Assembly: GCA_023667045.1 (NCBI GenBank)
Contig: JAMPAU010000009.1
Location: 1 to 64,000, forward strand
Length of the DNA: 64,000 nt
Direction of reading: 5' to 3'
Source of the DNA: Ruminococcus flavefaciens
Lineage (GTDB): Bacteria; Bacillota; Clostridia; Oscillospirales; Ruminococcaceae
Position numbers and translations under genes: made by a program. Shown piece by piece: positions 1 through 64,000 of the stretch. The notes beneath the pieces are model-generated. The model saw only the letters and a list, made by a program, of their open reading frames with translations. It searched no databases and was not told where the DNA came from. How positions within the stretch are numbered: position 1 is the first letter of the stretch; each line of letters opens with the position of its first letter.

Positions 1-1105
1 AAAATTCCTCCGTTTCTTCGACTTTTTCGTTGATGTAAAGGTTGCGTTCTTTGAGGTACTGAATAAGTTCAGGTTCGTTAATTCCTGCCACAAACTCAGA
101 CCACGAAAGTTTTGCGATGTCGCTGTCAGTCATTGTATAGGCAGTATCACAGATTTTTGCAACAAGTTCAAGGGTTGCGATGAACGTGTTGTACTTGAGC
201 GTACCACGGAAAAGTCTGAACTCGATTGTATGGTAGTTGCAGAGGTTCACCGCAACATAACGACCATAGCTTTTCTTAGCCTTGTCCATGATTGCTTTCG
301 GCGAATTTTCATAGCCGTAGCGGGCTGCCCAGCGGTTCATAGTGTACTCGGAACGCCTTGAAAATTTAAGCATCTCGTTCCAGTGGTGTTCCACAAAATA
401 CAAAATTCTCGAAATTACTTCGTCCTGTTCGTCACGGTCATCACCAAAACTGTCACGGTTGACATGAATATGAAGTCCACAAGTGCTTGTCTGGTGAGAA
501 CGATAGCCAAGTCTGACAGCGTAACTCATGACATCTTCCCAACAGAAACCTTTGTGGTAATCAAGAGTCATCGGATGGCTTACAATTTCCATTCCGTCGT
601 CAAGTGAACCGTCAGTCTTGATGTAGATATGGTCGTCGTTTTCGTTTGCGATGTCGAGAATTTCGTCGGCATAATCGTCGTCTTTGCCTGCTTCGTCGAT
701 TTCAAGCTCCACACCGAAAAATCTTGTTTTGTCACCATGTGTGTATTTGCCGAAAAATTTCGGTTCGGGCTTGTAGCTATATTCGTGGATTGATGTGTTT
801 CGGCGGATATTTTCATAGCACTCACGGCAGTAGTAACCTTCCTCGTACTCGTAGGTGTCGTCGTTGTGGATAATCATATCACACTCCTCGCAACGTGAGT
901 AGTAGTTTTCATAGCAGCGACCGCAAAGGCATGTGTTGCCGTCGCAGTAGGCATCGGAATCCCATATGAACTCCTCACATCTGTCGCAGGTTACGGCATA
1001 TCTGTCGATACAGTCTTGACAGATTGGTTCGCCGTAGATTGTGTCGTAGTCATCGCCCTCGATGATGTCACCGCAATGTGTGCAGTAAATTTTTTCTTCT
1101 TCCAT
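1..1105 (-). CDS. Amidoligase-family enzyme with N-terminal zinc-ribbon cluster (3' end just outside window)
   Basis: The minus-strand frame is open from an ATG at 1105, after a GGAGG site, to the window edge (368 codons). By comparison with the copy at 19030, the stop lies just outside. The first 100 or so residues hold many CxxC pairs, suggesting treble-clef or LIM-like zinc binding. The rest has amidoligase_2 features: GVELEIDE, TDGSLDDGMEIVSHP, CGLHIHVNR and FRLFRGTLKYN, which match the acidic and histidine residues of the glutamine-synthetase-like fold. This family is predicted to make amide bonds on peptides or proteins and is often encoded next to class II amidotransferases. The second copy in this window has such a neighbour. 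The substrate is unknown. Confidence 0.85.
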   Translation of the reverse strand, partial: MEEEKIYCTHCGDIIEGDDYDTIYGEPICQDCIDRYAVTCDRCEEFIWDSDAYCDGNTCLCGRCYENYYSRCEECDMIIHNDDTYEYEEGYYCRECYENIRRNTSIHEYSYKPEPKFFGKYTHGDKTRFFGVELEIDEAGKDDDYADEILDIANENDDHIYIKTDGSLDDGMEIVSHPMTLDYHKGFCWEDVMSYAVRLGYRSHQTSTCGLHIHVNRDSFGDDRDEQDEVISRILYFVEHHWNEMLKFSRRSEYTMNRWAARYGYENSPKAIMDKAKKSYGRYVAVNLCNYHTIEFRLFRGTLKYNTFIATLELVAKICDTAYTMTDSDIAKLSWSEFVAGINEPELIQYLKERNLYINEKVEETEEF

Positions 1106-1132
1106 TTTGATTTCCTCCGTAAAATAAAAATT

Positions 1133-1158
1133 TCCCTCCCGAAGTTAATCGGGAGGGA
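1133..1158 (-). terminator. Rho-independent terminator after the DUF960 gene
   Basis: A perfect 9-bp stem (TCCCTCCCG/CGGGAGGGA) with an 8-base loop is followed, on the minus strand, by AAATTTTTATTTTA. It lies between the DUF960 stop and the amidoligase ribosome site, so it could also attenuate read-through into the amidoligase. Confidence 0.75.
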
Positions 1159-1165
1159 TTTGGCT

Positions 1166-1450
1166 TTAGTATTCGCTGCTTAAAAGCATTGTTGAGTGGT
1201 CGCCGTCGTCGATGACGTAAACTTTTGCTGAAATCGGATTACCGCACGGAATAAAGTAATTCATGCAGTATTCTGGCTGCTCTGACGTGTGGGTGATTTT
1301 CTGCAAAATGCCGACTGCTTCAAACGTGAACACCTGAAAATAGTCTTTCGGTTCGGGCATTTCGTCAAGGCACTCCCACATGAGAATCTGGAACTCAAGC
1401 GGTATTTCTGCCTGTATTCCTCTTGTGATGTAACGCTGATTGTTGAACAT
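1166..1450 (-). CDS. DUF960-like small protein
   Basis: This 94-residue protein starts at an ATG with GGAGGTGG seven bases upstream. Its opening MFNNQRYITRGIQAEIPLE and the DYFQVF segment match my memory of the DUF960 family, small proteins common on Firmicutes plasmids, phages and integrative elements. No catalytic motif, signal peptide or membrane segment is visible. It lies upstream of the amidoligase in the same direction, with a terminator between. The function of the family is unknown; I only assign it to the mobile-element accessory set. Confidence 0.65.
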   Translation of the reverse strand: MFNNQRYITRGIQAEIPLEFQILMWECLDEMPEPKDYFQVFTFEAVGILQKITHTSEQPEYCMNYFIPCGNPISAKVYVIDDGDHSTMLLSSEY

Positions 1451-1586
1451 ATTTCCACCTCCTTTGCTGTTTTTCTATGTCACTATGTTCCGCATCTATG
1501 CGGTTTTCCCTACTCGCAATAGCAGATACTGGCATAGATTCACTTATATGATATATAACTGAAATTATTGATATTTACGAAATGTC

Positions 1587-1615
1587 TTGAAAAAATCAGA
1601 AATATATGGTATAAT
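1587..1615 (+). promoter_or_regulatory. Sigma-A promoter of the FtsK-like ATPase gene
   Basis: TTGAAA (1587-1592) and TATAAT (1610-1615) are 17 bases apart. Transcription would start near 1622, giving a leader of about 20 bases. Confidence 0.75.
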
Positions 1616-1641
1616 TTTGTATAGACGAGGGGGGAATGTAT

Positions 1642-4437
1642 ATGGCAGATTCGCCGTTTGTATTAATAAAAATCGATAATATGCTTTATGTTCAGCAGGA
1701 GCATCAAGGGCATAATCAACAGCAGACATTAATGAACAATAGTCAGCAGAATATAGCGGTTAGTAATTATCCTTTGACAGCGGAGCAGGCAGTTAAGAAT
1801 TTACAGATGAATGGATATTTTGCAGATATTCAAAAGACTGTTGATGAGGAAAATTTTGTTTTTTCTGATGAACTTGTGGAATCACCACAGCAGATGTATT
1901 TGTCTCTTGCAAAAAGCGGACTTAAACTTAAGAATATAACAAAAACTGTTTATTTACATGATAGATATGGAAATGAATTTATACATGGAAGTGAACAGAC
2001 GAAGCCAGTTGCAAAGAATAAGTTTGAATCAATTCGTTTTGCAGAATTTATTGTTTCAGAGGCTTCGATAATTTATGTTGAAAATGGATATACATTTGAT
2101 AAAAGAATATATTTAAAATGTGTCTCAATATATGGAAAATTTAACGTTTTGATAACTTTGGAAGATTTTAATAAATATCGAATAAAAAAGTATATTGATT
2201 CAAGGACGAAATTTCAGGCTTTTACGAATAATTTTAAAGATTCGGAAATCAACAGACTTATGTTTAATTATATAAAGAATAAGCTGGCACAGAGTGAACA
2301 AGAATATTTGTTGATATATAAACCTGGATTCAAAAGAGAGGAGAATGGTAACTGGCGTTTTATTTCTTATGATAAATCAGCTTTTTTATCCTCAAAAGTT
2401 ATAAGCAAATCTCATTTTGATATAAAGAATTTTGATGTCGGGGAAGCAGGAAAAATTTTAAACGAATATTGTCATTTTATCAAGGAATATGAAATGGAGA
2501 AGGTTGCTTTATTGAGATTGTCTGCATTGTTGCTTACACCGCTTGCATCACTCGGTTATAAACTCAGTAAAACGATAGTAATATATGGCTGTAATTCGCA
2601 CGAAAAGAAACAGGCATTAAATACATGGCTTAAAGTTTATAACAGGGACGGCAGTTCCGGCAGTCCGGTATATAAGCTGTCGGCTTTAAAACAGTCGCAG
2701 ATAAAAGCGATAGCTTATGATAATAAGGATTGTTTTGTGTTGTTCGATGATAACTCTGTTACTGTTAAGAATAAGACAATGCCAGACAGTGAAAAACTGA
2801 AAATGGAGCTGATAGCAGAACTGTTTTCTTTTGGTAGTTTCAGCGATAATCCTAGGGCTGAGTGCAACTGTGCAGTGTTGAGCGACAGATATATGATGCA
2901 GGGCGGACTTTCAGATGAGGCGTTTTTGTTTTATGATATGAGCAATTTAGAAACTTACGGTCTTGATGATATTAACAGGATTTGCTATGATTTTGATAAA
3001 GTTGTTGTGGATTTTGTTAAATCCTTTTTTGAAAAATACAGGAACGATTTTGAAATTATTGACAGTGAAAATGTTGATGATTTTAAATACAACAGTTCAA
3101 AAAATGCTTATCTGACATTGAGTATGTGTATTGCGGTTTTCAGAAAAATGTGCAGTATATATGAGTGTAGCGTGTTTACAGATGAAGATTTTCAGGACTG
3201 GAGCGACAGTGTGTATAATATAATATCTGATTCAGAATATTTCAATGATGAAAAAACTATTGTAGAAGAATTTGCCTATGAATTGAATTACCTTATAAAT
3301 GAAGATGAAATACAGCTTGCTGACTGCAATGTATTTAATGCGGATTTGAATAATGACAAGAAGTTTATTTATGTTAAGGATAATTTACTGCTTATAAGGT
3401 CGGGCTTGTTCAGAGATATTTTGAGTGATATTCCTGTTTTTGTTGTTGATAGAGAGGGAGTAAATCTTAGGAGGATTATGGCAGAACGTGACCTGATAGA
3501 GTATAATTCAGGTGCGAATGACAGATATTTATATCGCACAAGCATAACTGACAGCGGAAAAAGAGAATATTTTATAGCAGTCAGGACAAAGTTGCTTGGT
3601 GACGATGCAAGAAACAAACTTCCGGTGAAGGGAGCAGGGATTTATCCTGTGCTTGATACTTCCGATAGTATCGAACGTATAAAAATTGGTATTTCGGAAA
3701 ATGGCGAGCCTGTGTACTGGAGCATTGGTGCTGACCTTATGAACAGGCATCTTTTTGTGCGTGGAAAGTCGGGTTCTGGAAAAACATACTTTTTAACCTC
3801 GCTTGCAAAGAAACTTAACGACATGGGCAAATGTGTTGTAATTCTTGACTGTGCGGAGTTCAGCGGATATGACAGAATAGAACTTATGAAAGTTTTATCT
3901 GAGGATTACGTAGATAAAAATATTACAATAAGTAATAATCCAATGACGGTAGACGAAGTGATTCAAAATGAAAATAAGATTACAGTAATCAGAAGCAGTG
4001 CTGGTGAAGCAGAAAAATTTTTGTCTGATATGATGAAATATTGCCAGGAGTATAAGACTCAGAACAAGGAAACGTATATCATTTTTGATGAAATAGCAAG
4101 TCTTGATATATCGGGAAATACATTACTTGGTAAAGCAATATTGCAGGGAAGAAAAATAAAATTAAATATTATATCAGCTACACAGATACTGTGTGGTGAG
4201 GGTGTCAAGGAGAAAACTTCAATACTTTGCGGGAGCAGTCTGCATATTGCCTTTTCAGTTGACAAGAAAATGAGAGGTGAAATCGCAAAAGAGATAGACA
4301 AGAAAAGGGCTGCCGATTATGAGGAACAGCTTAAAAGTCTTGGCAGAGGTGAGGCGTTGGTGTATGGTGAACTGGAGGGTTTCAACGGCAGAATAGAACA
4401 GGACAGATGTATTAAAGTAAAAATTACTAACGATTAA
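1642..4437 (+). CDS. FtsK/HerA-like ATPase of a mobile element
   Basis: The protein is about 931 residues. I prefer the ATG at 1642 over 1636, because the GAGGGGGG site (1627-1634) is seven bases from 1642 and only one from 1636. The first 650 residues are unfamiliar; a middle section (residues 280-430, around LSALLLTPLASLGYKLSKTI and VLFDDNSV) may be a degenerate second NTPase domain. The C-terminal 250 residues are a clear P-loop motor: GKSGSGKT near residue 709, Walker B IIFDEIASLD near 813, and an SATQ segment after it. FtsK/HerA proteins pump DNA in transfer or partition. Next to a primase-helicase and an integrase it probably handles element DNA, as a coupling protein or translocase. 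No membrane segment is obvious. Confidence 0.7.
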   Translation: MADSPFVLIKIDNMLYVQQEHQGHNQQQTLMNNSQQNIAVSNYPLTAEQAVKNLQMNGYFADIQKTVDEENFVFSDELVESPQQMYLSLAKSGLKLKNITKTVYLHDRYGNEFIHGSEQTKPVAKNKFESIRFAEFIVSEASIIYVENGYTFDKRIYLKCVSIYGKFNVLITLEDFNKYRIKKYIDSRTKFQAFTNNFKDSEINRLMFNYIKNKLAQSEQEYLLIYKPGFKREENGNWRFISYDKSAFLSSKVISKSHFDIKNFDVGEAGKILNEYCHFIKEYEMEKVALLRLSALLLTPLASLGYKLSKTIVIYGCNSHEKKQALNTWLKVYNRDGSSGSPVYKLSALKQSQIKAIAYDNKDCFVLFDDNSVTVKNKTMPDSEKLKMELIAELFSFGSFSDNPRAECNCAVLSDRYMMQGGLSDEAFLFYDMSNLETYGLDDINRICYDFDKVVVDFVKSFFEKYRNDFEIIDSENVDDFKYNSSKNAYLTLSMCIAVFRKMCSIYECSVFTDEDFQDWSDSVYNIISDSEYFNDEKTIVEEFAYELNYLINEDEIQLADCNVFNADLNNDKKFIYVKDNLLLIRSGLFRDILSDIPVFVVDREGVNLRRIMAERDLIEYNSGANDRYLYRTSITDSGKREYFIAVRTKLLGDDARNKLPVKGAGIYPVLDTSDSIERIKIGISENGEPVYWSIGADLMNRHLFVRGKSGSGKTYFLTSLAKKLNDMGKCVVILDCAEFSGYDRIELMKVLSEDYVDKNITISNNPMTVDEVIQNENKITVIRSSAGEAEKFLSDMMKYCQEYKTQNKETYIIFDEIASLDISGNTLLGKAILQGRKIKLNIISATQILCGEGVKEKTSILCGSSLHIAFSVDKKMRGEIAKEIDKKRAADYEEQLKSLGRGEALVYGELEGFNGRIEQDRCIKVKITND

Positions 4438-4610
4438 TGCGAAAGATATGTCTACTAAAATATGAGTTGATTATAAATTTACTGTGAATATACAGGAAAT
4501 TTTAACTGTTTATAATTATAACTTTGATTTTGGTAGACAATTCTGTTGTATATTTTCATGGTATTGTGCTTTTACTATAGTTTGTTATTTGAACTAAAAA
4601 TACAAAAAAT

Positions 4611-4767
4611 CCCCCTGTGCCACTGTAGCACAGGGCGTCGTCAGAGGAGCCGGGAGCTTGACACGAGGAGTGAGTTACAGAGGATATGAACAGTGTCCCT
4701 CTGCACTCGGCTGAACCCGATGCTCCGCTTGTGAAGCTCTCCTCTTTGGATTCAGCCGTAGCTGTTT
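4611..4767. ncRNA. Candidate structured RNA, or structured DNA site (origin/oriT)
   Basis: The 516-base gap between two replication/transfer genes is AT-rich except for this GC-rich block. Complementary pairs nest inside it: CCCTGTGC/GCACAGGG (4613-4620/4628-4635), AGAGGAG/CTCCTCT (4643-4649/4739-4745), AGCTT/AAGCT (4655-4659/4734-4738) and CAGAGG/CCTCTG (4678-4683/4698-4703). An alternative pair CGGCTGAA/TTCAGCCG (4708-4715/4751-4758) competes with the outer stem. No open frame explains the block. It could be a folded RNA or a recognition site for the neighbouring DNA-handling proteins. I recognise no known family. Confidence 0.5.
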
Positions 4768-4905
4768 TTAGTAAGTTAAAATTTGTAAATAAAATAAATT
4801 TTCTGTCTTTAACATGATGTCAGTGTTCTTGAAATAAAGGTGAGTTTTTTGGAGCTGAACTCACTAAAAGCTTTAAATTTATGTTAGATGAAAGTAAAAA
4901 AATAA

Positions 4906-4946
4906 AATCCCTTCAACGATATTATAAAAAATATCTTGAAGGGATT
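4906..4946 (+). promoter_or_regulatory. Hairpin that hides the ribosome site of the primase-helicase gene
   Basis: AATCCCTTCAA (4906-4916) pairs perfectly with TTGAAGGGATT (4936-4946), and GATATT with AATATC inside it, leaving one bulged C and a short AT loop. The 3' arm contains GAAGGGA, the only plausible ribosome site for the ATG at 4954. Translation therefore probably depends on opening this stem. Confidence 0.65.
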
Positions 4947-4953
4947 TGTGCGT

Positions 4954-7428
4954 ATGGATTACAAAATGTATAATGTTTCCTTTTATGGAAATCGGTATAG
5001 GTCAAAGCCGTCATCTGATGAGATTCCGAATATCAGTAAAAAATTGTCTGCCAGTAGTCTGACTTATGATTTTCTGGCTGAACGTGTCGGTACTCAGGGC
5101 TGTACATTTGCACCGGCAGTTTTCAATGGTTCAAGAAGAACCGGAAATTTTTCAGAACAGCAGTTATTTGCGATTGACATTGATGAAAAAGCGACTTTTA
5201 AAGAAATAAAAGCGAGAGCCGACAGGTACAGACTGCCGGTTCTTTTTGCGTACAGGAGTTTTTCGTGGACAGATGAACATGAAAAATTTAGGGTAGTTTT
5301 TGCAATGGACAGGGCTATTAAAGACGCTTTTACGGCACAGATTATTACAAAAATGCTGATGTGTATTTTTCATGAATGCGACGGTCATTGCAGTGACCTT
5401 GCAAGAATGTATTTTGGAAGTAACAAGGGACTACTTTATTTTTCTGAAACCGGCAATGAATTTAGTTTTGATGATATTGTGATGGCATTAAGATGTTATA
5501 TGTTTGATAAGTATGACGAAAGTCATTATACAGCGAAAATTCGCCAGTTTTATGGCTCGATTGGCGTTGAAACGGAAAGAAAATCTCCTGTATTTTCGGT
5601 TGAAAATAATAATCTGATTATAAAAAAATCAGTAGACAGACCGGTCACAAATGCAAAAAGAAACAGCTCCAGTAGCAAGTCAGACAGGCGTAGAAATACA
5701 AAAATTAATTTTGAAACGCTGAAAGAACGTTGTAAATTGTACCATGATTTTATTGAGGGCAACGAGTGGTATTATTATCCCGAACTTTTTCTTATTGCCA
5801 CTAATATGGTCAACATGGAAAAAGGAAAGTCGGAATTTTTGAAAATACTCAATTCCCCCGAAAATGAACATTGCACATCATATCACAAAAGAAACTGGAA
5901 GCCAATACTGAACACAATTATTGACATGAATTACAAGCCGATGTCATGTAATAAATGTCCTCATGTGAGGGATTGTCCGCACTATAAAAATATGATTTGT
6001 ACCATAGATTCGGGGCGTTGTGGAATCCGTCCTCTTGAATTAAAAAAATATTGTAGCATTGAAGATGCAGAGGAAAGTTTAAGAAAAAATTTTGCCGAAG
6101 CTTTAGAATCTCAGAATCAGGGAATTAAAATTCTTAAAGCACAGACAGGTCTCGGAAAAACTCATACTTGTTTGGATTATATAAAAAATTCAAATGAAAA
6201 ATTTTTGCTTGTTGTCCCAACTCACAGGCTTATCAAAGAGATAATGAAAAAGGCACATAATATGGGAATTGAGTTCTGCACTATGCCCGAATTGAACGGT
6301 TTTTCAAAAGAACTTACTGACGAAATACAGCATATATATGATGTCGGTGCAGGTGTTGTAAGCCTTAAAAATCTCAGAAATATCTTTAATAATATGGGTA
6401 AAAACAATCAGGATTATGCCGGTCTGAAAGAATATTTTGAGCAGTACGACAAGGCAGCGAAATACGACGGCAATATGATTATTACACATGAAAGATTTCT
6501 GAATCTTAATCCAAATTCCGAGATTTTGGACGGACGTAAAGTTATCATCGATGAGGATATTTTAAGGAGCGTTTTTGCAACTGAAACTGTCAGCAATGAC
6601 GACATACGCCGAGCATTACAGAATGACGTTTTTAAAGAAAAATCGAAAGAAAGATTGATGAATATACTTAACGGCGGAGAGTATCAAAAATATGATTTCA
6701 GGGCTGGAATCAGCATATCAGAAGAAACTCCATATCAGTTAAATGGTATAAATAGTAATATCCTTGACTTGCTTAATGCAAAAGTACTTATAAAAGACGA
6801 ATTTAATACTTTGTACATAAAGACGAAAAAATTTCCGTGTAAAAATGCTGTTATAATGTCGGCTACTGCGAACGTCGAGATTTATAAATGGCTGATGTAT
6901 ATGCCGATAACGGAATATCGCTGTAAAGAGGCTGAATATATGGGGACGGTCAATTTATACACCGACAGCACATATAGCCGTGATGCCCTTATTAACGGTG
7001 ATAATCATGATGAATTTATGAAAAAAATTAAAGAAATAACGGGCGACAATGCTGTAATAACGTTTAAGGCAATAGAAGACAAATTTAATACTGAATATCA
7101 TTTCGGTGGGATAGAGGGTCTGAATTGCCTTGAAGGTCGAAATATATCAGTAGTAGGACTTCCGAATGTCGATGAAAAAGTGTATAAACTTTATGGTATG
7201 CTTATGGGAATTGATGCTGAAGATAAGCATATGTTCTACATGGAAACTCAGTATAACGGCTATGATTTCTGGATAACCACTTTTAGAGATTACCATCTCA
7301 GAACTATACAGATGTGGCTTATTGAAAGTCTTCTGGAGCAGGCAGTCGGACGTGCAAGACTTTTACGTCATGACTGTACTGTAAATGTATTTGCGAGATT
7401 TCCCATAGACCAGTCTAATCCAATGTAA
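4954..7428 (+). CDS. Primase-helicase replication protein of a mobile element
   Basis: The protein has 824 residues from the ATG at 4954; an in-frame TTG at 4936 falls inside the ribosome-site hairpin and is unlikely. The N-terminal 200 residues look like an archaeo-eukaryotic primase/PrimPol domain, with a FAIDID acidic pair near residue 75, HEKFRVVF near 110 and a DLARMYFGSNKG segment near 148. A cysteine cluster (CNKCPHVRDCPHY and a later C/C pair) near 331-355 probably binds zinc or iron-sulfur. A superfamily 2 helicase follows: AQTGLGKT near 396, IIDED near 530, MSATAN near 634 and EQAVGRARLL near 795. Such fusions start replication of plasmids and integrative elements. It follows the FtsK-like gene and the structured block. 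Confidence 0.75.
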   Translation: MDYKMYNVSFYGNRYRSKPSSDEIPNISKKLSASSLTYDFLAERVGTQGCTFAPAVFNGSRRTGNFSEQQLFAIDIDEKATFKEIKARADRYRLPVLFAYRSFSWTDEHEKFRVVFAMDRAIKDAFTAQIITKMLMCIFHECDGHCSDLARMYFGSNKGLLYFSETGNEFSFDDIVMALRCYMFDKYDESHYTAKIRQFYGSIGVETERKSPVFSVENNNLIIKKSVDRPVTNAKRNSSSSKSDRRRNTKINFETLKERCKLYHDFIEGNEWYYYPELFLIATNMVNMEKGKSEFLKILNSPENEHCTSYHKRNWKPILNTIIDMNYKPMSCNKCPHVRDCPHYKNMICTIDSGRCGIRPLELKKYCSIEDAEESLRKNFAEALESQNQGIKILKAQTGLGKTHTCLDYIKNSNEKFLLVVPTHRLIKEIMKKAHNMGIEFCTMPELNGFSKELTDEIQHIYDVGAGVVSLKNLRNIFNNMGKNNQDYAGLKEYFEQYDKAAKYDGNMIITHERFLNLNPNSEILDGRKVIIDEDILRSVFATETVSNDDIRRALQNDVFKEKSKERLMNILNGGEYQKYDFRAGISISEETPYQLNGINSNILDLLNAKVLIKDEFNTLYIKTKKFPCKNAVIMSATANVEIYKWLMYMPITEYRCKEAEYMGTVNLYTDSTYSRDALINGDNHDEFMKKIKEITGDNAVITFKAIEDKFNTEYHFGGIEGLNCLEGRNISVVGLPNVDEKVYKLYGMLMGIDAEDKHMFYMETQYNGYDFWITTFRDYHLRTIQMWLIESLLEQAVGRARLLRHDCTVNVFARFPIDQSNPM

Positions 7429-7590
7429 AAAACTTGTGGACACGAAAGGCTGGAATATTTATTGATGACAGTGAAAAAAACGGTGATTTTTGCCGTAAAC
7501 CCCTATATATTATATAGGAGTATGTGGCATTTTTCACCGATTTCACATAAAAGTTTTAGTTCTTCGTCTCCAACAAAAATATATTCTATA

Positions 7591-7692
7591 ACCTGCTCCT
7601 AAACGATGAAATCAGGTCATTTAAAATAGGCAAGGTGTGGAAAATTACGAGAAGTGCTATTGAAGAATACGTTCGAAAATCTATGAATTGAA
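7591..7692 (+). pseudogene. Excisionase/HTH_17-type C-terminal remnant
   Basis: The frame ending at the TGA 7690-7692 reads NDEIRSFKIGKVWKITRSA followed by IEEYV, the typical end of MerR-like excisionase DNA-binding proteins. No start codon or N-terminal helix-turn-helix precedes it in frame, so it is a 5'-truncated remnant. The rest of the 7429-7759 gap holds an AT-rich palindrome near 7502-7518 and a terminator. Confidence 0.6.
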
Positions 7693-7698
7693 AATAGT

Positions 7699-7734
7699 CC
7701 CAGTCAGAATCATGACTGGGATTATTTTTTTACT
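7699..7734 (+). terminator. Rho-independent terminator
   Basis: TCCCAGTCA/TGACTGGGA (9 bp, 6-base loop) is followed by TTATTTTTTT on the plus strand. It ends transcription from the replication module and the excisionase remnant. Confidence 0.8.
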
Positions 7735-7759
7735 ATAGTGAAAAATAATTTGATAATTA

Positions 7760-8788
7760 TTAATTGATTTTTTTAGATAATTCCCATAAGTATTTAAATT
7801 CATCTTTCAAAGTCTGATAGTGTTCAGATGTGCAGTTGAGAGTCTGTGTCAAGCGTCGTTTGTAACCGATGTTTCCATATGTATACAAAATATAGAAAAC
7901 ACTTGATTTATTGTTTTTCATGTTAAAAGAGTAATATGAATGCAGAATAGGCAGGGGAGATATTTTTACATTTACAAGATTATTATTTTTTATGCAAAAT
8001 TCTTTCCACATTTCATGAATATATGAAAATTTAATAAATGTTCTATTTGGATTATTCATTTCGGCAGATATAAACTCATGGTTTATATCTGAAATTATTA
8101 TGCTCAGTTTAATATTACTATCAAGGAGCTTTTGAATAATTTTTACTCGTTCATCGTCATTAATCCACCTTATTCCGGTTTGAAAAACAAATTCTACACT
8201 TTCAATTTCATCTATATCATTTAAATTGTCGTTAAAATATTTTATTATATCAGAATATTTGTATATAATTGAATTATTTGTATTTTGTTTTGACAAATTA
8301 ATTGAAAAATGTATTAAATTTATTCTTTCGCCAAATACAGACCATAGAATAAGGCAGGTCAGCTTATAATGCAGATTTTCAGAATTATTTAGTATTTTTC
8401 TGAAATCTTCAGGATATATATCATTATCAATTTCCTGTAAACTGTCAATAAGTTCCTGTGTGATATTCGGAAAATTTTTAGTCAGAAATTCTGTCATATC
8501 AGAAAGACAGGAATAATTATTCATTTTATCAGCTATAAAATTCAACACTGCTTGATAAGCACGACGATATGTCTGCTTTTTTTTATTTTTTATCATATTT
8601 CCATTTATAAAAATAGAACGATTATTCTGAAAAGAAGTGTCAGAATTAAAAATAAAATCCACTAAACCTGCATTATCTCCGTTTTTTAGCGTTGTTGGAA
8701 ATATCATTCTCAGAAATGTTGTTTTGTCTGTTTTTATTGATAAACTTTTCTGTATTTTATTAATAGTTAATTTATTTATTTTATCCAT
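7760..8788 (-). CDS. Possible PLD-like effector protein; N-terminal domain shared with the STAND NTPase at 35695
   Basis: This 342-residue protein has no confident family. Its N-terminal 165 residues share spaced motifs with the STAND NTPase at 35695-38220: FINGNMIKN versus FMNGNIIKN, and LTCLILWSVFGE versus LLMLILWSIYGE, at similar positions. The C-terminal 150 residues (VEFVFQTGIRWINDDERV, then NIKLSIIISD and ISPLPILHSYYSF) resemble the alpha/beta layout of phospholipase D-like domains, but I see no clean HxK motif. The gene lies alone on the minus strand between two plus-strand blocks and is very AT-rich. The shared N-terminus suggests an adaptor or sensing domain used by two different effectors, possibly in defence. 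Function is inferred only. Confidence 0.45.
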   Translation of the reverse strand: MDKINKLTINKIQKSLSIKTDKTTFLRMIFPTTLKNGDNAGLVDFIFNSDTSFQNNRSIFINGNMIKNKKKQTYRRAYQAVLNFIADKMNNYSCLSDMTEFLTKNFPNITQELIDSLQEIDNDIYPEDFRKILNNSENLHYKLTCLILWSVFGERINLIHFSINLSKQNTNNSIIYKYSDIIKYFNDNLNDIDEIESVEFVFQTGIRWINDDERVKIIQKLLDSNIKLSIIISDINHEFISAEMNNPNRTFIKFSYIHEMWKEFCIKNNNLVNVKISPLPILHSYYSFNMKNNKSSVFYILYTYGNIGYKRRLTQTLNCTSEHYQTLKDEFKYLWELSKKIN

Positions 8789-8929
8789 AGGGTGTGTTAT
8801 TGCCTCTCATCAGGATTTACAAAGTTATTTCAAAGTCACCCAAAGTAATTTGTGACTTTATATTATTCATTCAGTGAGTCCTGTTTTATATAATAAAAAT
8901 AAAGATACCATTAATAGCCAACTTTTATA

Positions 8930-8958
8930 TTTTCATAAATGGCGTACATTTATGAAAA
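8930..8958. repeat. Palindrome between divergent genes
   Basis: A perfect 12-bp inverted repeat (TTTTCATAAATG/CATTTATGAAAA) around 5 bases lies in the divergent gap 8789-9043. No T-tract follows on either strand, so an operator or cruciform is more likely than a terminator. Confidence 0.4.
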
Positions 8959-9043
8959 CTTTTTATCGCATTGCACACTATTATTATATCACAACAAGTA
9001 AAGCTAATACATTATAAAAAATATATAAAGGGAGATATATAAT

Positions 9044-11719
9044 ATGAAATTAAAGAAAATCATTAATTGTTCACTGTTATTTATAACATTACTTTCATTT
9101 TTTTCAATATATCCAATTGAAATAAATAATTTTGATATTTCAATTACAGCAAATGCAGCCGGAGTAGATAATATTGTAGCACGTGCAGATTATTTGTATA
9201 ATACTAAATGGACAGCACAAAAGACAGTAAAAGGGTGGGGTGGCACATTTACACAAGGAAATACATATCATATCCCATATGGACAGCCTGTTACAAGTGG
9301 AAAGTATATTTGTTGGGGAATATCAGTGGATAGTTTTCTTTCAGCTACAAAAAATGCATCAAGTGAATTTTATTCATTGCGTTCTTATTATAGCGGAAAT
9401 ACAGGCAGTTACTCCACATATTACGCTATGGATTGTTCTGCGTTTGTATCTTATTGTTGGAACTTGCCCAATAGAAACACAACTAGTAGTTGGAAAAATT
9501 TATCAGTAACTAGTTACGGACAGTGTACTTCTGCAAATGTAAACAAGATACAAAAAGGTGACGCATTAAATTTAGCTGGGTCACATATTGTAATTGTTTC
9601 AGATATTTCATATGATAACAATGGAAATATAAAACAAGTTGAAATTACAGAACAAACAACACCAGAAATGAAACGTTCTTATCATACAGTATCGTCTTTA
9701 GTTTCTAAATATAGTAGTTATACTATTTATAGATATAATAAAAGAGATAGTGTTACTCCTCCGCCTGTCAGTAATTCTGATTCTGTACCATGTAGCTTTG
9801 ATACTTCTGGAATAACAGTGCCGGCAGATGGATATAAACACCCACTTGGTGCAAATTTCGGATTATCTGGAACAATCAAATCCGCACACAATATCAAACA
9901 TATATGGGGCGGAGTATATAATTATGATATAACAGCAGCTCCGGGAAAAAGCACTACGTATGAGGAATGGATTAATTCAAATACATATAATTTGAAGGGA
10001 AATTTTAACAACAAAATAATTTTTGATGATATTCCAGAGGGTAATTATTTCTTTTCTATTTCCGTTGAGTGTAGCTGTGGAAAAAAAGAAGAAATTGTAC
10101 ATAATAATATTCAGGTAGGTAATCCTGCTCCTGTATATCCAGGAATACCTAAATTGAGTATTAATAAAACTTCATTCCTTAAAGATGAGGAAGTTAAGAT
10201 AACATTTAGTCCTACTGAAAATGCAGAGTGGTATTATATGTCCTTATACAGAAACGGAGAATTATATAAAAATGAAGGTGTTAATACTACAATCAGTTTA
10301 AAACTGCCGGTAGGTGACTATATAGCTTATGTAAGTGCAAATAATTCTAATGGCAATGCAGGTACTGACAATGTTAAATTTACAGTCCGTGAAAAAGATT
10401 TTACCGTGACATTCAATGCAAACGGCGGTAGTGTTTCGCCTACTTCAAAAACAGTGACTTATAATCAGAATTATGGCGACTTGCCGACTCCAACAAGAAC
10501 AGGTTACACGTTCGCAGGGTGGTTTACTTCGGCAGACGGTGGCACACAGATTACGTCCGGAACACAAGTAAATCTCACAGCTAATCAGACGTTATATGCT
10601 CACTGGACGGCGAATCAGTATACCTTGACAGTCAATCCAAACGGTGGAACTTATGATAACAGTACTTCGGCTGTTGCAAAGTCGCCAAAGCTGGTTTACA
10701 ATGCAGGAAATTGGTGGACAATTGGCAAGGCATCGAGAACAGGTTATACATTAACTGGATATTTTACCCAAGCATCTGGTGGTGAAAAAGTTTATGATGC
10801 TAATGGTGAGGCTGTAAATTCAACGTTCTGGAAAGACAAGAAATATATTAATACTGGAAATCTTACTGCTTATGCACAATGGACAGCAAATCAGTATAAT
10901 GTGAAACTTGTCTATAATGACGGCACTGACAAAACCGAAACAATAAAAGTTTCATATGACGGAACATATTCAGGGCTTACAAATCCGACAAAAACAGGCT
11001 ATAATTTCAATGGCTGGTTTACTTCGGAAGACGGTGGCACGCAGATTACAAACAGCAATAAGGTGACAATTACATCTGAGCAAATGTTATATGCACACTG
11101 GTCAAAAGACAAGTTAATGATTACGTTTGACGCACTTGGTGGCAAATCTGAAGCAGGAACAAAGTTAGTTACTTATGATAACAAATATGGAGTTCTTCCG
11201 AAAGCCGAAAAGACAGGCTATACGTTTGGTGGCTGGTATCTTGACAAGGAATGCACAAAATCCATATCAGAAAGCGATACAGTAAAAATTACATCTAATC
11301 AGTCAGTGTATGCAAAGTGGAATTTGCGAGAATATACGGTTACTTTTGACGGCAACGGCGGTACTTCTGAGACTAAAACAAAGCGTGTTGTCTATGGCAA
11401 AACTTATGGAGTACTTCCTAAGGCGACAATGCAGAATGTTGAGTTTGTCGGCTGGTTCACTAAGGACGGCAGACAGATAAAATCTGACAGCATTGTTGAT
11501 ATTGAAAGTGATACTATCATTTATGCAAAATGGAAAATTACAGGTGATATAAACGCTGACGGAAAAGTTTCTGCTGATGATATGATACTTTTACAGGAAT
11601 ATATTTTAGGTGAAAAGAATTTCACGGAAACGGAATATCACACAGCGGATATTAATGCAGACGGTTCTGTTGATTCGTTTGATATGGTGCTTATGCGTAA
11701 GAAAGTTACAGGAAAGTAG
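9044..11719 (+). CDS. Secreted NlpC/P60- or CHAP-like hydrolase with InlB repeats and C-terminal dockerin
   Basis: The protein has 891 residues and a signal peptide ending near residue 38. The first domain (about 45-240) looks like an NlpC/P60, CHAP or related papain-like hydrolase: [10 protein letters not shown] supplies the cysteine near 131, [10 protein letters not shown] the histidine near 180, and EITEQ a polar residue. About 200 residues of beta-rich linker follow. From about 452 there are five InlB/Flg_new repeats of the GYTFAGWF...LYAHW type. The last 55 residues are a type I dockerin with two calcium loops ([12 protein letters not shown] and [12 protein letters not shown]). It probably cleaves peptidoglycan or peptide and docks to a cohesin. 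The ribosome site is GGGAGA. The gene ends 11 bases before the next dockerin gene. Confidence 0.8.
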
Positions 11720-11730
11720 GAGGTATTTAT

Positions 11731-13866
11731 ATGACAAAAAAATTCATGGGCATTCTGCTTAGCATACTTTTGTGTCTGACGTGTATGCCGTTAAATATGG
11801 CGGTTTTTGCAGATGATGAGTATTCAGATTTTGCAGGAAGTGGAACAAAGAGCGACCCTTATCAGATTGATTCATATTATAAACTGGCTTTATTTGCAGA
11901 AAGAATTAATGAAATAACATCGGAGGGAACAAACGAAAAATATAAAAATGCTTATTTCATACAAACTGAAGATATTGAAATACCAGATGATGTAAACTGG
12001 ACTCCTATCGGAACATTTAGAGCAACTGATTCAAATACTAATCGTTTTTCTTTCAGGGGACATTACGACGGTAACTATCATTCGATTAAAAATCTAAATT
12101 GTAGCTCTGATTATTCATATATCGGTCTGTTTGGAAGATTGGGGGAAAATGGAACAGATTATACAGATTTATGTGTTATTTCTAATCTTTCAGTATATGG
12201 TAATGTTTCAAGCAGTAACTCTATTGTTGGAGGAATTGCAGGAGAACTTTGTGCAGGTGCTGCAATTGAAAACTGTAGTTTTAACGGAAATGTTTCAGGA
12301 AAAGAAAGCGTAGGCGGAATTGCCGGTATGACATATAATGGTGGTTATATTCGCAATTGCTATCATAACGGAACAGTAAAAGCAACAGACGGCGGAGCAG
12401 GTGGCATTATAGGCTGGCTTCGTGTCGGAAACTATGAATTTTCAGTAAATGCAGGAGTTTATAATTCATACCATACTGGTGGTATGGTTGTTTCGAATAA
12501 GGGAGGTTCAGGTGGAATTTCTGGTAATGTTCAATATGGAGAGAAAAATAAAGATTGTAAAATCACACTGGAAAATAATTATTATTTAAGTTCTGCTTGT
12601 TTAGGTGGAGTTAACGGAGAAAATTTTTCCGGCTGTAATAAATTGAGTGACGAATTTATGAAGAATGTAAACGAACTTCTCGGCGAGCCGTTTGTATATA
12701 ATGATGACAAAGACCTTAATAATGGCTATCCTGTTTTTGAGTGGCAGTCAAAACCCTATCAGTTTAAGGGTAGCGGTACGGCAGATGACCCTTATCAGAT
12801 TTCAAGCAAGGAAGAACTCGAAAAAATGCGTGATTTGGTAAACAGCACATATTTTAATCCGAAATATGCTCATGCACATTATATTCAAACATCTGATATA
12901 GATTTGCTAAATGAGTTGTGGACACCGATAGGTTTGGGACATGACGGTTTAAATGGTTTGGGAGAATATAACTGGCAAACTCGTTCTTTTTATGGCTCAT
13001 ATAATGGAAATTATCATTCGATTAAGAATTTAAATGTAAGTGGCAAATGGTTATATGGAGGATTATTTTCATATTTACGTGGAAAAACAGGTGGCGTGGC
13101 TACAATTTCCAATTTGGTTGTTTATGGTAATATTAATTGTCAAAATTGTGTGTATTCAGGTGGAATAGTAGGTGAAATGCAATATGCTGCAAAAATCGCA
13201 AATTGTGCTTTTATAGGTGATATTAAGGCAAACAATAATACAGGTGCTGGAGGAATTGTCGGTCACATTTGGGCTGGAGGAACGATTACAAACAGTTATC
13301 ATTATGGCACAGTAGTATCAAATGATATAGCGGGAGGTATTGCTGGAAGTATAGATTTCGGCGAAGCTAATACTGATAGCGATTTTACAATCATATCTAA
13401 TTGTTATCATGCAGGAGGTTCGGTTACAGGTAAAATTAATGATTCAATTATTGGAAGATGCACTCGATATGAAGGAATAAATAATGATATTTCGGTTAAA
13501 AATTGTTATTCTATCAAATATGAATTACCTACAACAATAAATGGAATATTTAATACTTATGAAGTAATTCAATTAAGTGAAAACATGATGAGAAATGCAT
13601 ATAACGAACTTGGGGAAGCATTCGTGAAAAATCCTGATATTAATTTTAATGACGGCTATCCTGTGTTCAGTTGGCAGGCGAAAAATTCCGGCGATGTAAA
13701 CGGTGACGGAGTATTCAACGTTTCTGATGTTGTAACTTTTCAGAAATGGTTGCTTGCCGAAAAAAACGTACAGCTTAAAAACTGGAAAAACGCTGATTTA
13801 TGTCAGGACAACCGACTTGATTCTTTTGACCTTGTAATCATGAAAAAACAGCTTATCGGAAAATAA
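11731..13866 (+). CDS. Secreted GLUG-repeat protein with dockerin
   Basis: The product has 711 residues, a signal peptide cut after about 27 (VFADD), and two tandem modules that each begin GSGTxxDPYQI and end GYPVFxWQ. Each module contains GLUG-like motifs (NSYHTGGMVV, GGIAGE, GGIVG), a beta-helical repeat common in surface adhesins. The last 60 residues are a dockerin with loops DVNGDGVFNVSD and a weaker second loop, LCQDNRLDSFD. An AGGAGG site precedes the ATG, and the gene sits 11 bases after the hydrolase gene, so they form an operon. I infer a cohesin-docked adhesin or glycan-binding protein; no catalytic residues are visible. Confidence 0.8.
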   Translation: MTKKFMGILLSILLCLTCMPLNMAVFADDEYSDFAGSGTKSDPYQIDSYYKLALFAERINEITSEGTNEKYKNAYFIQTEDIEIPDDVNWTPIGTFRATDSNTNRFSFRGHYDGNYHSIKNLNCSSDYSYIGLFGRLGENGTDYTDLCVISNLSVYGNVSSSNSIVGGIAGELCAGAAIENCSFNGNVSGKESVGGIAGMTYNGGYIRNCYHNGTVKATDGGAGGIIGWLRVGNYEFSVNAGVYNSYHTGGMVVSNKGGSGGISGNVQYGEKNKDCKITLENNYYLSSACLGGVNGENFSGCNKLSDEFMKNVNELLGEPFVYNDDKDLNNGYPVFEWQSKPYQFKGSGTADDPYQISSKEELEKMRDLVNSTYFNPKYAHAHYIQTSDIDLLNELWTPIGLGHDGLNGLGEYNWQTRSFYGSYNGNYHSIKNLNVSGKWLYGGLFSYLRGKTGGVATISNLVVYGNINCQNCVYSGGIVGEMQYAAKIANCAFIGDIKANNNTGAGGIVGHIWAGGTITNSYHYGTVVSNDIAGGIAGSIDFGEANTDSDFTIISNCYHAGGSVTGKINDSIIGRCTRYEGINNDISVKNCYSIKYELPTTINGIFNTYEVIQLSENMMRNAYNELGEAFVKNPDINFNDGYPVFSWQAKNSGDVNGDGVFNVSDVVTFQKWLLAEKNVQLKNWKNADLCQDNRLDSFDLVIMKKQLIGK

Positions 13867-13937
13867 TAAATAGTTATCAATACTTTGTTACTGTTCTGCA
13901 CACGGCGACGGAGTACAGATATAAAGGGGATAAATCA

Positions 13938-13972
13938 AAGATGACAGTTTTAAAAAGCTGTCATCTTTTTTA
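13938..13972 (+). terminator. Rho-independent terminator of the dockerin operon
   Basis: AAGATGACAG/CTGTCATCTT (10 bp) with a T-run directly after. Confidence 0.8.
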
Positions 13973-13984
13973 TTGCAACGGTAG

Positions 13985-14013
13985 TTGATTTTTGAATTTA
14001 AATATGTTATAAT
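13985..14013 (+). promoter_or_regulatory. Promoter of the DUF4869/ATPase pair
   Basis: TTGATT (13985-13990) and TATAAT (14008-14013) have a 17-base spacer. The -10 box touches the in-frame ATG at 14014, so that ATG would not be transcribed and the real start lies downstream. Confidence 0.7.
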
Positions 14014-14052
14014 GTGGATAGACTTGGAAATAATAAAGCAGAGGTGATAATT

Positions 14053-14490
14053 TTGTTGAGTATATTCTTCGGAGATATGCCGGAAGCGGTCTATAATACA
14101 AGCGTTTATTTCAAGAATCAGTATAAAGAAAAATGGATAACAGATGAATTGTCCATTGAGATGATAAAAAGCGTTGACCGTTCGGAAGTTCTGGACGCAA
14201 ACGCAATTAAAAGCCCAGTTTTGGGGATTATTTCACCTGTTGGATTATCTGGCGGAGTAAAGACTTTAATTTTAATTGCCAACGATAAAAAACATATTTT
14301 CAATGCCTCTACTTGCGGTGATAACTGTGCAAAGTGGATATTGAAAATTGCAGAGGACAAAGACGTTACTATTAATCTTCGTCATATTATGGACTTCGGA
14401 AAGAAAAAGTTTAAAATCAGAATATTGAATACAGATGAAATTGTAACGAATATGGAAGAACTTCTTCACGTTGCTTATAAATTCGTATAG
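14053..14490 (+). CDS. DUF4869 family protein
   Basis: This protein of about 145 residues starts at TTG 14053, seven bases after GAGGTG; the frame also has an ATG at 14014, but that overlaps the promoter. The start MLSIFFGDMPEA and the segments GGVKTLILI and ASTCGDNCAKW match DUF4869 as I remember it. There are no membrane segments or known active sites. It is followed 9 bases later by a P-loop protein, and this pairing looks functional. Together they are cargo of the integrase-bearing element. The role is unknown; a two-gene defence or toxin-type unit is one possibility. Confidence 0.7.
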   Translation: MLSIFFGDMPEAVYNTSVYFKNQYKEKWITDELSIEMIKSVDRSEVLDANAIKSPVLGIISPVGLSGGVKTLILIANDKKHIFNASTCGDNCAKWILKIAEDKDVTINLRHIMDFGKKKFKIRILNTDEIVTNMEELLHVAYKFV

Positions 14491-14499
14491 GAGTAGAAA

Positions 14500-15483
14500 A
14501 TGAAAGGGATTCATCAGGTAAGTGTTTCAAACAACAGGATAAAATTTAAATTTGAAATTAAACGGAATATTTCAATTGTTCAGGGAAATAGTGCAACCGG
14601 CAAAACTACACTGTATGAACTTATAAAAGAACATATGCAGTTTGGCGACAACAGCGGTGTTAATTTGTCGTGCGATAAAAAATGCGTTGTGCTTGATGAT
14701 ATTGAGTGGAAAGTAAGGCTTCGCAAAATCAAGGACAGTATTGTATTTATCGATGAGGGAGTTTCTTTTATTTCCACAAAAGAGTTTGCAAGGGAAATAA
14801 AGAAAACAGATAATTATTATGTTATTTTCAACCGTGAAAATCTGAAAGAATTGCCGTACAGCGTTGAGGAAATCTATGAAATTAAAAAAAGCGGAAGATA
14901 TTACAGTTTCGTAAAAAGCTGTAAATCTGAGCCACAACATTTTTTGTATGGAATTACTGAAAAATTCACACCGGATTGTATTCTTACAGAAGATTCGAAA
15001 TCCGGAAATCAGTTTTTTAAGGCAGTCGCTAAAAAGATTGACATAGATTGTTTTTCTGCTAAGGGCAATTCTAATGTTTATAAATGGCTTGACGAAAACA
15101 GAGGTAAAAAAATTCTCGTAATTGCAGACGGGGCGGCGTTTGGTCCGTATATAAAAGATATATTGAAATTACAGGCAGTCCGGTCAGATGAAATAAGATT
15201 ATGTTTGCCGGAGTCTTTTGAATGGGTTGTTTTAGCTTCTAATCTGCTGAAAGACAACGAAATTATAACTATTCTAAATAATCCTGCTGATTACATTGAA
15301 AGCAAGGAGTATTTCAGTTGGGAAAAATTTTTTGAAGAGCTACTTATAAATAAAACGTCCAATAATGCTGTTATGGAACATAAGAATATGATATATCACA
15401 AAAAGAAATTGAACAGTTATTATTTGTCCGACAGAAATATAAAGGAAATTTTATCTGTTCTGAATGGTTTACTGGACGAGTAA
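14500..15483 (+). CDS. P-loop NTPase partner of the DUF4869 protein
   Basis: The 327-residue protein has an ABC/AAA-like P-loop GNSATGKTTL near residue 29 and a Walker B-like segment SIVFIDEGVSF near residue 85. Its C-terminal half has ILTEDSKSG and LVIADGAAFGPY, which space acidic residues rather like a TOPRIM fold, as in OLD-type proteins, but I would not insist on this. The start is supported by ATAGGAG. It is co-transcribed with the DUF4869 gene and is the last plus-strand gene before the integrase. Confidence 0.55.
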   Translation: MKGIHQVSVSNNRIKFKFEIKRNISIVQGNSATGKTTLYELIKEHMQFGDNSGVNLSCDKKCVVLDDIEWKVRLRKIKDSIVFIDEGVSFISTKEFAREIKKTDNYYVIFNRENLKELPYSVEEIYEIKKSGRYYSFVKSCKSEPQHFLYGITEKFTPDCILTEDSKSGNQFFKAVAKKIDIDCFSAKGNSNVYKWLDENRGKKILVIADGAAFGPYIKDILKLQAVRSDEIRLCLPESFEWVVLASNLLKDNEIITILNNPADYIESKEYFSWEKFFEELLINKTSNNAVMEHKNMIYHKKKLNSYYLSDRNIKEILSVLNGLLDE

Positions 15484-15803
15484 TTATACCCTTATCCGTA
15501 CCCTTACAGCAATGAAATTACCCTAAAAACAATGAAAATAATGCGATTTTATGTGGAATAAAATGCCGATTTCCGGAGATATTTCAATTGTTTAGTACTA
15601 AATAATATGGATTTTTGGATTCTCATAACCCGATGAAATAAAGAAATCTGGGAAAAATAAGATACGTCAGACCACGCAATAAGGTCAATTATGAGGGTTA
15701 TGCTTTTTGTTGCATCGATTCTGACCCCATTTTGACCCCAATTTGTTGAGTGTATCTTGAATTGATTTTTATCATTATAAAACTATAATTTAACGTAAAA
15801 AAT
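15484..15803. other. Intergenic gap between cargo and integrase
   Basis: About 320 bases without a gene. It holds no clear open frame. A short tandem motif (TTTTGACCCCA-type, near 15719-15741) is visible, and the gap is a plausible place for integrase-binding sites or one attachment core, but no matching direct repeat was found elsewhere by eye. Confidence 0.3.
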
Positions 15804-15829
15804 AAAGGAGAGCTTTTACGCTCTCCTTT
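15804..15829 (-). terminator. Terminator of the integrase gene
   Basis: AAAGGAGAGC/GCTCTCCTTT with loop TTTTAC is followed on the minus strand by ATTTTTTAC. It ends six bases from the integrase stop. Confidence 0.85.
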
Positions 15830-15834
15830 TAAAG

Positions 15835-17244
15835 TTATATTGTGACCATAAGAACAAATTCGCCAGTTGAAAGCACGAGGTCTGTACATGGAGTGGGAAC
15901 AGGCAGATAGTAGCCTGCAAGTTTTTTTGTAATTGCATCATGGATACATATTAAACCGAACTGAATGTTTTCAGCTTCAAAACTTAGGTCGTCAAAATCC
16001 ATTACATTCAGTATAAATCCGTTCGCATTCGGAGTAACAACAACTGGGTATGCCTGCTGTTGAGTTGGCATTGTGGGGAGTTCGAACAAACCTTTCATTT
16101 TCATCATTTCCTCACGCTTGTGGCTGTCAAGTACATGAGCGTAAACATCAAGAGTTAAGCTCATCGAGTAATGACCCATAATTACCGAAACGGTTTTTGA
16201 GTCCATATCATTTTCCAACGCTCTTGTACGGAATGTATGTCTAAGAGCATGGAACGTGTAATGCCCGATATTTGCAGATTCAAGAATTTTGTCATAGTAA
16301 TCCTTGAAAGTGCGTGGCTCTATATATCTTCCAAAGAGATTTGTTACCACCATTCCTATATCGCAGTAATTTCCACGGGCAAGATTTTTGTCGGCAAGCT
16401 GGACGTTTCTCCAATTTTTTAATTCTTCAATGATAAACGGTAAAAGCGGAATTGAACGCAGTGAATTCTTGGTTTTCGGGGTCTGGATTACGATTTCGGT
16501 CTTTGTGCCGACACCGTTGTAATCAATTTTTTCAAGCCTGTTGAGTGTCTGACGAACGCAGAGTACGCCAGAACGTAAGTCGATATTTTCCCATTTCAGA
16601 CCGAGAACTTCTCCAAGTCGAAGCCCTGTTGTCAGGGTCAGCCTTATAAAAATTCCGTAACGGAAATTATAGCTTGCCTGAATAAGTCTTGTCTGTTCTT
16701 CAAGGGTGAGAATCTCGATTTCAGGTTTTTCCTGTGTCGGTAAAACAACCGCATCGCTTGGATTGAACGGAATGTAGTGTTCAAGTACTGCTTGTTTGAG
16801 AGCTTCATGCAGACAGCGGTGAATATTTATGACTGTTTTGGCAGACAATCCCTCGACTTGCAGTTTATACATATAGAATTCCTGTAGATTTCTTGTGGTC
16901 AGGTCTTTCAGCTTCATGACTGGAAATCCAACGGCAATGTGTCGGTCAATATATGTGCGGTAGCTGACATATGTTGACTGTTTGATATTGCTTTTTTTGT
17001 AGGTTTCCAGCCAGTATGTAAGCCAGTCAACAAGTGTTGTGGAAGTTGGGTCAACCGCTTTCTGATTGTGAATACTGTATTCCAGTTCTCTGAGTTTTCT
17101 CACGACTTCCGACTTTGTTTTTCCGTAGACAGAAATACGCTTTGGCTTTCCAGTCTTGTAGTCAATACCGCCTTTAGCTCTTGCTTCCCACCTTCCGTCG
17201 GAACGTTGGCGGATATTGCCTTCATTGTTTGCTCTTCTTCCCAT
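15835..17244 (-). CDS. int: Tyrosine recombinase (integrase)
   Basis: The 469-residue protein is a phage/ICE-type integrase. The N-terminus (NEGNIRQRSDGRWEARAKGG) is an arm-type DNA-binding domain, followed by a SAM-like core-binding domain (residues 65-150). The catalytic domain shows the arginine in TTGLRLGEVLGLKW, the HxxR box in HALRHTFRTRALE and the tyrosine in MGHYSMSLTLDVYAHVL. It has about 80 extra C-terminal residues after the usual end. The ribosome site AGGAGGT is well placed. It should insert and excise the element by site-specific recombination. Gene order suggests this end of the element is near 18-19 kb. Confidence 0.95.
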   Translation of the reverse strand: MGRRANNEGNIRQRSDGRWEARAKGGIDYKTGKPKRISVYGKTKSEVVRKLRELEYSIHNQKAVDPTSTTLVDWLTYWLETYKKSNIKQSTYVSYRTYIDRHIAVGFPVMKLKDLTTRNLQEFYMYKLQVEGLSAKTVINIHRCLHEALKQAVLEHYIPFNPSDAVVLPTQEKPEIEILTLEEQTRLIQASYNFRYGIFIRLTLTTGLRLGEVLGLKWENIDLRSGVLCVRQTLNRLEKIDYNGVGTKTEIVIQTPKTKNSLRSIPLLPFIIEELKNWRNVQLADKNLARGNYCDIGMVVTNLFGRYIEPRTFKDYYDKILESANIGHYTFHALRHTFRTRALENDMDSKTVSVIMGHYSMSLTLDVYAHVLDSHKREEMMKMKGLFELPTMPTQQQAYPVVVTPNANGFILNVMDFDDLSFEAENIQFGLICIHDAITKKLAGYYLPVPTPCTDLVLSTGEFVLMVTI

Positions 17245-17289
17245 AGAGATACCTCCTAATAAATATTTTACACAATAGTTTATATCGTG

Positions 17290-17892
17290 TTAAATATGAT
17301 TATTTTGAAGTCGGTAATATGAGGAACGTGAGATGTTGAGAATTTTAATCGCCTGAGATACAGTGATTTCTTTTGCTTTGACTTTTGCCGATACAGTTTC
17401 AAAGTTTTCGGGTGGTTCAATTTTTGGGCGACCGAATTTTACTTTTTTCTTTTTGGCTGCTTCAATGCTTTCACGCTGTCGGTTGTGGATTTGCATACGC
17501 TCGTTTTCCGCAATACTGCCCAGAACTGCAATCAGAATAGAGTTAATCATGTCCATTATCCACATCTGCTCAGGTGGAAAATCAGTCAGTGTTGTAGGAA
17601 TGTCGAGTATTCTGATGTGAATATTATGCTCTCTGAAATATTCAAGTTCGTGTTTTATGTTGTCTTTGTTCCTGCTCAGGCGGTCGAGTTCCTTTATGAC
17701 AAGGGTATCGCCGTTTCTGAGAATCTGCTTTTTGAGATACTTGTAACCCTCTCGCTCAGTGTCCTTGCCCGAACATTTATCTACGATAATATTTTCAGTC
17801 GGCACACCGAAAGAAACAAGTGCTTCAATCTATCTGTCCTCGTTCTGCTCCCTGCTCGAAACTCTCGCATAGCCATAAATTCTGTTGTCCAT
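17290..17892 (-). pseudogene. Serine recombinase (resolvase) with an in-frame amber stop
   Basis: From the ATG at 17892 the frame reads MDNRIYGYARVSSREQNEDR, then TAG (17830-17832), then IEALVSFGVPTENI and the rest of a resolvase. The family has glutamine at the stop (DRQ), so one C-to-T change explains it. The catalytic serine lies upstream of the stop, so the downstream fragment (from 17805) lacks it. The body keeps KELDRLSRN, the ENERMQIHNRQRESIEAAK helix and a C-terminal helix-turn-helix (SQAIKILNISRSSYYRL). It could be a true pseudogene, a suppressed stop or a sequence error. It lies 45 bases upstream of the integrase. Confidence 0.8.
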
Positions 17893-17926
17893 AATAGCTC
17901 CGTTCTGTTTCAAAAAGTCTCTGCAC

Positions 17927-17999
17927 TTCTGGGACATTCCAAAAGTCAGAAAAGGGCATTTTGACACACATTTTTGATAAAAAATTAACTGTCCCAGAA
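17927..17999. repeat. Inverted repeat upstream of the resolvase
   Basis: TTCTGGGACA (17927-17936) and TGTCCCAGAA (17990-17999) are perfect 10-bp inverted copies 53 bases apart. They could be resolvase-binding sites or element ends. A loose hairpin is the alternative. Confidence 0.4.
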
Positions 18000-18031
18000 A
18001 GTATACTTTTTGAGACGGTTTTTGGCGTTAA

Positions 18032-19027
18032 TTAAACAAAATCACTGTAGAAACTGTTGTGCTTGACCTCCTGTATTGTCAAGCGGAGCAGGTTGGTGTC
18101 CATGAACATTTCTTCAATTTCCATAGCTGTGTAGCCATAGTCGAGGAGCAGAAGAACATCGTCCACGTCAACATTGTAGCAGTTGCACATATCCAACAGG
18201 AGTTCTTCTTCGCTTGTATATTCGCAGTATTCGTCATCTTCCCAGTCGTACCACTCATAGTTGTATCGTGATTTTTTGGTGTTTTTGCCAGTACTGAAAA
18301 ACGAGTAGTTTTCTGGAGTAAAACGACTGCTGTCTATTTTTCCGTCTGCACTGATTGAAATGATGTCGCCCTCGCATACCTCTATAATAGTATATTTTTC
18401 AGACTGCATTCTGACGGCTTTGAGTGCCTTGTCCATAATCGACTTTGTTGACGAATAAACATAAAGTCCGATATGTTCGAGATAAATCAAATACAGCGGA
18501 TTGTTTCCCTTGATGAAATAGAGCGTGTTGTTCTCGTCAAGCAAGGTAAATACAAAGTTACCCATAACATCTTCTGCCATATTTTTCAGACTGTTAAAGT
18601 CTAGTTTTTTCTGTCTTTCAATGAGCTGAACTGCAACATAGCTGTCTGTCTCAATCTTAGTTTTCGGCAGATTACAGGCTTTTCTGAGTGCTGTATCGTT
18701 ATACAATACTCCGTTGTGAGCGAATGCAAAAGCCTTATCAGCCTTGCCGAAAAATGGGTGGTTGTTGTAATTATTTTCCTTATCTCCTTGTGTTGCAAGT
18801 CTGGTGTGACCCATAACCGCTGTTGTTCCGTCGGGGATATTGAACCTGACCTTATGGGCAGGTTTTGGGCGTTTGTAGATTGTTACATGACCATTTTTTA
18901 TGTATGAGATTCCGGCAGCATCTGTGCCACGCTCTTCGGCAGCGTTTGCGAGTGCCTGTGTAAGTTTCTTTAAAAGTTTGTGCGAAAGTTTCTTTCCGCA
19001 GTCAAGCCAGCCAAATAATGAACACAT
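18032..19027 (-). CDS. Class II glutamine amidotransferase
   Basis: The 331-residue protein begins MCSLFGW, so cysteine 2 is the N-terminal nucleophile after methionine removal. RGTDAAGISY, MGHTRLATQGDKENNYNNHPF and FAFAHNGVLYN are the glutaminase signatures of the class II (GATase_6) fold. A 90-residue acidic tail (YEWYDWEDDEYCEYTSEEE) follows. It should release ammonia from glutamine for a partner. The partner is probably an amidoligase: remains of one lie directly upstream (19030-19240), and a full one lies at 1-1105. No purine or glucosamine synthase domain is present. Confidence 0.85.
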   Translation of the reverse strand: MCSLFGWLDCGKKLSHKLLKKLTQALANAAEERGTDAAGISYIKNGHVTIYKRPKPAHKVRFNIPDGTTAVMGHTRLATQGDKENNYNNHPFFGKADKAFAFAHNGVLYNDTALRKACNLPKTKIETDSYVAVQLIERQKKLDFNSLKNMAEDVMGNFVFTLLDENNTLYFIKGNNPLYLIYLEHIGLYVYSSTKSIMDKALKAVRMQSEKYTIIEVCEGDIISISADGKIDSSRFTPENYSFFSTGKNTKKSRYNYEWYDWEDDEYCEYTSEEELLLDMCNCYNVDVDDVLLLLDYGYTAMEIEEMFMDTNLLRLTIQEVKHNSFYSDFV

Positions 19028-19029
19028 AA

Positions 19030-19240
19030 TTAAAATTCCTCCGTTTCTTCGACTTTTTCGTTGATATAGAGATTGCGTTCCTTGAGGTACTGAATGAGTT
19101 CGGTTTCTGTGATTTCAGCCACGAACTCAGACCACGAAAGTTTTGCGATTTCGTCATCAGTCATTGTGTAAGCGGTATCGCAGATTTTCGCAACGAGTTC
19201 GAGCGTGGCAATGAACGTGTTATACTTGAGCGTGCCGTTT
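19030..19240 (-). pseudogene. 3' remnant of a second amidoligase gene
   Basis: Bases 19032-19240 align without gaps that I can see to bases 1-209 and encode the last 70 or so residues of the amidoligase, ending GAGGAATTTTAA two bases before the amidotransferase ATG. Upstream similarity stops abruptly after the codons for LKYN, at the base following GAGCGTGCC. The rest of the gene is missing. Confidence 0.85.
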
Positions 19241-19319
19241 GTGATACATTAATATAAAAATTTTCCGACAGCCGACTTTGTATATCATTTGTCAAAGAAT
19301 TAACAAAATCAGTATTTAT

Positions 19320-19362
19320 AGCATCTGATAACTCTTTTGAGAAGTCGGATGCTGTTTTTTAT
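19320..19362 (+). terminator. Hairpin with T-run
   Basis: CATCTGA pairs with TCGGATG (one G-T pair) and is followed by GCTGTTTTTTATT. No intact plus-strand gene precedes it, so it is probably left from deleted DNA. The gap 19241-19478 contains nothing else recognisable. Confidence 0.5.
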
Positions 19363-19478
19363 TATTTATATTAAAAATCAACAAAGTATTGCAATTTTGC
19401 ATTAAATATATTATGATAATTAAAAATAAAAAATAATTTAATTAAGTTAATAAAATAATCAAATTATTTTTAAGGATT

Positions 19479-19877
19479 ATGAATATGATTGACAAAGAAC
19501 AGAAAACAGCAACGAAAAATTTTGCGGAATACTGGAAAGACAAAGGCGACGAGAAAATCGGTACGCAAAGTTTTTGGATTATGCTATTGCGTGAAGTTTT
19601 CAGTGTTGCTGAATCGGAAAAAATTATCGAATTTGAAAAGCGTGTCAAGAACGAAACAACGAATTCTATTGACTGCTACATCGAATTCACGAAAGTTATA
19701 ATAGAACAGAAAGCATTAGGCAAAAATTTGCGAAAAGTCATCAGACCTCCTGAACTGAGAAAAGCCCACCGGCAAAATGATTTTGCTGTGATGTCGGCAT
19801 ACGGTTTTGATAAAAAAATAACTGAATCTGAATGCGTGGCGGAGCTAATGAAAATGTATCAGAAGTTGACAAAATAA
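19479..19877 (+). pseudogene. Internally deleted MmeI-like restriction/DNA-methyltransferase remnant
   Basis: The 132-residue frame joins two distant parts of a large protein. Residues 5-75 (KNFAEYWKDKGDEKIGTQSF, LLREVFSV, EFEKRVK) match the N-terminus of MmeI-like combined restriction-methylase enzymes, which are about 900-1000 residues long. From about 83 it reads PPELRKAHRQNDFAVMSAYGF and ESECVAELMKMYQKL, the extreme C-terminus of such enzymes. All nuclease, methylase and target-recognition parts are missing. The frame remains open, so a short product could be made, but no enzyme activity is expected. Confidence 0.7.
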
Positions 19878-19882
19878 ATAAA

Positions 19883-19917
19883 AAGCTGAGTTTAAACTAA
19901 AAACTCAGCTTTTTTTG
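19883..19917. terminator. Bidirectional terminator
   Basis: AAGCTGAGTTT/AAACTCAGCTT with an A-run before and a T-run after. It separates the methylase remnant from the convergent TetR gene. Confidence 0.8.
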
Positions 19918-19923
19918 AATATT

Positions 19924-20472
19924 CTAATCTATGTCAGAAATCAGTTTAACAGAGAAATCATAAATCATCTTTGCGATTTCAACAGGTTCTTTAGGATTTT
20001 CAGAATACAGCCATTTTTTTATAATGCCAAGACTTCCCATAATGACATACTCAACACAATATTCTGATTTTTCGGATAATACAAGATTAGTATTTTCAAT
20101 AATATAATCAACTATAAAACTTATAATATTAATAATTGAATCCGAATTATGTTTCAGTAAAGATTTATGAAGTTCACAATTATTCTGTATATAGCATAAT
20201 ATTTTATATACCATATTAATTGCATTCGTTTCGCCGGAAGAATTTATTTCACTGATATATTTTCCTATTTTTTCATAAATATCCGCTTTTATCTCATCAA
20301 TAATGTCATAGACATTTCCGTAATATTTATAAAAAGTAGAACGGTTCAGCTCAGCAGAATCGCATAATTCTGTTACAGTTATTTCGGATAATGATTTTTT
20401 CATCATTAATTTAATAAGGCTTTCTTGAAAAATCATTTTTGTAATGCGTACTCTCTGGTTTTGTTTTTTCAT
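19924..20472 (-). CDS. TetR-family transcriptional regulator
   Basis: The protein has 182 residues from the ATG at 20472, which has GGTGA six bases upstream; TTG codons farther up are not needed. The N-terminal helix-turn-helix is typical (ITVTELCDSAELNRSTFYKYYGNVYDI, residues about 31-57). The C-terminal half is a helical ligand/dimer domain with no known ligand. The gene diverges from the CotH/VTC/DUF4956 operon. Inverted half-sites GTGTTGATT (about 20499) and AATCAACAC (about 20562) flank the gap, so it may control both directions. Confidence 0.85.
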   Translation of the reverse strand: MKKQNQRVRITKMIFQESLIKLMMKKSLSEITVTELCDSAELNRSTFYKYYGNVYDIIDEIKADIYEKIGKYISEINSSGETNAINMVYKILCYIQNNCELHKSLLKHNSDSIINIISFIVDYIIENTNLVLSEKSEYCVEYVIMGSLGIIKKWLYSENPKEPVEIAKMIYDFSVKLISDID

Positions 20473-20643
20473 AATTATCACCAACAAAAATTAATAAGTG
20501 TTGATTTTAAAATAATCTGTGGTTAATTTGTGCTTGAAAAACCGACAGAAATATATTATAATCAACACAATGATGGTTTAAAAACTCTATTTATTCTAAC
20601 ATACAGTTTTGAAATTGTCAATAGAAGAAAGGAGAATTTTTTT

Positions 20644-22566
20644 GTGATACGAAGCAAAAAGACGGATTTTATCTGCATAGTGAGTATATTTCTGGCTTTT
20701 GTGATTGCAATTATTGCCTATACATCGGCAAAATCACAGAATGTCGCCGTTATGACCCCTATGGATAAATTACAAAGTAAAATTTCAACGGAGTATGAAA
20801 CAAAACTTTTTGACAGCAGTTACGTCCATGAAATTGATATTATTATCAGTGATGTGAACTGGGATTACATGACAAAAAATGCTGTCGATGAACAGTATGT
20901 AAACTGTGATTTGAAAATTGACGGAGAGATGATTTACAATGTTGCCATACGTCCGAAAGGTAATTCATCTCTCGGAACTATCTCAAATATGGGAAGTACA
21001 CAATTTAGTTTCAAGATTGAATTTGACCAGAATAATCCTGAATAGACTTACCATGGGCTTGACAAGCTGGCACTTAATAATCTCGGACAAGACCCAAGCT
21101 GTATGAAAGATTTCATGATATATCATCTTATGCAGGAAATTGATGCTCCTTCGCCGTGTTCGGCGTATACGTTTGTAAAATTAAACGGAGAGGATTTCGG
21201 GCTTTATCTTGCTGTAGAAGCTGTTGAAGATTCATTCTGTTACAGAAATTACGGCGAAGATTACGGAAATATCTATAAACCCGATAATTTTTCTATGGAA
21301 AGCCTTAATTTAGGCAGAATACTTGATTACAGCACACCGGATTCACCTCTTGCCGTAATTGAACGTATAATGACAGGCGAAAAATATAAGGACTTGCAGG
21401 AGGGCGAAAGAACAGACATTTTATATGATGCTGTATATCCGATATTTTCGGAAATAAAACCGCTGATAAATCTTGCTGCTATGAATTATGCCGGGGATAA
21501 CCCCGAAACTTACCGCACAATTTTTGATACTTCCGTTTTTGATATTACGTCAGGCGACAAGAAAAGCTATATTAATGCTGTCAGAAATTTAAATGAATCA
21601 GATGACCCGCTTTCCGCACTTGATACTGACAAACTGCTGAGATATTTTGCGGTACATCATTTCGTGAATAATTATGACAGTTACGACAGTATGTTTGTAC
21701 ATAATTTTTATGTTCGTGAAAATGACGGAAAACTTTCGCTTATTCCGTGGGATTATAACCTTGCATTCGGAACGTTCAATTATAATAGTGTAGTCGGAAG
21801 TATTATGGGCGAAAATAGTAAATTTGATTTTGTTCCCAATACGGCAGATGCAATGAGTCCGGAAAAAAATATGATAAATTATCCGATTGATACGCCTTGT
21901 TATTCGGTTGATATTTCCGAACGCCCTTTACTTTATCATCTTATGAACAATCCGGAAACGCTTTCGCTTTATCACCAGTATCTTGACGAACTGATTTCAG
22001 AATGTTTTGAAAATGGAAAATATGATGAAATTTATGCACATACATATGAAATTATCAGACCTTATGTTGAAAAGGGACTGACATTCTATACTGTTGAAAA
22101 ATTTGATGCCGGAGCTGAGACAATCCACGATTATATGAATCTCAGAACAAAAAGTATCCGTGGACAGCTTGACGGTAATATTCCGTCAACAACGGACGGA
22201 CAGAAAGAAAATCCACAAAATCTGATTGATACCGGAAATCTTAATCTTGCACGGCTGGTTGATTTTGATTCGATACTTGCGGGAATCAGTCAAGAAAATA
22301 TTATGAATATTCTTGATATAATTCTTGAAAATAACTTTGAATACAATACAAACGGTGCTGTTGAGGCGGTGCATTATTATGCTGAAAATACGGATAAACT
22401 GACTGGAAAAATTCCGGAAATTATAAAAATTCCGTTTGTAAAAAATATGATTGCAGACAAGATTTCCCCGTTTATTGAGTTTATCGTTGCTGTTATTTTG
22501 CTTGTTGTCGCACTGGTTTTTGTAAGAAAATATCACAGGAGGAAAATTTATGCAGTTAAGACATGA
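20644..22566 (+). pseudogene. cotH: CotH-family protein kinase, split by one amber codon
   Basis: The likely start is GTG 20644, preceded by AAAGGAG. A transmembrane helix (FICIVSIFLAFVIAIIAY) is near residues 8-27. The CotH domain carries RPKGNSSLG, then a TAG at 21043-21045, then TYHGLDKLALNNLGQDPSC in the same frame. Homologues have glutamine at this point (QTYHGLDKL), so a C-to-T change is likely. Downstream are IPWDYNLAFG (catalytic-loop-like) and a second membrane helix near the C-terminus. CotH proteins are atypical surface or spore-coat kinases. It overlaps the VTC gene by 17 bases. Without read-through the product would be about 130 residues and inactive. Confidence 0.85.
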
Positions 22567-23220
22567 GTATAAATTTTATCTGAATTATAATGACTATGTG
22601 GCTATACGCACAAGATTACAGGCGGTTATGCAGGCAGATACGCACGTTTTAGGCGGAAAATATAAAATCAGAAGTCTTTATTTTGATAATGCCACTGACA
22701 AGGCACTGAGGGAAAAAGCCGACGGCGTAAGTCAGCGTGAAAAATTCCGCATACGCTGTTATAATTCGGATTATGATTTCATACGGCTTGAAAAAAGCTG
22801 AAAACATGCGGACTTGGTACAAAAATTTCCGCACGTCTTACACGTGAAGAAACGCAGAAAATTATTGATGGCGATATTGAATTTATGCGTGAAAGTCCGC
22901 AGGCGGTTGTTGCAGAACTTTACGGGAAAATGAAATTTCAGGGACTCCGACCGAAAACAATTGTTGATTATACCCGTGAGCTTTTTATTTATTCTGCCGG
23001 AAATGTACGTGTTACGCTTGATTATGATATACGCACAGGTCTTGGAAGTATGGATATGCTCAACCTTGATGTACCTACTGTTGCAACCAATCCGGGACTT
23101 GTTATTCTGGAAGTAAAATATGATGATTTTCTGCCGGACGTAATCAGAGATATTGTGCAGATGAAATCAAGGGAAGTTTCAGCATTTTCAAAATATATGA
23201 GTTGCAGAAAATTTTATTGA
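22550..23220 (+). pseudogene. VTC-domain (polyphosphate polymerase-like) protein, frameshifted
   Basis: Two frames together make one VTC-domain protein of about 223 residues. The first (22550-22801) has MQLRHEYKFYLN and KYKIRSLYFDN; the second continues with KTCGLGTKISARLTREE, FMRESPQAVVAEL and VILEVKYDDFLPD. The break is at an A6 run (22791-22796); one more A restores the frame. The VTC fold binds nucleotide and polyphosphate in a tunnel. The CotH/VTC/DUF4956 order is a recurrent Firmicutes cluster. The ribosome site AGGAGG is good. The event is either a homopolymer sequence error or a real frameshift. Confidence 0.85.
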
Positions 23221-23239
23221 AAGAGAGGATTTTTAATTT

Positions 23240-23914
23240 ATGAGTTTCAGCGATATTTTTACATCAGATATGCTTACCAGAGTGACGGCACTTTCTGTCA
23301 CCGATATGCTGATAGGCATAGTTCTTTCGTTTCTTATCGGAATGTTTATTTTCTTTGTATACAAGAAAACTTTCAACGGCGTGCTTTATTCGGCAAATTT
23401 CGGACTTTCACTTATTGGTATGTGCATGATTGCAACTGTGCTTATAATGGCAGTTTCAAGTAATGTTGTTCTTTCACTTGGTATGGTAGGTGCGTTGTCT
23501 ATCGTGCGTTTCCGTACGGCGATAAAAGAGCCTATGGATATACTGTTTCTTTTCTGGGCAATTTCAACGGGCATTATTCTTGCTACCGGAATGATTCTGC
23601 TTGCAGTTTTCGGAAGTATTGCAATCGGTGCGGTTTTGCTTATCTTTGCAAACAAAAACGGAAAAGACCAGCCGTATCTCCTTATTGTAAATATGAAAGA
23701 TTCGGAAACAGAAAAAGATGTTATGAAAATTGTTTCTGAAAATACAGAAAAAAATATTATAAAAAGCAAAACTTTTTCAAAAAACGGAAATGCCGAACTT
23801 ACTATAGAAGTACAGCTCCGTGAAAATGAAAGCAGTTTTGTAAAGTCTATCAGTAATTTTGAAGACATTGAAAATGTCGTAATGGTAAGCTATAACGGCG
23901 ACTATATGAGTTGA
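23240..23914 (+). CDS. DUF4956 membrane protein
   Basis: The 224-residue protein has about four transmembrane helices in its first 140 residues (MLIGIVLSFLIGMFIFFVY, then LSLIGMCMIATVLIMAV) and the conserved SLGMVGALSIVRFRTAIKEP segment between helices. A soluble alpha/beta tail follows (YLLIVNMKDSE onward). It is the only intact gene of the CotH/VTC/DUF4956 operon. The family is thought to work with the VTC protein, perhaps in polyphosphate or cell-envelope functions; the exact role is not known. Confidence 0.85.
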   Translation: MSFSDIFTSDMLTRVTALSVTDMLIGIVLSFLIGMFIFFVYKKTFNGVLYSANFGLSLIGMCMIATVLIMAVSSNVVLSLGMVGALSIVRFRTAIKEPMDILFLFWAISTGIILATGMILLAVFGSIAIGAVLLIFANKNGKDQPYLLIVNMKDSETEKDVMKIVSENTEKNIIKSKTFSKNGNAELTIEVQLRENESSFVKSISNFEDIENVVMVSYNGDYMS

Positions 23915-23941
23915 TTTATCTCTTGTTAAATAAATAGTAAA

Positions 23942-23985
23942 AATCTCCTGAATATCGTAAAATAATGGTGTTTAGGAGATTATTT
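23942..23985 (+). terminator. Terminator of the CotH/VTC/DUF4956 operon
   Basis: AATCTCCTGAA/TTTAGGAGATT with a T-rich tail ATTTTTAT. Confidence 0.65.
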
Positions 23986-24021
23986 TTATAGTGAAATTTG
24001 AAAGAAAAAACAATCGAAAGT

Positions 24022-24093
24022 GATAAAAAAATCACTGAATCTGAATGCGTGGCAGAGCTTATGAAACTCTATCAGAACTTAACAAATAAATAA
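24022..24093 (+). pseudogene. Second copy of the methylase C-terminal tail
   Basis: The frame reads DKKITESECVAELMKLYQNL and then a TAA. It repeats the last 23 codons of the remnant at 19479-19877, with a handful of base differences. Nothing upstream is in frame. The two tails flank the TetR/CotH block. Confidence 0.75.
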
Positions 24094-24101
24094 AAATTAT
24101 T

Positions 24102-24149
24102 GCTGTCAGAATTGATGCGAAAATCATCAAATCCGACAGCTATTTTTTT
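24102..24149 (+). terminator. Terminator after the duplicated methylase tail
   Basis: GCTGTC/GACAGC and inner TTGATG/CATCAA form a two-part stem followed by TATTTTTTT. Confidence 0.65.
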
Positions 24150-24191
24150 CATTTTTACGTCCAATATTTATTGCAAATTTTGAGTGAATTG

Positions 24192-24209
24192 TGTCAAGTA
24201 TTATTGACA
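24192..24209. repeat. Solo IS-end-like motif
   Basis: TGTCAAGTATTATTGACA, an 18-base imperfect palindrome, recurs in nearly the same form just after both IS3-family remnants (35540-35557 and 50130-50147). This copy stands alone and may be the trace of a third insertion. Confidence 0.45.
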
Positions 24210-24303
24210 AAATCATTCCCAATATTTGACAAACAGAAATTCATTTGATATAATTAATAAATAAAAAGAGATGATAATATTTATGGAAATACAAGAATAT
24301 TCA

Positions 24304-24420
24304 TAACTATTCAGTATCTTCAACTTAACTTCTACACTAATATTTTATTAATTAACATTTATTTTTCTGTTTTTATTCATGTTTAGGAAGTAAATAAAAA
24401 ATATGGCTACTGAATAGTTA
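24304..24420. mobile_element. MITE-like element with 13-bp terminal inverted repeats
   Basis: TAACTATTCAGTA (24304-24316) and TACTGAATAGTTA (24408-24420) are perfect inverted copies that bound 117 AT-rich bases without a reading frame. This is the size and shape of a non-autonomous IS derivative. The rest of the 24094-24550 gap shows nothing else. Confidence 0.5.
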
Positions 24421-24550
24421 CAAATACACATAATATTAATAGCATAATAAATAATATAAATCTAAATAAACTAAAAAAATTCTTATTTGAATATTAAACT
24501 ATTTTAGTTCTGATTTAAAATATATTGTTTACTATAAAGAAGGGATTGTT

Positions 24551-24784
24551 TTGAATGATAAAAAGTATATTCAGAAGAAAACTTTTAAAAGATTGAAGCA
24601 AGAGGATTATGAACTATCAGAAGCAGAACAGGTTATTATTAGTCTGGAACTTGCCAAAGAAGCTGGTGATGACTTATGGAAAGAACTGATTCTGACTGTG
24701 CTGGAAGATATGAAACTTATGGAGTCTGAATCATATCAGCATAAAAAGCAGAATATCATACGGAGAATGAATGATGAATTATGA
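24551..24784 (+). CDS. Small hypothetical protein upstream of the 24771 gene
   Basis: The 77-residue protein starts at TTG, six bases after GAAGGGA; no in-frame ATG is near. It is charged and probably helical (QEDYELSEAEQVIISLELAK), with no signal peptide or membrane segment. It overlaps the next gene by 14 bases, so the two are translationally coupled. I do not recognise the family. Confidence 0.55.
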   Translation: MNDKKYIQKKTFKRLKQEDYELSEAEQVIISLELAKEAGDDLWKELILTVLEDMKLMESESYQHKKQNIIRRMNDEL

Positions 24785-25835
24785 TATAGAGTACGAAATT
24801 TTTAAATATATTTGTAAAGAGGCAGATGAATATGTTCCTTTAAAAGAACTTCTGAACAATCATCATCTGACTTTTCAGGAAGCTTTACATAAAGTAAGTG
24901 AATATCGAAAAAACTTTTTTGATTTATTGGACAAGTATAAAATATGTCCTAACAATATTGCTTCTGTCTGTATGGAGATGATTAATCTGATAGAAGAAAA
25001 TCCGGAAAATGAGGATTTGCATTACATATACTGTGCAGTGGTTACAGAACGTGGGCTTTTATTTGATTTAAACCCTAATGAACGTACAGAGGAGCAGGAT
25101 ATAAGGAACTGGATAGAACAGAAAAGATTTTCAGATGATTTAATAGCTTTTCTGCATGAACAGTATGCCATGAAAAAGCGTTTGCAGGAAATTTTTAAGA
25201 TGCTGAAAAATCCTTGGGATAATATTATTTATGAATATGAAGAGGAACTGGATGATATTTTGCATATGACTTTACAGCATGATTTTTTGAGTAAAGGGAA
25301 AAACAGCAGGATTTATTATGAAAATATCAGCGAGCTTATGTATCAGGTAAACAGTCATACGGAATTACAATCGTTAAAGCCATATATTATTTCAGCGATT
25401 TTAAGTCGGAGAACTACTCTTATGACAGAACGTAAACATTATATCCCCAATATTAAAAGTGTGTTGAAATATCAGGAATATAATATCTATAAGGATAATG
25501 GGAGAAATTTCAATGCTTATCAGTCAGCGTTGGAATTATATGAGCATCTTCGTAGATATTATGAGAATTCTTCGCAAGTTGATATTGCGTTTTCAGATTA
25601 CTGTTTTGCTAATCTTAGTCCTCTAACTGAATGGTATTATCAGAACTGTGAACCAAATGAACCGATTCCAATGAATGCAAGAAGAAAAGTCATGACAGTA
25701 ATGGCAAAAGCATTTCCGACACTTCTGAATTATAAAGATTATGAAACACTTGATGAGACTGAAATTCAGATATATTATGATGCGGAAGATGAACTAAGGG
25801 ATAAAATACTGAATACTGTAGAATATCTGATATAA
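24771..25835 (+). CDS. Hypothetical helical protein
   Basis: The 354-residue protein is acidic, rich in tyrosine and glutamate, and predicted to be mainly helical. It has no catalytic motif that I can see and no signal or membrane segment. It starts with ATG ATG after GGAGA inside the end of the 77-residue gene. A terminator follows directly, so the two genes form a unit. The position just upstream of the GTPase/radical-SAM operon may be chance. Function unknown. Confidence 0.6.
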   Translation: MMNYDIEYEIFKYICKEADEYVPLKELLNNHHLTFQEALHKVSEYRKNFFDLLDKYKICPNNIASVCMEMINLIEENPENEDLHYIYCAVVTERGLLFDLNPNERTEEQDIRNWIEQKRFSDDLIAFLHEQYAMKKRLQEIFKMLKNPWDNIIYEYEEELDDILHMTLQHDFLSKGKNSRIYYENISELMYQVNSHTELQSLKPYIISAILSRRTTLMTERKHYIPNIKSVLKYQEYNIYKDNGRNFNAYQSALELYEHLRRYYENSSQVDIAFSDYCFANLSPLTEWYYQNCEPNEPIPMNARRKVMTVMAKAFPTLLNYKDYETLDETEIQIYYDAEDELRDKILNTVEYLI

Positions 25836-25841
25836 AAGTAT

Positions 25842-25872
25842 AGCGTGTACTATGAACAGTACACGCTTTTTT
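25842..25872 (+). terminator. Rho-independent terminator
   Basis: AGCGTGTACT/AGTACACGCT, a perfect 10-bp stem with loop ATGAAC, then TTTTTTG. Confidence 0.85.
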
Positions 25873-25979
25873 GTTTGTCAAGATAAAACAGTACAGAAAA
25901 ATAATTTTTTTTCTTGAATTGTTTTATCTTGTGATTTGAGTTTGATTATGATATGATTTAGTCACAGGAGGTGACAGGT

Positions 25980-26243
25980 ATGTTTATGAATGGTGAGGAA
26001 CTGTGCAATCTGGAAGATTTGAAGAGATGTTTCAGCATGGAAGAACTGCTGTATGATTATGAAAGCGGAGGACTTGAAATCTGGCTAAGAAAAATTGGTG
26101 AAACCGAAAAAGCAGAAAAAATACATCATATTCAGAAAACCGATGCTTTTACTCTGATTGAAATCTATAAAATTTTAGGTTTGAATCCACGTTTGTCAGA
26201 AGAAGAAATACGGGCATCAGTCAATCATGAGAAACAGCTTTGA
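25980..26243 (+). CDS. Small hypothetical protein, 3'-overlapping an XRE regulator
   Basis: The product is 87 residues from the ATG at 25980, with AGGAGG eight bases upstream; the longer GTG start falls inside the ribosome site. The sequence (MNGEELCNLEDLKRCFSMEE, WLRKIGETEKAEKI, IYKILGLNPRLSEEE) suggests a short helical domain. It is convergent with the XRE gene and overlaps its end by 23 bases. I do not recognise the family. Confidence 0.6.
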   Translation: MFMNGEELCNLEDLKRCFSMEELLYDYESGGLEIWLRKIGETEKAEKIHHIQKTDAFTLIEIYKILGLNPRLSEEEIRASVNHEKQL

Positions 26244-26556
26244 TATATGCATTGACAATGGTAATCAATTCATTTCTGGACTTTTTTGGGCATCTCTGAA
26301 TGAGCATTGAGAGCATTTCCAACTCTGGTGAATTATTAATTTCGTCTCCAAAAAGTATATAGTCTGTATGAAGGCAGAGAAGTTCAGAAAGTTTGGCAAG
26401 TGTCTGAATTGAGACTCCCTTTACACCAAGTTCAATATCAGAACAAAATTTTGTGGAGACTTCAAGCTTTTCGGCAAGTTGTTCTCTTGTATACCCTAAA
26501 CGTTCCCTCTGTTTTCTGATTCTGTTACCCATTTCACAGTAGTTTATTGTTTTCAT
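26221..26556 (-). CDS. XRE-family helix-turn-helix regulator
   Basis: The 111-residue protein has a Cro/cI-type domain at residues 8-65 (GNRIRKQRERLGYTREQLAE, KLEVSTKFCSDIE, SIQTLAKLSELL). The remaining 45 residues are helical. It starts from an ATG after GGAGGATTTTAAAGA. It is divergent from the GTPase/radical-SAM operon, with a gap of about 158 bases, so it is the obvious candidate for its regulator. Confidence 0.85.
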   Translation of the reverse strand: MKTINYCEMGNRIRKQRERLGYTREQLAEKLEVSTKFCSDIELGVKGVSIQTLAKLSELLCLHTDYILFGDEINNSPELEMLSMLIQRCPKKSRNELITIVNAYIKAVSHD

Positions 26557-26636
26557 TCTTTAAAATCCTCCGATTTATAATATAATATTACTTTTATTAT
26601 ATAAAAAATTTTTTAAAAATAAAGCAACTGAAAGGG

Positions 26637-26666
26637 TTGACAAAATATAGCTTTTAGTGTTACAAT
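26637..26666 (+). promoter_or_regulatory. Promoter of the GTPase/radical-SAM operon
   Basis: TTGACA (26637-26642) and TACAAT (26661-26666) are 18 bases apart, about 50 bases before the first start codon and in the gap shared with the XRE gene. Confidence 0.7.
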
Positions 26667-26714
26667 AATGTATGGATAACTTTAATTATTATAAAATCAT
26701 GAAAGGATAATTAT

Positions 26715-28316
26715 ATGCAGGATATTAAATATGATATTGAGCAATTGACATCAAGATTTATTGATTGGTTTAAATCACAGGATAATGCTGAAAAAGATTA
26801 CTTAACCAAAATAGATAAAGAAGTGCTTTCGCTTCTTTGTGCCGAAAAACCAAAAGTTATGGTATATGGTATTTACAATGCAGGAAAAAGTACTCTTATC
26901 AATGCTATTATCGGCAAAGAAGTTGCTGAGATGAGAGACCGCCCCACTACTTATAAAATCGATGAGTATGACAATGGTGATTATACATTGGTCGACAGTC
27001 CGGGTGTTGATGCTCCAATCGAACATCAGCAAATCACAGAAGATAATATTGAGAGCTGTCATGTCATTCTCTATGTTATAAGTACAAAAGGCGGATTTGA
27101 AAGTATCAAAAACTATGAAAATATGTACAGGCTTATTAAAACCGAAAAACCTTTTATTATCGTTATCAATGATAAAAACGGCGAAAATGATATAAATAAC
27201 AGTGAGAATATCAACAGCATTAAGTGCAAGATTCTTGAAAATCTTCAGAAAATCAGTGGTAATTATCATATCGAAAATTTATTCGATACTATTGCAGTCA
27301 ACGGCAAACGTGCTTTGCAAGGTCAGTTGCAAGGTAAAGAAAAACTTGTTGAATTAAGTAACCTGTCTATGATTAAAAACAGAATACTTCATTTTTTGCA
27401 TTCACAGTCAGCTATGAGTATTTATAAAGCTCCTGTAAATAACCTTATTTCTATGCTTGATGAAATGATTGCTGATACAGAAGAAAAAACTAATCTCGGC
27501 AGTAATAAGATTTTCACTTCTTATTTGTCTGATATTAGGGCACAACGTAATTCCTTTATGGACGAGATACCGTGCCGAATCAATATGATGGTAAGACGAT
27601 ATGAAAGGACATTGATTGAATCTGCTTACAGTAAAAATATCAGTAGCTGGGAAAGCAACATACAGTCAATGTATAGGGAATTTGAAGATATGTATACTGA
27701 ACATATCAGAAATCTTATGTCATATTTTAAAGAAAAATATATAGGTGTTGATTTTTCAGGAATGACAGCAAAAAATATTTCCGGAAATATTTCCGGTTAC
27801 AGTATGGTAGATTTTGAGGGAAATCAAGAAAAACATACAAACAGTAATTCCGATTCTTCAGAAAATGATAATTATTCTTCCGGAATGGATATGCTCAGTA
27901 CTGCTGTTGATGCAGCAAGAAGTATAATGTCTCCCAATCCTGTTCCGAATCCCAAACTCATTCTGAAGGTCTTTTCAAAGATTTTCACTTCCAAAAAAGA
28001 AAAGGAACTTGCAGAGTTAAGCCGGCTTCTGAAAGAATCAACCGAAAGAAACCTCATAGCAGCAGAAAATGCCATCAATGAGGCAAGACGCAGGCAGGAT
28101 ATAAGAATTGCCGTTGAAACACAAAGTCATAAAATCCGTATTGAAATGTGTACACTTATGACTGCACAACTTTCTGCCGTATTTGAAAAAGCAGAAGAGT
28201 GTATTCTTGTTTCTGCAAATCAGAATCAGCATGAAATGGATAAACTGCTTGATGTATGCAAACAGCTTAATGCTTTTAAAACAGAAGCTGTAACAATAAA
28301 AAACAGGATAAGGTGA
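26715..28316 (+). CDS. Dynamin-like GTPase, first of three
   Basis: The protein has 533 residues. Its GTPase domain shows G1 GIYNAGKST near residue 50, G3 DSPG near 94 and a G4-like NDKNG near 153. The rest is long and helical. A glycine- and proline-containing, more hydrophobic stretch at about 390-425 (MLSTAVDAARSIMSPNPVPN) could be a membrane-contacting paddle. Bacterial dynamin-like proteins bind GTP, assemble on membranes and reshape or fuse them, usually in pairs or sets. It opens a six-gene operon; four bases separate it from the next GTPase gene. The ribosome site is GAAAGGA. Confidence 0.8.
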   Translation: MQDIKYDIEQLTSRFIDWFKSQDNAEKDYLTKIDKEVLSLLCAEKPKVMVYGIYNAGKSTLINAIIGKEVAEMRDRPTTYKIDEYDNGDYTLVDSPGVDAPIEHQQITEDNIESCHVILYVISTKGGFESIKNYENMYRLIKTEKPFIIVINDKNGENDINNSENINSIKCKILENLQKISGNYHIENLFDTIAVNGKRALQGQLQGKEKLVELSNLSMIKNRILHFLHSQSAMSIYKAPVNNLISMLDEMIADTEEKTNLGSNKIFTSYLSDIRAQRNSFMDEIPCRINMMVRRYERTLIESAYSKNISSWESNIQSMYREFEDMYTEHIRNLMSYFKEKYIGVDFSGMTAKNISGNISGYSMVDFEGNQEKHTNSNSDSSENDNYSSGMDMLSTAVDAARSIMSPNPVPNPKLILKVFSKIFTSKKEKELAELSRLLKESTERNLIAAENAINEARRRQDIRIAVETQSHKIRIEMCTLMTAQLSAVFEKAEECILVSANQNQHEMDKLLDVCKQLNAFKTEAVTIKNRIR

Positions 28317-28320
28317 TAAT

Positions 28321-29229
28321 ATGATACAAATTCCAGAACGTTTATTAAATACTATGGAAAAACATCTTTCTCAGGAACTTTCATACAAATGGAGCAGTAT
28401 ATGTTCACGTATAAGTTCTGAAAGAAAAGTCAAGGTTGCCAATACAGGTCTTGTAAGCTCCGGAAAAAGCAGTCTTTTCAATGTACTTATTGATTCAGCA
28501 GATAAAACACCACGTTTTGCGACAGGTGCGGCAAGAGTCACAAAAAGTCAAGATATTGAAAGGTTTACAGATACTATTGATATTGTCGATACTCCCGGTA
28601 TTGACGTAAATGAAGAAGATACGCAGGTGGCACTTAATTCTATTCTTGAATCTGATATTATTATCATGATTCATAATATAAAACTTGGTATGCTTAATGA
28701 TGCAGAATATCAGTGGCTTAAATCGGTTGCTGAAAGAATGAACAGTGAGCAGGAAAAAAAGGCAAGACTTATGTTTGTATGTAGCTGGATTGATGAACGG
28801 CAGGGTAACAGCGACTATCAGTCTACCATTGACGAAACACGCCGTATGGTTATAGAAGCAGTCGGCTGTGATATTGATTTTTATGAAATCTCTGTCAAAC
28901 GTTATCTTGCGGGAGTGGAAAAAGGCAAGGACAAGATGATTAAAATGAGCAACATTCCTAAAATAAAGGAAGCTATAATAAAAAAAGCAGATGCTTATTC
29001 TGCTGTGGCAGATAGTCTTATTGCAGAACAGTTGTTTTCTCTTTACAAAGAGAGTAAGGCAGAGCTTATGATTGAAGATAAATCTCTTAAGGCAGAAAAG
29101 GAAAACATTATTGACAGAATAAAGAAAAAGTATGAATCTTTAAGAAATGAGTGGAACTCTGTATATGAGATGTTTAAAAATCAGTACAGTATTGTTAAAA
29201 GCAAAAAGAGGGAATACGATAGTATATAA
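28321..29229 (+). CDS. Dynamin-like/YfjP-type GTPase, second of three
   Basis: At 302 residues it is the shortest of the three GTPases. G1 is GLVSSGKSS near residue 43, G3 DTPG near 90, and a G4-like SWIDE segment near 160. The C-terminal 65 residues are a predicted coiled coil (SLKAEKENIIDRIKKKYESL). The short helical part suggests a partner that needs the longer GTPases on either side. It starts four bases after the first gene; a ribosome site GGTGAT overlaps that stop. The next gene follows after 12 bases with AGGAGG. Confidence 0.8.
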   Translation: MIQIPERLLNTMEKHLSQELSYKWSSICSRISSERKVKVANTGLVSSGKSSLFNVLIDSADKTPRFATGAARVTKSQDIERFTDTIDIVDTPGIDVNEEDTQVALNSILESDIIIMIHNIKLGMLNDAEYQWLKSVAERMNSEQEKKARLMFVCSWIDERQGNSDYQSTIDETRRMVIEAVGCDIDFYEISVKRYLAGVEKGKDKMIKMSNIPKIKEAIIKKADAYSAVADSLIAEQLFSLYKESKAELMIEDKSLKAEKENIIDRIKKKYESLRNEWNSVYEMFKNQYSIVKSKKREYDSI

Positions 29230-29241
29230 GGAGGAAATAAT

Positions 29242-29706
29242 ATGCCAGTTTGGTTAGCTATTGGCGGTGTTGTAGTGGGTGCTATTATCGGGAGTGACAG
29301 CAGTCACAGCGATTACAGTGACCACAGTGATTATAGTGATTACAGTAACCACAGCGATTACAGTGATGCAGCAGAGCGTCGTCAGAGAAGACTTAATGCA
29401 GCAAGAAATGAATATGAATCTGCAAAGCAAACATTGATTGATATAAAAAACAATCAGCTACAAAAATATCTTTCGGGAACTTCAATGGGTAATATATCTG
29501 ATTCCTTTGTTGAAAATGTTTCTGTAAATTCAGTACAGACAGCCGGACTTAAAAAGATTTATAATGATTGTGACAATGAAATAAAATCTGAAACAGCTTC
29601 AGTTGAAAAGCAGATTGAAGATATTGATTATGCTCTCAATCGTCTGGAGAATATCCGTAGTCAGCTGAAAGAAGAATATGGTCTTGATGAGGATAATTCA
29701 ATTTAA
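29242..29706 (+). CDS. Small membrane-anchored protein with Ser/Asp/Tyr/His repeats
   Basis: The 154-residue protein begins with a hydrophobic glycine-rich segment (WLAIGGVVVGAIIG, residues 4-17). Residues 18-42 are a tandem run built from SDYSDHSDYSDYSN-type units. The remaining 110 residues are coiled-coil-like. I know of no family. The unusual repeat sits between GTPase genes and upstream of two radical SAM genes in one operon, so it may be a membrane tether for the GTPases, a metal-binding tail, or the target of radical SAM modification. This is inference; there is no double-glycine leader or cysteine-rich core. Confidence 0.6.
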   Translation: MPVWLAIGGVVVGAIIGSDSSHSDYSDHSDYSDYSNHSDYSDAAERRQRRLNAARNEYESAKQTLIDIKNNQLQKYLSGTSMGNISDSFVENVSVNSVQTAGLKKIYNDCDNEIKSETASVEKQIEDIDYALNRLENIRSQLKEEYGLDEDNSI

Positions 29707-29717
29707 GGAGGAAAAAT

Positions 29718-31487
29718 ATGTCATTCAGAACAGACAGCATCAATCGTTTTGTTAGTGCAATGCTTGATTCGGAAGAAAAGTTTTCTAAGGGAATAAAAGT
29801 ATATGAGGACAAGCAGTCACAGATAGAACAGATTTTTCAAGATATGGAAAAGCAGATAAACAATCTTGTAGCAAATTCTGCTGATAGTAAGGATAATCCT
29901 AATATTGCCTCTCTTAAAAAGAATATTACTTCTATTCTGAACGAGTGCATTAAAACAGGTACTGCAAAAATACTTGAGTCCGGAAAAGGAATATCTTTTA
30001 TCAAAGGACATGAAAAAACATTTGTTGTTTCAGTATTTGGAAAAGTAAAGTCAGGTAAAAGCTCACTTGGTAATTTTATCATGGGCAGTGAAATTAAAAA
30101 GCTTGGTATTTCTTCTGATTATGATAAGATAAAGCCAGTTGTTACTGTTGAGGACAGGGGCAAAATAACAACAAGCAACAAACTTGAAACACTTTCAGAA
30201 GAGAACAGCGAATTTGGGGTAGGTTCAACTGAAACTACAAGTACGATTCAGTATTTTACAATCGGCGGTCTTTCATGGTTTGATACTCCCGGTATAGGAA
30301 GCATAACAAAGGAAAATGAAGAACTTGCAAAAGAATATATTCAAAATTCAGACCTTGTTATTTTTACGTGCAGTTCGGACGCAGCAGGAACACAGCAGGA
30401 ATTTCTTGAAATGAAAAGATTTGCTGAAATGAAAAAGCCTGTTCTTCTTCTCGTCACTATGTCTGATACATATGATGAAGACTGTGATGACGACGGAAAT
30501 ATTATTAAAATCCTAACGGCAAAAAGCGACAGGGACAGACATGATGTTGAAAATTATCTGCTCGAAAGTATACGTGAACAGAATCTTGATGATATTCTTC
30601 AGTACAGCAGTATTATGACAATATCAAAACAGCTTGCCGTTGAAGCATTTAAAAATGAAGACGATGAACAGTACAGACAGAGTAATATTGATATGTTTCT
30701 TGATAAATTAATTGACATAACACAGAACGATGCCGCACAGATGAAGCTTGAAACTCCTATGAATCGTATAAGTACTATGATTAATGATGTTATAGGCAGT
30801 GAAAACACAGAATCTCTTACAGGACTTAAAAAGACCCTTAATGAAAATATATGTGACTTTGAAAAGCAGATGAAGGAACTTGATACAAAAAAAGAAAGTA
30901 TCCGTACTATGATAAGGTCCAATTCAATACGTAAAATTCAGGATTTAATCGAGCGCTATCGTATTGAAATAGGAAACGGAAGTACCAGTATCAGCTCTGA
31001 AAGAATTTCCAGTGATATTGTAAAGATTATTTCCGAATCCTCCAGACTTATATGTGAAAGAGAACTGTCTGAGTTTATGACAAGCAATTCCACACGTATT
31101 TTTGATAATATGCAGGAAAACGGTTTCAGTATTCCGGAAATGAAAATGCAGACGGAAAGCATTGCCTATCAGCAGGAATATGTGGAAAGACGCATACGTC
31201 AGCCAAAGGGGCTTTTTGAACATATCGGTGCTTTTTTGGGAAAGAAATATTATTCCAATCAGACCACAACATTAACAAAATACAATACTTTCAATACTGG
31301 TATTAATGAATCTGATGTATGGAATTCCATAATTTCACAAATTAATATATATTTTCAGGATAATGTTGAAGTGCAGATTAAGGAACTTATTGATATGTAT
31401 TTCAGACCGGTATTGAATCTCAATGAAGAAGCAGTAAAGCTTATTGATACGGCTATTTCCCGACTTTCAGCAATGCAGGAACAGTAA
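29718..31487 (+). CDS. Dynamin-like GTPase, third of three
   Basis: The 589-residue protein has a helical lead (residues 10-100), then G1 GKVKSGKSS near 108, a threonine-rich switch region (GSTETTSTIQYF), G3 DTPG near 190 and a G4-like TMSDTYDED near 247. A long helical stalk follows, with coiled coil near 370-400. The order helix-GTPase-stalk is that of bacterial dynamin-like proteins. Its ATG follows AGGAGG; the stop is two bases from the radical SAM start, so co-expression is certain. It is probably the main membrane-active partner of the set. Confidence 0.8.
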   Translation: MSFRTDSINRFVSAMLDSEEKFSKGIKVYEDKQSQIEQIFQDMEKQINNLVANSADSKDNPNIASLKKNITSILNECIKTGTAKILESGKGISFIKGHEKTFVVSVFGKVKSGKSSLGNFIMGSEIKKLGISSDYDKIKPVVTVEDRGKITTSNKLETLSEENSEFGVGSTETTSTIQYFTIGGLSWFDTPGIGSITKENEELAKEYIQNSDLVIFTCSSDAAGTQQEFLEMKRFAEMKKPVLLLVTMSDTYDEDCDDDGNIIKILTAKSDRDRHDVENYLLESIREQNLDDILQYSSIMTISKQLAVEAFKNEDDEQYRQSNIDMFLDKLIDITQNDAAQMKLETPMNRISTMINDVIGSENTESLTGLKKTLNENICDFEKQMKELDTKKESIRTMIRSNSIRKIQDLIERYRIEIGNGSTSISSERISSDIVKIISESSRLICERELSEFMTSNSTRIFDNMQENGFSIPEMKMQTESIAYQQEYVERRIRQPKGLFEHIGAFLGKKYYSNQTTTLTKYNTFNTGINESDVWNSIISQINIYFQDNVEVQIKELIDMYFRPVLNLNEEAVKLIDTAISRLSAMQEQ

Positions 31488-31489
31488 TT

Positions 31490-32584
31490 ATGAATTATAT
31501 TCTTAAAGTAACAGATGGCTGTAATATGCGTTGCAAATACTGCTGTGTTGGTGATAAATCGGATTTCAATATAATTTCAGAAGAACAGCTTTATAAAAAT
31601 CTTTGTTTCTGTGCAGAAAATTCGATAGCAAGGAACGAAAAAAAAGCAAATATTATTTTTCATGGTGGAGAACCGACAATAGTTCCGTGTGAATTTTATG
31701 AAGAATCTATTAAAAAGATAGAGGAAAAATATACTGATATTACTTTTTGCTGGCGTATGCAGACTAACGGTTTGCATATAAATGATAAGTTTATTAACCT
31801 TTTTTCAAAATATGGTTTTAGTATGGGTGTGAGTATTGACGGTTCTGCACAGATTCATAATCAGACCAGAATTGATATAAACGGAAATCCTACCTATGAT
31901 ATTGTTTATAACAATATACTGCAACTGAAATCAAAGAATATAAATGTTTCGGCTCTCATGGTAGTTGGAGCTAATGTGACAGAAGATTTTTCTTTTCTTG
32001 ACGAATTTGCAGAACATCATATTCCAATAAAAATCAACCCGCTGATTGAGTGCGGTGAAGCAGAAAATAACAGTGAAATTCTTCTTAAGTCGGGTCAGTA
32101 TGCAGAATATCTGATAAAGGTATCTGAATATGTAGTGTCACATGAACTTGATGTTCCAATTCAGCCGATTGACAGCTTGTCGGAAAAAATTTTCAGTAAT
32201 TCTCAATATGGTGAATGTACTTTTTCTGAAAACTGTTTCTGTAATTTTTTGGCACTTGATTATAAAGGTCAGATTTATCCGTGTGGAAGATTCTGTGATA
32301 ACAACGCTTTCAGCAGTGGAAATATCAACATTAATTCTGTTTCAATGCCATTTGAAAATCAAGTATACAAGCCCGAAATTCGTTCTGAATGTTTAGTGTG
32401 TAAATTTCAGAAACTTTGTAATGGTGGTTGTCCTTTTATGGTATGGATTAATAAAAATCACAAAAATCCATTATGTCATGATTATAAAAAAGTTTTTAAA
32501 TATCTTATGACTGACGGACTGATTTTTATTGAGAATAAACTGAAAGAAAAGCGAGAGGAATTGTACAATGGAAATTACAGATGA
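31490..32584 (+). CDS. SPASM-domain radical SAM enzyme
   Basis: The 364-residue protein starts with the radical SAM cluster motif CNMRCKYC (cysteines 11, 15 and 18). The FHGGEPT segment near 58 and later TNG and GVSIDG segments are typical of the anaerobic sulfatase-maturase/peptide-modifying branch. The C-terminus has a SPASM arrangement: CNFLALDYKGQIYPCGRF near 250 and CLVCKFQKLCNGGCPF near 303, enough cysteines for auxiliary iron-sulfur clusters. Such enzymes modify peptides or proteins. It starts two bases after the third GTPase gene and overlaps the next radical SAM gene by 17 bases. The substrate is unknown; the repeat protein at 29242 is a candidate. Confidence 0.9.
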   Translation: MNYILKVTDGCNMRCKYCCVGDKSDFNIISEEQLYKNLCFCAENSIARNEKKANIIFHGGEPTIVPCEFYEESIKKIEEKYTDITFCWRMQTNGLHINDKFINLFSKYGFSMGVSIDGSAQIHNQTRIDINGNPTYDIVYNNILQLKSKNINVSALMVVGANVTEDFSFLDEFAEHHIPIKINPLIECGEAENNSEILLKSGQYAEYLIKVSEYVVSHELDVPIQPIDSLSEKIFSNSQYGECTFSENCFCNFLALDYKGQIYPCGRFCDNNAFSSGNININSVSMPFENQVYKPEIRSECLVCKFQKLCNGGCPFMVWINKNHKNPLCHDYKKVFKYLMTDGLIFIENKLKEKREELYNGNYR

Positions 32585-34289
32585 TACTAAGTATGAAATT
32601 CTTCTTCTGAATATTGAACGCATTCCTACGCATATGTTTGATAATCTGGGACAACATTCCATTGCGGCTTATCTTGAAACAAAAGGCTTTAAAGCAATGA
32701 TTTACTCCGGAGTTGCCGGTGAATGTAAAAAAGTAATTTCTGATGCAATTGAAAAAGACTTAGTGCCTGTTTTAGGTTTTTATACTGCTACAGATAATCT
32801 TTCAGTTGTGAAACATATAATTAAATGGATTAAACAGACTTATGATGTATATACAGTTGCAGGAGGACCAGAAGCTGTTGCTCTGAAAGAAGATTTTTTA
32901 CGTGAAACAAACTGTGACTTTGTTATAGAGGGAGAGGGGGAGATTCCAGAATATCAGTTATTAAGCAGTATTATTGATAATGTATTTCCACTGGAGCAGG
33001 TACAAAGTCTTCGGTATATTGATAAAAATAATATTTACCATGAAAATTCTCTTGCAAAGCCTTTCTGTAATCTTGATGAGATACCATTTCCAAGTAGAAA
33101 AAGGTGTATAGGCGGAAATTTTAGGAATGATAATTCTTTTGGAATTTTAACCGGAAGAGGTTGTCCTTTTCAGTGTGCTTTCTGCTATGAGGGGGCGAAT
33201 ACTAAAAAAGTACGTCTTCGCTCCATAGAAAATGTAATTTCTGAAATTGATTTTGCTATTTCTGAAAACCGTAAATTAAAGTATTTGAATGTTTATGACG
33301 ATACATTTACTTTGGATTTCAAACGTGTGGAAAAATTCTGTAAGGAAGTAAAAAAAAGAAATTTATTCTGGTATTGTGAGGGACATACTTCAAATATTGT
33401 AAAACATCCGGAAATGATAAAGGTTATGGTAGATTCTGGAATGATTGGTCTGCAAATTGGCATTGAAAGTGGAAGCAACGCTGTACTTAAAGCATATAAC
33501 AAAAAAACAAATACAGATATGCTTTTAGAAGTCGTGAATATCTGTAAAAATGCAGGATTAACAAGACTTGTTGGAAATTTTATTGTTGGTGGTGCATATG
33601 AAACTGAAGAATCTATATCAGAGAGTATGAATCTTGCAGAAAAAATGATTGAAGCAGGTACAGGAATGTTTGAATGTAAAACGGTATTTCTTGCACCCTA
33701 TCCACATACACCAATTACTTTAAATCCACATAATTATGACCTTGAATATTCTGGAATTGATGAAAACACCTGTATATATTCTATGCAGATGCCATTAATG
33801 AAACCAAAATCAATAGAATATAAAAAACTGATTTCTTTTAAGAAAATATTCGATGAATTGATTCATGAAAAAATAAGAGTATTATCTCAAAAGGCACTTA
33901 AGGAAGATGTTGAACGTAATTTTTTTAAATCAGGTGAAAAATTAAATTCAACTTCTATATGGAAAAATTATTATATTAAACAAGAACATATTGTAAATTA
34001 TCTTGAAGGGATTTTTTCAATGAAAGGGCAAAGAAATGATAATTATACAGATGAAGAACTACTTGAATTGTATCCAGTCAGAACGTTTAATCTGTTGGAA
34101 TACAATGACGGTTGTTTAACTTATGGTAATTATACTTTCAATGATTGTGAAAGTTTCTTACTTAAATATTCTGCCGGAAAAATAAAATTTAAAGATATAA
34201 TTATTATGTCCAAAAATAAGAAAAAAGAATTATTGGATTCATATCATTCTTTAAACAATAGGTGTCTTATATATGTCTCAGAGTTTTAG
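32568..34289 (+). CDS. B12-binding-domain radical SAM enzyme
   Basis: The 573-residue protein has an N-terminal cobalamin-binding-like domain (about residues 10-140: GFYTATDNLSVV, VAGGPEAV, CDFVIEGEGE). The radical SAM core follows, with GRGCPFQCAFCYEG near 198 giving the CxxxCxxC cluster. Later segments (VYDDTFTL, GLQIGIESGSN) match the Elp3-like core of this class. The C-terminal 170 residues are not recognised. These enzymes often carry out methylations or rearrangements. It is the last gene of the operon and overlaps the previous one by 17 bases. The usual DxHxxG cobalamin motif is not evident, so B12 use is uncertain. Confidence 0.8.
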   Translation: MEITDDTKYEILLLNIERIPTHMFDNLGQHSIAAYLETKGFKAMIYSGVAGECKKVISDAIEKDLVPVLGFYTATDNLSVVKHIIKWIKQTYDVYTVAGGPEAVALKEDFLRETNCDFVIEGEGEIPEYQLLSSIIDNVFPLEQVQSLRYIDKNNIYHENSLAKPFCNLDEIPFPSRKRCIGGNFRNDNSFGILTGRGCPFQCAFCYEGANTKKVRLRSIENVISEIDFAISENRKLKYLNVYDDTFTLDFKRVEKFCKEVKKRNLFWYCEGHTSNIVKHPEMIKVMVDSGMIGLQIGIESGSNAVLKAYNKKTNTDMLLEVVNICKNAGLTRLVGNFIVGGAYETEESISESMNLAEKMIEAGTGMFECKTVFLAPYPHTPITLNPHNYDLEYSGIDENTCIYSMQMPLMKPKSIEYKKLISFKKIFDELIHEKIRVLSQKALKEDVERNFFKSGEKLNSTSIWKNYYIKQEHIVNYLEGIFSMKGQRNDNYTDEELLELYPVRTFNLLEYNDGCLTYGNYTFNDCESFLLKYSAGKIKFKDIIIMSKNKKKELLDSYHSLNNRCLIYVSEF

Positions 34290-34422
34290 TGTTGCAGTTA
34301 TAAAAATTGGAAATTCCAATGTTAGACAGAATCAGTTAGCTGACGTTTTTATTTAATATATTTAAAACGAAAGGTTATGAGAGATAAGTACAATCCAACA
34401 TCAAGTAAAAATGAAACATTTT

Positions 34423-34460
34423 CCCGAATATGCATACTGCGTATTCGGGGGATTTTTTAT
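34423..34460 (+). terminator. Terminator after the GTPase/radical-SAM operon
   Basis: CCCGAATA/TATTCGGG stem closing a short loop, followed by ATTTTTTATTTTTT. Confidence 0.8.
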
Positions 34461-34550
34461 TTTTTCAGACTTGATATGTTCGTTTAATTTTGGTAAAATA
34501 AAAGTTGACAGAAAGCAAAAGAAAAAATATAATAAAGGAAAGAGTCAAAA

Positions 34551-35560
34551 ATGGGAACAGGAAGACAATACGATGAAAAGTTCAAGGTAGAGACAATGAA
34601 GCTTGCAAAGGAGATAGGAACGAAACAGGAAGTAAACGAACTGGGAATACCAAAAGGGAACTCTTGAAGGCTAGGTGAAGAAAGCGATTGAAAGAACTGA
34701 ATGAATTTCTGGAGGAAGCGTCGGCTTTTTTCACAGCGAGCCGTCAGAAGTATGCAAAAAAGAAAGAATGAAATTCATAGCCTTGAAGGCTGAAAATAGC
34801 GAAATAACAGGGAAAATTGCCTTCTGCTGCAAAGCATTGGAAGTATCAAGGCAGGGATTTTACAAATATCTGAAAAACAAGGATAAACCTTGGAAATATG
34901 CAGAACTAGCCGCAATGATGACAAAAATACGTGAAGAAGACGAATATAACGATACATACGAAAGAGTGCAGATGCGTGAGACACTGTTGCTGAAAAGAGA
35001 ATGGGAAGGACTTGAAATTCCGAAAGAACGTAAAATCTACAGAATAATGCAAAAAAATCGGGCTTTCTCATCGTCCGAAAAAGCCGAAAGGACTGACAAA
35101 AGCTGATAAAAAAGCACAGAAATCAGACGATTTCAAAAGCTCTAAAACTTCAGCCGGAACTCACAGGAGCGATAATTCATTCCGACCGTGGAAATCAGTA
35201 CACAAGTGACGAATACAGGCGTAAAGTAGCCAAATACGGTCTGAAGCAAAGCATGAACAGTGCTGGCATAAGGTATCACGACAATGCACAGTGCGAAAGT
35301 ATGTGTGCAAGAATGAAAGTTGAATTGTTTTATTCACGAAAAGACAAGCCAGAAAACTATACCATTGCGGAACTAAAAGCAAAAATCTGGCGTTATTATA
35401 TGGGTTACTTTAACAACCGACGTATCTGTTCTGCAAACAATGGTCTCCCTCCGTCTCTTAAACGCAGGTTTTATTATCAATCATTTAAAAAAGCTGCCTA
35501 ATTTTTTCAGTTTCAGCTTACAATAAATTTTCTAAATTGTGTCAAATATTATTGACAATT
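34551..35560 (+). mobile_element. Dead IS3-family element (IS150-like)
   Basis: An OrfA start (MGTGRQYDEKFKVETMKLAKE) runs from 34551 but is frameshifted and has a TAG where the family has tryptophan. OrfB pieces follow: 34768-35106 (helical N-terminal part) and, in a new frame, about 35140-35501 with GAIIHSDRGNQYTS (second catalytic Asp) and CARMKVELF (catalytic Glu). The integrase-core segment with the first Asp is deleted. The right end carries TGTCAAATATTATTGACA (35540-35557), also seen at two other places in the window. It separates the GTPase operon from the STAND/TerY-P island. Confidence 0.8.
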
Positions 35561-35694
35561 TCATAATTTTGCCTAAGATTGTTTTCTCTATTTTTCAAAG
35601 GTTTATCAAAACTATTGAGAAATATTTACTTTTTAGTGATTATATGGTATAATTTGTAAGAATATGTTATAATATATCACAGAGGGTGATTTTT

Positions 35695-38220
35695 ATGAGA
35701 ATAGATTTATGTGAAAATAAGATTACTTTAACAAAAATAAAAAGTATTATTTGTATTGAAAAAGATGACGTTAAATTTTTAAATAAAATATTCAGCCCTT
35801 TAGTAGAAGAAGAAAGACCTTTCTATGAATCATACAGCATAAAAAAGCACAGGGCATATTTTATGAACGGTAATATTATTAAAAATTATAATAAGTCAAG
35901 TGAAAACTATGATACAAAGCAAAGAGATAAAATATGTTATCTAAAGCGTTGGGCAAATATGCTGGTCGTCGGTACTGCTTTTGACGAAATGCTTGATATA
36001 GTGAAAGAAGTAACTGTAAATCTTGCTTTAAACCGCCATCACGAAGTTTTCAGTCTGATTGAACTGGATATCGAAATAATGCCTAATATGTTCATGAATT
36101 TTCTGAATGTATGCCTTGAGGAAAACGAATGTGAAAAGGCTCTTTTAATGCTGATTCTGTGGTCAATTTATGGCGAATGTATCGTATATATTGAGGATAT
36201 TTATGCAGTCAGTAAAAAGTCTGTGCAGAAGTCATTTCAGAAATCTGTACGTCTTATATCACATATCAAACCTTGCAGACCTGTATTCATGGGCAGAGAT
36301 GAGATTATTGACAGTATTCATAATCATTTTATGTCGGGGAATCACTTTGTTTTCCTAAAAGGTATGGGCGGTATAGGCAAGAGTGAGTGTGCAAAGCAGT
36401 ATGCCGAAAAATACAAGTCGGAATATAATACGATTGTTTTTGCAGAATGCATGGACTCACTTGTAAATTTAATCAACGATAACAGTGTATTTACACTTAC
36501 TGTTCCATTTGTTTCAGAACGTATGCCGAATGAAAGCGATGAGGAGTTCTTCTGTCGTAAAATAGCACAGATTAAGGAAATAGCCGATGAAAAAACTCTT
36601 GTAATTATTGACAACCTTGACTTTATTTCCACAGAAATTGAAAGTCTTATTGCAGTGCCGTTTCGTCTGATTATCACGACAAGGTGTGATTATTCCACGA
36701 TTTATCAGCAGGAGACTAAATTTATTGAGGAAATCAATGATAAGATAGTCCTAAGAAGTATTTTTATTGCATATTACGGAAAAAATATCAGTGATTTTGC
36801 TAATGTGGACAGGATTATTGATATGTTCAGCGGTCATACAATGGCGGTTGAACTTGTCGCAAAACAGATGAATTCAGCCTGCATGAGACCAGATGAAATG
36901 CTCGATATTCTGCAAAAAAGTGCGGAAAGTGAACTGGAAGAAAAGTTCATTATGCCAAATCATAGTAAGGAATATCAGACTTTTCCTCAGCATATGCTTA
37001 CTCTTTTCAATATCTCCACACTGAACGACGAGGAAAAATATATCTTGATGTGTCTCGCACTTATGCCATTGTCGGGTATTGATAAACGCTCTTTCAAGCA
37101 AGCCTGTGGACTTAAAAACTTCAATTCAATAAACAGACTTATCGACCGCTCGTGGATTTCTGAAAATGATGACAAAATTTATCTGCATACTCTCATAAAG
37201 GAGACTGTTTTTATTTCGTGCAGACCCGATTTGATTAAATGCTATGATTTTATAAATGGGCTGATGTGTGAATATCCTACTATTAAGTGCTGGCATTCTA
37301 CGATATATCAGAAAAGTTATATTAAATCAATAGTTGAAAATATTTACAATATGTTTCCTGTTGAATATGTAACATCAGAGTTATATGATTTCTATGAATG
37401 GGCAGAGCTGATGTTTAATCATTTTAATAACAATAATCTTTCTCTTAACATTTCTCATAAGCTTTTAAAGATATATAGAGAAACTTTCGGGGAAAATCAT
37501 TTCCGTACTGCCAAAAGATTAGCAAGAATAGCCTGTGTTGAAAAAGACCTTGATAATATTGATAAAGCTGAAGAACTTTTTTACAAAAGCAGAAAAATAA
37601 TTTTAGGATTAAATAATAAGTCTGTTTATGAAACATTTTATTTATCACATATTAATCTGGTATTGAGTGGTATGATTATAGAAACAAGAGATTTATCAAA
37701 TGATAAAGATTTACTTGATGAAATTAAAACACTTTCAGAAGAGGCAATCAGTATAATCAAAAATTTGCCTGTTAACAGCGGAATCGAACCTTTATCATTA
37801 AATTGTGCTTCACTTTACCGCAATCTTGCATGGGTTGAGATTTACAATAATAATTATGACAAAGTCTATTTTTACCTTGATAAAATTGTTGAAGAGTGTG
37901 AAAGACTTAACTGTGAGCGTGATTATTTTTTAAAAGAATATCTCGAAGCAATTATTTGTAATAAAAACAATGATTTATATAATGCTGTTGTTCACATGAA
38001 TAAAGTTGTAAGCAATGTAGAAGAATTTTATGGAAAGCAAAGTATACATACGATTCATATGAAGATTAAACTCGGAGACATATATTTTAAATCCGGTGAT
38101 ACTGCTTCGGCTTATGAACAGTATAGGACTGCACTTGGGTATCTTGAAAAAATGCCGTACAGAAATGAGAAGCTCCGTACTGAAATTTTGCAGAAAATAC
38201 ATTCTGTCGAAAATATATAA
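35695..38220 (+). CDS. STAND NTPase (NB-ARC-like) with TPR-like C-terminus
   Basis: The protein has 841 residues from the ATG at 35695, seven bases after GAGGGTGAT; the GTG at 35686 is inside that site. Residues 1-190 are an unrecognised domain resembling the N-terminus of the 7760-8788 protein (FMNGNIIKN, LILWSIYGE). An NB-ARC-type NTPase follows: GRDEIIDSIHNHF near 198, P-loop GMGGIGKSECAK near 222, Walker B TLVIIDNLDF near 303 and RLIITTRCD near 325. A winged-helix region and about 300 residues of TPR-like helices complete it. STAND proteins act as switch-like sensors that oligomerise on a trigger; many are antiphage. It precedes the TerY-P genes but has its own terminator. Confidence 0.8.
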   Translation: MRIDLCENKITLTKIKSIICIEKDDVKFLNKIFSPLVEEERPFYESYSIKKHRAYFMNGNIIKNYNKSSENYDTKQRDKICYLKRWANMLVVGTAFDEMLDIVKEVTVNLALNRHHEVFSLIELDIEIMPNMFMNFLNVCLEENECEKALLMLILWSIYGECIVYIEDIYAVSKKSVQKSFQKSVRLISHIKPCRPVFMGRDEIIDSIHNHFMSGNHFVFLKGMGGIGKSECAKQYAEKYKSEYNTIVFAECMDSLVNLINDNSVFTLTVPFVSERMPNESDEEFFCRKIAQIKEIADEKTLVIIDNLDFISTEIESLIAVPFRLIITTRCDYSTIYQQETKFIEEINDKIVLRSIFIAYYGKNISDFANVDRIIDMFSGHTMAVELVAKQMNSACMRPDEMLDILQKSAESELEEKFIMPNHSKEYQTFPQHMLTLFNISTLNDEEKYILMCLALMPLSGIDKRSFKQACGLKNFNSINRLIDRSWISENDDKIYLHTLIKETVFISCRPDLIKCYDFINGLMCEYPTIKCWHSTIYQKSYIKSIVENIYNMFPVEYVTSELYDFYEWAELMFNHFNNNNLSLNISHKLLKIYRETFGENHFRTAKRLARIACVEKDLDNIDKAEELFYKSRKIILGLNNKSVYETFYLSHINLVLSGMIIETRDLSNDKDLLDEIKTLSEEAISIIKNLPVNSGIEPLSLNCASLYRNLAWVEIYNNNYDKVYFYLDKIVEECERLNCERDYFLKEYLEAIICNKNNDLYNAVVHMNKVVSNVEEFYGKQSIHTIHMKIKLGDIYFKSGDTASAYEQYRTALGYLEKMPYRNEKLRTEILQKIHSVENI

Positions 38221-38224
38221 TTTT

Positions 38225-38257
38225 AAACCGTCTGTTAATAAAACAGGCGGTTTTTAT
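38225..38257 (+). terminator. Terminator of the STAND gene
   Basis: AAACCGTCTGTT/AACAGGCGGTTT (one G-T pair) with loop TAAA-type bases and a T-run. Confidence 0.8.
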
Positions 38258-38437
38258 TAATTCTCTCTTTTTATTCTCTAATTTCTCCATGTTATAGAAA
38301 AGCATTGATTTTTATAGTAGCATATGGTATTATAATGTAAAATTAGTGTTAAAGATGTACAATTTATATGAATTTTGTATTTATATATATTGTTTCGTCT
38401 GAACATTAATAAGTAAAATAACAAGGAGGATTTAATT

Positions 38438-39235
38438 ATGCCGACTAATGAAGTGGCAAGAAATTATCAGCAGCCTGAAATGCCAAGAAATGCAGGAGCA
38501 GTGCATCAGCCAGTTGTAATCTGTATTGATACAAGCGGTTCTATGAAAGACCTTGCTGAAGACGGAAGAAAAAAGTATGAGATTGTTGAGGAAATGATTA
38601 ACGGTCTCGCAAACATTGATTTGAGCGATTATGATAAGGAAAACACAGAAATTTGTATTCTTGTTTTTGATGATGATGTTCGCACCCTTGTTGACTGGCG
38701 TTCTCTTGCTTCCTTTGAGGGCGGAATCAAACTTGATGTCGCAGGCTGTACTTCTCTTGGTACTGCTGTTATGACTGCTATTGATAAAACAAGGGAAAGA
38801 AGAAAGGTTTATTATACACAAGGTATTGACAGCAAGAGGGCTCAGATTTTTGTATATACTGACGGTGTAAGCACTGAATCTTTAGATACAGCTTATGCAA
38901 GAGCACAGGAATATTTAAATCGTTCAAAACCTTCTGCTAAGATGTATGTTACTCTTATTCCACCGGCTGTTGACCCGAATGAACTTTTAGGGTTTGGTGA
39001 AGCTGTTACAATTCTTAAGGCAGTCGATTGTGTAAACGGACTTCCTGCCGCTTTTAAGTTTATGCAGGCAAGTGTTGTTGCTGCATCTCAGTCTGTTATT
39101 GGAAGTACAACAGAGACTTCTGTCCCAGATGGAATTAAGCCGTTAAACAGAGGCGGTCTCGACGGAACTACCAAGAATGCAGACGGACAAAAGGTTGTTG
39201 TCAATAAGGTTGATACTGTTGACTGGGATTGGTAA
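38438..39235 (+). CDS. TerY-like von Willebrand factor A protein
   Basis: The 265-residue vWA protein has an intact metal site: VVICIDTSGSMKD (DxSxS) near residue 28, GCTSLGTAV near 107 (threonine), and VYTDGVS near 143 (aspartate). This is the TerY type of small cytoplasmic vWA protein from tellurite-resistance-like systems. It starts after AAGGAGG, 200 bases after the STAND terminator, and leads an operon with PP2C phosphatase and kinase genes 16 bases and then 0 bases apart. That trio is the published TerY-P triad, in which the vWA protein probably serves as a phosphorylated partner or adaptor. Confidence 0.85.
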   Translation: MPTNEVARNYQQPEMPRNAGAVHQPVVICIDTSGSMKDLAEDGRKKYEIVEEMINGLANIDLSDYDKENTEICILVFDDDVRTLVDWRSLASFEGGIKLDVAGCTSLGTAVMTAIDKTRERRKVYYTQGIDSKRAQIFVYTDGVSTESLDTAYARAQEYLNRSKPSAKMYVTLIPPAVDPNELLGFGEAVTILKAVDCVNGLPAAFKFMQASVVAASQSVIGSTTETSVPDGIKPLNRGGLDGTTKNADGQKVVVNKVDTVDWDW

Positions 39236-39251
39236 TTAAGGAGACTGTAAT

Positions 39252-40541
39252 ATGAGCATTATAGCTTATAATTTTTCAGAACGTGGCATTATGCATATGG
39301 AAAATGATATGCCATGTCAGGATAGCAGTGATATATTAACTTATGGTATGTGGAAAGTTGCAGTCGTTGCTGATGGTGTCGGAAGCTGTAAACATTCAGA
39401 TGAAGCGTCAAAAATTGCTGTGAAAGCGGCACTTAAAACAATATATAATTGTTTTCCTAATAACTGTAAAGAAGAAGATATTATATCATTAATAAAAATG
39501 GCTTTTCATTGTGCTGCAAATTCTGTTGAAATGCACGTTAATAATGTAGGTGGTGAATTTAAAGATTATCATACTACACTTGCACTTGCATTATATGACG
39601 GAAAAAATCTTTATTATGGAAATGCAGGAGATTCGGGAATAGTTGCTTTAGATGACTATGGCGAATATCATGTTGTTTCAGAAAAGCAGAATAATGAATA
39701 TGATGAGGTAATTACTCTTTCTTCCCGAACATTTGAGGTTGGTAAGGCTGATTATAATGTTATTGCTGTTTTTTGTATGACAGACGGTCTGCTTGATTGG
39801 GTTGTGCCTAAATCATTATCTGAATCGAAAACTCCTGTATATGTACCACGTGCTAATTTTTTTGTACAGCCTAAGATTTGGCATTGTAAAGAAAAAATCA
39901 GTGAAGATTTTACCACATCATTAAGCAATGGCATTTTGAATAAGTTAAGAAGAATCGTTGCTGATTTAGATGTAGCAGGTAAAGACCTTGAAATTATAAA
40001 ACAGCTTGGAAATCTTACAGACGGAAATCTAAAAGATGACTTATCAGTAGCGGTGCTAATAAATACTAACGCTGATATGTCTGAAGATGAAATAAAATGG
40101 AAAGAACCGGAAAAACCTACAGTAGAAGACATCTACTGTAAAAAATGGGAAGATATATTGGCACTTCACCCAACAGTTGCCAAAAGAGAGTTTCGTGATT
40201 TCATTCAAAAGAATAATCCTAATTGGAATGAAGACGATGTAGATGATTTCGCAGTGCATATTTGGGATTTAATAAAAAGCAAAAAGAAACAAACTTCAGA
40301 AACACCAGTATCATCAACACCGAACAAAGAACAGGTTTCAGAATCAAAAACTCAGCCTACATTATCCTCAAAAAATAATCTAAAGGCTTCAAAATCATCA
40401 ACTAATGAAACTGCTGAGTTGACTGCTAAAACAAAGTCAAAATCTTGGCTGAAAAGAAGTTTTGAGGGACTTTTTCTTGTTAAAGATGATGAGATTGAAG
40501 AAGATAAAGAAAATAATTCCAAAAATTCGGAGGAAGCATAG
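39252..40541 (+). CDS. PP2C-like protein phosphatase of the TerY-P triad
   Basis: The 429-residue protein has a PP2C domain in residues 1-275: motifs MENDMPCQDSS, VAVVADGVGSCKHS, YYGNAGDSGIVAL, CMTDGLLDW and DDLSVAVL supply the metal-binding aspartates. The C-terminal 150 residues contain a helical WxDILxLHPxxAxREFRDF module, then a serine/threonine/lysine-rich low-complexity linker. The ribosome site is AAGGAGA. It should remove phosphates placed by the kinase encoded next. Confidence 0.85.
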   Translation: MSIIAYNFSERGIMHMENDMPCQDSSDILTYGMWKVAVVADGVGSCKHSDEASKIAVKAALKTIYNCFPNNCKEEDIISLIKMAFHCAANSVEMHVNNVGGEFKDYHTTLALALYDGKNLYYGNAGDSGIVALDDYGEYHVVSEKQNNEYDEVITLSSRTFEVGKADYNVIAVFCMTDGLLDWVVPKSLSESKTPVYVPRANFFVQPKIWHCKEKISEDFTTSLSNGILNKLRRIVADLDVAGKDLEIIKQLGNLTDGNLKDDLSVAVLINTNADMSEDEIKWKEPEKPTVEDIYCKKWEDILALHPTVAKREFRDFIQKNNPNWNEDDVDDFAVHIWDLIKSKKKQTSETPVSSTPNKEQVSESKTQPTLSSKNNLKASKSSTNETAELTAKTKSKSWLKRSFEGLFLVKDDEIEEDKENNSKNSEEA

Positions 40542-41927
40542 TTGAAAGTTTATTATGGTGATGATGGACAGAATTATACTTTAATGGATAAGGTTAATGG
40601 AGGCGGAGCAGGAGGAATCTTTCCGATTTTAAATAAGGAAAATCTTATTGCTAAGATATTTCATAAGCGTGAGAAACAACGTGATGATAAAGTTTATGCT
40701 TTAAGGCATTTACCTTGGTCGGAAGATATAAAGAAATTTGTGGTTCTTCCTAAGGTTATTTTGTTTGAAGACCAGATGAGGACAAGGCAATGTGGATTTG
40801 TAATGGATAAAGTTGACTGTTCAACATTACTCACATCAACATATTCAGGAAATCGTCCGCTATCTATAAGAAGACGTGCAATAGTGGGGTTACGTTTGTG
40901 TGAAGCCTTAAGTGCAATACATGATAACGGAGGAAGAAAAAAAGGTATATTGTTGATGGGCGACTTTAATTTCAATAATATTGCAGTTGACAGAACCACT
41001 GGAGATATAAAAATTATTGATACTGATAGTTTTCATTTAACAATTCGCAAAAATGGCAGACCTGTAGTTTTACCATGTACAGAATTATATCCTGATTTCT
41101 TTCCACCTGAAATAACTAAACTTCAAAAAGTACACAACAATGCAACACTTGAACAGCTTTGCTCTCAGGGATATACAACATTTACATTATACACTGACTA
41201 TTATTGTCTGGCTTATCATCTTCATATGCTGTTGTTAAATTGTGCTCCGTTTTCAAAAGCAGGAAGACCGGCATCTATTGTTGGTAAAAATTCTGTTCCG
41301 GCATTGCCTTCAAGAGAATTATTAACAATAAACGGAAACTATTGTTATACAAATTTATTTAGAGGGGACAGCAGATTCGGTGAAACTGTATTGCCGGATT
41401 ACTGTCCAGACTTTAATATTATTACCCCCGAATTGCAGAATTTATTTATACGTGCTTTTCAAGATGGTGCACGTCAGCCAGAATTGCGTCCTACTCCGGA
41501 GGAATTTATAAATGCTTTAAATCCATTTATTGATAATTTAAATTATTGTGAATGTGATAGCTGGAATCATTATCTTCATAAGTCATGGAAAAAGAACTAT
41601 TGTGAATGGTGCAGAATTGACCAAGTAATGAATGCTAAAAAGGCACTGCCAAGTAATATGGAAGATATTCTTTACATGACAGACCAGGAACTTGAATATT
41701 TTGGTCATAGATATGAAACCAAGACTAATAAAAAGGCTCTTGCATATGTGCTTTATGAAGTAGCTTGCAGATATTATAATCGTGGGCATAATGGCACTTC
41801 AAAGTATTTTGCTAAACCAAAAGAAATTGAAAAGCATTTAAAAAAAGCAAGGGAAACCGCAGTAGGCAATGCCCCTGAGCTTATCAGTAAAATAGAAATG
41901 CTGAAAAAGCTTGGACTAAAAAAATAA
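40542..41927 (+). CDS. Protein kinase-like member of the TerY-P triad
   Basis: The start is TTG directly after the phosphatase stop, with GGAGG seven bases upstream. The 461-residue protein has a kinase fold: glycine-rich GGGAGGIF near residue 20, lysine in LIAKIFHK near 36, catalytic-loop LLMGDFNFNNIAVD near 143 (the usual HRD is replaced by GDF) and metal-site IKIIDTDSFH near 161. After residue 330 a cysteine/histidine cluster (CECDSWNHYLH and NYCEWCRI) looks zinc-binding, as in other TerY-P kinases. The last 90 residues are helical. The atypical catalytic loop is seen in this kinase subgroup, so activity is likely but not certain. Confidence 0.8.
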   Translation: MKVYYGDDGQNYTLMDKVNGGGAGGIFPILNKENLIAKIFHKREKQRDDKVYALRHLPWSEDIKKFVVLPKVILFEDQMRTRQCGFVMDKVDCSTLLTSTYSGNRPLSIRRRAIVGLRLCEALSAIHDNGGRKKGILLMGDFNFNNIAVDRTTGDIKIIDTDSFHLTIRKNGRPVVLPCTELYPDFFPPEITKLQKVHNNATLEQLCSQGYTTFTLYTDYYCLAYHLHMLLLNCAPFSKAGRPASIVGKNSVPALPSRELLTINGNYCYTNLFRGDSRFGETVLPDYCPDFNIITPELQNLFIRAFQDGARQPELRPTPEEFINALNPFIDNLNYCECDSWNHYLHKSWKKNYCEWCRIDQVMNAKKALPSNMEDILYMTDQELEYFGHRYETKTNKKALAYVLYEVACRYYNRGHNGTSKYFAKPKEIEKHLKKARETAVGNAPELISKIEMLKKLGLKK

Positions 41928-42015
41928 TGATTATTTGATGAATCTGCATAAATTGAGTTGGATTAAAAGCTGATTCGATTTATGCGGATTATTTTTTTAG
42001 AAAGTGAGAAATTTT

Positions 42016-42423
42016 ATGTTTAAGAAATATTTTGAATCTCCAAGAAAATTTAGTTCTCCTCCCAGAACAAAAGAGTCAAAGCTTTTATTATGCAAATGTG
42101 CAAATACAAAGAAAGAATTTTTTACAAGGTTGGATAGAAAAAAAGGCGAAAGTTTATGGCATTTTGCTTATGCTTTTCCTTTTCATATGTCTTTGAGCGG
42201 TGATTCATGTGTTGCTTCTAAACAAGAAGTTATTAACACTGGAGAAGATACTGAAGATTGGAATGGTTGTCCACATTGCGGAAACCGCTGTACTATTTTT
42301 TGTAATTGTGGTACTATTTTTTGTGCTGAAAGTATAGGAACATTTGTTACCTGTCCTGGCTGTAATCGTTCATATCAGACGTATTCTGCAAGTACGTTTA
42401 ATACTAAAACATCTTCACATTGA
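42016..42423 (+). CDS. TerY-C-type zinc-ribbon protein
   Basis: The protein has 135 residues from the ATG at 42016 (a GTG at 42004 is possible). The C-terminal half has GCPHCGNRCTIFCNCGTIFC and VTCPGCNRSYQT, several CxxC/CxC pairs fitting the TerY-C metal-binding domain. That domain is usually fused to the vWA protein; here it is a separate gene in the same operon. An LCKCANTKKEFF segment at the start adds two more cysteines. Probable adaptor of the triad. Confidence 0.65.
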   Translation: MFKKYFESPRKFSSPPRTKESKLLLCKCANTKKEFFTRLDRKKGESLWHFAYAFPFHMSLSGDSCVASKQEVINTGEDTEDWNGCPHCGNRCTIFCNCGTIFCAESIGTFVTCPGCNRSYQTYSASTFNTKTSSH

Positions 42424-42426
42424 CAT

Positions 42427-43410
42427 ATGTATAAATATTATTATAACAGGTTATCCAAAAAACAACAGTTATTATGCGACCTGATAGTTAGTAAATTATC
42501 TAAATATGAAAATACTATTGATATATTTGACCCGCTTGTAACTCTTGAAAATATATTTGATGTTTTTAATGTTATTGATAAGGATTATCCGGAACTATTT
42601 TATTTGGATATAAAGAATAATGCAATTGAGGTTTCAATGACAGCTATTAGAAAACGAATAAAAGTTAAGTTTATTTATCCTATTGCCGTAATCAAAGACT
42701 ATTGCAACAAGATAGAAAAAATTAAGAAATCATTACAATTATCAGCTAGTAATTGTTCTGCATTGGAAGACAAATTGAAAATGGTTTATACCAGTATTAT
42801 ACGAAATGTACATTATAATTACATATCAATTTCACATTCAGATTATACAATTATCGGACCGCTTTTTAATCATAGTGGAATTTGTGAAGGTTATGCAAAA
42901 ACATTGAAGTTTTTTTGTGATATTGTTGATGTTCACTGTATATTAGTATCCGGCAAAGCTCTGAATTTAGATAATTTTTCAAATGAAGGTCATGCTTGGG
43001 ATATTATAACTTTTGATGATAAAATATACAGTCATGTTGATGCTACATGGGACAGTATAAGATTTCATAAAAAAGTAAATGAATTGTGCTATTTTTTATT
43101 AAGTGATACAAAAATGGAAAATGACCATACATGGAATAAACAAATTGTTCCTAAATGTCTTGGGAATTATAAAGAAGAATCTTTGTGTTTTAATGGTTTG
43201 TCAGAAATAAAAGCACATATTTATGAAACTGTTAGTGATAGAAATAAATTTACATCTTTTGTTACTAATTTAAAGTTTAATTCAACAGAAGAGATAGTCA
43301 ATATTATTTATGGTATGCTTTCAAGATGTCCGCAATATATGGTTAAGCAATTTTATGTTATTTATAATAAAAATTCCAATATAATTGAATGTACATTTGA
43401 ATATTATTAA
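42427..43410 (+). CDS. Transglutaminase-like cysteine-hydrolase-fold protein
   Basis: The 327-residue protein has the Cys-His-Asp set of the transglutaminase-like superfamily: GICEGYAKTLKFFC near residue 150, NEGHAWDIIT near 190 and HVDATWDS near 208. It lacks a signal peptide, so it acts inside the cell. It begins three bases after the TerY-C-like gene and belongs to the same operon; no clear ribosome site is visible. It may be a protease or amide-forming enzyme acting on components of the phospho-signalling module. Confidence 0.75.
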   Translation: MYKYYYNRLSKKQQLLCDLIVSKLSKYENTIDIFDPLVTLENIFDVFNVIDKDYPELFYLDIKNNAIEVSMTAIRKRIKVKFIYPIAVIKDYCNKIEKIKKSLQLSASNCSALEDKLKMVYTSIIRNVHYNYISISHSDYTIIGPLFNHSGICEGYAKTLKFFCDIVDVHCILVSGKALNLDNFSNEGHAWDIITFDDKIYSHVDATWDSIRFHKKVNELCYFLLSDTKMENDHTWNKQIVPKCLGNYKEESLCFNGLSEIKAHIYETVSDRNKFTSFVTNLKFNSTEEIVNIIYGMLSRCPQYMVKQFYVIYNKNSNIIECTFEYY

Positions 43411-43446
43411 TTATGAAATTTTAAAATATATGTATAGGAGAATTTT

Positions 43447-44694
43447 ATGGCGAAAAAATATAATGAAGATGCTGACGGAAAGATTACATTTAACTTAAAT
43501 AACAATAATAGTCCTCAAAAAACACCTAAAGGAAATAAAACAATAGGTCTGTTAACTGCTATTATAGTAATTATCATTGTTATTGCAGTTTTTATTCTTT
43601 TTCTTAATTCAGGAAAGAATGAAAAGCCGACAGATAAATTTTCTGAATATGAAACTTCATATGTAAAGAGCAATAATGATAATAATTCATATGTTAATAT
43701 TGAAGAATCTGCAACTATGTTAAATGATACTATTAATTTTTTGGAAATTGACAGTATTGTTAATTCGGCAATCGCAATTGATAGAATTGAAATTCTTGGA
43801 ATTTCTGATAAAATACAGTCTGAAGATGAGCAAATGACATATGAATTTACATCTTTTGAAGCAGGAACATACAGATTTGAATTATCTGATATTACAAATA
43901 ATGCATTATTTACAATGACACTTTATAATGCAGATATGGAACAGCTTGCATGGGAAAATAACCGCAGTGATGGAAAAGGTATTACATATGATTTGAATAG
44001 CAACTCTGAGTATTTTATTGTTGTCGAACAACAGAATGGAACAGGGTCATACAATCTAAATGTTGGGTGTTCAAAGGGCGTTACAGATGTATCTGAATAT
44101 ACTGAAATAGGCGATAGTATTCAATATACTGACCAAAAAAACAAGTATCTATTTACATCTTCTGAGGCAGGGACATACAGATTTGAATTATCCGATATTA
44201 CAAATAATGCATTATTTACAATGGCACTTTATAATGCAGATATGGAACAGCTTGCATGGGAAAATAACCGCAGTGACGGAGCAGGTATTACTTGTGAATT
44301 GAATGAAAATACGCAATATTTTGTTGTTGTTGAACATCAAGGAAATAATGGTTCTTATAAATTAAATATAGGTTGTCAAAAACCTGTGACAGATATTTCG
44401 TATTATAATGAAATTAGTGATAGTATCCAGTATACTAATCAAAAAAATAAATATTTATTTATACCTTCTGAAACTGGTGAATTTGAGTTTAAGTTATCAG
44501 ATGTTACAAATGACGCATTATTTACAATGGCACTTTATAATGCAGATATGGAACAACTTATATATGAAAATAATCGAAGAAATGATTCAAGTATATATTT
44601 TGATTTAGAAGCTGGCAAACAGTATTTTCTTATGATTATACAGCAGGGCAACTTTGGAAAATATAATCTTTCTTATAGTGTATGTAAGGAATGA
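43447..44694 (+). CDS. Membrane-anchored protein with three 100-residue PPC-like repeats
   Basis: The 415-residue protein has one transmembrane helix at about 33-53 (IGLLTAIIVIIIVIAVFILF) after a short cytoplasmic lead. Outside, three beta-rich repeats of about 100 residues follow, each with TYRFELSDIT, LYNADMEQL and YFxVVEQQ segments. They resemble pre-peptidase C-terminal (PPC) domains. Repeats 1 and 2 are nearly identical at DNA level, 300 bases apart (about 43837-43978 and 44137-44278). It may sense or contact the envelope for the TerY-P module. The ribosome site is ATAGGAG. Confidence 0.7.
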   Translation: MAKKYNEDADGKITFNLNNNNSPQKTPKGNKTIGLLTAIIVIIIVIAVFILFLNSGKNEKPTDKFSEYETSYVKSNNDNNSYVNIEESATMLNDTINFLEIDSIVNSAIAIDRIEILGISDKIQSEDEQMTYEFTSFEAGTYRFELSDITNNALFTMTLYNADMEQLAWENNRSDGKGITYDLNSNSEYFIVVEQQNGTGSYNLNVGCSKGVTDVSEYTEIGDSIQYTDQKNKYLFTSSEAGTYRFELSDITNNALFTMALYNADMEQLAWENNRSDGAGITCELNENTQYFVVVEHQGNNGSYKLNIGCQKPVTDISYYNEISDSIQYTNQKNKYLFIPSETGEFEFKLSDVTNDALFTMALYNADMEQLIYENNRRNDSSIYFDLEAGKQYFLMIIQQGNFGKYNLSYSVCKE

Positions 44695-44726
44695 TATATA
44701 CAGCAAATTTTTAGGAGGTAATTTAT

Positions 44727-44975
44727 ATGTGGAAAGGTCATAAAAAAAGACAGGAGCAGGAAAATCAGAATCAATCACATATTAGTGCAAAATCTCAGAC
44801 AGAGGCTTATAAGGCAAGTTTGAGAGTAACACCAGAACAACAGGAAATTAATAAAAAATGGAATACTGAGCATCAAAAGCAAGGAAATTCCAGTTCGTCA
44901 AGTTCTCCTGACAGCAAAGACAGAGCTGATAGCCTAGACCAGCCCAGAAGAAGAGGATACAGCAGAGGAAGATAA
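44727..44975 (+). CDS. Small charged, disordered protein
   Basis: The 82-residue protein is hydrophilic and low-complexity (glutamine-rich, a run of six serines, and an arginine-rich tail RRRGYSRGR). It starts after TAGGAGG and ends five bases before the VirD4-like ATPase gene. No family is recognised. The serines and the operon context would suit a phosphorylated partner of the kinase or an accessory to the ATPase. Confidence 0.6.
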   Translation: MWKGHKKRQEQENQNQSHISAKSQTEAYKASLRVTPEQQEINKKWNTEHQKQGNSSSSSSPDSKDRADSLDQPRRRGYSRGR

Positions 44976-44979
44976 ATAA

Positions 44980-46302
44980 ATGAATATAAGACTACTTCAA
45001 GGACAAAGTGTTGAGAAAAATCAACCTCCTCAATCATGTGTCAATCCTGTTGTTACTTTAAGTGGAAAGCATAATGGCAAGAGTGCAAAGTTTTATTTAG
45101 ATGAAAGTATATTAAGCAAACATACTTTATTGATAGGCGGAACAGGCTGTGGTAAAACAACTCTTTTCTATCACATTGTTGAACAATTAAAAAACAATAT
45201 GACATCTAATGATGTTATGGTCATATTTGATAGTAAGGGAGATTTTTATGATAAATTTGGTCGTAACAGAAATTCAATTGTTTTAGGAAATTCAAAACAA
45301 TATAGGAATACTTCAGTTAGGTGGAATATTTTCAAAGAAATACTTGCAGATGGTGTTAATGAGAAAGATTATAGGCTTAATATTCGTGAAATAGTTAATG
45401 CATTTTTTAAAGAAAGAATGGAAAAAGGGGATAATCCTTTTTTTCCAACTGCTGCTGCTGAAATTTTCTCTGATATATTACTTTTAATGGTAAGACAGGG
45501 ATTAGAAGAATCTGATTTTAGGTCTGAATATTTTTATAATGAGGATTTGAAAAACGAAATAGATTCAACTACTATTAAAGAACTAATTAATAATTTAAAT
45601 AGTTATCCTGATTTAGCCACTGCAACATCTTATATTGAAGGCGGTTCAGAACAGGGACAAGGTGTTCTTTCAGAAATGTATTCTGTTATCAATCAAATAT
45701 TTATAGGAGTTTTTGCGGAACGTGGAAATAATGATAAATTTTCAATGAGAGAATTTATAAGAAATAAAGGCGGAAAAACTCTGTTTATAGAGTATGATTT
45801 GTCTATTGGAAGTATATTGTCTCCAATATATAGCTTACTTTTTGATTTGTCTTTAAAAGAAGCACTAGGAAGAACTGAAAAAAGCGGAAATGTTTATCTT
45901 ATTTGTGATGAATTTAAGTTGTTGCCGAATTTACAGCATATTGATGATGCAGTAAACTTTGGGCGTAGTTTGGGCGTAAAAGTATTTGCCGGATTGCAAA
46001 GTATCAATCAGCTTACTGAAGTGTATAAAGGAGAAAAAGGAAAAAATATTGCTGCCGGATTTTCTTCTGTTTATGCATTTCATGCTAATGATACAGAGAC
46101 AAGAGAATTTGTTACAGGTCTATTTGGCAAGAATATGTATAGGTTGCAATATCAGGGTTTAGACGGAAAATATAAAGATGAACGAATTGACGGAAATACT
46201 GTTGAAGATTGGAATATGACTTCGCTGAAAGTGGGTGAAGCAATAGTAGGACTTCCTTTTTCACAGCCTTTTAGATTTTTATTCGACGATTATAGGAGAT
46301 GA
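44980..46302 (+). CDS. VirD4/TraG/HerA-like ATPase with intact P-loop
   Basis: The 440-residue protein has Walker A GGTGCGKTTL near residue 53, a DSKGDFYDKFG segment near 84, Walker B VYLICDEFKLLP near 305, and a conserved GLQSINQL segment near 340. This is the layout of type IV coupling proteins and HerA-like pumps, but without N-terminal membrane helices. In this operon, far from any relaxase, it may move DNA or protein as part of stress or defence rather than conjugation. It precedes a degenerate paralogue by four bases. Confidence 0.75.
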   Translation: MNIRLLQGQSVEKNQPPQSCVNPVVTLSGKHNGKSAKFYLDESILSKHTLLIGGTGCGKTTLFYHIVEQLKNNMTSNDVMVIFDSKGDFYDKFGRNRNSIVLGNSKQYRNTSVRWNIFKEILADGVNEKDYRLNIREIVNAFFKERMEKGDNPFFPTAAAEIFSDILLLMVRQGLEESDFRSEYFYNEDLKNEIDSTTIKELINNLNSYPDLATATSYIEGGSEQGQGVLSEMYSVINQIFIGVFAERGNNDKFSMREFIRNKGGKTLFIEYDLSIGSILSPIYSLLFDLSLKEALGRTEKSGNVYLICDEFKLLPNLQHIDDAVNFGRSLGVKVFAGLQSINQLTEVYKGEKGKNIAAGFSSVYAFHANDTETREFVTGLFGKNMYRLQYQGLDGKYKDERIDGNTVEDWNMTSLKVGEAIVGLPFSQPFRFLFDDYRR

Positions 46303-46306
46303 TGTT

Positions 46307-47614
46307 ATGAGCCTTGATAATGATTTTAGATATACAACTAATTTGTTCATTAGAATGTTTAAATTTATATTCAAAATATTTGGAAAAATATTTACATTTT
46401 TAATTGGTCTTTTGAGTTTCGGAGCAATAAAACACAAAATAAATAAGAACAATAAAAAGAATAGAGGGCTAATTGTTGAAAAGCCTCAAGATATAAAGCA
46501 GTTATGTGAAAATGGCATTAATAAAAATATGCTGATTTCGGGTGGGAATTCAAATCTCAGAGCATACATTTTGTCTCAGACATTAAATGATTCATTTACA
46601 TCTTGTAATAATGGAATGATTGTTCTGCATATTGGAGATAATGAGCTTATTAATGCTTTGAATTTATCTAAAAATTTAAACATTTTAAGGGTGGATAGTC
46701 TTACAAAAAATTTTGACCCATTTTATCACCGAACAGATGATGAAATAATACATATTATTTCTGATTCACTGCCTAATAATATGACATTGAATAATAATGC
46801 AATGAGTTTATTACAAGGAATATTATTGTATATTAGAGCAACAGGCGGAACACCGTCATTAATGGCTTTAGAAAAATGTCCATACTATCAGTTAGTTGAT
46901 AAAGTAAATAAAGCTATTGATACTGGTAAGATTTCTGAACAAATCGGAGAGCAAATAATTAGATATTTAATTGCAGGAACATCTGAAATTCAGATTGTAG
47001 CTAATTATATAAACAGCTTATTTAAAGAGTGCAGTTCCATACTGTGTATTGGCAACTATTCTTTATGTACTGATGTAAAAAAGGCTATTGATGACAGACA
47101 AATTCTTGTAATGGATATTTCTACAGCTGCAAATAATATTTTGCTAAATATTATTTTTTCGCAAATTCGAGATATACTTAGATACTCTCCTAATACAAAA
47201 ATCGTTTTGAATAACCTTAATATTAGTTCATCTGAATCTAAGGTTAAAGATTTAATTCAGATTTGTAATAATAATTTGATTTTTTCAACTCAGGATTTGT
47301 ATACGACCTTATCCGGTGATAGTAGCTTATTTGATATTCTTGTTAGTAGAAGTAGTTATAATATTGTAATGCAACATAATAATGCTACAAGTTCAGACAA
47401 ATGGTCTGAAAAAATGGGTGCATATGATAAAATGGAGACTGATTTTGGGTTTGGTGATATATTTCATCCTGGAATGATTTTTGGAAAGAATATGCACGTG
47501 GCTAATAAACAGGAACGTGTTGTAAAACCAGAAGAGATTCAGCGACTTAATTCTAATGAAATGTATATTATGGATGATGTCACAAATAGTCTAAGATTAA
47601 CCTCAATCATGTAA
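46307..47614 (+). CDS. VirD4-like ATPase paralogue with degraded P-loop
   Basis: The 435-residue protein has a hydrophobic N-terminal segment (FIRMFKFIFKIFGKIFTFLI, residues 13-35) and is built like the preceding ATPase, with FDPF, DEIIHIIS and TSTQ-type regions at similar places. The P-loop position reads ISGGNSNLRA near 77, with no lysine-serine/threonine, and the Walker B region (IVLNNLNIS) lacks the acidic pair. It is probably an inactive partner forming mixed rings with the intact ATPase and anchoring them at the membrane. The ribosome site is TAGGAGATG. Confidence 0.65.
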   Translation: MSLDNDFRYTTNLFIRMFKFIFKIFGKIFTFLIGLLSFGAIKHKINKNNKKNRGLIVEKPQDIKQLCENGINKNMLISGGNSNLRAYILSQTLNDSFTSCNNGMIVLHIGDNELINALNLSKNLNILRVDSLTKNFDPFYHRTDDEIIHIISDSLPNNMTLNNNAMSLLQGILLYIRATGGTPSLMALEKCPYYQLVDKVNKAIDTGKISEQIGEQIIRYLIAGTSEIQIVANYINSLFKECSSILCIGNYSLCTDVKKAIDDRQILVMDISTAANNILLNIIFSQIRDILRYSPNTKIVLNNLNISSSESKVKDLIQICNNNLIFSTQDLYTTLSGDSSLFDILVSRSSYNIVMQHNNATSSDKWSEKMGAYDKMETDFGFGDIFHPGMIFGKNMHVANKQERVVKPEEIQRLNSNEMYIMDDVTNSLRLTSIM

Positions 47615-47708
47615 AGTATTATACATGATGTAAAATTATAAATTTAGAAAATAGGCTAATGGAAGTTTTTCTTTTAATGATAAAAATAAACTTAATAGAG
47701 GTGTTAAA

Positions 47709-47978
47709 ATGAAAGATGAAGATTACCAGAGAGATGCTAATGGAGTAAAAAAGTTTAAAAACAATCAAAATTCTAATTCTTCTAAGAAATCAATTGCTTG
47801 CTTAATATTTGGAATTTTATCATTGATATTTGGAGTTATACCTGCTGTTATTGCGTCATCATTAGGAAAAAACGATGTTTCTATGCCAGCAAGGATTGGA
47901 AAAATTTGTGCTTTAATATCCATAATTTTATGGATAGTGTTTATTATTGGAAATATAATAATTATGATAAAAATATAG
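47709..47978 (+). CDS. Small DUF4190-like membrane protein
   Basis: The 89-residue protein has a charged lead and two transmembrane helices (SIACLIFGILSLIFGVIPAV and ALISIILWIVFIIGNIIIMI), similar to DUF4190 proteins. It opens with KDEDYQRDANG, reminiscent of the NEDADGKI start of the 43447 membrane protein. It closes the TerY-P/ATPase operon after a 94-base gap. Role unknown. Confidence 0.6.
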   Translation: MKDEDYQRDANGVKKFKNNQNSNSSKKSIACLIFGILSLIFGVIPAVIASSLGKNDVSMPARIGKICALISIILWIVFIIGNIIIMIKI

Positions 47979-48084
47979 TAAATAATGTCATGTTTATATT
48001 TGAAATTATAGATAATTTATTAATTATAAAATATTTTGAGAATATATCTTTTTATGTAGATTGATATAAAATTATTAATTGGTA

Positions 48085-48498
48085 TTATGGAGTGTGGGAT
48101 ATGAGTAAAAGAATGCCTATGGTATTTTTTAATGAAAAATTAAAATGAATATCCAAATACAGCATAATTCGTTTTCCATAACGGCGTACAAGAATTATTC
48201 TGTAGTCATGTTTTGCGGAAAGAATACCATTATATTGTGCAATCTGGATTTCATTTTCACTGTCGATATGCGGAGCATTGTTGTATAGCAAAAATGTTTC
48301 ATCCTGTTCTTTGATAATCGTCCTTGCCTTTGAATCGAGGGTTTCAAGAACCGTTATAACTTCACTGATACTGTCGCATACGGGCATAATAATTTCAAGA
48401 TGATTTATACAGAAGTCTCTTGAGAAGATTTCACTGTCAAATGGATTGAACATTTGTACAAAGTGAACGTTAAATATATTATGATTCATTGGTATCAC
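48085..48498 (-). CDS. Hypothetical protein, possibly a truncated regulator
   Basis: The frame is 137 residues. The first 105 (MNHNIFNVHFVQMFNPFDSE, INHLEIIMPVCDSISEVITV, IIVRRYGKRIM-type end) look like a conserved ligand-binding part, but the last 20 (FSLKNTIGILLLISHTP) are low-complexity, as if the gene were cut. It is divergent from the serine hydrolase gene, as regulators often are, but no helix-turn-helix is present. Start: ATG 48498 or 48489. Confidence 0.45.
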   Translation of the reverse strand: MIPMNHNIFNVHFVQMFNPFDSEIFSRDFCINHLEIIMPVCDSISEVITVLETLDSKARTIIKEQDETFLLYNNAPHIDSENEIQIAQYNGILSAKHDYRIILVRRYGKRIMLYLDIHFNFSLKNTIGILLLISHTP

Positions 48499-48514
48499 CT
48501 GTATAATTTTTTAG

Positions 48515-48543
48515 TTGAAAATCCTGTGATTCTGTGCTATAAT
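48515..48543 (+). promoter_or_regulatory. Promoter of the serine hydrolase gene
   Basis: TTGAAA (48515-48520) and TATAAT (48538-48543) with a 17-base spacer, followed by an AGGAGG ribosome site. Confidence 0.75.
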
Positions 48544-48571
48544 TATTATAATAAATTACAGGAGGTATTTT

Positions 48572-49438
48572 ATGTCAGATATATTTTCCGATTTTATTCA
48601 AGAAATTGAAAAAAATAATCTCAATTTACATGGTATTGAGATTTTTAAAGATTCCGATATTATTTTTCGTCATATGTGGAATGATGACATTCGTTATCCG
48701 ATTTATTCTGCCACAAAATCATTTACTTCAACTGCTGTAGGAATTGCTACAGATGAGGGTAAAATTTCCGTTGACGCACCACTTAGTGAGTACTTGGAAA
48801 AGAAATATTTGCAGAATATGAATGATGATTTAAGACGTGATTTCTGCCGTCTGACCGTTAAAAGATTCCTCACTATGTCGGTAAACGGCTATCCGTTCCG
48901 ACCGTCCGGCAAAGACTGGCTTGAAACTGTTTTGCAGACAAATGCGGAATATTTAAAAACTTCATTTTCTTATACAAATGTTTCGGCATATCTTGTGGGA
49001 GTTGCCTGTGAAAATGCAACAGGCGAAAGTATGAAAGAATATCTGAAAACCCGTCTTTTTGAACCATTGGGAATAGAAAATCCGACAAGTCAGTGCGACC
49101 CTCAAGGGCGGTTTTACGGTGCAACTGGAATGTATCTCACTATACATGAATTAAGTCTTTTAGGACAACTTTATTTAAAAAAGGGTATATTGTGCAATAA
49201 GCGTATTCTGTCTGAAAAATGGATAGATGAAGCTACAAAACTACATATTAACAATATTGACGGAGGTTATGGATATTTCTTCTGGGTAAACGGCGACCAC
49301 TTCAGTATCATCGGTAAATGGGGACAGAAATGCTTGATTTATCCACAGAAAAACCTAATGATAACATACCTCGGAGATATGCCTGAAAGTTCCGAAAAAA
49401 TGCAGTCTATTGCTGAAAAATTTGCAGGTAATTATTGA
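48572..49438 (+). CDS. Beta-lactamase-fold serine hydrolase
   Basis: The 288-residue protein belongs to the class C beta-lactamase/penicillin-binding-like family. YSATKSFTST near residue 47 holds the SxxK nucleophile and base, and FSYTNVSAYL near 132 the YxN motif. The third motif is probably the FSIIGKWGQKC region near 250. There is no signal peptide, so it is likely an intracellular esterase or peptidase rather than a resistance enzyme. It has a good promoter and AGGAGG site and stands alone. Confidence 0.85.
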   Translation: MSDIFSDFIQEIEKNNLNLHGIEIFKDSDIIFRHMWNDDIRYPIYSATKSFTSTAVGIATDEGKISVDAPLSEYLEKKYLQNMNDDLRRDFCRLTVKRFLTMSVNGYPFRPSGKDWLETVLQTNAEYLKTSFSYTNVSAYLVGVACENATGESMKEYLKTRLFEPLGIENPTSQCDPQGRFYGATGMYLTIHELSLLGQLYLKKGILCNKRILSEKWIDEATKLHINNIDGGYGYFFWVNGDHFSIIGKWGQKCLIYPQKNLMITYLGDMPESSEKMQSIAEKFAGNY

Positions 49439-49841
49439 TGATGTCCACATTAATCTTATTGTATAATTTAATGCCATAAAATTTTCTGTTATTAACATTA
49501 TAAATCATATTTGCACTTTTATTTATTAATATAATAGGATATAAATTTTTCCCATAACTCAGAAATACTTTATAGCAAACAGAAAGCAGTCATATGTTGA
49601 TATGATTACTTTATCATATATAGATATAAACTAAATATACTAAAAAATCAAAAAGTTAAACAACTTTCGTTTTTTATTTCTTATTTTTATGTTAAAAAGT
49701 ACATCTATTAGATTAAAATTCGTCATAGCTTGCTATATTGTCATTTGATTTAATTTTTTGATGCTTCTTTATGAATGCTCACTTAAATGTGTACGTTTTT
49801 ATAATGGAGCGGACAATAAACAGCATAGAATGATTCTCAAG

Positions 49842-50150
49842 CAGTCAGAAGTATGAAAAAAAGAAAGAATGAAATTTATAGCCTTGAAGACTGAAAATGG
49901 TGGAATAACAAGGAAAATTGCCTTCTGCTGCAAAGCATTGGAGGTATTAAGGCAGGGATTTTACAAATATCTGAAAAATAAGGATAAACCTCGGAAATAT
50001 GCATAACTGGTAGCAATGATGACAGAAATACGTGAAGAAGACGAATATAACAATACATACGAAATATCAATCATTTAAAAAAGCTGCTTGATTTTTTCAG
50101 TTTCAGATTACAATAAATTTTTTAAATTATGTCAAGTATTATTGATAAAA
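49842..50150 (+). mobile_element. Second, more deleted IS3-family remnant
   Basis: Bases from about 49842 follow the 34745-34965 OrfB sequence closely, with an added TAA stop after RKYA, and then jump to the element's right end (ATCAATCATTTAAAAAAGC, then TGTCAAGTATTATTGATA at 50130-50147). About 500 bases present in the first copy are missing. The 49439-49841 gap before it is AT-rich and holds nothing recognisable. Confidence 0.75.
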
Positions 50151-50276
50151 TCAAAGCCTATGAATAATTTCGTCGAGACTTTTATTCTGGCAGTTAAAAA
50201 CCATACGCACGAAATAAGTCGTACCGCCTATTCTGTACTCCGATACTTTTTCGGTATCAATTATTTTATTTTCCAT
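50151..50276 (-). CDS. TnpW-like transposon-encoded small protein (probable remnant)
   Basis: From ATG 50276 the 41-residue frame reads MENKIIDTEKVSEYRIGGTT and continues YFVRMVFNCQNKSLDEIIHRL. The pattern of a thread-like GxTTYxVxxxF strand pair followed by a DxIxRL helix resembles TnpW proteins of Tn4451/ICE-type elements. It abuts the IS remnant, which may have cut it. A longer in-frame start at 50378 is less likely. Confidence 0.5.
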   Translation of the reverse strand: MENKIIDTEKVSEYRIGGTTYFVRMVFNCQNKSLDEIIHRL

Positions 50277-50380
50277 AGCTTCATTTTTTCCTTTCGGAAC
50301 GGCTTTGCTTTCTCTTTTTTCTTGTCGTTTAATTTTTATAAATAGATAGCATATTGAAAAGAAAAAATCCATTCGCATAG

Positions 50381-50429
50381 TGCACGAATTACGGAGTGAA
50401 TTTTAAAATTCCGTTCCGCAATTTGCACC
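50381..50429. repeat. Imperfect hairpin upstream of the TnpW-like gene
   Basis: GTGCACGAATTACGGA and TCCGCAATTTGCAC-type arms fold around an AATTTTAAAATT centre, giving a long imperfect stem. It could be an element end or an mRNA structure. The rest of 50430-50867 shows no gene; a GGGACA motif occurs twice (about 50515 and 50558). Confidence 0.4.
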
Positions 50430-50867
50430 GATGAAAAATATTTCTGTTTTTTCGGGATATAAAATTTCAAAAATGAAACGGCATTTAGATACTCCGTGGA
50501 AAAGTAGCAAATTGGGACACTTTTTTCAAAACTGCCCTCTGATACGAACTTGTTAGGGACACCTAAAACCTGAAATTTGCAATAATATTTTCTTTCGTTT
50601 TGCTGAAATTGAGAGGATAAATTTATAAATAAACAGCACGCATTTTTTGATGTGTGCTGTTATATATTTTAGTTATTTCATTATATTCTATTTCATAATA
50701 TCTTTATGCTATTTCATCGTGCGGAATCAATAATATATCTGTAACTCTAAGTTATATTTTTCATATATTCAAGAGCATTTTTTTGCAACATTACACCGAG
50801 TTGTTTTTAAGTTTGTATATTTCTGTATTGTCTGATGCAATGATTTTAGTAAGTATAATTTTTTTAT

Positions 50868-51707
50868 TTAAAAATCTACATCGTCAGGATTAAGCCCAGA
50901 CCAGCCGAACTGTTTCATGTTGTTGATAATCTGCATATCGTCATCTGAAATTTCGAAGTTGAAAACGTCAAAATTTTCTTTGATTCTGCTGTATGTGACG
51001 GATTTCGGCAGAGGTATAACACCATTTTGCAGACACCAGCGAATACAAATCTGTGCTACTGATTTATTATATTTTTCTGCAATTTCAATCAGCGTCAGAT
51101 TTGAAAGTACACGACCACAGCCGAGCGGACTCCATGCCTCTACAGCAATATTATTTTTCTTGCAGAAGTCAACAGTTTCATTCTGCATATAGCCGGGGTG
51201 GTATTCAATCTGATTCACCATAGGCATAATTTCAGCCGTTTCCATAAGTGCGGATAAATGGTGAGGAAGAAAATTACTCACGCCGATTGCTTTTATTTTT
51301 CCCTGTTTATAGAGGTATTCAAAGGCTCTCCAGGTATCAGCGTTTATTTCTTTCCAGTTAGGAAACTGTTTAGCGTTTGCTGTCCAGTGAATAAGATATA
51401 AATCAAGATAATCAAGTTTAAGGTCGGCGAGAGTTTTTTCAAATGCGGAAATAGTCCTTTCATAACCACGCTCGGTATTCCACAGCTTGCTTGTGATAAA
51501 AAGTTCCTCACGTCTTGCACCACTTTCTGCAATTCCACGACCTACACTTTTTTCATTGTTATAACAGGCAGCACAGTCTATGTGCGTATAACCGCAAGAA
51601 ACTGCCGTTTTTACTGCATTTACAGCCGTTTCGCCGTCGAGAGTCTGCCACGTTCCGAAAGCAATGCAGGGTATTTCTGTTCCGTTTGAAAGTGTGATAT
51701 TATTCAT
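50868..51707 (-). CDS. Aldo/keto reductase
   Basis: The 279-residue protein from ATG 51707 (GGAGG nine bases upstream) is a typical AKR barrel. The tetrad is visible: Asp in THIDCAACYNNE near 44, Tyr in the same segment, Lys in FITSKLWN near 74, and His in YLIHW near 106. GVSNF, QIEYHP and the C-terminal LPKSVTYSRIKEN (cofactor phosphate site) are present. It reduces aldehydes or ketones with NADPH. It overlaps the acetyltransferase gene by eight bases and is the last gene of a three-gene operon. Confidence 0.9.
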   Translation of the reverse strand: MNNITLSNGTEIPCIAFGTWQTLDGETAVNAVKTAVSCGYTHIDCAACYNNEKSVGRGIAESGARREELFITSKLWNTERGYERTISAFEKTLADLKLDYLDLYLIHWTANAKQFPNWKEINADTWRAFEYLYKQGKIKAIGVSNFLPHHLSALMETAEIMPMVNQIEYHPGYMQNETVDFCKKNNIAVEAWSPLGCGRVLSNLTLIEIAEKYNKSVAQICIRWCLQNGVIPLPKSVTYSRIKENFDVFNFEISDDDMQIINNMKQFGWSGLNPDDVDF

Positions 51708-52269
51708 TTGTATCGTCCTCCAGTGATTTAATAAATTTTGCCGGAACTCCGCCGACAACGCAGTTATCGGAAACATCTTTGGTTACGACCGCACCACCAG
51801 CAATTATGACATTGTTTCCAATGTGAACATCGGGGAGAATGGTAACATTTCCGCCAATCCATACATCATTGCCGATAGTTACGGGTTTTGCGATACCAAG
51901 ATGTTTGCGTCTGCCCATAGGCGAAAGTGGGTGATTTACTGTTGTAATAAGCGTATTCGGACCTGTCATTACATAATCGCCGATTGTTACAGGTGCGATG
52001 TCAAGAATGGTTACATTATAATTTGCAAGAAAATTTTTTCCTACTGAAATATGAAGTCCGTAATCACAGTTAAAGCCAGTCAAGACACAAGGATTTTCGC
52101 CGGTTTCTGCGAATAATTCACGTATAATAACCGCTCTTTCGTCCTCGTTTTCTTGAGGAATTTTTTCAAGCCGTCCACATACTTCAATTGCCCTTAGTTT
52201 TCTTGCATTAACATCTTTGTCCTAGAAATCATATTCAAGACCGGAATCAAGTTTTTCAAGTTCAGTCAT
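51700..52269 (-). pseudogene. Maltose/galactoside-type O-acetyltransferase with an in-frame amber
   Basis: From ATG 52269 the frame reads MTELEKLDSGLEYDF, then TAG (52222-52224), then DKDVNARKLRAIEV and the full left-handed beta-helix of an LbH acetyltransferase (TGFNCDYGLHISVGKNF, NHPLSP, IGNDVWIGGNVTILPDVHIG). The family has tryptophan at the stop (YDFWD), so one G-to-A change explains it. The remaining frame lacks only the N-terminal helical part if restarted downstream. It overlaps its neighbours on both sides by eight bases. Confidence 0.85.
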
Positions 52270-53620
52270 TGGAAACCTCCTTATTTATGTTATGTATAAA
52301 TCTTATAAAATCAATAATTATAATCACGGCACAGATTATCCATATTACAGGCTCAAGCCAGCATATGCCGATATATCCGACGGGAGCAATGAATATTACT
52401 GCTGAAAATTTTGCAATAAGTTCAATGATACTTCCGCAAAGTGGGACTATTTTTCTGCCCACGCCCTGTAGTGAGCTTCTTAAAACAAGCAGAAAACTAA
52501 GTACAAAGAAAAACGGTATATTTATTTTGATGTATTTAACTGCCGTTTCAATGATGAAATCATTTTCTGTACCTGTAAAAGCCTTAACCAATGGGCTTAC
52601 AATTGTGAACGAACATACAACAGAAACAGCACTCCAGATAAGAGCAATAATTATTGATATAACGATACCTTTTTTTACCCGTTCGTAATTTTTTGCACCG
52701 TAATTCTGACTGGCAAAAGTCGAAGCGGAAAGGCTTACCGTACCAAGCGGTAACATAAAAATATCATCAAATTTTCTTGCGGCGGTATGTGCTGTAATTG
52801 TATCACTTCCGAGAGAGTTAACGGCATTCTGCAATGCCACAGAACCTACTGAAACTACTGCTAACATAAGACCCATTGAAAGACCAGTCAGTGATAAATC
52901 ACTTAAAAGCGACTTGTCAAAAACGGCTGATTTCCGGTCAAAACCCAAATCTTTATACTTGCATTTAACGCATACAAAGCAGAAAATCACAGATACAACC
53001 TGTGCAATTACAGTAGCGTAACCAGCTCCCGAAACTCCCATATCCATATATTTTACAAATACAATATCAAGTACAATATTCACAGCCGTTGAGACTATCA
53101 GAAAATACAGCGGAATACGGCTGTTGCCGATAGCACGGAACATTCCGGCAAACATATTATAAAGCATTGTTGCAGTTGAAAACATGAAAATAATTCGCAG
53201 ATAATTTTCAGTATCGGCAATGATATTGTCGGGAGTTTTCAAGAAAACAAGTAAAGGATTAAGACCGATAAGACTTATAACCGTAAGGATTACAGAAATT
53301 CCGATAGTCAGAATATACGAAAGTGTGATAGCCTTTTTCATATTCTGCTTGTCGCCAGCTCCAAAATAACGGGCAATTATTACTGCAAAACCGTTAGTCA
53401 TGCCGTTTGCAATGCTTACAATAAGATTATAGACCGGTGCGGCTGCTCCCACCGAAGCGAGTGCGTCATCGCCGAGTAAATTTCCGATTATTGCAGTATC
53501 TGCAATATTATAGAACTGCTGAAAGATGTTTCCAATAAGGATAGGAAAAGCAAACAGGAGCAGGGCTTTTAATATACTGCCCTCAGTCATTGTTGAAGGC
53601 TTGACTTTTGTATTACTCAT
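52262..53620 (-). CDS. MATE-family efflux transporter
   Basis: The 452-residue integral membrane protein has about twelve helices in two similar halves, and begins with TMTEGSILKALLLFAFPILI and NIFQQFYNIADTAIIG, the hallmark of the MATE (NorM/DinF) family. It exports organic cations or drugs using an ion gradient. The ribosome site GGAGGT and a consensus promoter precede it. It heads the MATE/acetyltransferase/aldo-keto reductase operon and is divergent from an AraC regulator. Confidence 0.92.
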   Translation of the reverse strand: MSNTKVKPSTMTEGSILKALLLFAFPILIGNIFQQFYNIADTAIIGNLLGDDALASVGAAAPVYNLIVSIANGMTNGFAVIIARYFGAGDKQNMKKAITLSYILTIGISVILTVISLIGLNPLLVFLKTPDNIIADTENYLRIIFMFSTATMLYNMFAGMFRAIGNSRIPLYFLIVSTAVNIVLDIVFVKYMDMGVSGAGYATVIAQVVSVIFCFVCVKCKYKDLGFDRKSAVFDKSLLSDLSLTGLSMGLMLAVVSVGSVALQNAVNSLGSDTITAHTAARKFDDIFMLPLGTVSLSASTFASQNYGAKNYERVKKGIVISIIIALIWSAVSVVCSFTIVSPLVKAFTGTENDFIIETAVKYIKINIPFFFVLSFLLVLRSSLQGVGRKIVPLCGSIIELIAKFSAVIFIAPVGYIGICWLEPVIWIICAVIIIIDFIRFIHNINKEVSND

Positions 53621-53652
53621 AAAATTACCTCCGTTTGTTTTATTGCGATTTC

Positions 53653-53681
53653 ATTATAGCATTTTCAGTTTCACAAGTAAA
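53653..53681 (-). promoter_or_regulatory. Promoter of the MATE operon
   Basis: Minus-strand TTTACT (53676-53681) and TATAAT (53653-53658) with a 17-base spacer. Confidence 0.7.
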
Positions 53682-53710
53682 GCATTTATATTGTTTTTAC
53701 GGTATTTATA

Positions 53711-53739
53711 TTGACTGAATTTCAGAAATATGTTATACT
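53711..53739 (+). promoter_or_regulatory. Promoter of the AraC regulator gene
   Basis: TTGACT (53711-53716) and TATACT (53734-53739) with a 17-base spacer. This rules out the TTG at 53730 as the start of the protein. Confidence 0.75.
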
Positions 53740-53756
53740 GTATATGGGTGATACAT

Positions 53757-54509
53757 ATGAATGAAAATATAAATAAAAAACTGGAATATCTTGAATTTCT
53801 TAATCGTGAAAATAATTTCAGTCATCATAAATATGACGAGGAAATGTTGCAATATGAGTATATCAAAAACGGCGATTTACGTGCAGTTGATGAGTCTAAA
53901 AAAATGATACGTTCTGAAAATTCAGGGCATCTGTCTGATGAGCCACTGAAAAATCTTCTGTATCTTTGTATATGTTCTGTTACGCTGGTGACAAGATTTG
54001 CAATAGAGGGCGGTATGGAGCATGAAAAAGCATACAATGCCAGTGACCTGTACATACAAAAATTCGACAAGGCAAAATCATTGGACGAACTTTACAATAT
54101 ACACACGGAAATGATTTCTTATTTTGTAAAAAGCGTTTATGCTGAAAAAAATAAAAATGTATATTCAAAACAAGTTATTCAGTGTATAGACTATATACAT
54201 CATCATCTGCATGAGGAAATCAGCTGTGTTAAACTTGCCGATATGGTGAATCTGAATCAGTCGTATCTTTCAGTGCTATTCAAGCGTGAAACGGGCGTAT
54301 CCATTACAGAGTATGTTATTCTCAAACGCATGGAGGCTGCTGAAAATATGCTGAAATATTCAGAATATTCATTGACAGATATATCGGATTTTCTGCATTT
54401 TTCGTCCTACAGCCATTTTGCACGGACGTTCAGAAAATACTATAAAACCAGTCCGAAAGAGTATCGTAAAAATAATTTCAGACATACCGGCTGGAAGTCT
54501 GAAAATTAA
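53757..54509 (+). CDS. AraC-family transcriptional regulator
   Basis: The protein has 250 residues from ATG 53757 (GGGTGA five bases upstream). The C-terminal 100 residues hold two helix-turn-helices: VKLADMVNLNQSYLSVLFKR and LTDISDFLHFSSYSHFARTF, then YKTSPKEYRKN, the AraC signature. The N-terminal 140 residues are helical rather than a cupin, like the YSIRK/two-component-type AraC proteins. It is divergent from the MATE operon and probably controls it. Confidence 0.9.
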   Translation: MNENINKKLEYLEFLNRENNFSHHKYDEEMLQYEYIKNGDLRAVDESKKMIRSENSGHLSDEPLKNLLYLCICSVTLVTRFAIEGGMEHEKAYNASDLYIQKFDKAKSLDELYNIHTEMISYFVKSVYAEKNKNVYSKQVIQCIDYIHHHLHEEISCVKLADMVNLNQSYLSVLFKRETGVSITEYVILKRMEAAENMLKYSEYSLTDISDFLHFSSYSHFARTFRKYYKTSPKEYRKNNFRHTGWKSEN

Positions 54510-54524
54510 ATATAAATATAAAAT

Positions 54525-54563
54525 GGCAATACTTTTCAATCAGAAAGTATTGCCTGATTTTTC
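54525..54563. terminator. Bidirectional terminator
   Basis: GGCAATACTTT/AAAGTATTGCC, a perfect 11-bp stem followed by TGATTTTTC. It lies between the AraC gene and the convergent esterase. Confidence 0.75.
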
Positions 54564-55541
54564 ATTTCACCGGCATATATTTTTCAAGGTATTCTTCTAT
54601 TTTCTGATAATATTTGTGAAATTCCTTGTTGTCATTCTGCAAACCATGCCCCGAATGTTCAAGGACGATATAATCATGAGGAATATTATGTTTAGTCAGT
54701 GCTTCATCAAGACGTACCGAGCCTTTGAATGCCTGTACTCTGTCGTATTTGCCGTAAGCCATAAGTGACGGCACTGTATTATCATTTACCCACAATAAAG
54801 CTGAAATATCTTTCATTGTTTCGTCATATTTAGGAGTACCGAAAATATCGGGGGTTATTTCTTTTCCCGCCATTACTCCGAATAATCCGGCGGCTGCTGT
54901 ATTTGTTTCTTCAGTATTTTTATCAAGACCATAGTTTTCCCAGTCTTCAGGGTAGAAACTGGACGGACCGACTGCACCTAATACCATTCTTACAGGTACA
55001 GGCGAAGTATCTGCATCACGGTACGCATAAAGCATTGCAAGGCAGTGCCTGCTGAACCGCCTGAAACAGCCATTTCATCAATATGGTAGCCGAGTTTTTC
55101 AGCTTCAGCAATTACAACAGGCATACTTTCTTTTATCTCCATAGACTGTGTATAAATATTTGCGTTTGGATTTTTTTCATTGAATAAAGTATAATTTATT
55201 CCTGCCGTTACGTAACCTTTAGAACAAAGCCACTGTAGCGTTTCTGTATCGTCTGATTTGTCGCCGGAAGTAAAACCTCCTGCATGAAGATAAACGACAA
55301 GACCGTAATTTTTCCTTGAATTGTCAGCCGGTAAATACAGGTCGAATTTATTAGCCTCACCGTTGCCGTATGATATGTCTTTATGTACCGTGCCGACAGA
55401 ATCATTCCATTCAACAGTGTAGTCTTTGGACCATGACGGCGGTATCATTTTACTTACAGCACCCACACCAGACGCAACAATAAAAGTTGCAATATATATC
55501 AACGCCCACTTTAATTTGCCTTTTTTCTTTGGTTTGCTCAT
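54562..55541 (-). pseudogene. Membrane-anchored alpha/beta hydrolase (BD-FAE/carboxylesterase-like), frameshifted
   Basis: Two overlapping frames make one esterase of about 325 residues. The first (from 55541) has an N-terminal membrane helix (WALIYIATFIVASGVG), VYLHAGGFTSGDKSD (oxyanion hole) and MAVSGGSAGTAL (nucleophile elbow GGSAG). The second continues MLYAYRDADTSPVPVRMVLG and has LMAYGKYDRVQ (acid) and LEHSGHGL (histidine). The break is near 55034-55042, where one base (probably G) is missing. The catalytic serine is before the break; Asp and His are after it. GGAGGT precedes the start. Confidence 0.8.
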
Positions 55542-55672
55542 AGAAAGTTACCTCCGAATAAAGTTCCGCCAAGCATTAAATTTAAAACTGCTCTTGTGGC
55601 AAGCCGTCCGAGAACAAACGCTATAACAGCAATTATGCACAATACAATGATTCTCTTTTTCTTAAGTGACAT
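55538..55672 (-). CDS. Small single-span membrane protein
   Basis: The 44-residue frame starts at ATG 55672 with GGAGC about twelve bases upstream. It has a lysine-rich lead (MSLKKKR) and one helix (IIVLCIIAVIAFVLGRLATR). Its TGA overlaps the esterase ATG (ATGA), so the two are translationally coupled. It has no known family. It is the first gene of the unit that faces the TetR gene. Confidence 0.65.
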   Translation of the reverse strand: MSLKKKRIIVLCIIAVIAFVLGRLATRAVLNLMLGGTLFGGNFL

Positions 55673-55699
55673 TTTTTATCTGCTCCTTTCAGATTTTTA

Positions 55700-55728
55700 T
55701 TGACATTATAAATTGCATATGCTATAAT
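55700..55728 (+). promoter_or_regulatory. Promoter of the TetR gene
   Basis: TTGACA (55700-55705) and TATAAT (55723-55728) with a 17-base spacer, full consensus. Confidence 0.85.
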
Positions 55729-55731
55729 GAT

Positions 55732-55762
55732 GATACATTTGTATCGCTGATATAAGTGTATC
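55732..55762. promoter_or_regulatory. Twin TetR operator
   Basis: GATACATTTGTATC (55732-55745) is a perfect 14-base palindrome. GATATAAGTGTATC (55749-55762) is the same site with one mismatch. They sit 17 bases apart, directly after the -10 box, the classic position for autorepression. Confidence 0.7.
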
Positions 55763-55797
55763 ATTAAAATTATCTTTTGTCAACAGGAGGAGCGAAA

Positions 55798-56331
55798 ATG
55801 AGACAAACAGAGAAAAATGTATCACCAATGAGCAATGAAGGACGTAATTCATACGTCGTCACTCATATAACAGACGCATTTCTTGAATTACTGAAAGATA
55901 AACCAATCAATGAAATTTCTATAACGGAACTGGTCGATAAAGCAGGAGTGGGCAGAGCTTCATTTTACCGCAATTATGAATGCAAGGAAGATATTCTTAA
56001 AGCACATATAAATAATCTTTTCCGTGAATGGACAAATACAGTACAGAACAATAGTGGTATTTCTTTAAGCGAGCAAATGCGTATTATGATTGCTCACTTT
56101 GAGAAACACCGTGATTTCTATTCTGTTCTGAATGAACGTGGTCTTATATATATGCTGAAAGACGCAGTTGTTGGTATTTTTTGTCCGAATCCAAATTGCG
56201 AAAAAATACAGGCATACGCCTCCGCTTTTGTGTCATATACTCTTTATGGCTGGATTGATATATGGTTTAAGAGAGGTATGCAGGAGTCTGCCGACGAAAT
56301 AGCAGAAATGTTCAAATCGCAAGGGCTTTGA
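55798..56331 (+). CDS. TetR-family transcriptional regulator
   Basis: The protein has 177 residues from ATG 55798, eight bases after AGGAGG. The N-terminal helix-turn-helix is ISITELVDKAGVGRASFYRNYECKE. The C-terminal part contains a CPNPNC segment and an aromatic-rich helix (YTLYGWIDIWFKRGMQ), as in TetR_C regulators of the Firmicutes group. The twin operator in its promoter implies it represses itself and probably the divergent membrane protein/esterase genes. Confidence 0.9.
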   Translation: MRQTEKNVSPMSNEGRNSYVVTHITDAFLELLKDKPINEISITELVDKAGVGRASFYRNYECKEDILKAHINNLFREWTNTVQNNSGISLSEQMRIMIAHFEKHRDFYSVLNERGLIYMLKDAVVGIFCPNPNCEKIQAYASAFVSYTLYGWIDIWFKRGMQESADEIAEMFKSQGL

Positions 56332-56397
56332 AATTTACTCCATAAAATATACACTGCATATTTCAAAAAAGTTAATAATTTTTTATTTATTAATATT

Positions 56398-56433
56398 AAA
56401 AGTCTGTTCTATACAATAGGAACAGACTTTTTT
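56398..56433 (+). terminator. Terminator of the TetR gene
   Basis: AAAGTCTGTTC/GAACAGACTTT-type stem with loop ATACAATA and a T-run. Confidence 0.8.
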
Positions 56434-56641
56434 TGTTTTGTCATAACCTGTTGTAGTGACATTTGATTTTTCTGATACTTCTTTATGAAATGGATATACT
56501 TGTTTTAGAAACGCTCTCAACGTCCGACAAGAACGATATAGCATTGCATAGAATTGAAATCAAAGTAAGCAAACATGAATTGTTGGAGATAAGAAAATGG
56601 CATAATATCGGTGTTTTTGCGATTATTTTTGGCTTGCTGTC

Positions 56642-56851
56642 CCTAAAAGGCTGATAGACTGTGCAATCAGCATAATTCCGGACGGTTGTGACGTGATAGC
56701 AGTATCAAAAGCATATGACGAGTATTCAAATTTAAATTCCTCTACTACTTCATTTTCTTCTCATTCACTTAGGAGTGTAGTTTTGGCGAAACTTGGAGAG
56801 ACTGTATTCCGTGACAAAACTATAAAAAAAGCATTATTGAAATTACTATAG
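56642..56851 (+). pseudogene. C-terminal fragment of an unknown protein
   Basis: An open frame of 69 codons without start (PKRLIDCAISIIPDGCDVIA and then AVSKAYDEY) ends at a TAG. The preceding 56463-56654 stretch in another frame (VLETLSTSDKND, LEIRKWHNIGVFAI) may be its frameshifted beginning. Protein-like composition, but no family recognised. The remaining 56852-57010 gap shows nothing. Confidence 0.35.
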
Positions 56852-57010
56852 TCGGAGGACTTTTTATTGTCCTCTTTCTTTGCTCTTGTATACAAAAGTA
56901 TGCACATATATACCTAGTTTTATTTTCCGCCTATGAGTTTCTGATACATCTTCATAAGGTTTTAACTGTAAAAATAATATATTAAATTTTGTCTTAATAT
57001 ATCGAAATTA

Positions 57011-57039
57011 TTGACAACAAAATCAAGTTATGATATGAT
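57011..57039 (+). promoter_or_regulatory. Promoter of the small dockerin gene
   Basis: TTGACA (57011-57016) and TATGAT (57034-57039) with a 17-base spacer. Confidence 0.7.
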
Positions 57040-57089
57040 ATATTTATTGTAAATCACATACAATTATATTTTTTTAAGGAGGAAATCAA

Positions 57090-57512
57090 ATGAAAAAAAC
57101 AATCAAAGGAGTTACAGCATCTTTAACAGCAATGTTGATGATGTTTGGCAGTACATATACCGCTGTAGGTTCTGTAAGTGCCACAAACAGCGAAGTACAG
57201 CCAAGAAGCTACCATGTATATGGTGACGTTAATGACGACGGCAATATTAACATAAGTGATGCAGTTAATATTGCACAGTTCATAACAGTGTATAAAAACA
57301 AGCATAATATTAGTTGTGCATTATTATTGAAAGATGCTTTAGATTACCTGCATGAAGACAACAATGATTATTATTTACCTGTTCCGCAGGCTGCCGACCT
57401 TGACGGCGACGGTTTTATTACTGAAGCAGATTACATATGCATACAGAATTACGAAGCCAAAAATTATGACAGAATCGGCAGATGTGGTCAGCTGTTCTAT
57501 ATCAACGAATAA
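57090..57512 (+). CDS. Small secreted dockerin protein
   Basis: The 140-residue protein has a signal peptide (cut after about VSAT, residue 32) and then little except a dockerin. The first calcium loop is DVNDDGNINISDAVNI; the second is DLDGDGFITEADYICI. They are separated by an insertion of about 40 residues, longer than usual. The absence of any catalytic or binding module is unusual: it may be a cohesin blocker, or its partner is the insert. AGGAGG ribosome site and own promoter and terminator. Confidence 0.8.
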   Translation: MKKTIKGVTASLTAMLMMFGSTYTAVGSVSATNSEVQPRSYHVYGDVNDDGNINISDAVNIAQFITVYKNKHNISCALLLKDALDYLHEDNNDYYLPVPQAADLDGDGFITEADYICIQNYEAKNYDRIGRCGQLFYINE

Positions 57513-57516
57513 CACC

Positions 57517-57553
57517 AAAAAACTCCTGAATTTATTTTCAGGAGTTTTTTATT
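57517..57553 (+). terminator. Terminator of the small dockerin gene
   Basis: AAAACTCCTGAA/TTCAGGAGTTTT, a perfect stem, then T-run. Confidence 0.88.
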
Positions 57554-57782
57554 ATCTTGTTAGTTTCTGATAAAATTTCATAAGTTCGGCAATGCATTCG
57601 TTCTTTGTTATGGTCTTGCTAAAGATGTAAGTATTCATCACGGCTAAGTCGTTCTGCTGATGTGCCTTACAAAGTGTTAATTATCTGATTTATTATTTAC
57701 TATATAAACATTTTTATAATAAAAAACTATTTACAATTATATAAAAATAATGTATAATATTTACAATATAGAGAGAATTATT

Positions 57783-58007
57783 ATGATAAAAAATTTTTTT
57801 GCAATAATATCAAGTTTAGCATTTATTGCAAGTACAGGAATAGTATGTCCTCTTAACACAAAAGCAATTGAGGATATAGAGCCTATGAAAGTAGTATCAA
57901 TGCGTTCTGAGTACGAGAAACATTATGATAATGGGGGTACATATACTGCCTATATTGATACAGTACCAATTCATTATTACGAAAATGGCAACGAAACAAT
58001 TCAATGA
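57783..58007 (+). CDS. Short secreted protein, first half of a possibly frameshifted gene
   Basis: The 74-residue product starts at ATG 57783 with AGAGAG upstream. It has a signal peptide (FFAIISSLAFIASTGIVCPL) and a short mature part (SEYEKHYDNGGTYTAYIDTV). It ends at a TGA that overlaps the next ATG (ATGA). Because the next frame has no ribosome site of its own, the two could be one gene with a frameshift, or a coupled pair. No family. Confidence 0.5.
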   Translation: MIKNFFAIISSLAFIASTGIVCPLNTKAIEDIEPMKVVSMRSEYEKHYDNGGTYTAYIDTVPIHYYENGNETIQ

Positions 58008-58390
58008 AAGTTACACTTTCACTGGAAACATCTATTAGTCCTATCAATGCTATTAATAAAACATCTAATAATAGTTATTCATTGTTATGGAGTTTAATCA
58101 ATACGGCTATATCAGATGATAAATCATTTATAAAAGATGAAACGGCAGATATATCAGAAAACGATACACAAGCTATTTTTTCAGACGAGGACATAAAACC
58201 TGTAATATCTTATGAAAAAGTTTATCCTGTTTCAGAAATGTCTATAAACAAACAAGAGATTGTTAAAAGAGATATAAGTATGAATCAGTTAAATTATGAG
58301 ATTAAAAATACTAATATTTATAAATCAGCACATGGTAATTGTCAGTATAATTACTGTACGGTACACTTATATTTTAAATTTAAGAGGTGA
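58004..58390 (+). CDS. Hypothetical protein, possible continuation of the 57783 gene
   Basis: The 128-residue frame overlaps the preceding stop by four bases. It is polar, with no signal peptide of its own, and its beta-rich ending (NCQYNYCTVHLYFKFKR) reads like the tail of a secreted domain. That favours a frameshifted single protein. The last bases carry the AAGAGGTGAT ribosome site of the next gene. Confidence 0.5.
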   Translation: MKVTLSLETSISPINAINKTSNNSYSLLWSLINTAISDDKSFIKDETADISENDTQAIFSDEDIKPVISYEKVYPVSEMSINKQEIVKRDISMNQLNYEIKNTNIYKSAHGNCQYNYCTVHLYFKFKR

Positions 58391-58396
58391 TTTTAT

Positions 58397-59989
58397 ATGA
58401 AAAAATTTATTGCTTTTATGCTTGCACTTTCGGCAATGCCATTTTCGGTTCTTACGGTTCACGCTGAAAATATCCCTGACTACAGCTTGTGGGACAGGTT
58501 CATAAAGTACGATTTGCGTATAACTGATTATGACGCTTTATCAGACGAAGAAAAAGACCTCTGCAAATTCATTTTTGAAACGGAACGTTCTGCCGATGAT
58601 ACTATTATCTGTGAGCGTGCGAGACGTATTCTTGCCGGTTACGATGTAGGGGAACGCATTACAGAACAGTTTGGAATAACTTTTACAGAGGAAACTTTAA
58701 ACGATGATGAAATGATGTCGGAAATATTTGAAAATTTAGAAAATTATTTCAATGTTTTTGACAGAAGCTTATCATGCAATATACAGAAATTTGATGAAGA
58801 ATCTGTTGAATTTTATCGTGATTTATATGAAGACTTAAAAGATGTAGCAACTTTAAATGTTGTTCCAGATATAAGACATATTGATATTCCTTATGATTAT
58901 AATGAGTATTGGTTTGATGATAATAAAACAGCAGGGCTTGATGTATATGATAATATCTATTATTATAATTTTAATGATATTCAGTTTATATTTAATGTTT
59001 ACGGTGACCCTTTTAATTATTTTAGAATAGAAAGAAGCACTGAACCTCTTCCGACTATGGAGTATGAGGGCTGTACATATCAGATTTGTCCGGATAATAC
59101 ACTTGCTTTTTACAGCCTTGATGATAAAACAGTTTCCTCCGTTGAAATTCCTGAAAGTATAGACAACATGGAAGTTATCGGAATAAAAATGCTTGCCTTT
59201 GAAGAATGCGATATAGAAAGCGTACATCTTCCAGAGACAATAAGCTATATCGAGTCTCTTGCGTTCTATAAGTGCGATAAACTGCATGATATTAATTTCC
59301 AAAAAAGTCTTGACAGCATGGGCGATGCAAGTTTTTCTATGTGTGGTTCTCTTAAAGATATAGTTATAGACTGTCCTAATCTTAAATTTTCAGATTCTGC
59401 TTTTTATGAGTGTTCAGCAGAAAATATATACATCAATACAAAAGCCGTACCCGAATGGTTTACAAGCTGTTTTATTGATTATAATTCGCTTACTTTAGGA
59501 AATGATGTAAAGGAAGTAGGCTGTTCGCTGCTAAATGCAGATGTTGAAATCCCCGAAAGTGTAAACATTGTGACATGGGGCAATGCAGGTGAAAGTATAA
59601 CTGTTCCGAAAAACATAGAGATTTTAGGGGCATATAATGAAGCAGTTGGAAGGTTTGGTGCTGTGTCTATTGGAGAGATTCTGCCCGAAATACCGCTCCT
59701 TGAAGATAAGAGTATTTTTGAATCATCTGACGGTATTATAAATGGTTATTATGGCACAGAGACACATTCCTATGCATTATCTAATAATCTTAAATTCACT
59801 CCTCTTGATAATTTGAATTATGGTGATATAAATAACGACGGAAAAATCAACATCGCTGACGCTGTATCATTGCAGAAATATCTGTTTGGTAATGGTTCTG
59901 TAGGTTACGAGGCAGACGTAAACAAGGACGGCTATGTTGATTCATTTGACATGGTCTGTATGCGTAAAATGCTATTAAACAACAAATAA
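58397..59989 (+). CDS. Secreted BspA-type leucine-rich-repeat protein with dockerin
   Basis: The 530-residue protein has a signal peptide (residues 1-24), an acidic 190-residue helical domain, then LRR_5/BspA-like repeats from about 215 (SVEIPESIDNMEVIGIKMLA, SVHLPETISYIESLAFYKCD, DINFQKSLDSMGDASFSMCG). The final 58 residues are a type I dockerin with loops DINNDGKINIADAVSL and DVNKDGYVDSFDMVCM. BspA repeats are used for binding host or microbial surfaces. It starts after AAGAGGTGAT and is followed by a terminator. Confidence 0.85.
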   Translation: MKKFIAFMLALSAMPFSVLTVHAENIPDYSLWDRFIKYDLRITDYDALSDEEKDLCKFIFETERSADDTIICERARRILAGYDVGERITEQFGITFTEETLNDDEMMSEIFENLENYFNVFDRSLSCNIQKFDEESVEFYRDLYEDLKDVATLNVVPDIRHIDIPYDYNEYWFDDNKTAGLDVYDNIYYYNFNDIQFIFNVYGDPFNYFRIERSTEPLPTMEYEGCTYQICPDNTLAFYSLDDKTVSSVEIPESIDNMEVIGIKMLAFEECDIESVHLPETISYIESLAFYKCDKLHDINFQKSLDSMGDASFSMCGSLKDIVIDCPNLKFSDSAFYECSAENIYINTKAVPEWFTSCFIDYNSLTLGNDVKEVGCSLLNADVEIPESVNIVTWGNAGESITVPKNIEILGAYNEAVGRFGAVSIGEILPEIPLLEDKSIFESSDGIINGYYGTETHSYALSNNLKFTPLDNLNYGDINNDGKINIADAVSLQKYLFGNGSVGYEADVNKDGYVDSFDMVCMRKMLLNNK

Positions 59990-60000
59990 TCTATTAAAAA

Positions 60001-60032
60001 GCCTGTCAGGTTCAAATCTGGCAGGCAACTTT
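60001..60032 (+). terminator. Terminator of the LRR-dockerin gene
   Basis: GCCTGTCAG/CTGGCAGGC stem with an eight-base loop and AACTTTT tail. Confidence 0.75.
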
Positions 60033-60260
60033 TATGTATACGGGAATATACATGACTTTATTTACTTCCTGTAAATTTCTTATATATCTTCATCATTTCC
60101 TATATGTAGTCAAGCAGGAATGGTTTTATCCATTCTTTTATGTTATTCAAAATTTCACCAGCCCTTTTCTAATCTTTTCGTTCCGGCAACAAAAAAGTTG
60201 CGGAACTGAAAGAAAGTAATTGCAATTTATATTTCTGAAAAAATTTCACCTACAAACCTA

Positions 60261-60289
60261 TTGACATAATCCATATATTACGTTACAAT
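60261..60289 (+). promoter_or_regulatory. Consensus promoter ahead of a 28-codon frame
   Basis: TTGACA (60261-60266) and TACAAT (60284-60289) with a 17-base spacer, followed by GGGGGGAA and an ATG at 60311. Confidence 0.65.
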
Positions 60290-60310
60290 GTTAATAAAGT
60301 TTGGGGGGAA

Positions 60311-60397
60311 ATGTATTCTTACAGCTTAAATGAAGTTAGTCGTGTAACTTTGTTTCAGTGTCTTTCTAAGGTGTACGAAGCCTTAGTTATACAGTAG
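60311..60397 (+). CDS. Very short frame (28 residues) with strong expression signals
   Basis: MYSYSLNEVSRVTLFQCLSK and eight more residues, then TAG. The frame has a promoter and a GGGGGGA ribosome site three bases away. It may be a real small protein or the 5' stub of a deleted gene; the surrounding DNA is full of remnants, which favours the latter. Confidence 0.35.
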   Translation: MYSYSLNEVSRVTLFQCLSKVYEALVIQ

Positions 60398-60447
60398 GTG
60401 CATTGCACCCATAATTATTATACTGAATATAGCTCAATTTATCAATC

Positions 60448-60898
60448 CTAATTTATCTTTACATTTTTTGTGGTTTGAAATTCTTGATTTCTGAATTGTT
60501 TGCAAAAATTTTCAAGTTGCTGTGTTCTGTCCAATATATTACCTCTCATAGCTTGTAGTACTCTTGTTTCAGCTAATTTTTCAACACATTCAATTATCAG
60601 TTTTTCTTCATTTTCTCTTAATTTTCTTGCTTTATTCAATTCTGATATTGCTTTTTGGTGCAACGGTTCTATTTCCGTTTCTTTTCTGTGAGTTTCTATT
60701 TTTAATCTCTCTACTATTTGTAAGTTGTTTTTGGCTTCTGTCATATTGATTTAGGAAGTCGATTTGTAACATTCCATGATTGGTAAGGTTTGTACGTTCA
60801 TGGTCTATGCATTCATTGCTATATGTTTTATTAACACGTGCATAGTAGTCAAACATACGACCTACAGCAGACTTGTTATATTTTTCAATGTGTGCCAT
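60448..60898 (-). pseudogene. Decayed MobV-type relaxase (Pre/Mob)
   Basis: From ATG 60898 the frame begins MAHIEKYNKSAVGRMFDYYA and then DHERTNL, the start of plasmid recombination/mobilisation (MobV) relaxases. It then loses similarity. A second frame (60448-60744) is a coiled coil like the MobV C-terminus. The catalytic middle is deleted and the frames do not match, so it is non-functional. It points to a past mobilisable plasmid or element. Confidence 0.65.
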
Positions 60899-61721
60899 TT
60901 TATCATCTCCTTATAGTAACTTATTATAGCACAATAATCTGAAGTGTAAAAGCTATTTGTTAATGGTATAGTAGAGTACATATATTTGCTTGTCTGAAAA
61001 GAAAATAATAATTATTCATTAACGAATATATTTGAATATATTTAACTGGTTATATATAAATTTATTAATCATATGATTATAACTCTTTATAAGCAAGAGA
61101 ATAAGCATTCAGTAATAGTATGCTGTTGCAAAATTACTTGTTGTGAGCAGTTTCAGATACTCTGTTGTGAATGTTTTTTCATTTTCATAACTCCTTGTAA
61201 TTTAAAATTGTAACATTAAATGATTACATAACTAATTATATTATTTTTAATTTGCCAATATATAATAAAATGAAGTTATTTACATAATATAATTTAATAT
61301 TTTTTATTAATTTGGAAACGTCCCAAAGTTAATTTTTAGACTCGAAAATTTGCCAGTAGATATATATTTTTGTTATTTATTATTTTTATAATTCAGTGTC
61401 ATATAAATAAAACTGACAGTGTTATACCAAATATATGTTTTGTATGCACCTTACGGAATGTGCAAAACCAAAAATTTCGCTCTGCTAAATTTATTGGGCA
61501 GGATTTGCAACCTTGACAGCTAAAAAACTTTTCCAAAATCCTCTTGTAAAAATATGTCTAAACTGTAAACAACTCCGCTTGTTGTAAGAATCTCCAAACC
61601 TCTTTTAATTAACATTTCAAAGGACAATTAACATTCAATAACATTGAATAAATAGAAGGGAGATAAGAATCATCACTCTCAGAGAAATATTCGTCAGATT
61701 GCACAAAGAAAAAATTAAAAA

Positions 61722-61751
61722 GGTGTACAGAACCAAAAAAGTGCTGTACAC
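61722..61751 (-). terminator. Minus-strand terminator
   Basis: GTGTACAG/CTGTACAC stem, followed on the minus strand by CCTTTTTAATTTTTTC. The gap 60899-61721 before it has no frame or repeat that I can name. Confidence 0.65.
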
Positions 61752-61922
61752 TTATATGTAAATCGAAGAATTGTATTTTTTATATGGTAGCTTAATTACC
61801 TTTACTGTCTCTCTATTTATCTTTTTGCACTTTGCTTCATATTCGTATTTTTTTAATACTTTTCCAACGATGTTAGCATCATATTTCAAGTCATTCAACT
61901 GAATAAACTGCAACACAGTCAT
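61752..61922 (-). CDS. Small frame in a decayed replication region
   Basis: The 56-residue frame (MTVLQFIQLNDLKYDANIVG, then KVLKKYEYEAKCKKINRETV) starts at ATG 61922 just after a TAA that ends a remnant reading QWLKEITVHSNK. It resembles a winged-helix or primase tail, and may be only a leftover of the TOPRIM gene upstream. A terminator follows its stop directly. Confidence 0.4.
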   Translation of the reverse strand: MTVLQFIQLNDLKYDANIVGKVLKKYEYEAKCKKINRETVKVIKLPYKKYNSSIYI

Positions 61923-61964
61923 TTATTTGAATGTACAGTTATTTCTTTCAACCATTGTTTTTTA

Positions 61965-62262
61965 TCAAGAGTAATCGCACGTTCTGAATGCTCTTTTAGG
62001 CTTGACATAAGTCTTGATGTTAGCGTCTTTACAATCGCTCCAGATGTCGTTAAAAGTGATTATAAGTACAGTCTTTGATGTATCAAAGTCGAAAATTTTT
62101 CTAATATTGCTTGTCGAGCCTAATCTGATACTTGTAAAACTGTACTCGTCAATGATGTTCATATAGTCGATTTCACCCTCAACGATGAAACAGTATTTAG
62201 AATTTAAATCAGACAGGTTAAGGATATGTGTTGTTCCACGATTCTGATTGATGTTATTGGTT
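61965..62262 (-). pseudogene. TOPRIM-type primase remnant
   Basis: The frame includes YCFIVEGEIDYMNIIDE, IRLGSTSNIRKIF and TVLIITFNDIW. The EGEID motif and a GSTSN strand fit the TOPRIM core of mobile-element primases (DUF3991-type); the expected DxD is changed to FND. No zinc finger or helicase remains, so it is a fragment. The open frame extends upstream to 62354 but those residues are not primase-like. Confidence 0.5.
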
Positions 62263-62414
62263 GTCCTTATACATAAAGTTCTTAACATAGCCACACTTCT
62301 TTTTAATGGAATGGACAAAATAAGGCTTTTGTGGTATAATAAAGAAAAACACAAGGAGCTGAAAAAATGAAAAGATAACAGTTTAGGAACAAAATGCTGT
62401 AAATGTAAGAAACG

Positions 62415-62525
62415 TACTACTATTCGGGAGTAAGCGGACGTGAAATTGATAATGTTTTAAGCATGAATAAGGCGAATGTTTATAACCAATTCGGTATTGT
62501 AAAGTTTAAATACCGACAAATATGA
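62415..62525 (+). pseudogene. Possible transposase helix-turn-helix remnant
   Basis: The frame reads YYYSGVSGREIDNVLSMNKA and then NVYNQFGI before a stop. The GREIDxxLxMNKANVYN pattern looks like a homeodomain-like transposase start. A TGGTATAATAAAG promoter-like segment and AAGGAGCTGAAAAAATG lie just upstream, but the intervening frame is broken. Low confidence. Confidence 0.3.
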
Positions 62526-62637
62526 AATGTATCAAAATTGACAAAAAAATCCGTCTATCAATTATTTAAATCTGAACGAACACAAGCTTACCATAACATA
62601 CTGATTTCAAGTGCGGAACTTTAAAGTTGTTATTCAA

Positions 62638-62669
62638 AAATCTCCACAAGCCGAAACCTGTGGAGATTT
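62638..62669 (-). terminator. Terminator of the cohesin/dockerin gene
   Basis: AAATCTCCACA/TGTGGAGATTT stem with a ten-base loop and, on the minus strand, a TTTTTGAA tail. Confidence 0.8.
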
Positions 62670-62722
62670 TGATTTGTCCCTTATCGGAATATTTTTACTC
62701 TCTTATTGTGCAGATTGAGAGT

Positions 62723-64000
62723 TTATTTGTTTTTAATCAGAAGTTTTCTCATTTCTACCATATCGAAAATATCAACTTTGCCGTCTTCATATAGGTCTGC
62801 TGACTTCCAGTTTTCAATTTTTGTATTCGGTACAGCCAACAGCCATTTTTTAAGAATAACAGCATCAGATATGGTGACTTTTCCATCTGAATTTATATCT
62901 CCTTTTCCGCCGATAACTCTTATACTGCAATTCTGCCAGTTTTCAAAAGCAGATTTCTGCATTGCCTTTCCTACACTGTCATTAAGTAGATTTGTAAACA
63001 AATCATATGTATCTTGATAAAATTCAAACCGATAAGTTTTACCTGTTTCAGCATTTTCGGGGATTTTAAATTCTGTTTCCATCATTACACCATCAGAACC
63101 ATTATTCTTCACACCACTTAATGTTAAAAAACAATAGGACGGATGAATCTCATAAATTGGTGCTAAAAGTCTTACAGCCGTTCCTTCTTTTAATTTTGAT
63201 AAATTAAGCTCTTCATCATAACTGAAATGTAATCCTACCGTGCTATATTTTAAATCAGCACCTTCAACCTCTAATGTTAATTTTACAGTTTCTCCTGGTT
63301 TAGCATCATATGAAGACTGTCCGTTAATTTTAAGACTTAACAGTGGGTGGCACGTATAAAGATATTTTTCTTCCCAGCCCTCTTTTGCTGCCAGCACTTC
63401 AATTGGTTCATTACCAGGTGCATATGTGTACAGAAGCTGAAGTACTCTTAAATCATATTCATCTATAACTCCACTGCCGTCCAAATCTGCATATATCTTT
63501 TCTAAATCTGTAAATTCATATGTACCATTGATATACATAGAAAGATTACCAGTATCAATTGCACTTATTTTTCCGTCGCCATTTATATCGCCGTATCGTT
63601 CGGAGTTGACATCAGAATAATTATCATTGGCTGTCCATTTCGCATATAGTCTAAGTTCTGAAACTTCCGGAACTGTCGAGCCTATTGAATATTTTGTATT
63701 TCCGTCATACCAGCCTTCAAATATATAGCCGTCTTTTCTCATAGAAGGCAACTGAGAGCTATTAAATACAGTACCGCATACTGCTTCATATTCGTCTATG
63801 GTATTGAGTCTGAAATTATCTATTAATGTAACTTTGCATTTATTAACCTTTACAACAATATTCAGATTAACGCTTCCTATAGTTTTTCCGTCCAATGTAA
63901 CATAAAATCTACAGCTTCCGCTTCCAGAAGACAGAGCAGTTACTTTATATTTCATTTCAATATAAGAAGACGCTTTTCCACCGTTTACATAGCTAATATC
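62723..64000 (-). CDS. Secreted InlB-repeat/dockerin/cohesin/dockerin protein (5' end outside window)
   Basis: The frame stays open to the right edge (426 codons visible). In order it has a beta-rich lead, an InlB/Flg_new repeat (GYIFEGWYDGNTKYSIGSTV to LYAKW), a first dockerin (DINGDGKISAID and DLDGSGVIDEYD), a cohesin-like domain of about 140 residues, and a terminal dockerin (DINSDGKVTISDAV; the second loop DLYEDGKVDIFD). The cohesin evidence is the opening YDAKPGETVKLTLEVEG, the GLHFSYDEELNL strand and the closing METEFKIPE and GKTYRFEF strands. Cohesin plus two dockerins would make an adaptor scaffoldin in a cellulosome- or amylosome-like complex. Confidence 0.75.
   Translation of the reverse strand, partial: DISYVNGGKASSYIEMKYKVTALSSGSGSCRFYVTLDGKTIGSVNLNIVVKVNKCKVTLIDNFRLNTIDEYEAVCGTVFNSSQLPSMRKDGYIFEGWYDGNTKYSIGSTVPEVSELRLYAKWTANDNYSDVNSERYGDINGDGKISAIDTGNLSMYINGTYEFTDLEKIYADLDGSGVIDEYDLRVLQLLYTYAPGNEPIEVLAAKEGWEEKYLYTCHPLLSLKINGQSSYDAKPGETVKLTLEVEGADLKYSTVGLHFSYDEELNLSKLKEGTAVRLLAPIYEIHPSYCFLTLSGVKNNGSDGVMMETEFKIPENAETGKTYRFEFYQDTYDLFTNLLNDSVGKAMQKSAFENWQNCSIRVIGGKGDINSDGKVTISDAVILKKWLLAVPNTKIENWKSADLYEDGKVDIFDMVEMRKLLIKNK

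Follow-up and report, generated by a model that had tools for sequence, protein, structure and literature searches.

A rare six-gene operon of Ruminococcus flavefaciens (GCA_023667045.1, contig JAMPAU010000009.1), located at 26637..34289 on the + strand of the 64,000-nt stretch analyzed (the window), joins three GTPases (G1, G2 and G3), a small repeat protein (R) and two oxygen-sensitive radical SAM enzymes, of the SPASM and B12-binding types, respectively. The six genes are real, their order is conserved in 15 other distinct loci of distant anaerobes, and an aromatic-X-Asp/Asn motif is nearly restricted to R. With modest confidence, the set is best explained as a membrane-tethered dynamin-like machine featuring a linker modified by radical chemistry, and probably involved in anti-phage defence.

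Table 1. Features of the operon region (window coordinates)
Feature	Position	Strand	Basis
Divergent XRE-type regulator, 111 aa	26221..26556	-	HTH_3, 42.5 bits
Promoter-like site TTGACA-18-TACAAT, TG before the second hexamer	26637..26666	+	sequence scan
G1, predicted dynamin-like GTPase, 533 aa	26715..28316	+	Pfam and PADLOC matches; GIYNAGKST, DSPG
G2, predicted small GTPase, 302 aa	28321..29229	+	Pfam MMR_HSR1; GLVSSGKSS, DTPG
R, anchor/linker/coiled-coil-like protein, predicted substrate of the radical enzymes, 154 aa	29242..29706	+	hydropathy, alignment
R aromatic-X-Asp/Asn tandem array, residues 22-42	29305..29367	+	motif count
G3, predicted dynamin-like GTPase, 589 aa	29718..31487	+	Dynamin_N; GKVKSGKSS, DTPG
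SPASM radical SAM enzyme, 364 aa	31490..32584	+	Pfam Radical_SAM; cysteines
B12-binding radical SAM enzyme, 573 aa	32568..34289	+	Pfam B12-binding, Radical_SAM
Terminator-like hairpin, 15 pairs	34420..34452	+	sequence scan

The six + strand ORFs are spaced by 4, 12, 11, 2 and -17 bases, and the compact operon described in an earlier note on this DNA is thus confirmed, as are a promoter-like site, a terminator-like hairpin and the divergent XRE gene listed there. Promoter-like sites in the region are 57 against 44.8 expected. With such counts, only position and quality favour the site listed in Table 1, and the counts, too weak, were dropped as evidence. Among the loci compared, the XRE gene was matched at 1e-4 only in the closest relative, locus L012, and a different HTH gene is present in loci L019-L021. 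The seven genes compared between the window and L012 have dN/dS values of 0.08-0.30, and DNA similarity between the two stops where the B12 gene ends, at 34289. A chance six-gene array, or a recent fusion, is ruled out by the conserved order and these dN/dS values.

The 15 additional loci, found in one genome-wide scan, share the order G1-G2-R-G3-SPASM-B12, and the combination noted earlier is a conserved unit; of these loci, three are cut by contig ends, and one carries an extra G2-like gene. They span Clostridia, Synergistota and Riflebacteria, with G3 identities of 34-86%. L028, an exact copy of L018, was counted once, and L019 and L021 are near-copies. G3 is directly followed by the SPASM gene in 15/15 of them, so that the junction 31487-31490 is not peculiar to this strain; had it been, this would have counted against the reading of the earlier note. 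Modules of a second branch, found mostly in Proteobacteria, are arranged as small GTPase, anchor protein, dynamin and GTPase, and lack radical SAM genes; counterparts of G1 also reside in loci of this type. SPASM-less loci make up 50 of the 65 distinct loci, and at least 2.5 kb are readable past G3 in 42 of these (the G3 fragment L075 included); a CxxCxxCC mini-protein adjoins the module in 24 of the 50. Homologous GTPase modules are thus more often found without radical SAM genes, the outcome that the earlier note had set against its own reading, but such loci have a different R linker and, in the G3 tree (67 rows; fragments L069, L073 and L075 excluded), all fall outside the radical-SAM clade save L027, which is nested in it as the sister of L023 (100/99). 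The L073 contig ends in G3, and the best SPASM enzyme in that genome is only distant (163 bits vs. 509-550 for full-length enzymes of the system).

Sampling of 197 genomes of the family and 391 of the class found the module only in the window's own genome; similarly, in an order-level sample of 394 genomes (first few candidates per genome scored), a SPASM enzyme of this kind was detected at 1e-60 only in that of the window. Modules also reside on plasmids (L002 and L007). None was confirmed in viral contigs searched with a single G3 sequence, a G3 profile or a B12 profile, and no match was found in phage records searched with G3.

P-loop and D-[ST]-P-G motifs are present in each of the three GTPases, all of which had been called dynamin-like. 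The call holds for G1 (MMR_HSR1 58.5 bits, Dynamin_N 54.6 bits, both passed) and G3 (Dynamin_N 37.5 bits, cut-off 27) and fails for G2, which passes the MMR_HSR1 cut-off (39.6 bits) and scores 19.6 bits with Dynamin_N; by domain profile, G1 and G3 are dynamin-like proteins and G2 is a small GTPase. Matched against PDB entries, a four-row G3 profile hit the bacterial dynamin BDLP (2j68) at 5e-6, while a 17-row profile hit no BDLP, but generic GTPases and chance coiled coils only; the G1 profile matched mostly ribosomal-type GTPases, and BDLP at 0.006. PADLOC matches of the GTPases are limited to the LeoA (G1 1.7e-26, G2 2.2e-15, G3 7e-20) and LeoBC profiles (G1 2e-21, G3 1e-22), and probably reflect membership of a shared superfamily.

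R has hydrophobic residues at positions 3-17, followed by an array of seven triplets (HSD YSD HSD YSD YSN HSD YSD) encoded by varying codons. These repeats had escaped the earlier note. In the alignment of the radical-SAM clade the motif recurs every three residues with a variable middle residue, and the region after the repeats is conserved among relatives, too. Shuffled linkers equal the observed motif count in 0 to 19 of 2000 cases. Of the 4211 ORFs of 60 aa or more in these loci, 13 have at least five motifs per 30 aa, and 12 of the 13 are R proteins (11 once the duplicate L028 is removed). R-like proteins of the same layout occupy the same position in loci lacking radical SAM genes. BLAST gives no match between the R proteins of the two branches, and just 30 coiled-coil columns align in profile comparison, so that homology between them is weakly supported.

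Where the radical enzymes are lacking, so, for the most part, are the R repeats. The aromatic-X-[DN] motif, counted in residues 15-64, has a median of 6 (range 3-8) in radical-SAM loci (15 rows, 14 distinct; L022 and L024 gave no row) and of 0 in 40 rows lacking radical SAM genes, a group that includes L073 (6 motifs, contig ending in G3) and L077 (R truncated by the start of the contig). The latter rows come from 38 of the 50 loci, plus the plasmid loci L002 and L007; no row was obtained from L029, L031, L036, L044, L045, L054, L055, L057, L063, L068, L069 and L075, and R was trimmed to its likely start in L030, L049, L051, L065 and L002. Searches for R in the genomes of L022 and L024 (both contigs begin inside G3) and of L075 found none. 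Most of the covariation between motif and enzymes reflects one deep division of the tree, and the independent evidence is thus the single loss in L027. Neither SPASM nor B12 genes were matched in the 19.7 kb of this locus, no SPASM match was found in its genome at 1e-30 (SPASM being the enzyme searched for), and its R has no aromatic-X-[DN] motif. The locus has also lost the hydrophobic start of R and the GTPase portion of G1, and may simply be decaying.

Because of its aromatic-X-Asp repeats, R is the most likely substrate of the radical enzymes, an assignment we regard as probable. A linker that binds metal or forms condensates and always stays unmodified is a rather unlikely reading of the repeats; in that case the enzymes would act on another partner (GTPase, lipid or small molecule), and repeats and enzymes would merely both be traits of the anaerobic branch. 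The single deep branch agrees with this possibility, His/Tyr/Asp arrays could bind metal, and the best family of the B12 enzyme is the hopanoid-lipid enzyme HpnJ (1e-31), hence a lipid substrate would fit a membrane system. However, L027, the sole enzyme-less locus within the clade with a readable flank, lacks the motif, too, and the three-residue period with its variable middle residue is as in known cyclophane substrates. A small repeat protein accompanied by SPASM and B12 radical enzymes is typical of RiPP clusters. R may accordingly look like a toxin-like RiPP peptide, matured by the radical enzymes, with the GTPases providing immunity or export; yet Pfam domains of a protease, an exporter or leader binding are all absent from the six proteins, and both the conserved region after the repeats and the proteins of the same layout in radical-SAM-less loci make this improbable.

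The earlier assignment of the two enzymes to the SPASM and B12 types stands, the CxxxCxxC motif being kept in the former and B12-binding and radical SAM domains being present in the latter. The SPASM enzyme (Radical_SAM 60.2 bits) has, in addition to CxxxCxxC, eight more cysteines, all invariant in a 14-row alignment, and is under cut-off for each of the best 25 of 59 NCBIfam families. Curated cut-offs of the cyclophane families YhhB (111 bits, cut-off 445), GrrM/OscB (GrrM 98, cut-off 310), FxsB and XyeB were not reached. The top NCBIfam match is the anaerobic sulfatase maturase (169.6 bits), and the best solved relatives are maturase structures (4k36/4k37, 1e-23). As R repeats contain Ser, the enzyme could produce formylglycine by oxidising Ser (or Cys), be it in R or in other proteins. 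We consider this very improbable: the score is half of the cut-off (349.45), exceeded by true maturases in 12 of 61 family genomes, the system enzymes do not group with 13 maturases in the tree, and the [CS]xPxR motif is found in no module protein of the window and, among modules of the radical-SAM clade, in 1 of 13 G1 proteins only. Identity as a sulfatase maturase was rejected on these grounds. In the same reference tree (13 system enzymes; L013, split in two ORFs, and the partial L021 and L023 excluded) the enzyme was not placed with cyclophane formers. PeaB and a HEXXH-linked enzyme, also long branches, fell on the side of the system enzymes, and such long branches weaken the tree as a guide to its place among cyclophane formers. 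The B12 enzyme (B12-binding 41.3 bits, Radical_SAM 86.7 bits, both above cut-off) has PhpK (2e-27) and ApyD (1.5e-26) as further NCBIfam matches, all, HpnJ included, far below cut-off; judged by profile, it bears a distant resemblance to a Tyr beta-methylase.

Known SPASM enzymes form three-residue cyclophanes on aromatic-X-Asp motifs; YxdB makes a C3(Tyr)-Cbeta(Asp) bond, and HaaB and YhhB act on His (available text of PMC11002830). By analogy, if R is the substrate, formation of a cyclophane is fairly probable. The SPASM enzyme of the anaerobic branch would join the Tyr or His ring to the beta carbon of the Asp or Asn two residues on, so that the HSD/YSD/YSN triplets become consecutive three-residue cyclophanes; the same repeats would probably be methylated by the B12 enzyme. 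G1, G2 and G3 may form a single complex at the cytoplasmic membrane, docked there by R through its short hydrophobic N-terminus, juxtamembrane linker and coiled coil. The modified linker would be a stiff, protease-resistant spacer, controlling the way in which the GTPases assemble at the membrane, or if they do so at all. Of the membrane-remodelling system activated by radical chemistry proposed in the earlier note, a probable contact with membranes and a probable action of the radical enzymes on one module protein are retained. More tentatively, and at somewhat less than even chances, the GTPase machine would be built, and not just regulated, by radical chemistry, SPASM and B12 enzymes making a cyclophane ladder in the juxtamembrane linker of R, while the other, mostly proteobacterial branch would use a linker poor in aromatic residues and, in roughly half of its loci, an iron/zinc mini-protein replacing the radical enzymes.

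A likely trigger would be attack by a phage or plasmid, with membrane sealing, delay of lysis or self-killing as outcome. In the flanks of radical-SAM clade loci, four ORFs match BnzB and five the candidate family PDC-M09A (E-value 1e-10). At 1e-20, a threshold at which results cannot be compared with the former, 95 flank ORFs yielded 125 PADLOC families and 136 control ORFs yielded 21, both sets being drawn from the same 13 genomes; the comparison is crude, as families and not genes were counted and specificity-subunit models are redundant. BREX, AbiE and type I genes were present among the control ORFs, too. A Photobacterium module is surrounded by csm6, cas1, cas2 and RAMP genes, and DynA of Bacillus delays phage lysis (as stated in the available part of PMC8844932). 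The defensive role proposed as possible in the earlier note gains from this likely defence context, and we rate it slightly better than an even chance. Stress-related membrane upkeep or vesicle release, as proposed for LeoABC, is a doubtful but appreciable alternative, compatible with modification of R. Among PADLOC models the GTPases match Leo profiles only, related GTPase-dynamin gene pairs are located in catechol operons, and loss of leoA, leoB or leoAB cuts vesicle cargo roughly by half (available text of PMC4159319); the patchy distribution, the plasmid-borne modules and the defence neighbours argue against it. In PADLOC 2.0.0, R of this candidate defence system has no match and the other five proteins have distant superfamily matches only. 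A literature search found no paper describing the six-gene system.

LeoABC of E. coli, known as a defence system under the name Eleos, similarly has dynamin-like GTPases encoded in tandem in a single operon, with a membrane anchor on one part. LeoC and LeoB correspond to a single dynamin interrupted inside its GTPase domain, with the anchor at the LeoC C-terminus (according to the available text of PMC4159319). In the window, in contrast, each GTPase has its own P-loop and DxPG motif, the anchor is a separate repeat-linker protein, and two radical SAM enzymes are added; membership of LeoABC was rejected, no split GTPase domain being found among G1, G2 and G3. For the sets in which bacterial dynamins often occur, the partners and triggers are not known; the present set supplies a likely membrane partner. 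We know of no partner genes of this kind for DynA of Bacillus subtilis. DynA is likewise dynamin-like, with a membrane role, a Gram-positive host and slower phage release, but is one protein (as described in the available part of PMC8844932). The anaerobic sulfatase maturases provide the closest solved structures and the top profile of the SPASM enzyme, yet below cut-off. The B12 enzyme is of the same B12-radical SAM type as ApyD, a B12-dependent Tyr C-beta methyltransferase acting in a RiPP context, but reaches 93 bits vs. a cut-off of 750. As in triceptide maturation (XncB, OscB, YxdB, YhhB), the SPASM gene has in its neighbourhood one for an aromatic-X-Asp/Asn protein, here R; this holds for 14 distinct rows from radical-SAM loci, that of the window among them. 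Triceptide substrates are precursor peptides of natural products, whereas the candidate substrate here is a structural partner of GTPases. If the proposal is true, triceptide chemistry would act on a resident cellular machine and not on a natural product, SPASM/B12 radical chemistry thereby targeting a structural component of membrane machinery, and the modification of R would be a testable chemical switch, readable by a simple mass shift.

The six ORFs, the promoter-like site and the terminator-like hairpin of the earlier note were all found again in the sequence. Of the three dynamin-like GTPases it named, G1 and G3 score over the Pfam Dynamin_N cut-off; the remaining one, G2, belongs to the small GTPases. 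R is 154 aa long, and features a hydrophobic stretch at residues 3-17 (hydropathy), an array of triplets at residues 22-42 (HSD-YSD-HSD-YSD-YSN-HSD-YSD), and a basic, coiled-coil-like part after the repeats. Codons vary along the array (TAT/TAC for Tyr, GAT/GAC for Asp, AGT/AGC for Ser), which therefore is not the product of fresh nucleotide slippage. In the SPASM radical SAM enzyme CxxxCxxC is retained, as are eight other cysteines that do not vary in the alignment, and the second radical enzyme is made up of B12-binding and radical SAM domains (Pfam). G3 is single copy in this genome, where the B12 enzyme has one other, weak match (8e-5). The gene set is rare: only the window's own genome was matched by G3 at 1e-20 among 197 family genomes sampled, and by G1 at 1e-15 among 391 class genomes sampled.

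Genomes were scanned with a four-row G3 alignment, two short conserved patterns being required, so that the number of loci is a lower bound. At least 66 loci were returned, 65 of them distinct because L018 and L028 are identical stretches (19,716 bases, shared by two contigs of a single Fretibacterium MAG, either by assembly redundancy or by recent duplication). SPASM is present in 15 of the 65 (L012-L026), in the order of the window, with the B12 enzyme wherever the contig is long enough; the six genes are thus a conserved unit, as proposed. Contigs begin within G3 in L022 and L024, and stop within SPASM in L023; an extra gene resembling G2 separates R from G3 in L018, and position, not BLAST, identified R of L015. 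Hosts are Ruminococcus, Lachnospiraceae, Clostridium, Eubacterium, Blautia, Fretibacterium, Synergistaceae, Riflebacteria and a rumen bacterium, all of which we take to be anaerobes. The idea that the GTPase genes usually come with radical SAM genes does not hold, SPASM being absent from 50 loci, 42 of which have at least 2.5 kb readable past G3. Their commonest arrangement is G2-G3-G1, in which G2 and G3 are separated by an R-like ORF.

Aromatic-X-Asp/Asn triplets, counted as [HYFW]x[DN] within R residues 15-64, number 3-8 in radical-SAM rows (median 6; 15 rows, 14 distinct). The median is 0 in the remaining 40 rows, none exceeding 2 except L073 (6 motifs), a locus whose contig ends within G3. 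Shuffled linkers reached the observed count in 0 of 2000 cases for ten of the 15 radical-SAM rows, and 19 (L016), 6 (L025), 5 (L020 and L026 each) and 1 (L023) times per 2000 for the others. Five or more motifs in 30 aa occur in 13 of 4211 ORFs across all loci; 12 are R, L073 and the duplicate L028 among them, and the thirteenth is antisense in L074. The R proteins of L016, L025 and L026 have fewer than five in 30 aa. The Tyr and Ser of the final triplet, preceding AAER, are almost invariant in the R alignment, in which the middle triplet residue is S, G, D, N or A.

According to PMC11002830, three-residue cyclophane enzymes link residue i (Trp, Phe, Tyr, His) to the C-beta of residue i+2, YxdB forming a Tyr-Asp link. 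The window SPASM enzyme scores 169.6 bits against the sulfatase maturase, 168.7 against the dynobactin maturase (also named DynA), 111 against YhhB and 98 against GrrM, far below the cut-off of each; true maturases score 354-417 bits, and reside in 12 of 61 family genomes. The SPASM tree has a branch (98/91) that separates the 13 system enzymes, together with two long-branch references (peaB and a HEXXH-linked one), from the maturases (13) and cyclophane enzymes (three) included. A search at 1e-60 of 394 order genomes sampled, scoring only a few candidates in each, returned this type of SPASM enzyme from the window alone. For the B12 enzyme, the profile matches are to HpnJ (lipid), PhpK (phosphorus methylation) and ApyD, the last of which methylates Tyr at C-beta (PMC10635010). 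We therefore infer that R may be the site of cyclophane formation, and that its methylation would follow as a second step.

All 16 radical-SAM loci (17 rows including the duplicate) and L027 form one group in the G3 tree (100/100), next outside which is the Brevibacillus locus L029, without radical genes and on a long branch. L027 is sister to L023 (100/99). Two changes are needed on this tree; when it is rooted outside the group, they are a single gain and, in L027, a loss. No radical gene was found within the 19.7 kb of L027 (the B12 enzyme was looked for at the locus only), nor any SPASM match in its genome at 1e-30. Its R has no motif. The hydrophobic start of R is gone too, and a 216-aa ORF alone sits in the place of G1, so that the whole locus may have decayed.

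Klebsiella plasmids carry, in this order, a small GTPase, a 163 aa protein, a dynamin and a GTPase, without radical SAM gene; the same four genes lie near cas1, cas2, csm6 and RAMP genes in Photobacterium toruni, and the two large genes of the module are found in Acetobacter. G1, G2 and G3 are each best matched by their own counterpart in radical-SAM-less relatives (BLAST); R found no BLAST counterpart in those compared. Directly next to a module gene, and often overlapping the G1 stop, lies a CxxCxxCC ORF in 24 of the 50 loci that lack radical SAM genes, as against 0 of the 15 that have them; L020, one of the latter, has a gene of this type about 1.5 kb downstream, within another gene group. 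The mini-protein may substitute for the radical enzymes, or be something unrelated. Related GTPase-dynamin pairs reside within catechol/muconate gene sets in Acinetobacter plasmids, and next to benzoate genes in Diaphorobacter, gene context thus tying dynamins to aromatic-compound breakdown.

A phage-type integrase lies upstream of the operon in the window. PADLOC at 1e-5 gave no match for the downstream VWA protein, PP2C protein and next ORF; the best match of the TPR protein is only 0.03. In L012, the closest relative, the module block starts about 0.5 kb after a dockerin gene. Among the 90 flank ORFs of the radical-SAM clade (102 minus 12 of L027), PADLOC matches at 1e-10 were to PDC-M09A (5 ORFs), BnzB (4), WYL regulators (4), mad3 (4) and an RT-associated NERD helicase (1); matches in L013 (PDC-M09A, BnzB) and L016 (helicase) were checked singly. 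The PDC-M09A and BnzB clusters of L013 recur in L014, L015 and L017. In the flanks of 13 loci, mostly from Proteobacteria, 95 ORFs gave 125 families at 1e-20 vs. 21 from 136 control ORFs taken elsewhere in the same genomes. Redundant specificity-subunit models swell this count of families, and the control set contained three mad3 matches as well as BREX, AbiE and type I genes. Such gene content favours, and does not prove, a defence setting for the module.

Features of the window and of loci in other genomes or plasmids (L numbers)
Feature	Location	Remarks
Segment of ~10.5 kb	window 13972-24535	with integrase; missing from the syntenic position in L012
Type IIG restriction enzyme remnant, 132-aa ORF	window 19479-19877	upstream; adjoining MmeI N- and C-terminal domain pieces
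IS3-family transposase pieces	window 34768-35501	just past operon terminator
Consecutive genes for a TPR protein (weak STAND match), a VWA protein and a PP2C phosphatase	window 35686-41927	downstream of operon
SPASM in two ORFs	L013 5413-6540	decay or assembly error in this MAG
PDC-M09A protein and BnzB (Bunzi) homologue	L013 8245-10512	right after B12 enzyme
Patatin-like phospholipase gene	L016 13575-14456	start 8 bases past B12 enzyme
CxxCxxCC mini-protein, ~90 aa	L032 12223-12492	PF03692 confirmed, 33 bits
Related GTPase-dynamin gene pair	L009 5328-8197; L011 5286-8155; L008 5310-8158	
Neighbours presumed, by eye, to resemble BrxA/B/C and CRISPR ring nucleases	L058, L060, L061, L067 16335-20397; L031, L033, L071	

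The earlier note knew of no described system with this combination, and no description of the gene set was found in the open-access papers searched (subscription papers and most preprints fall outside this scope); as far as searched, the variant is undescribed. It carries a specific chemical prediction, cheap to test, and is a genuine, conserved variant of the bacterial tandem-dynamin theme.
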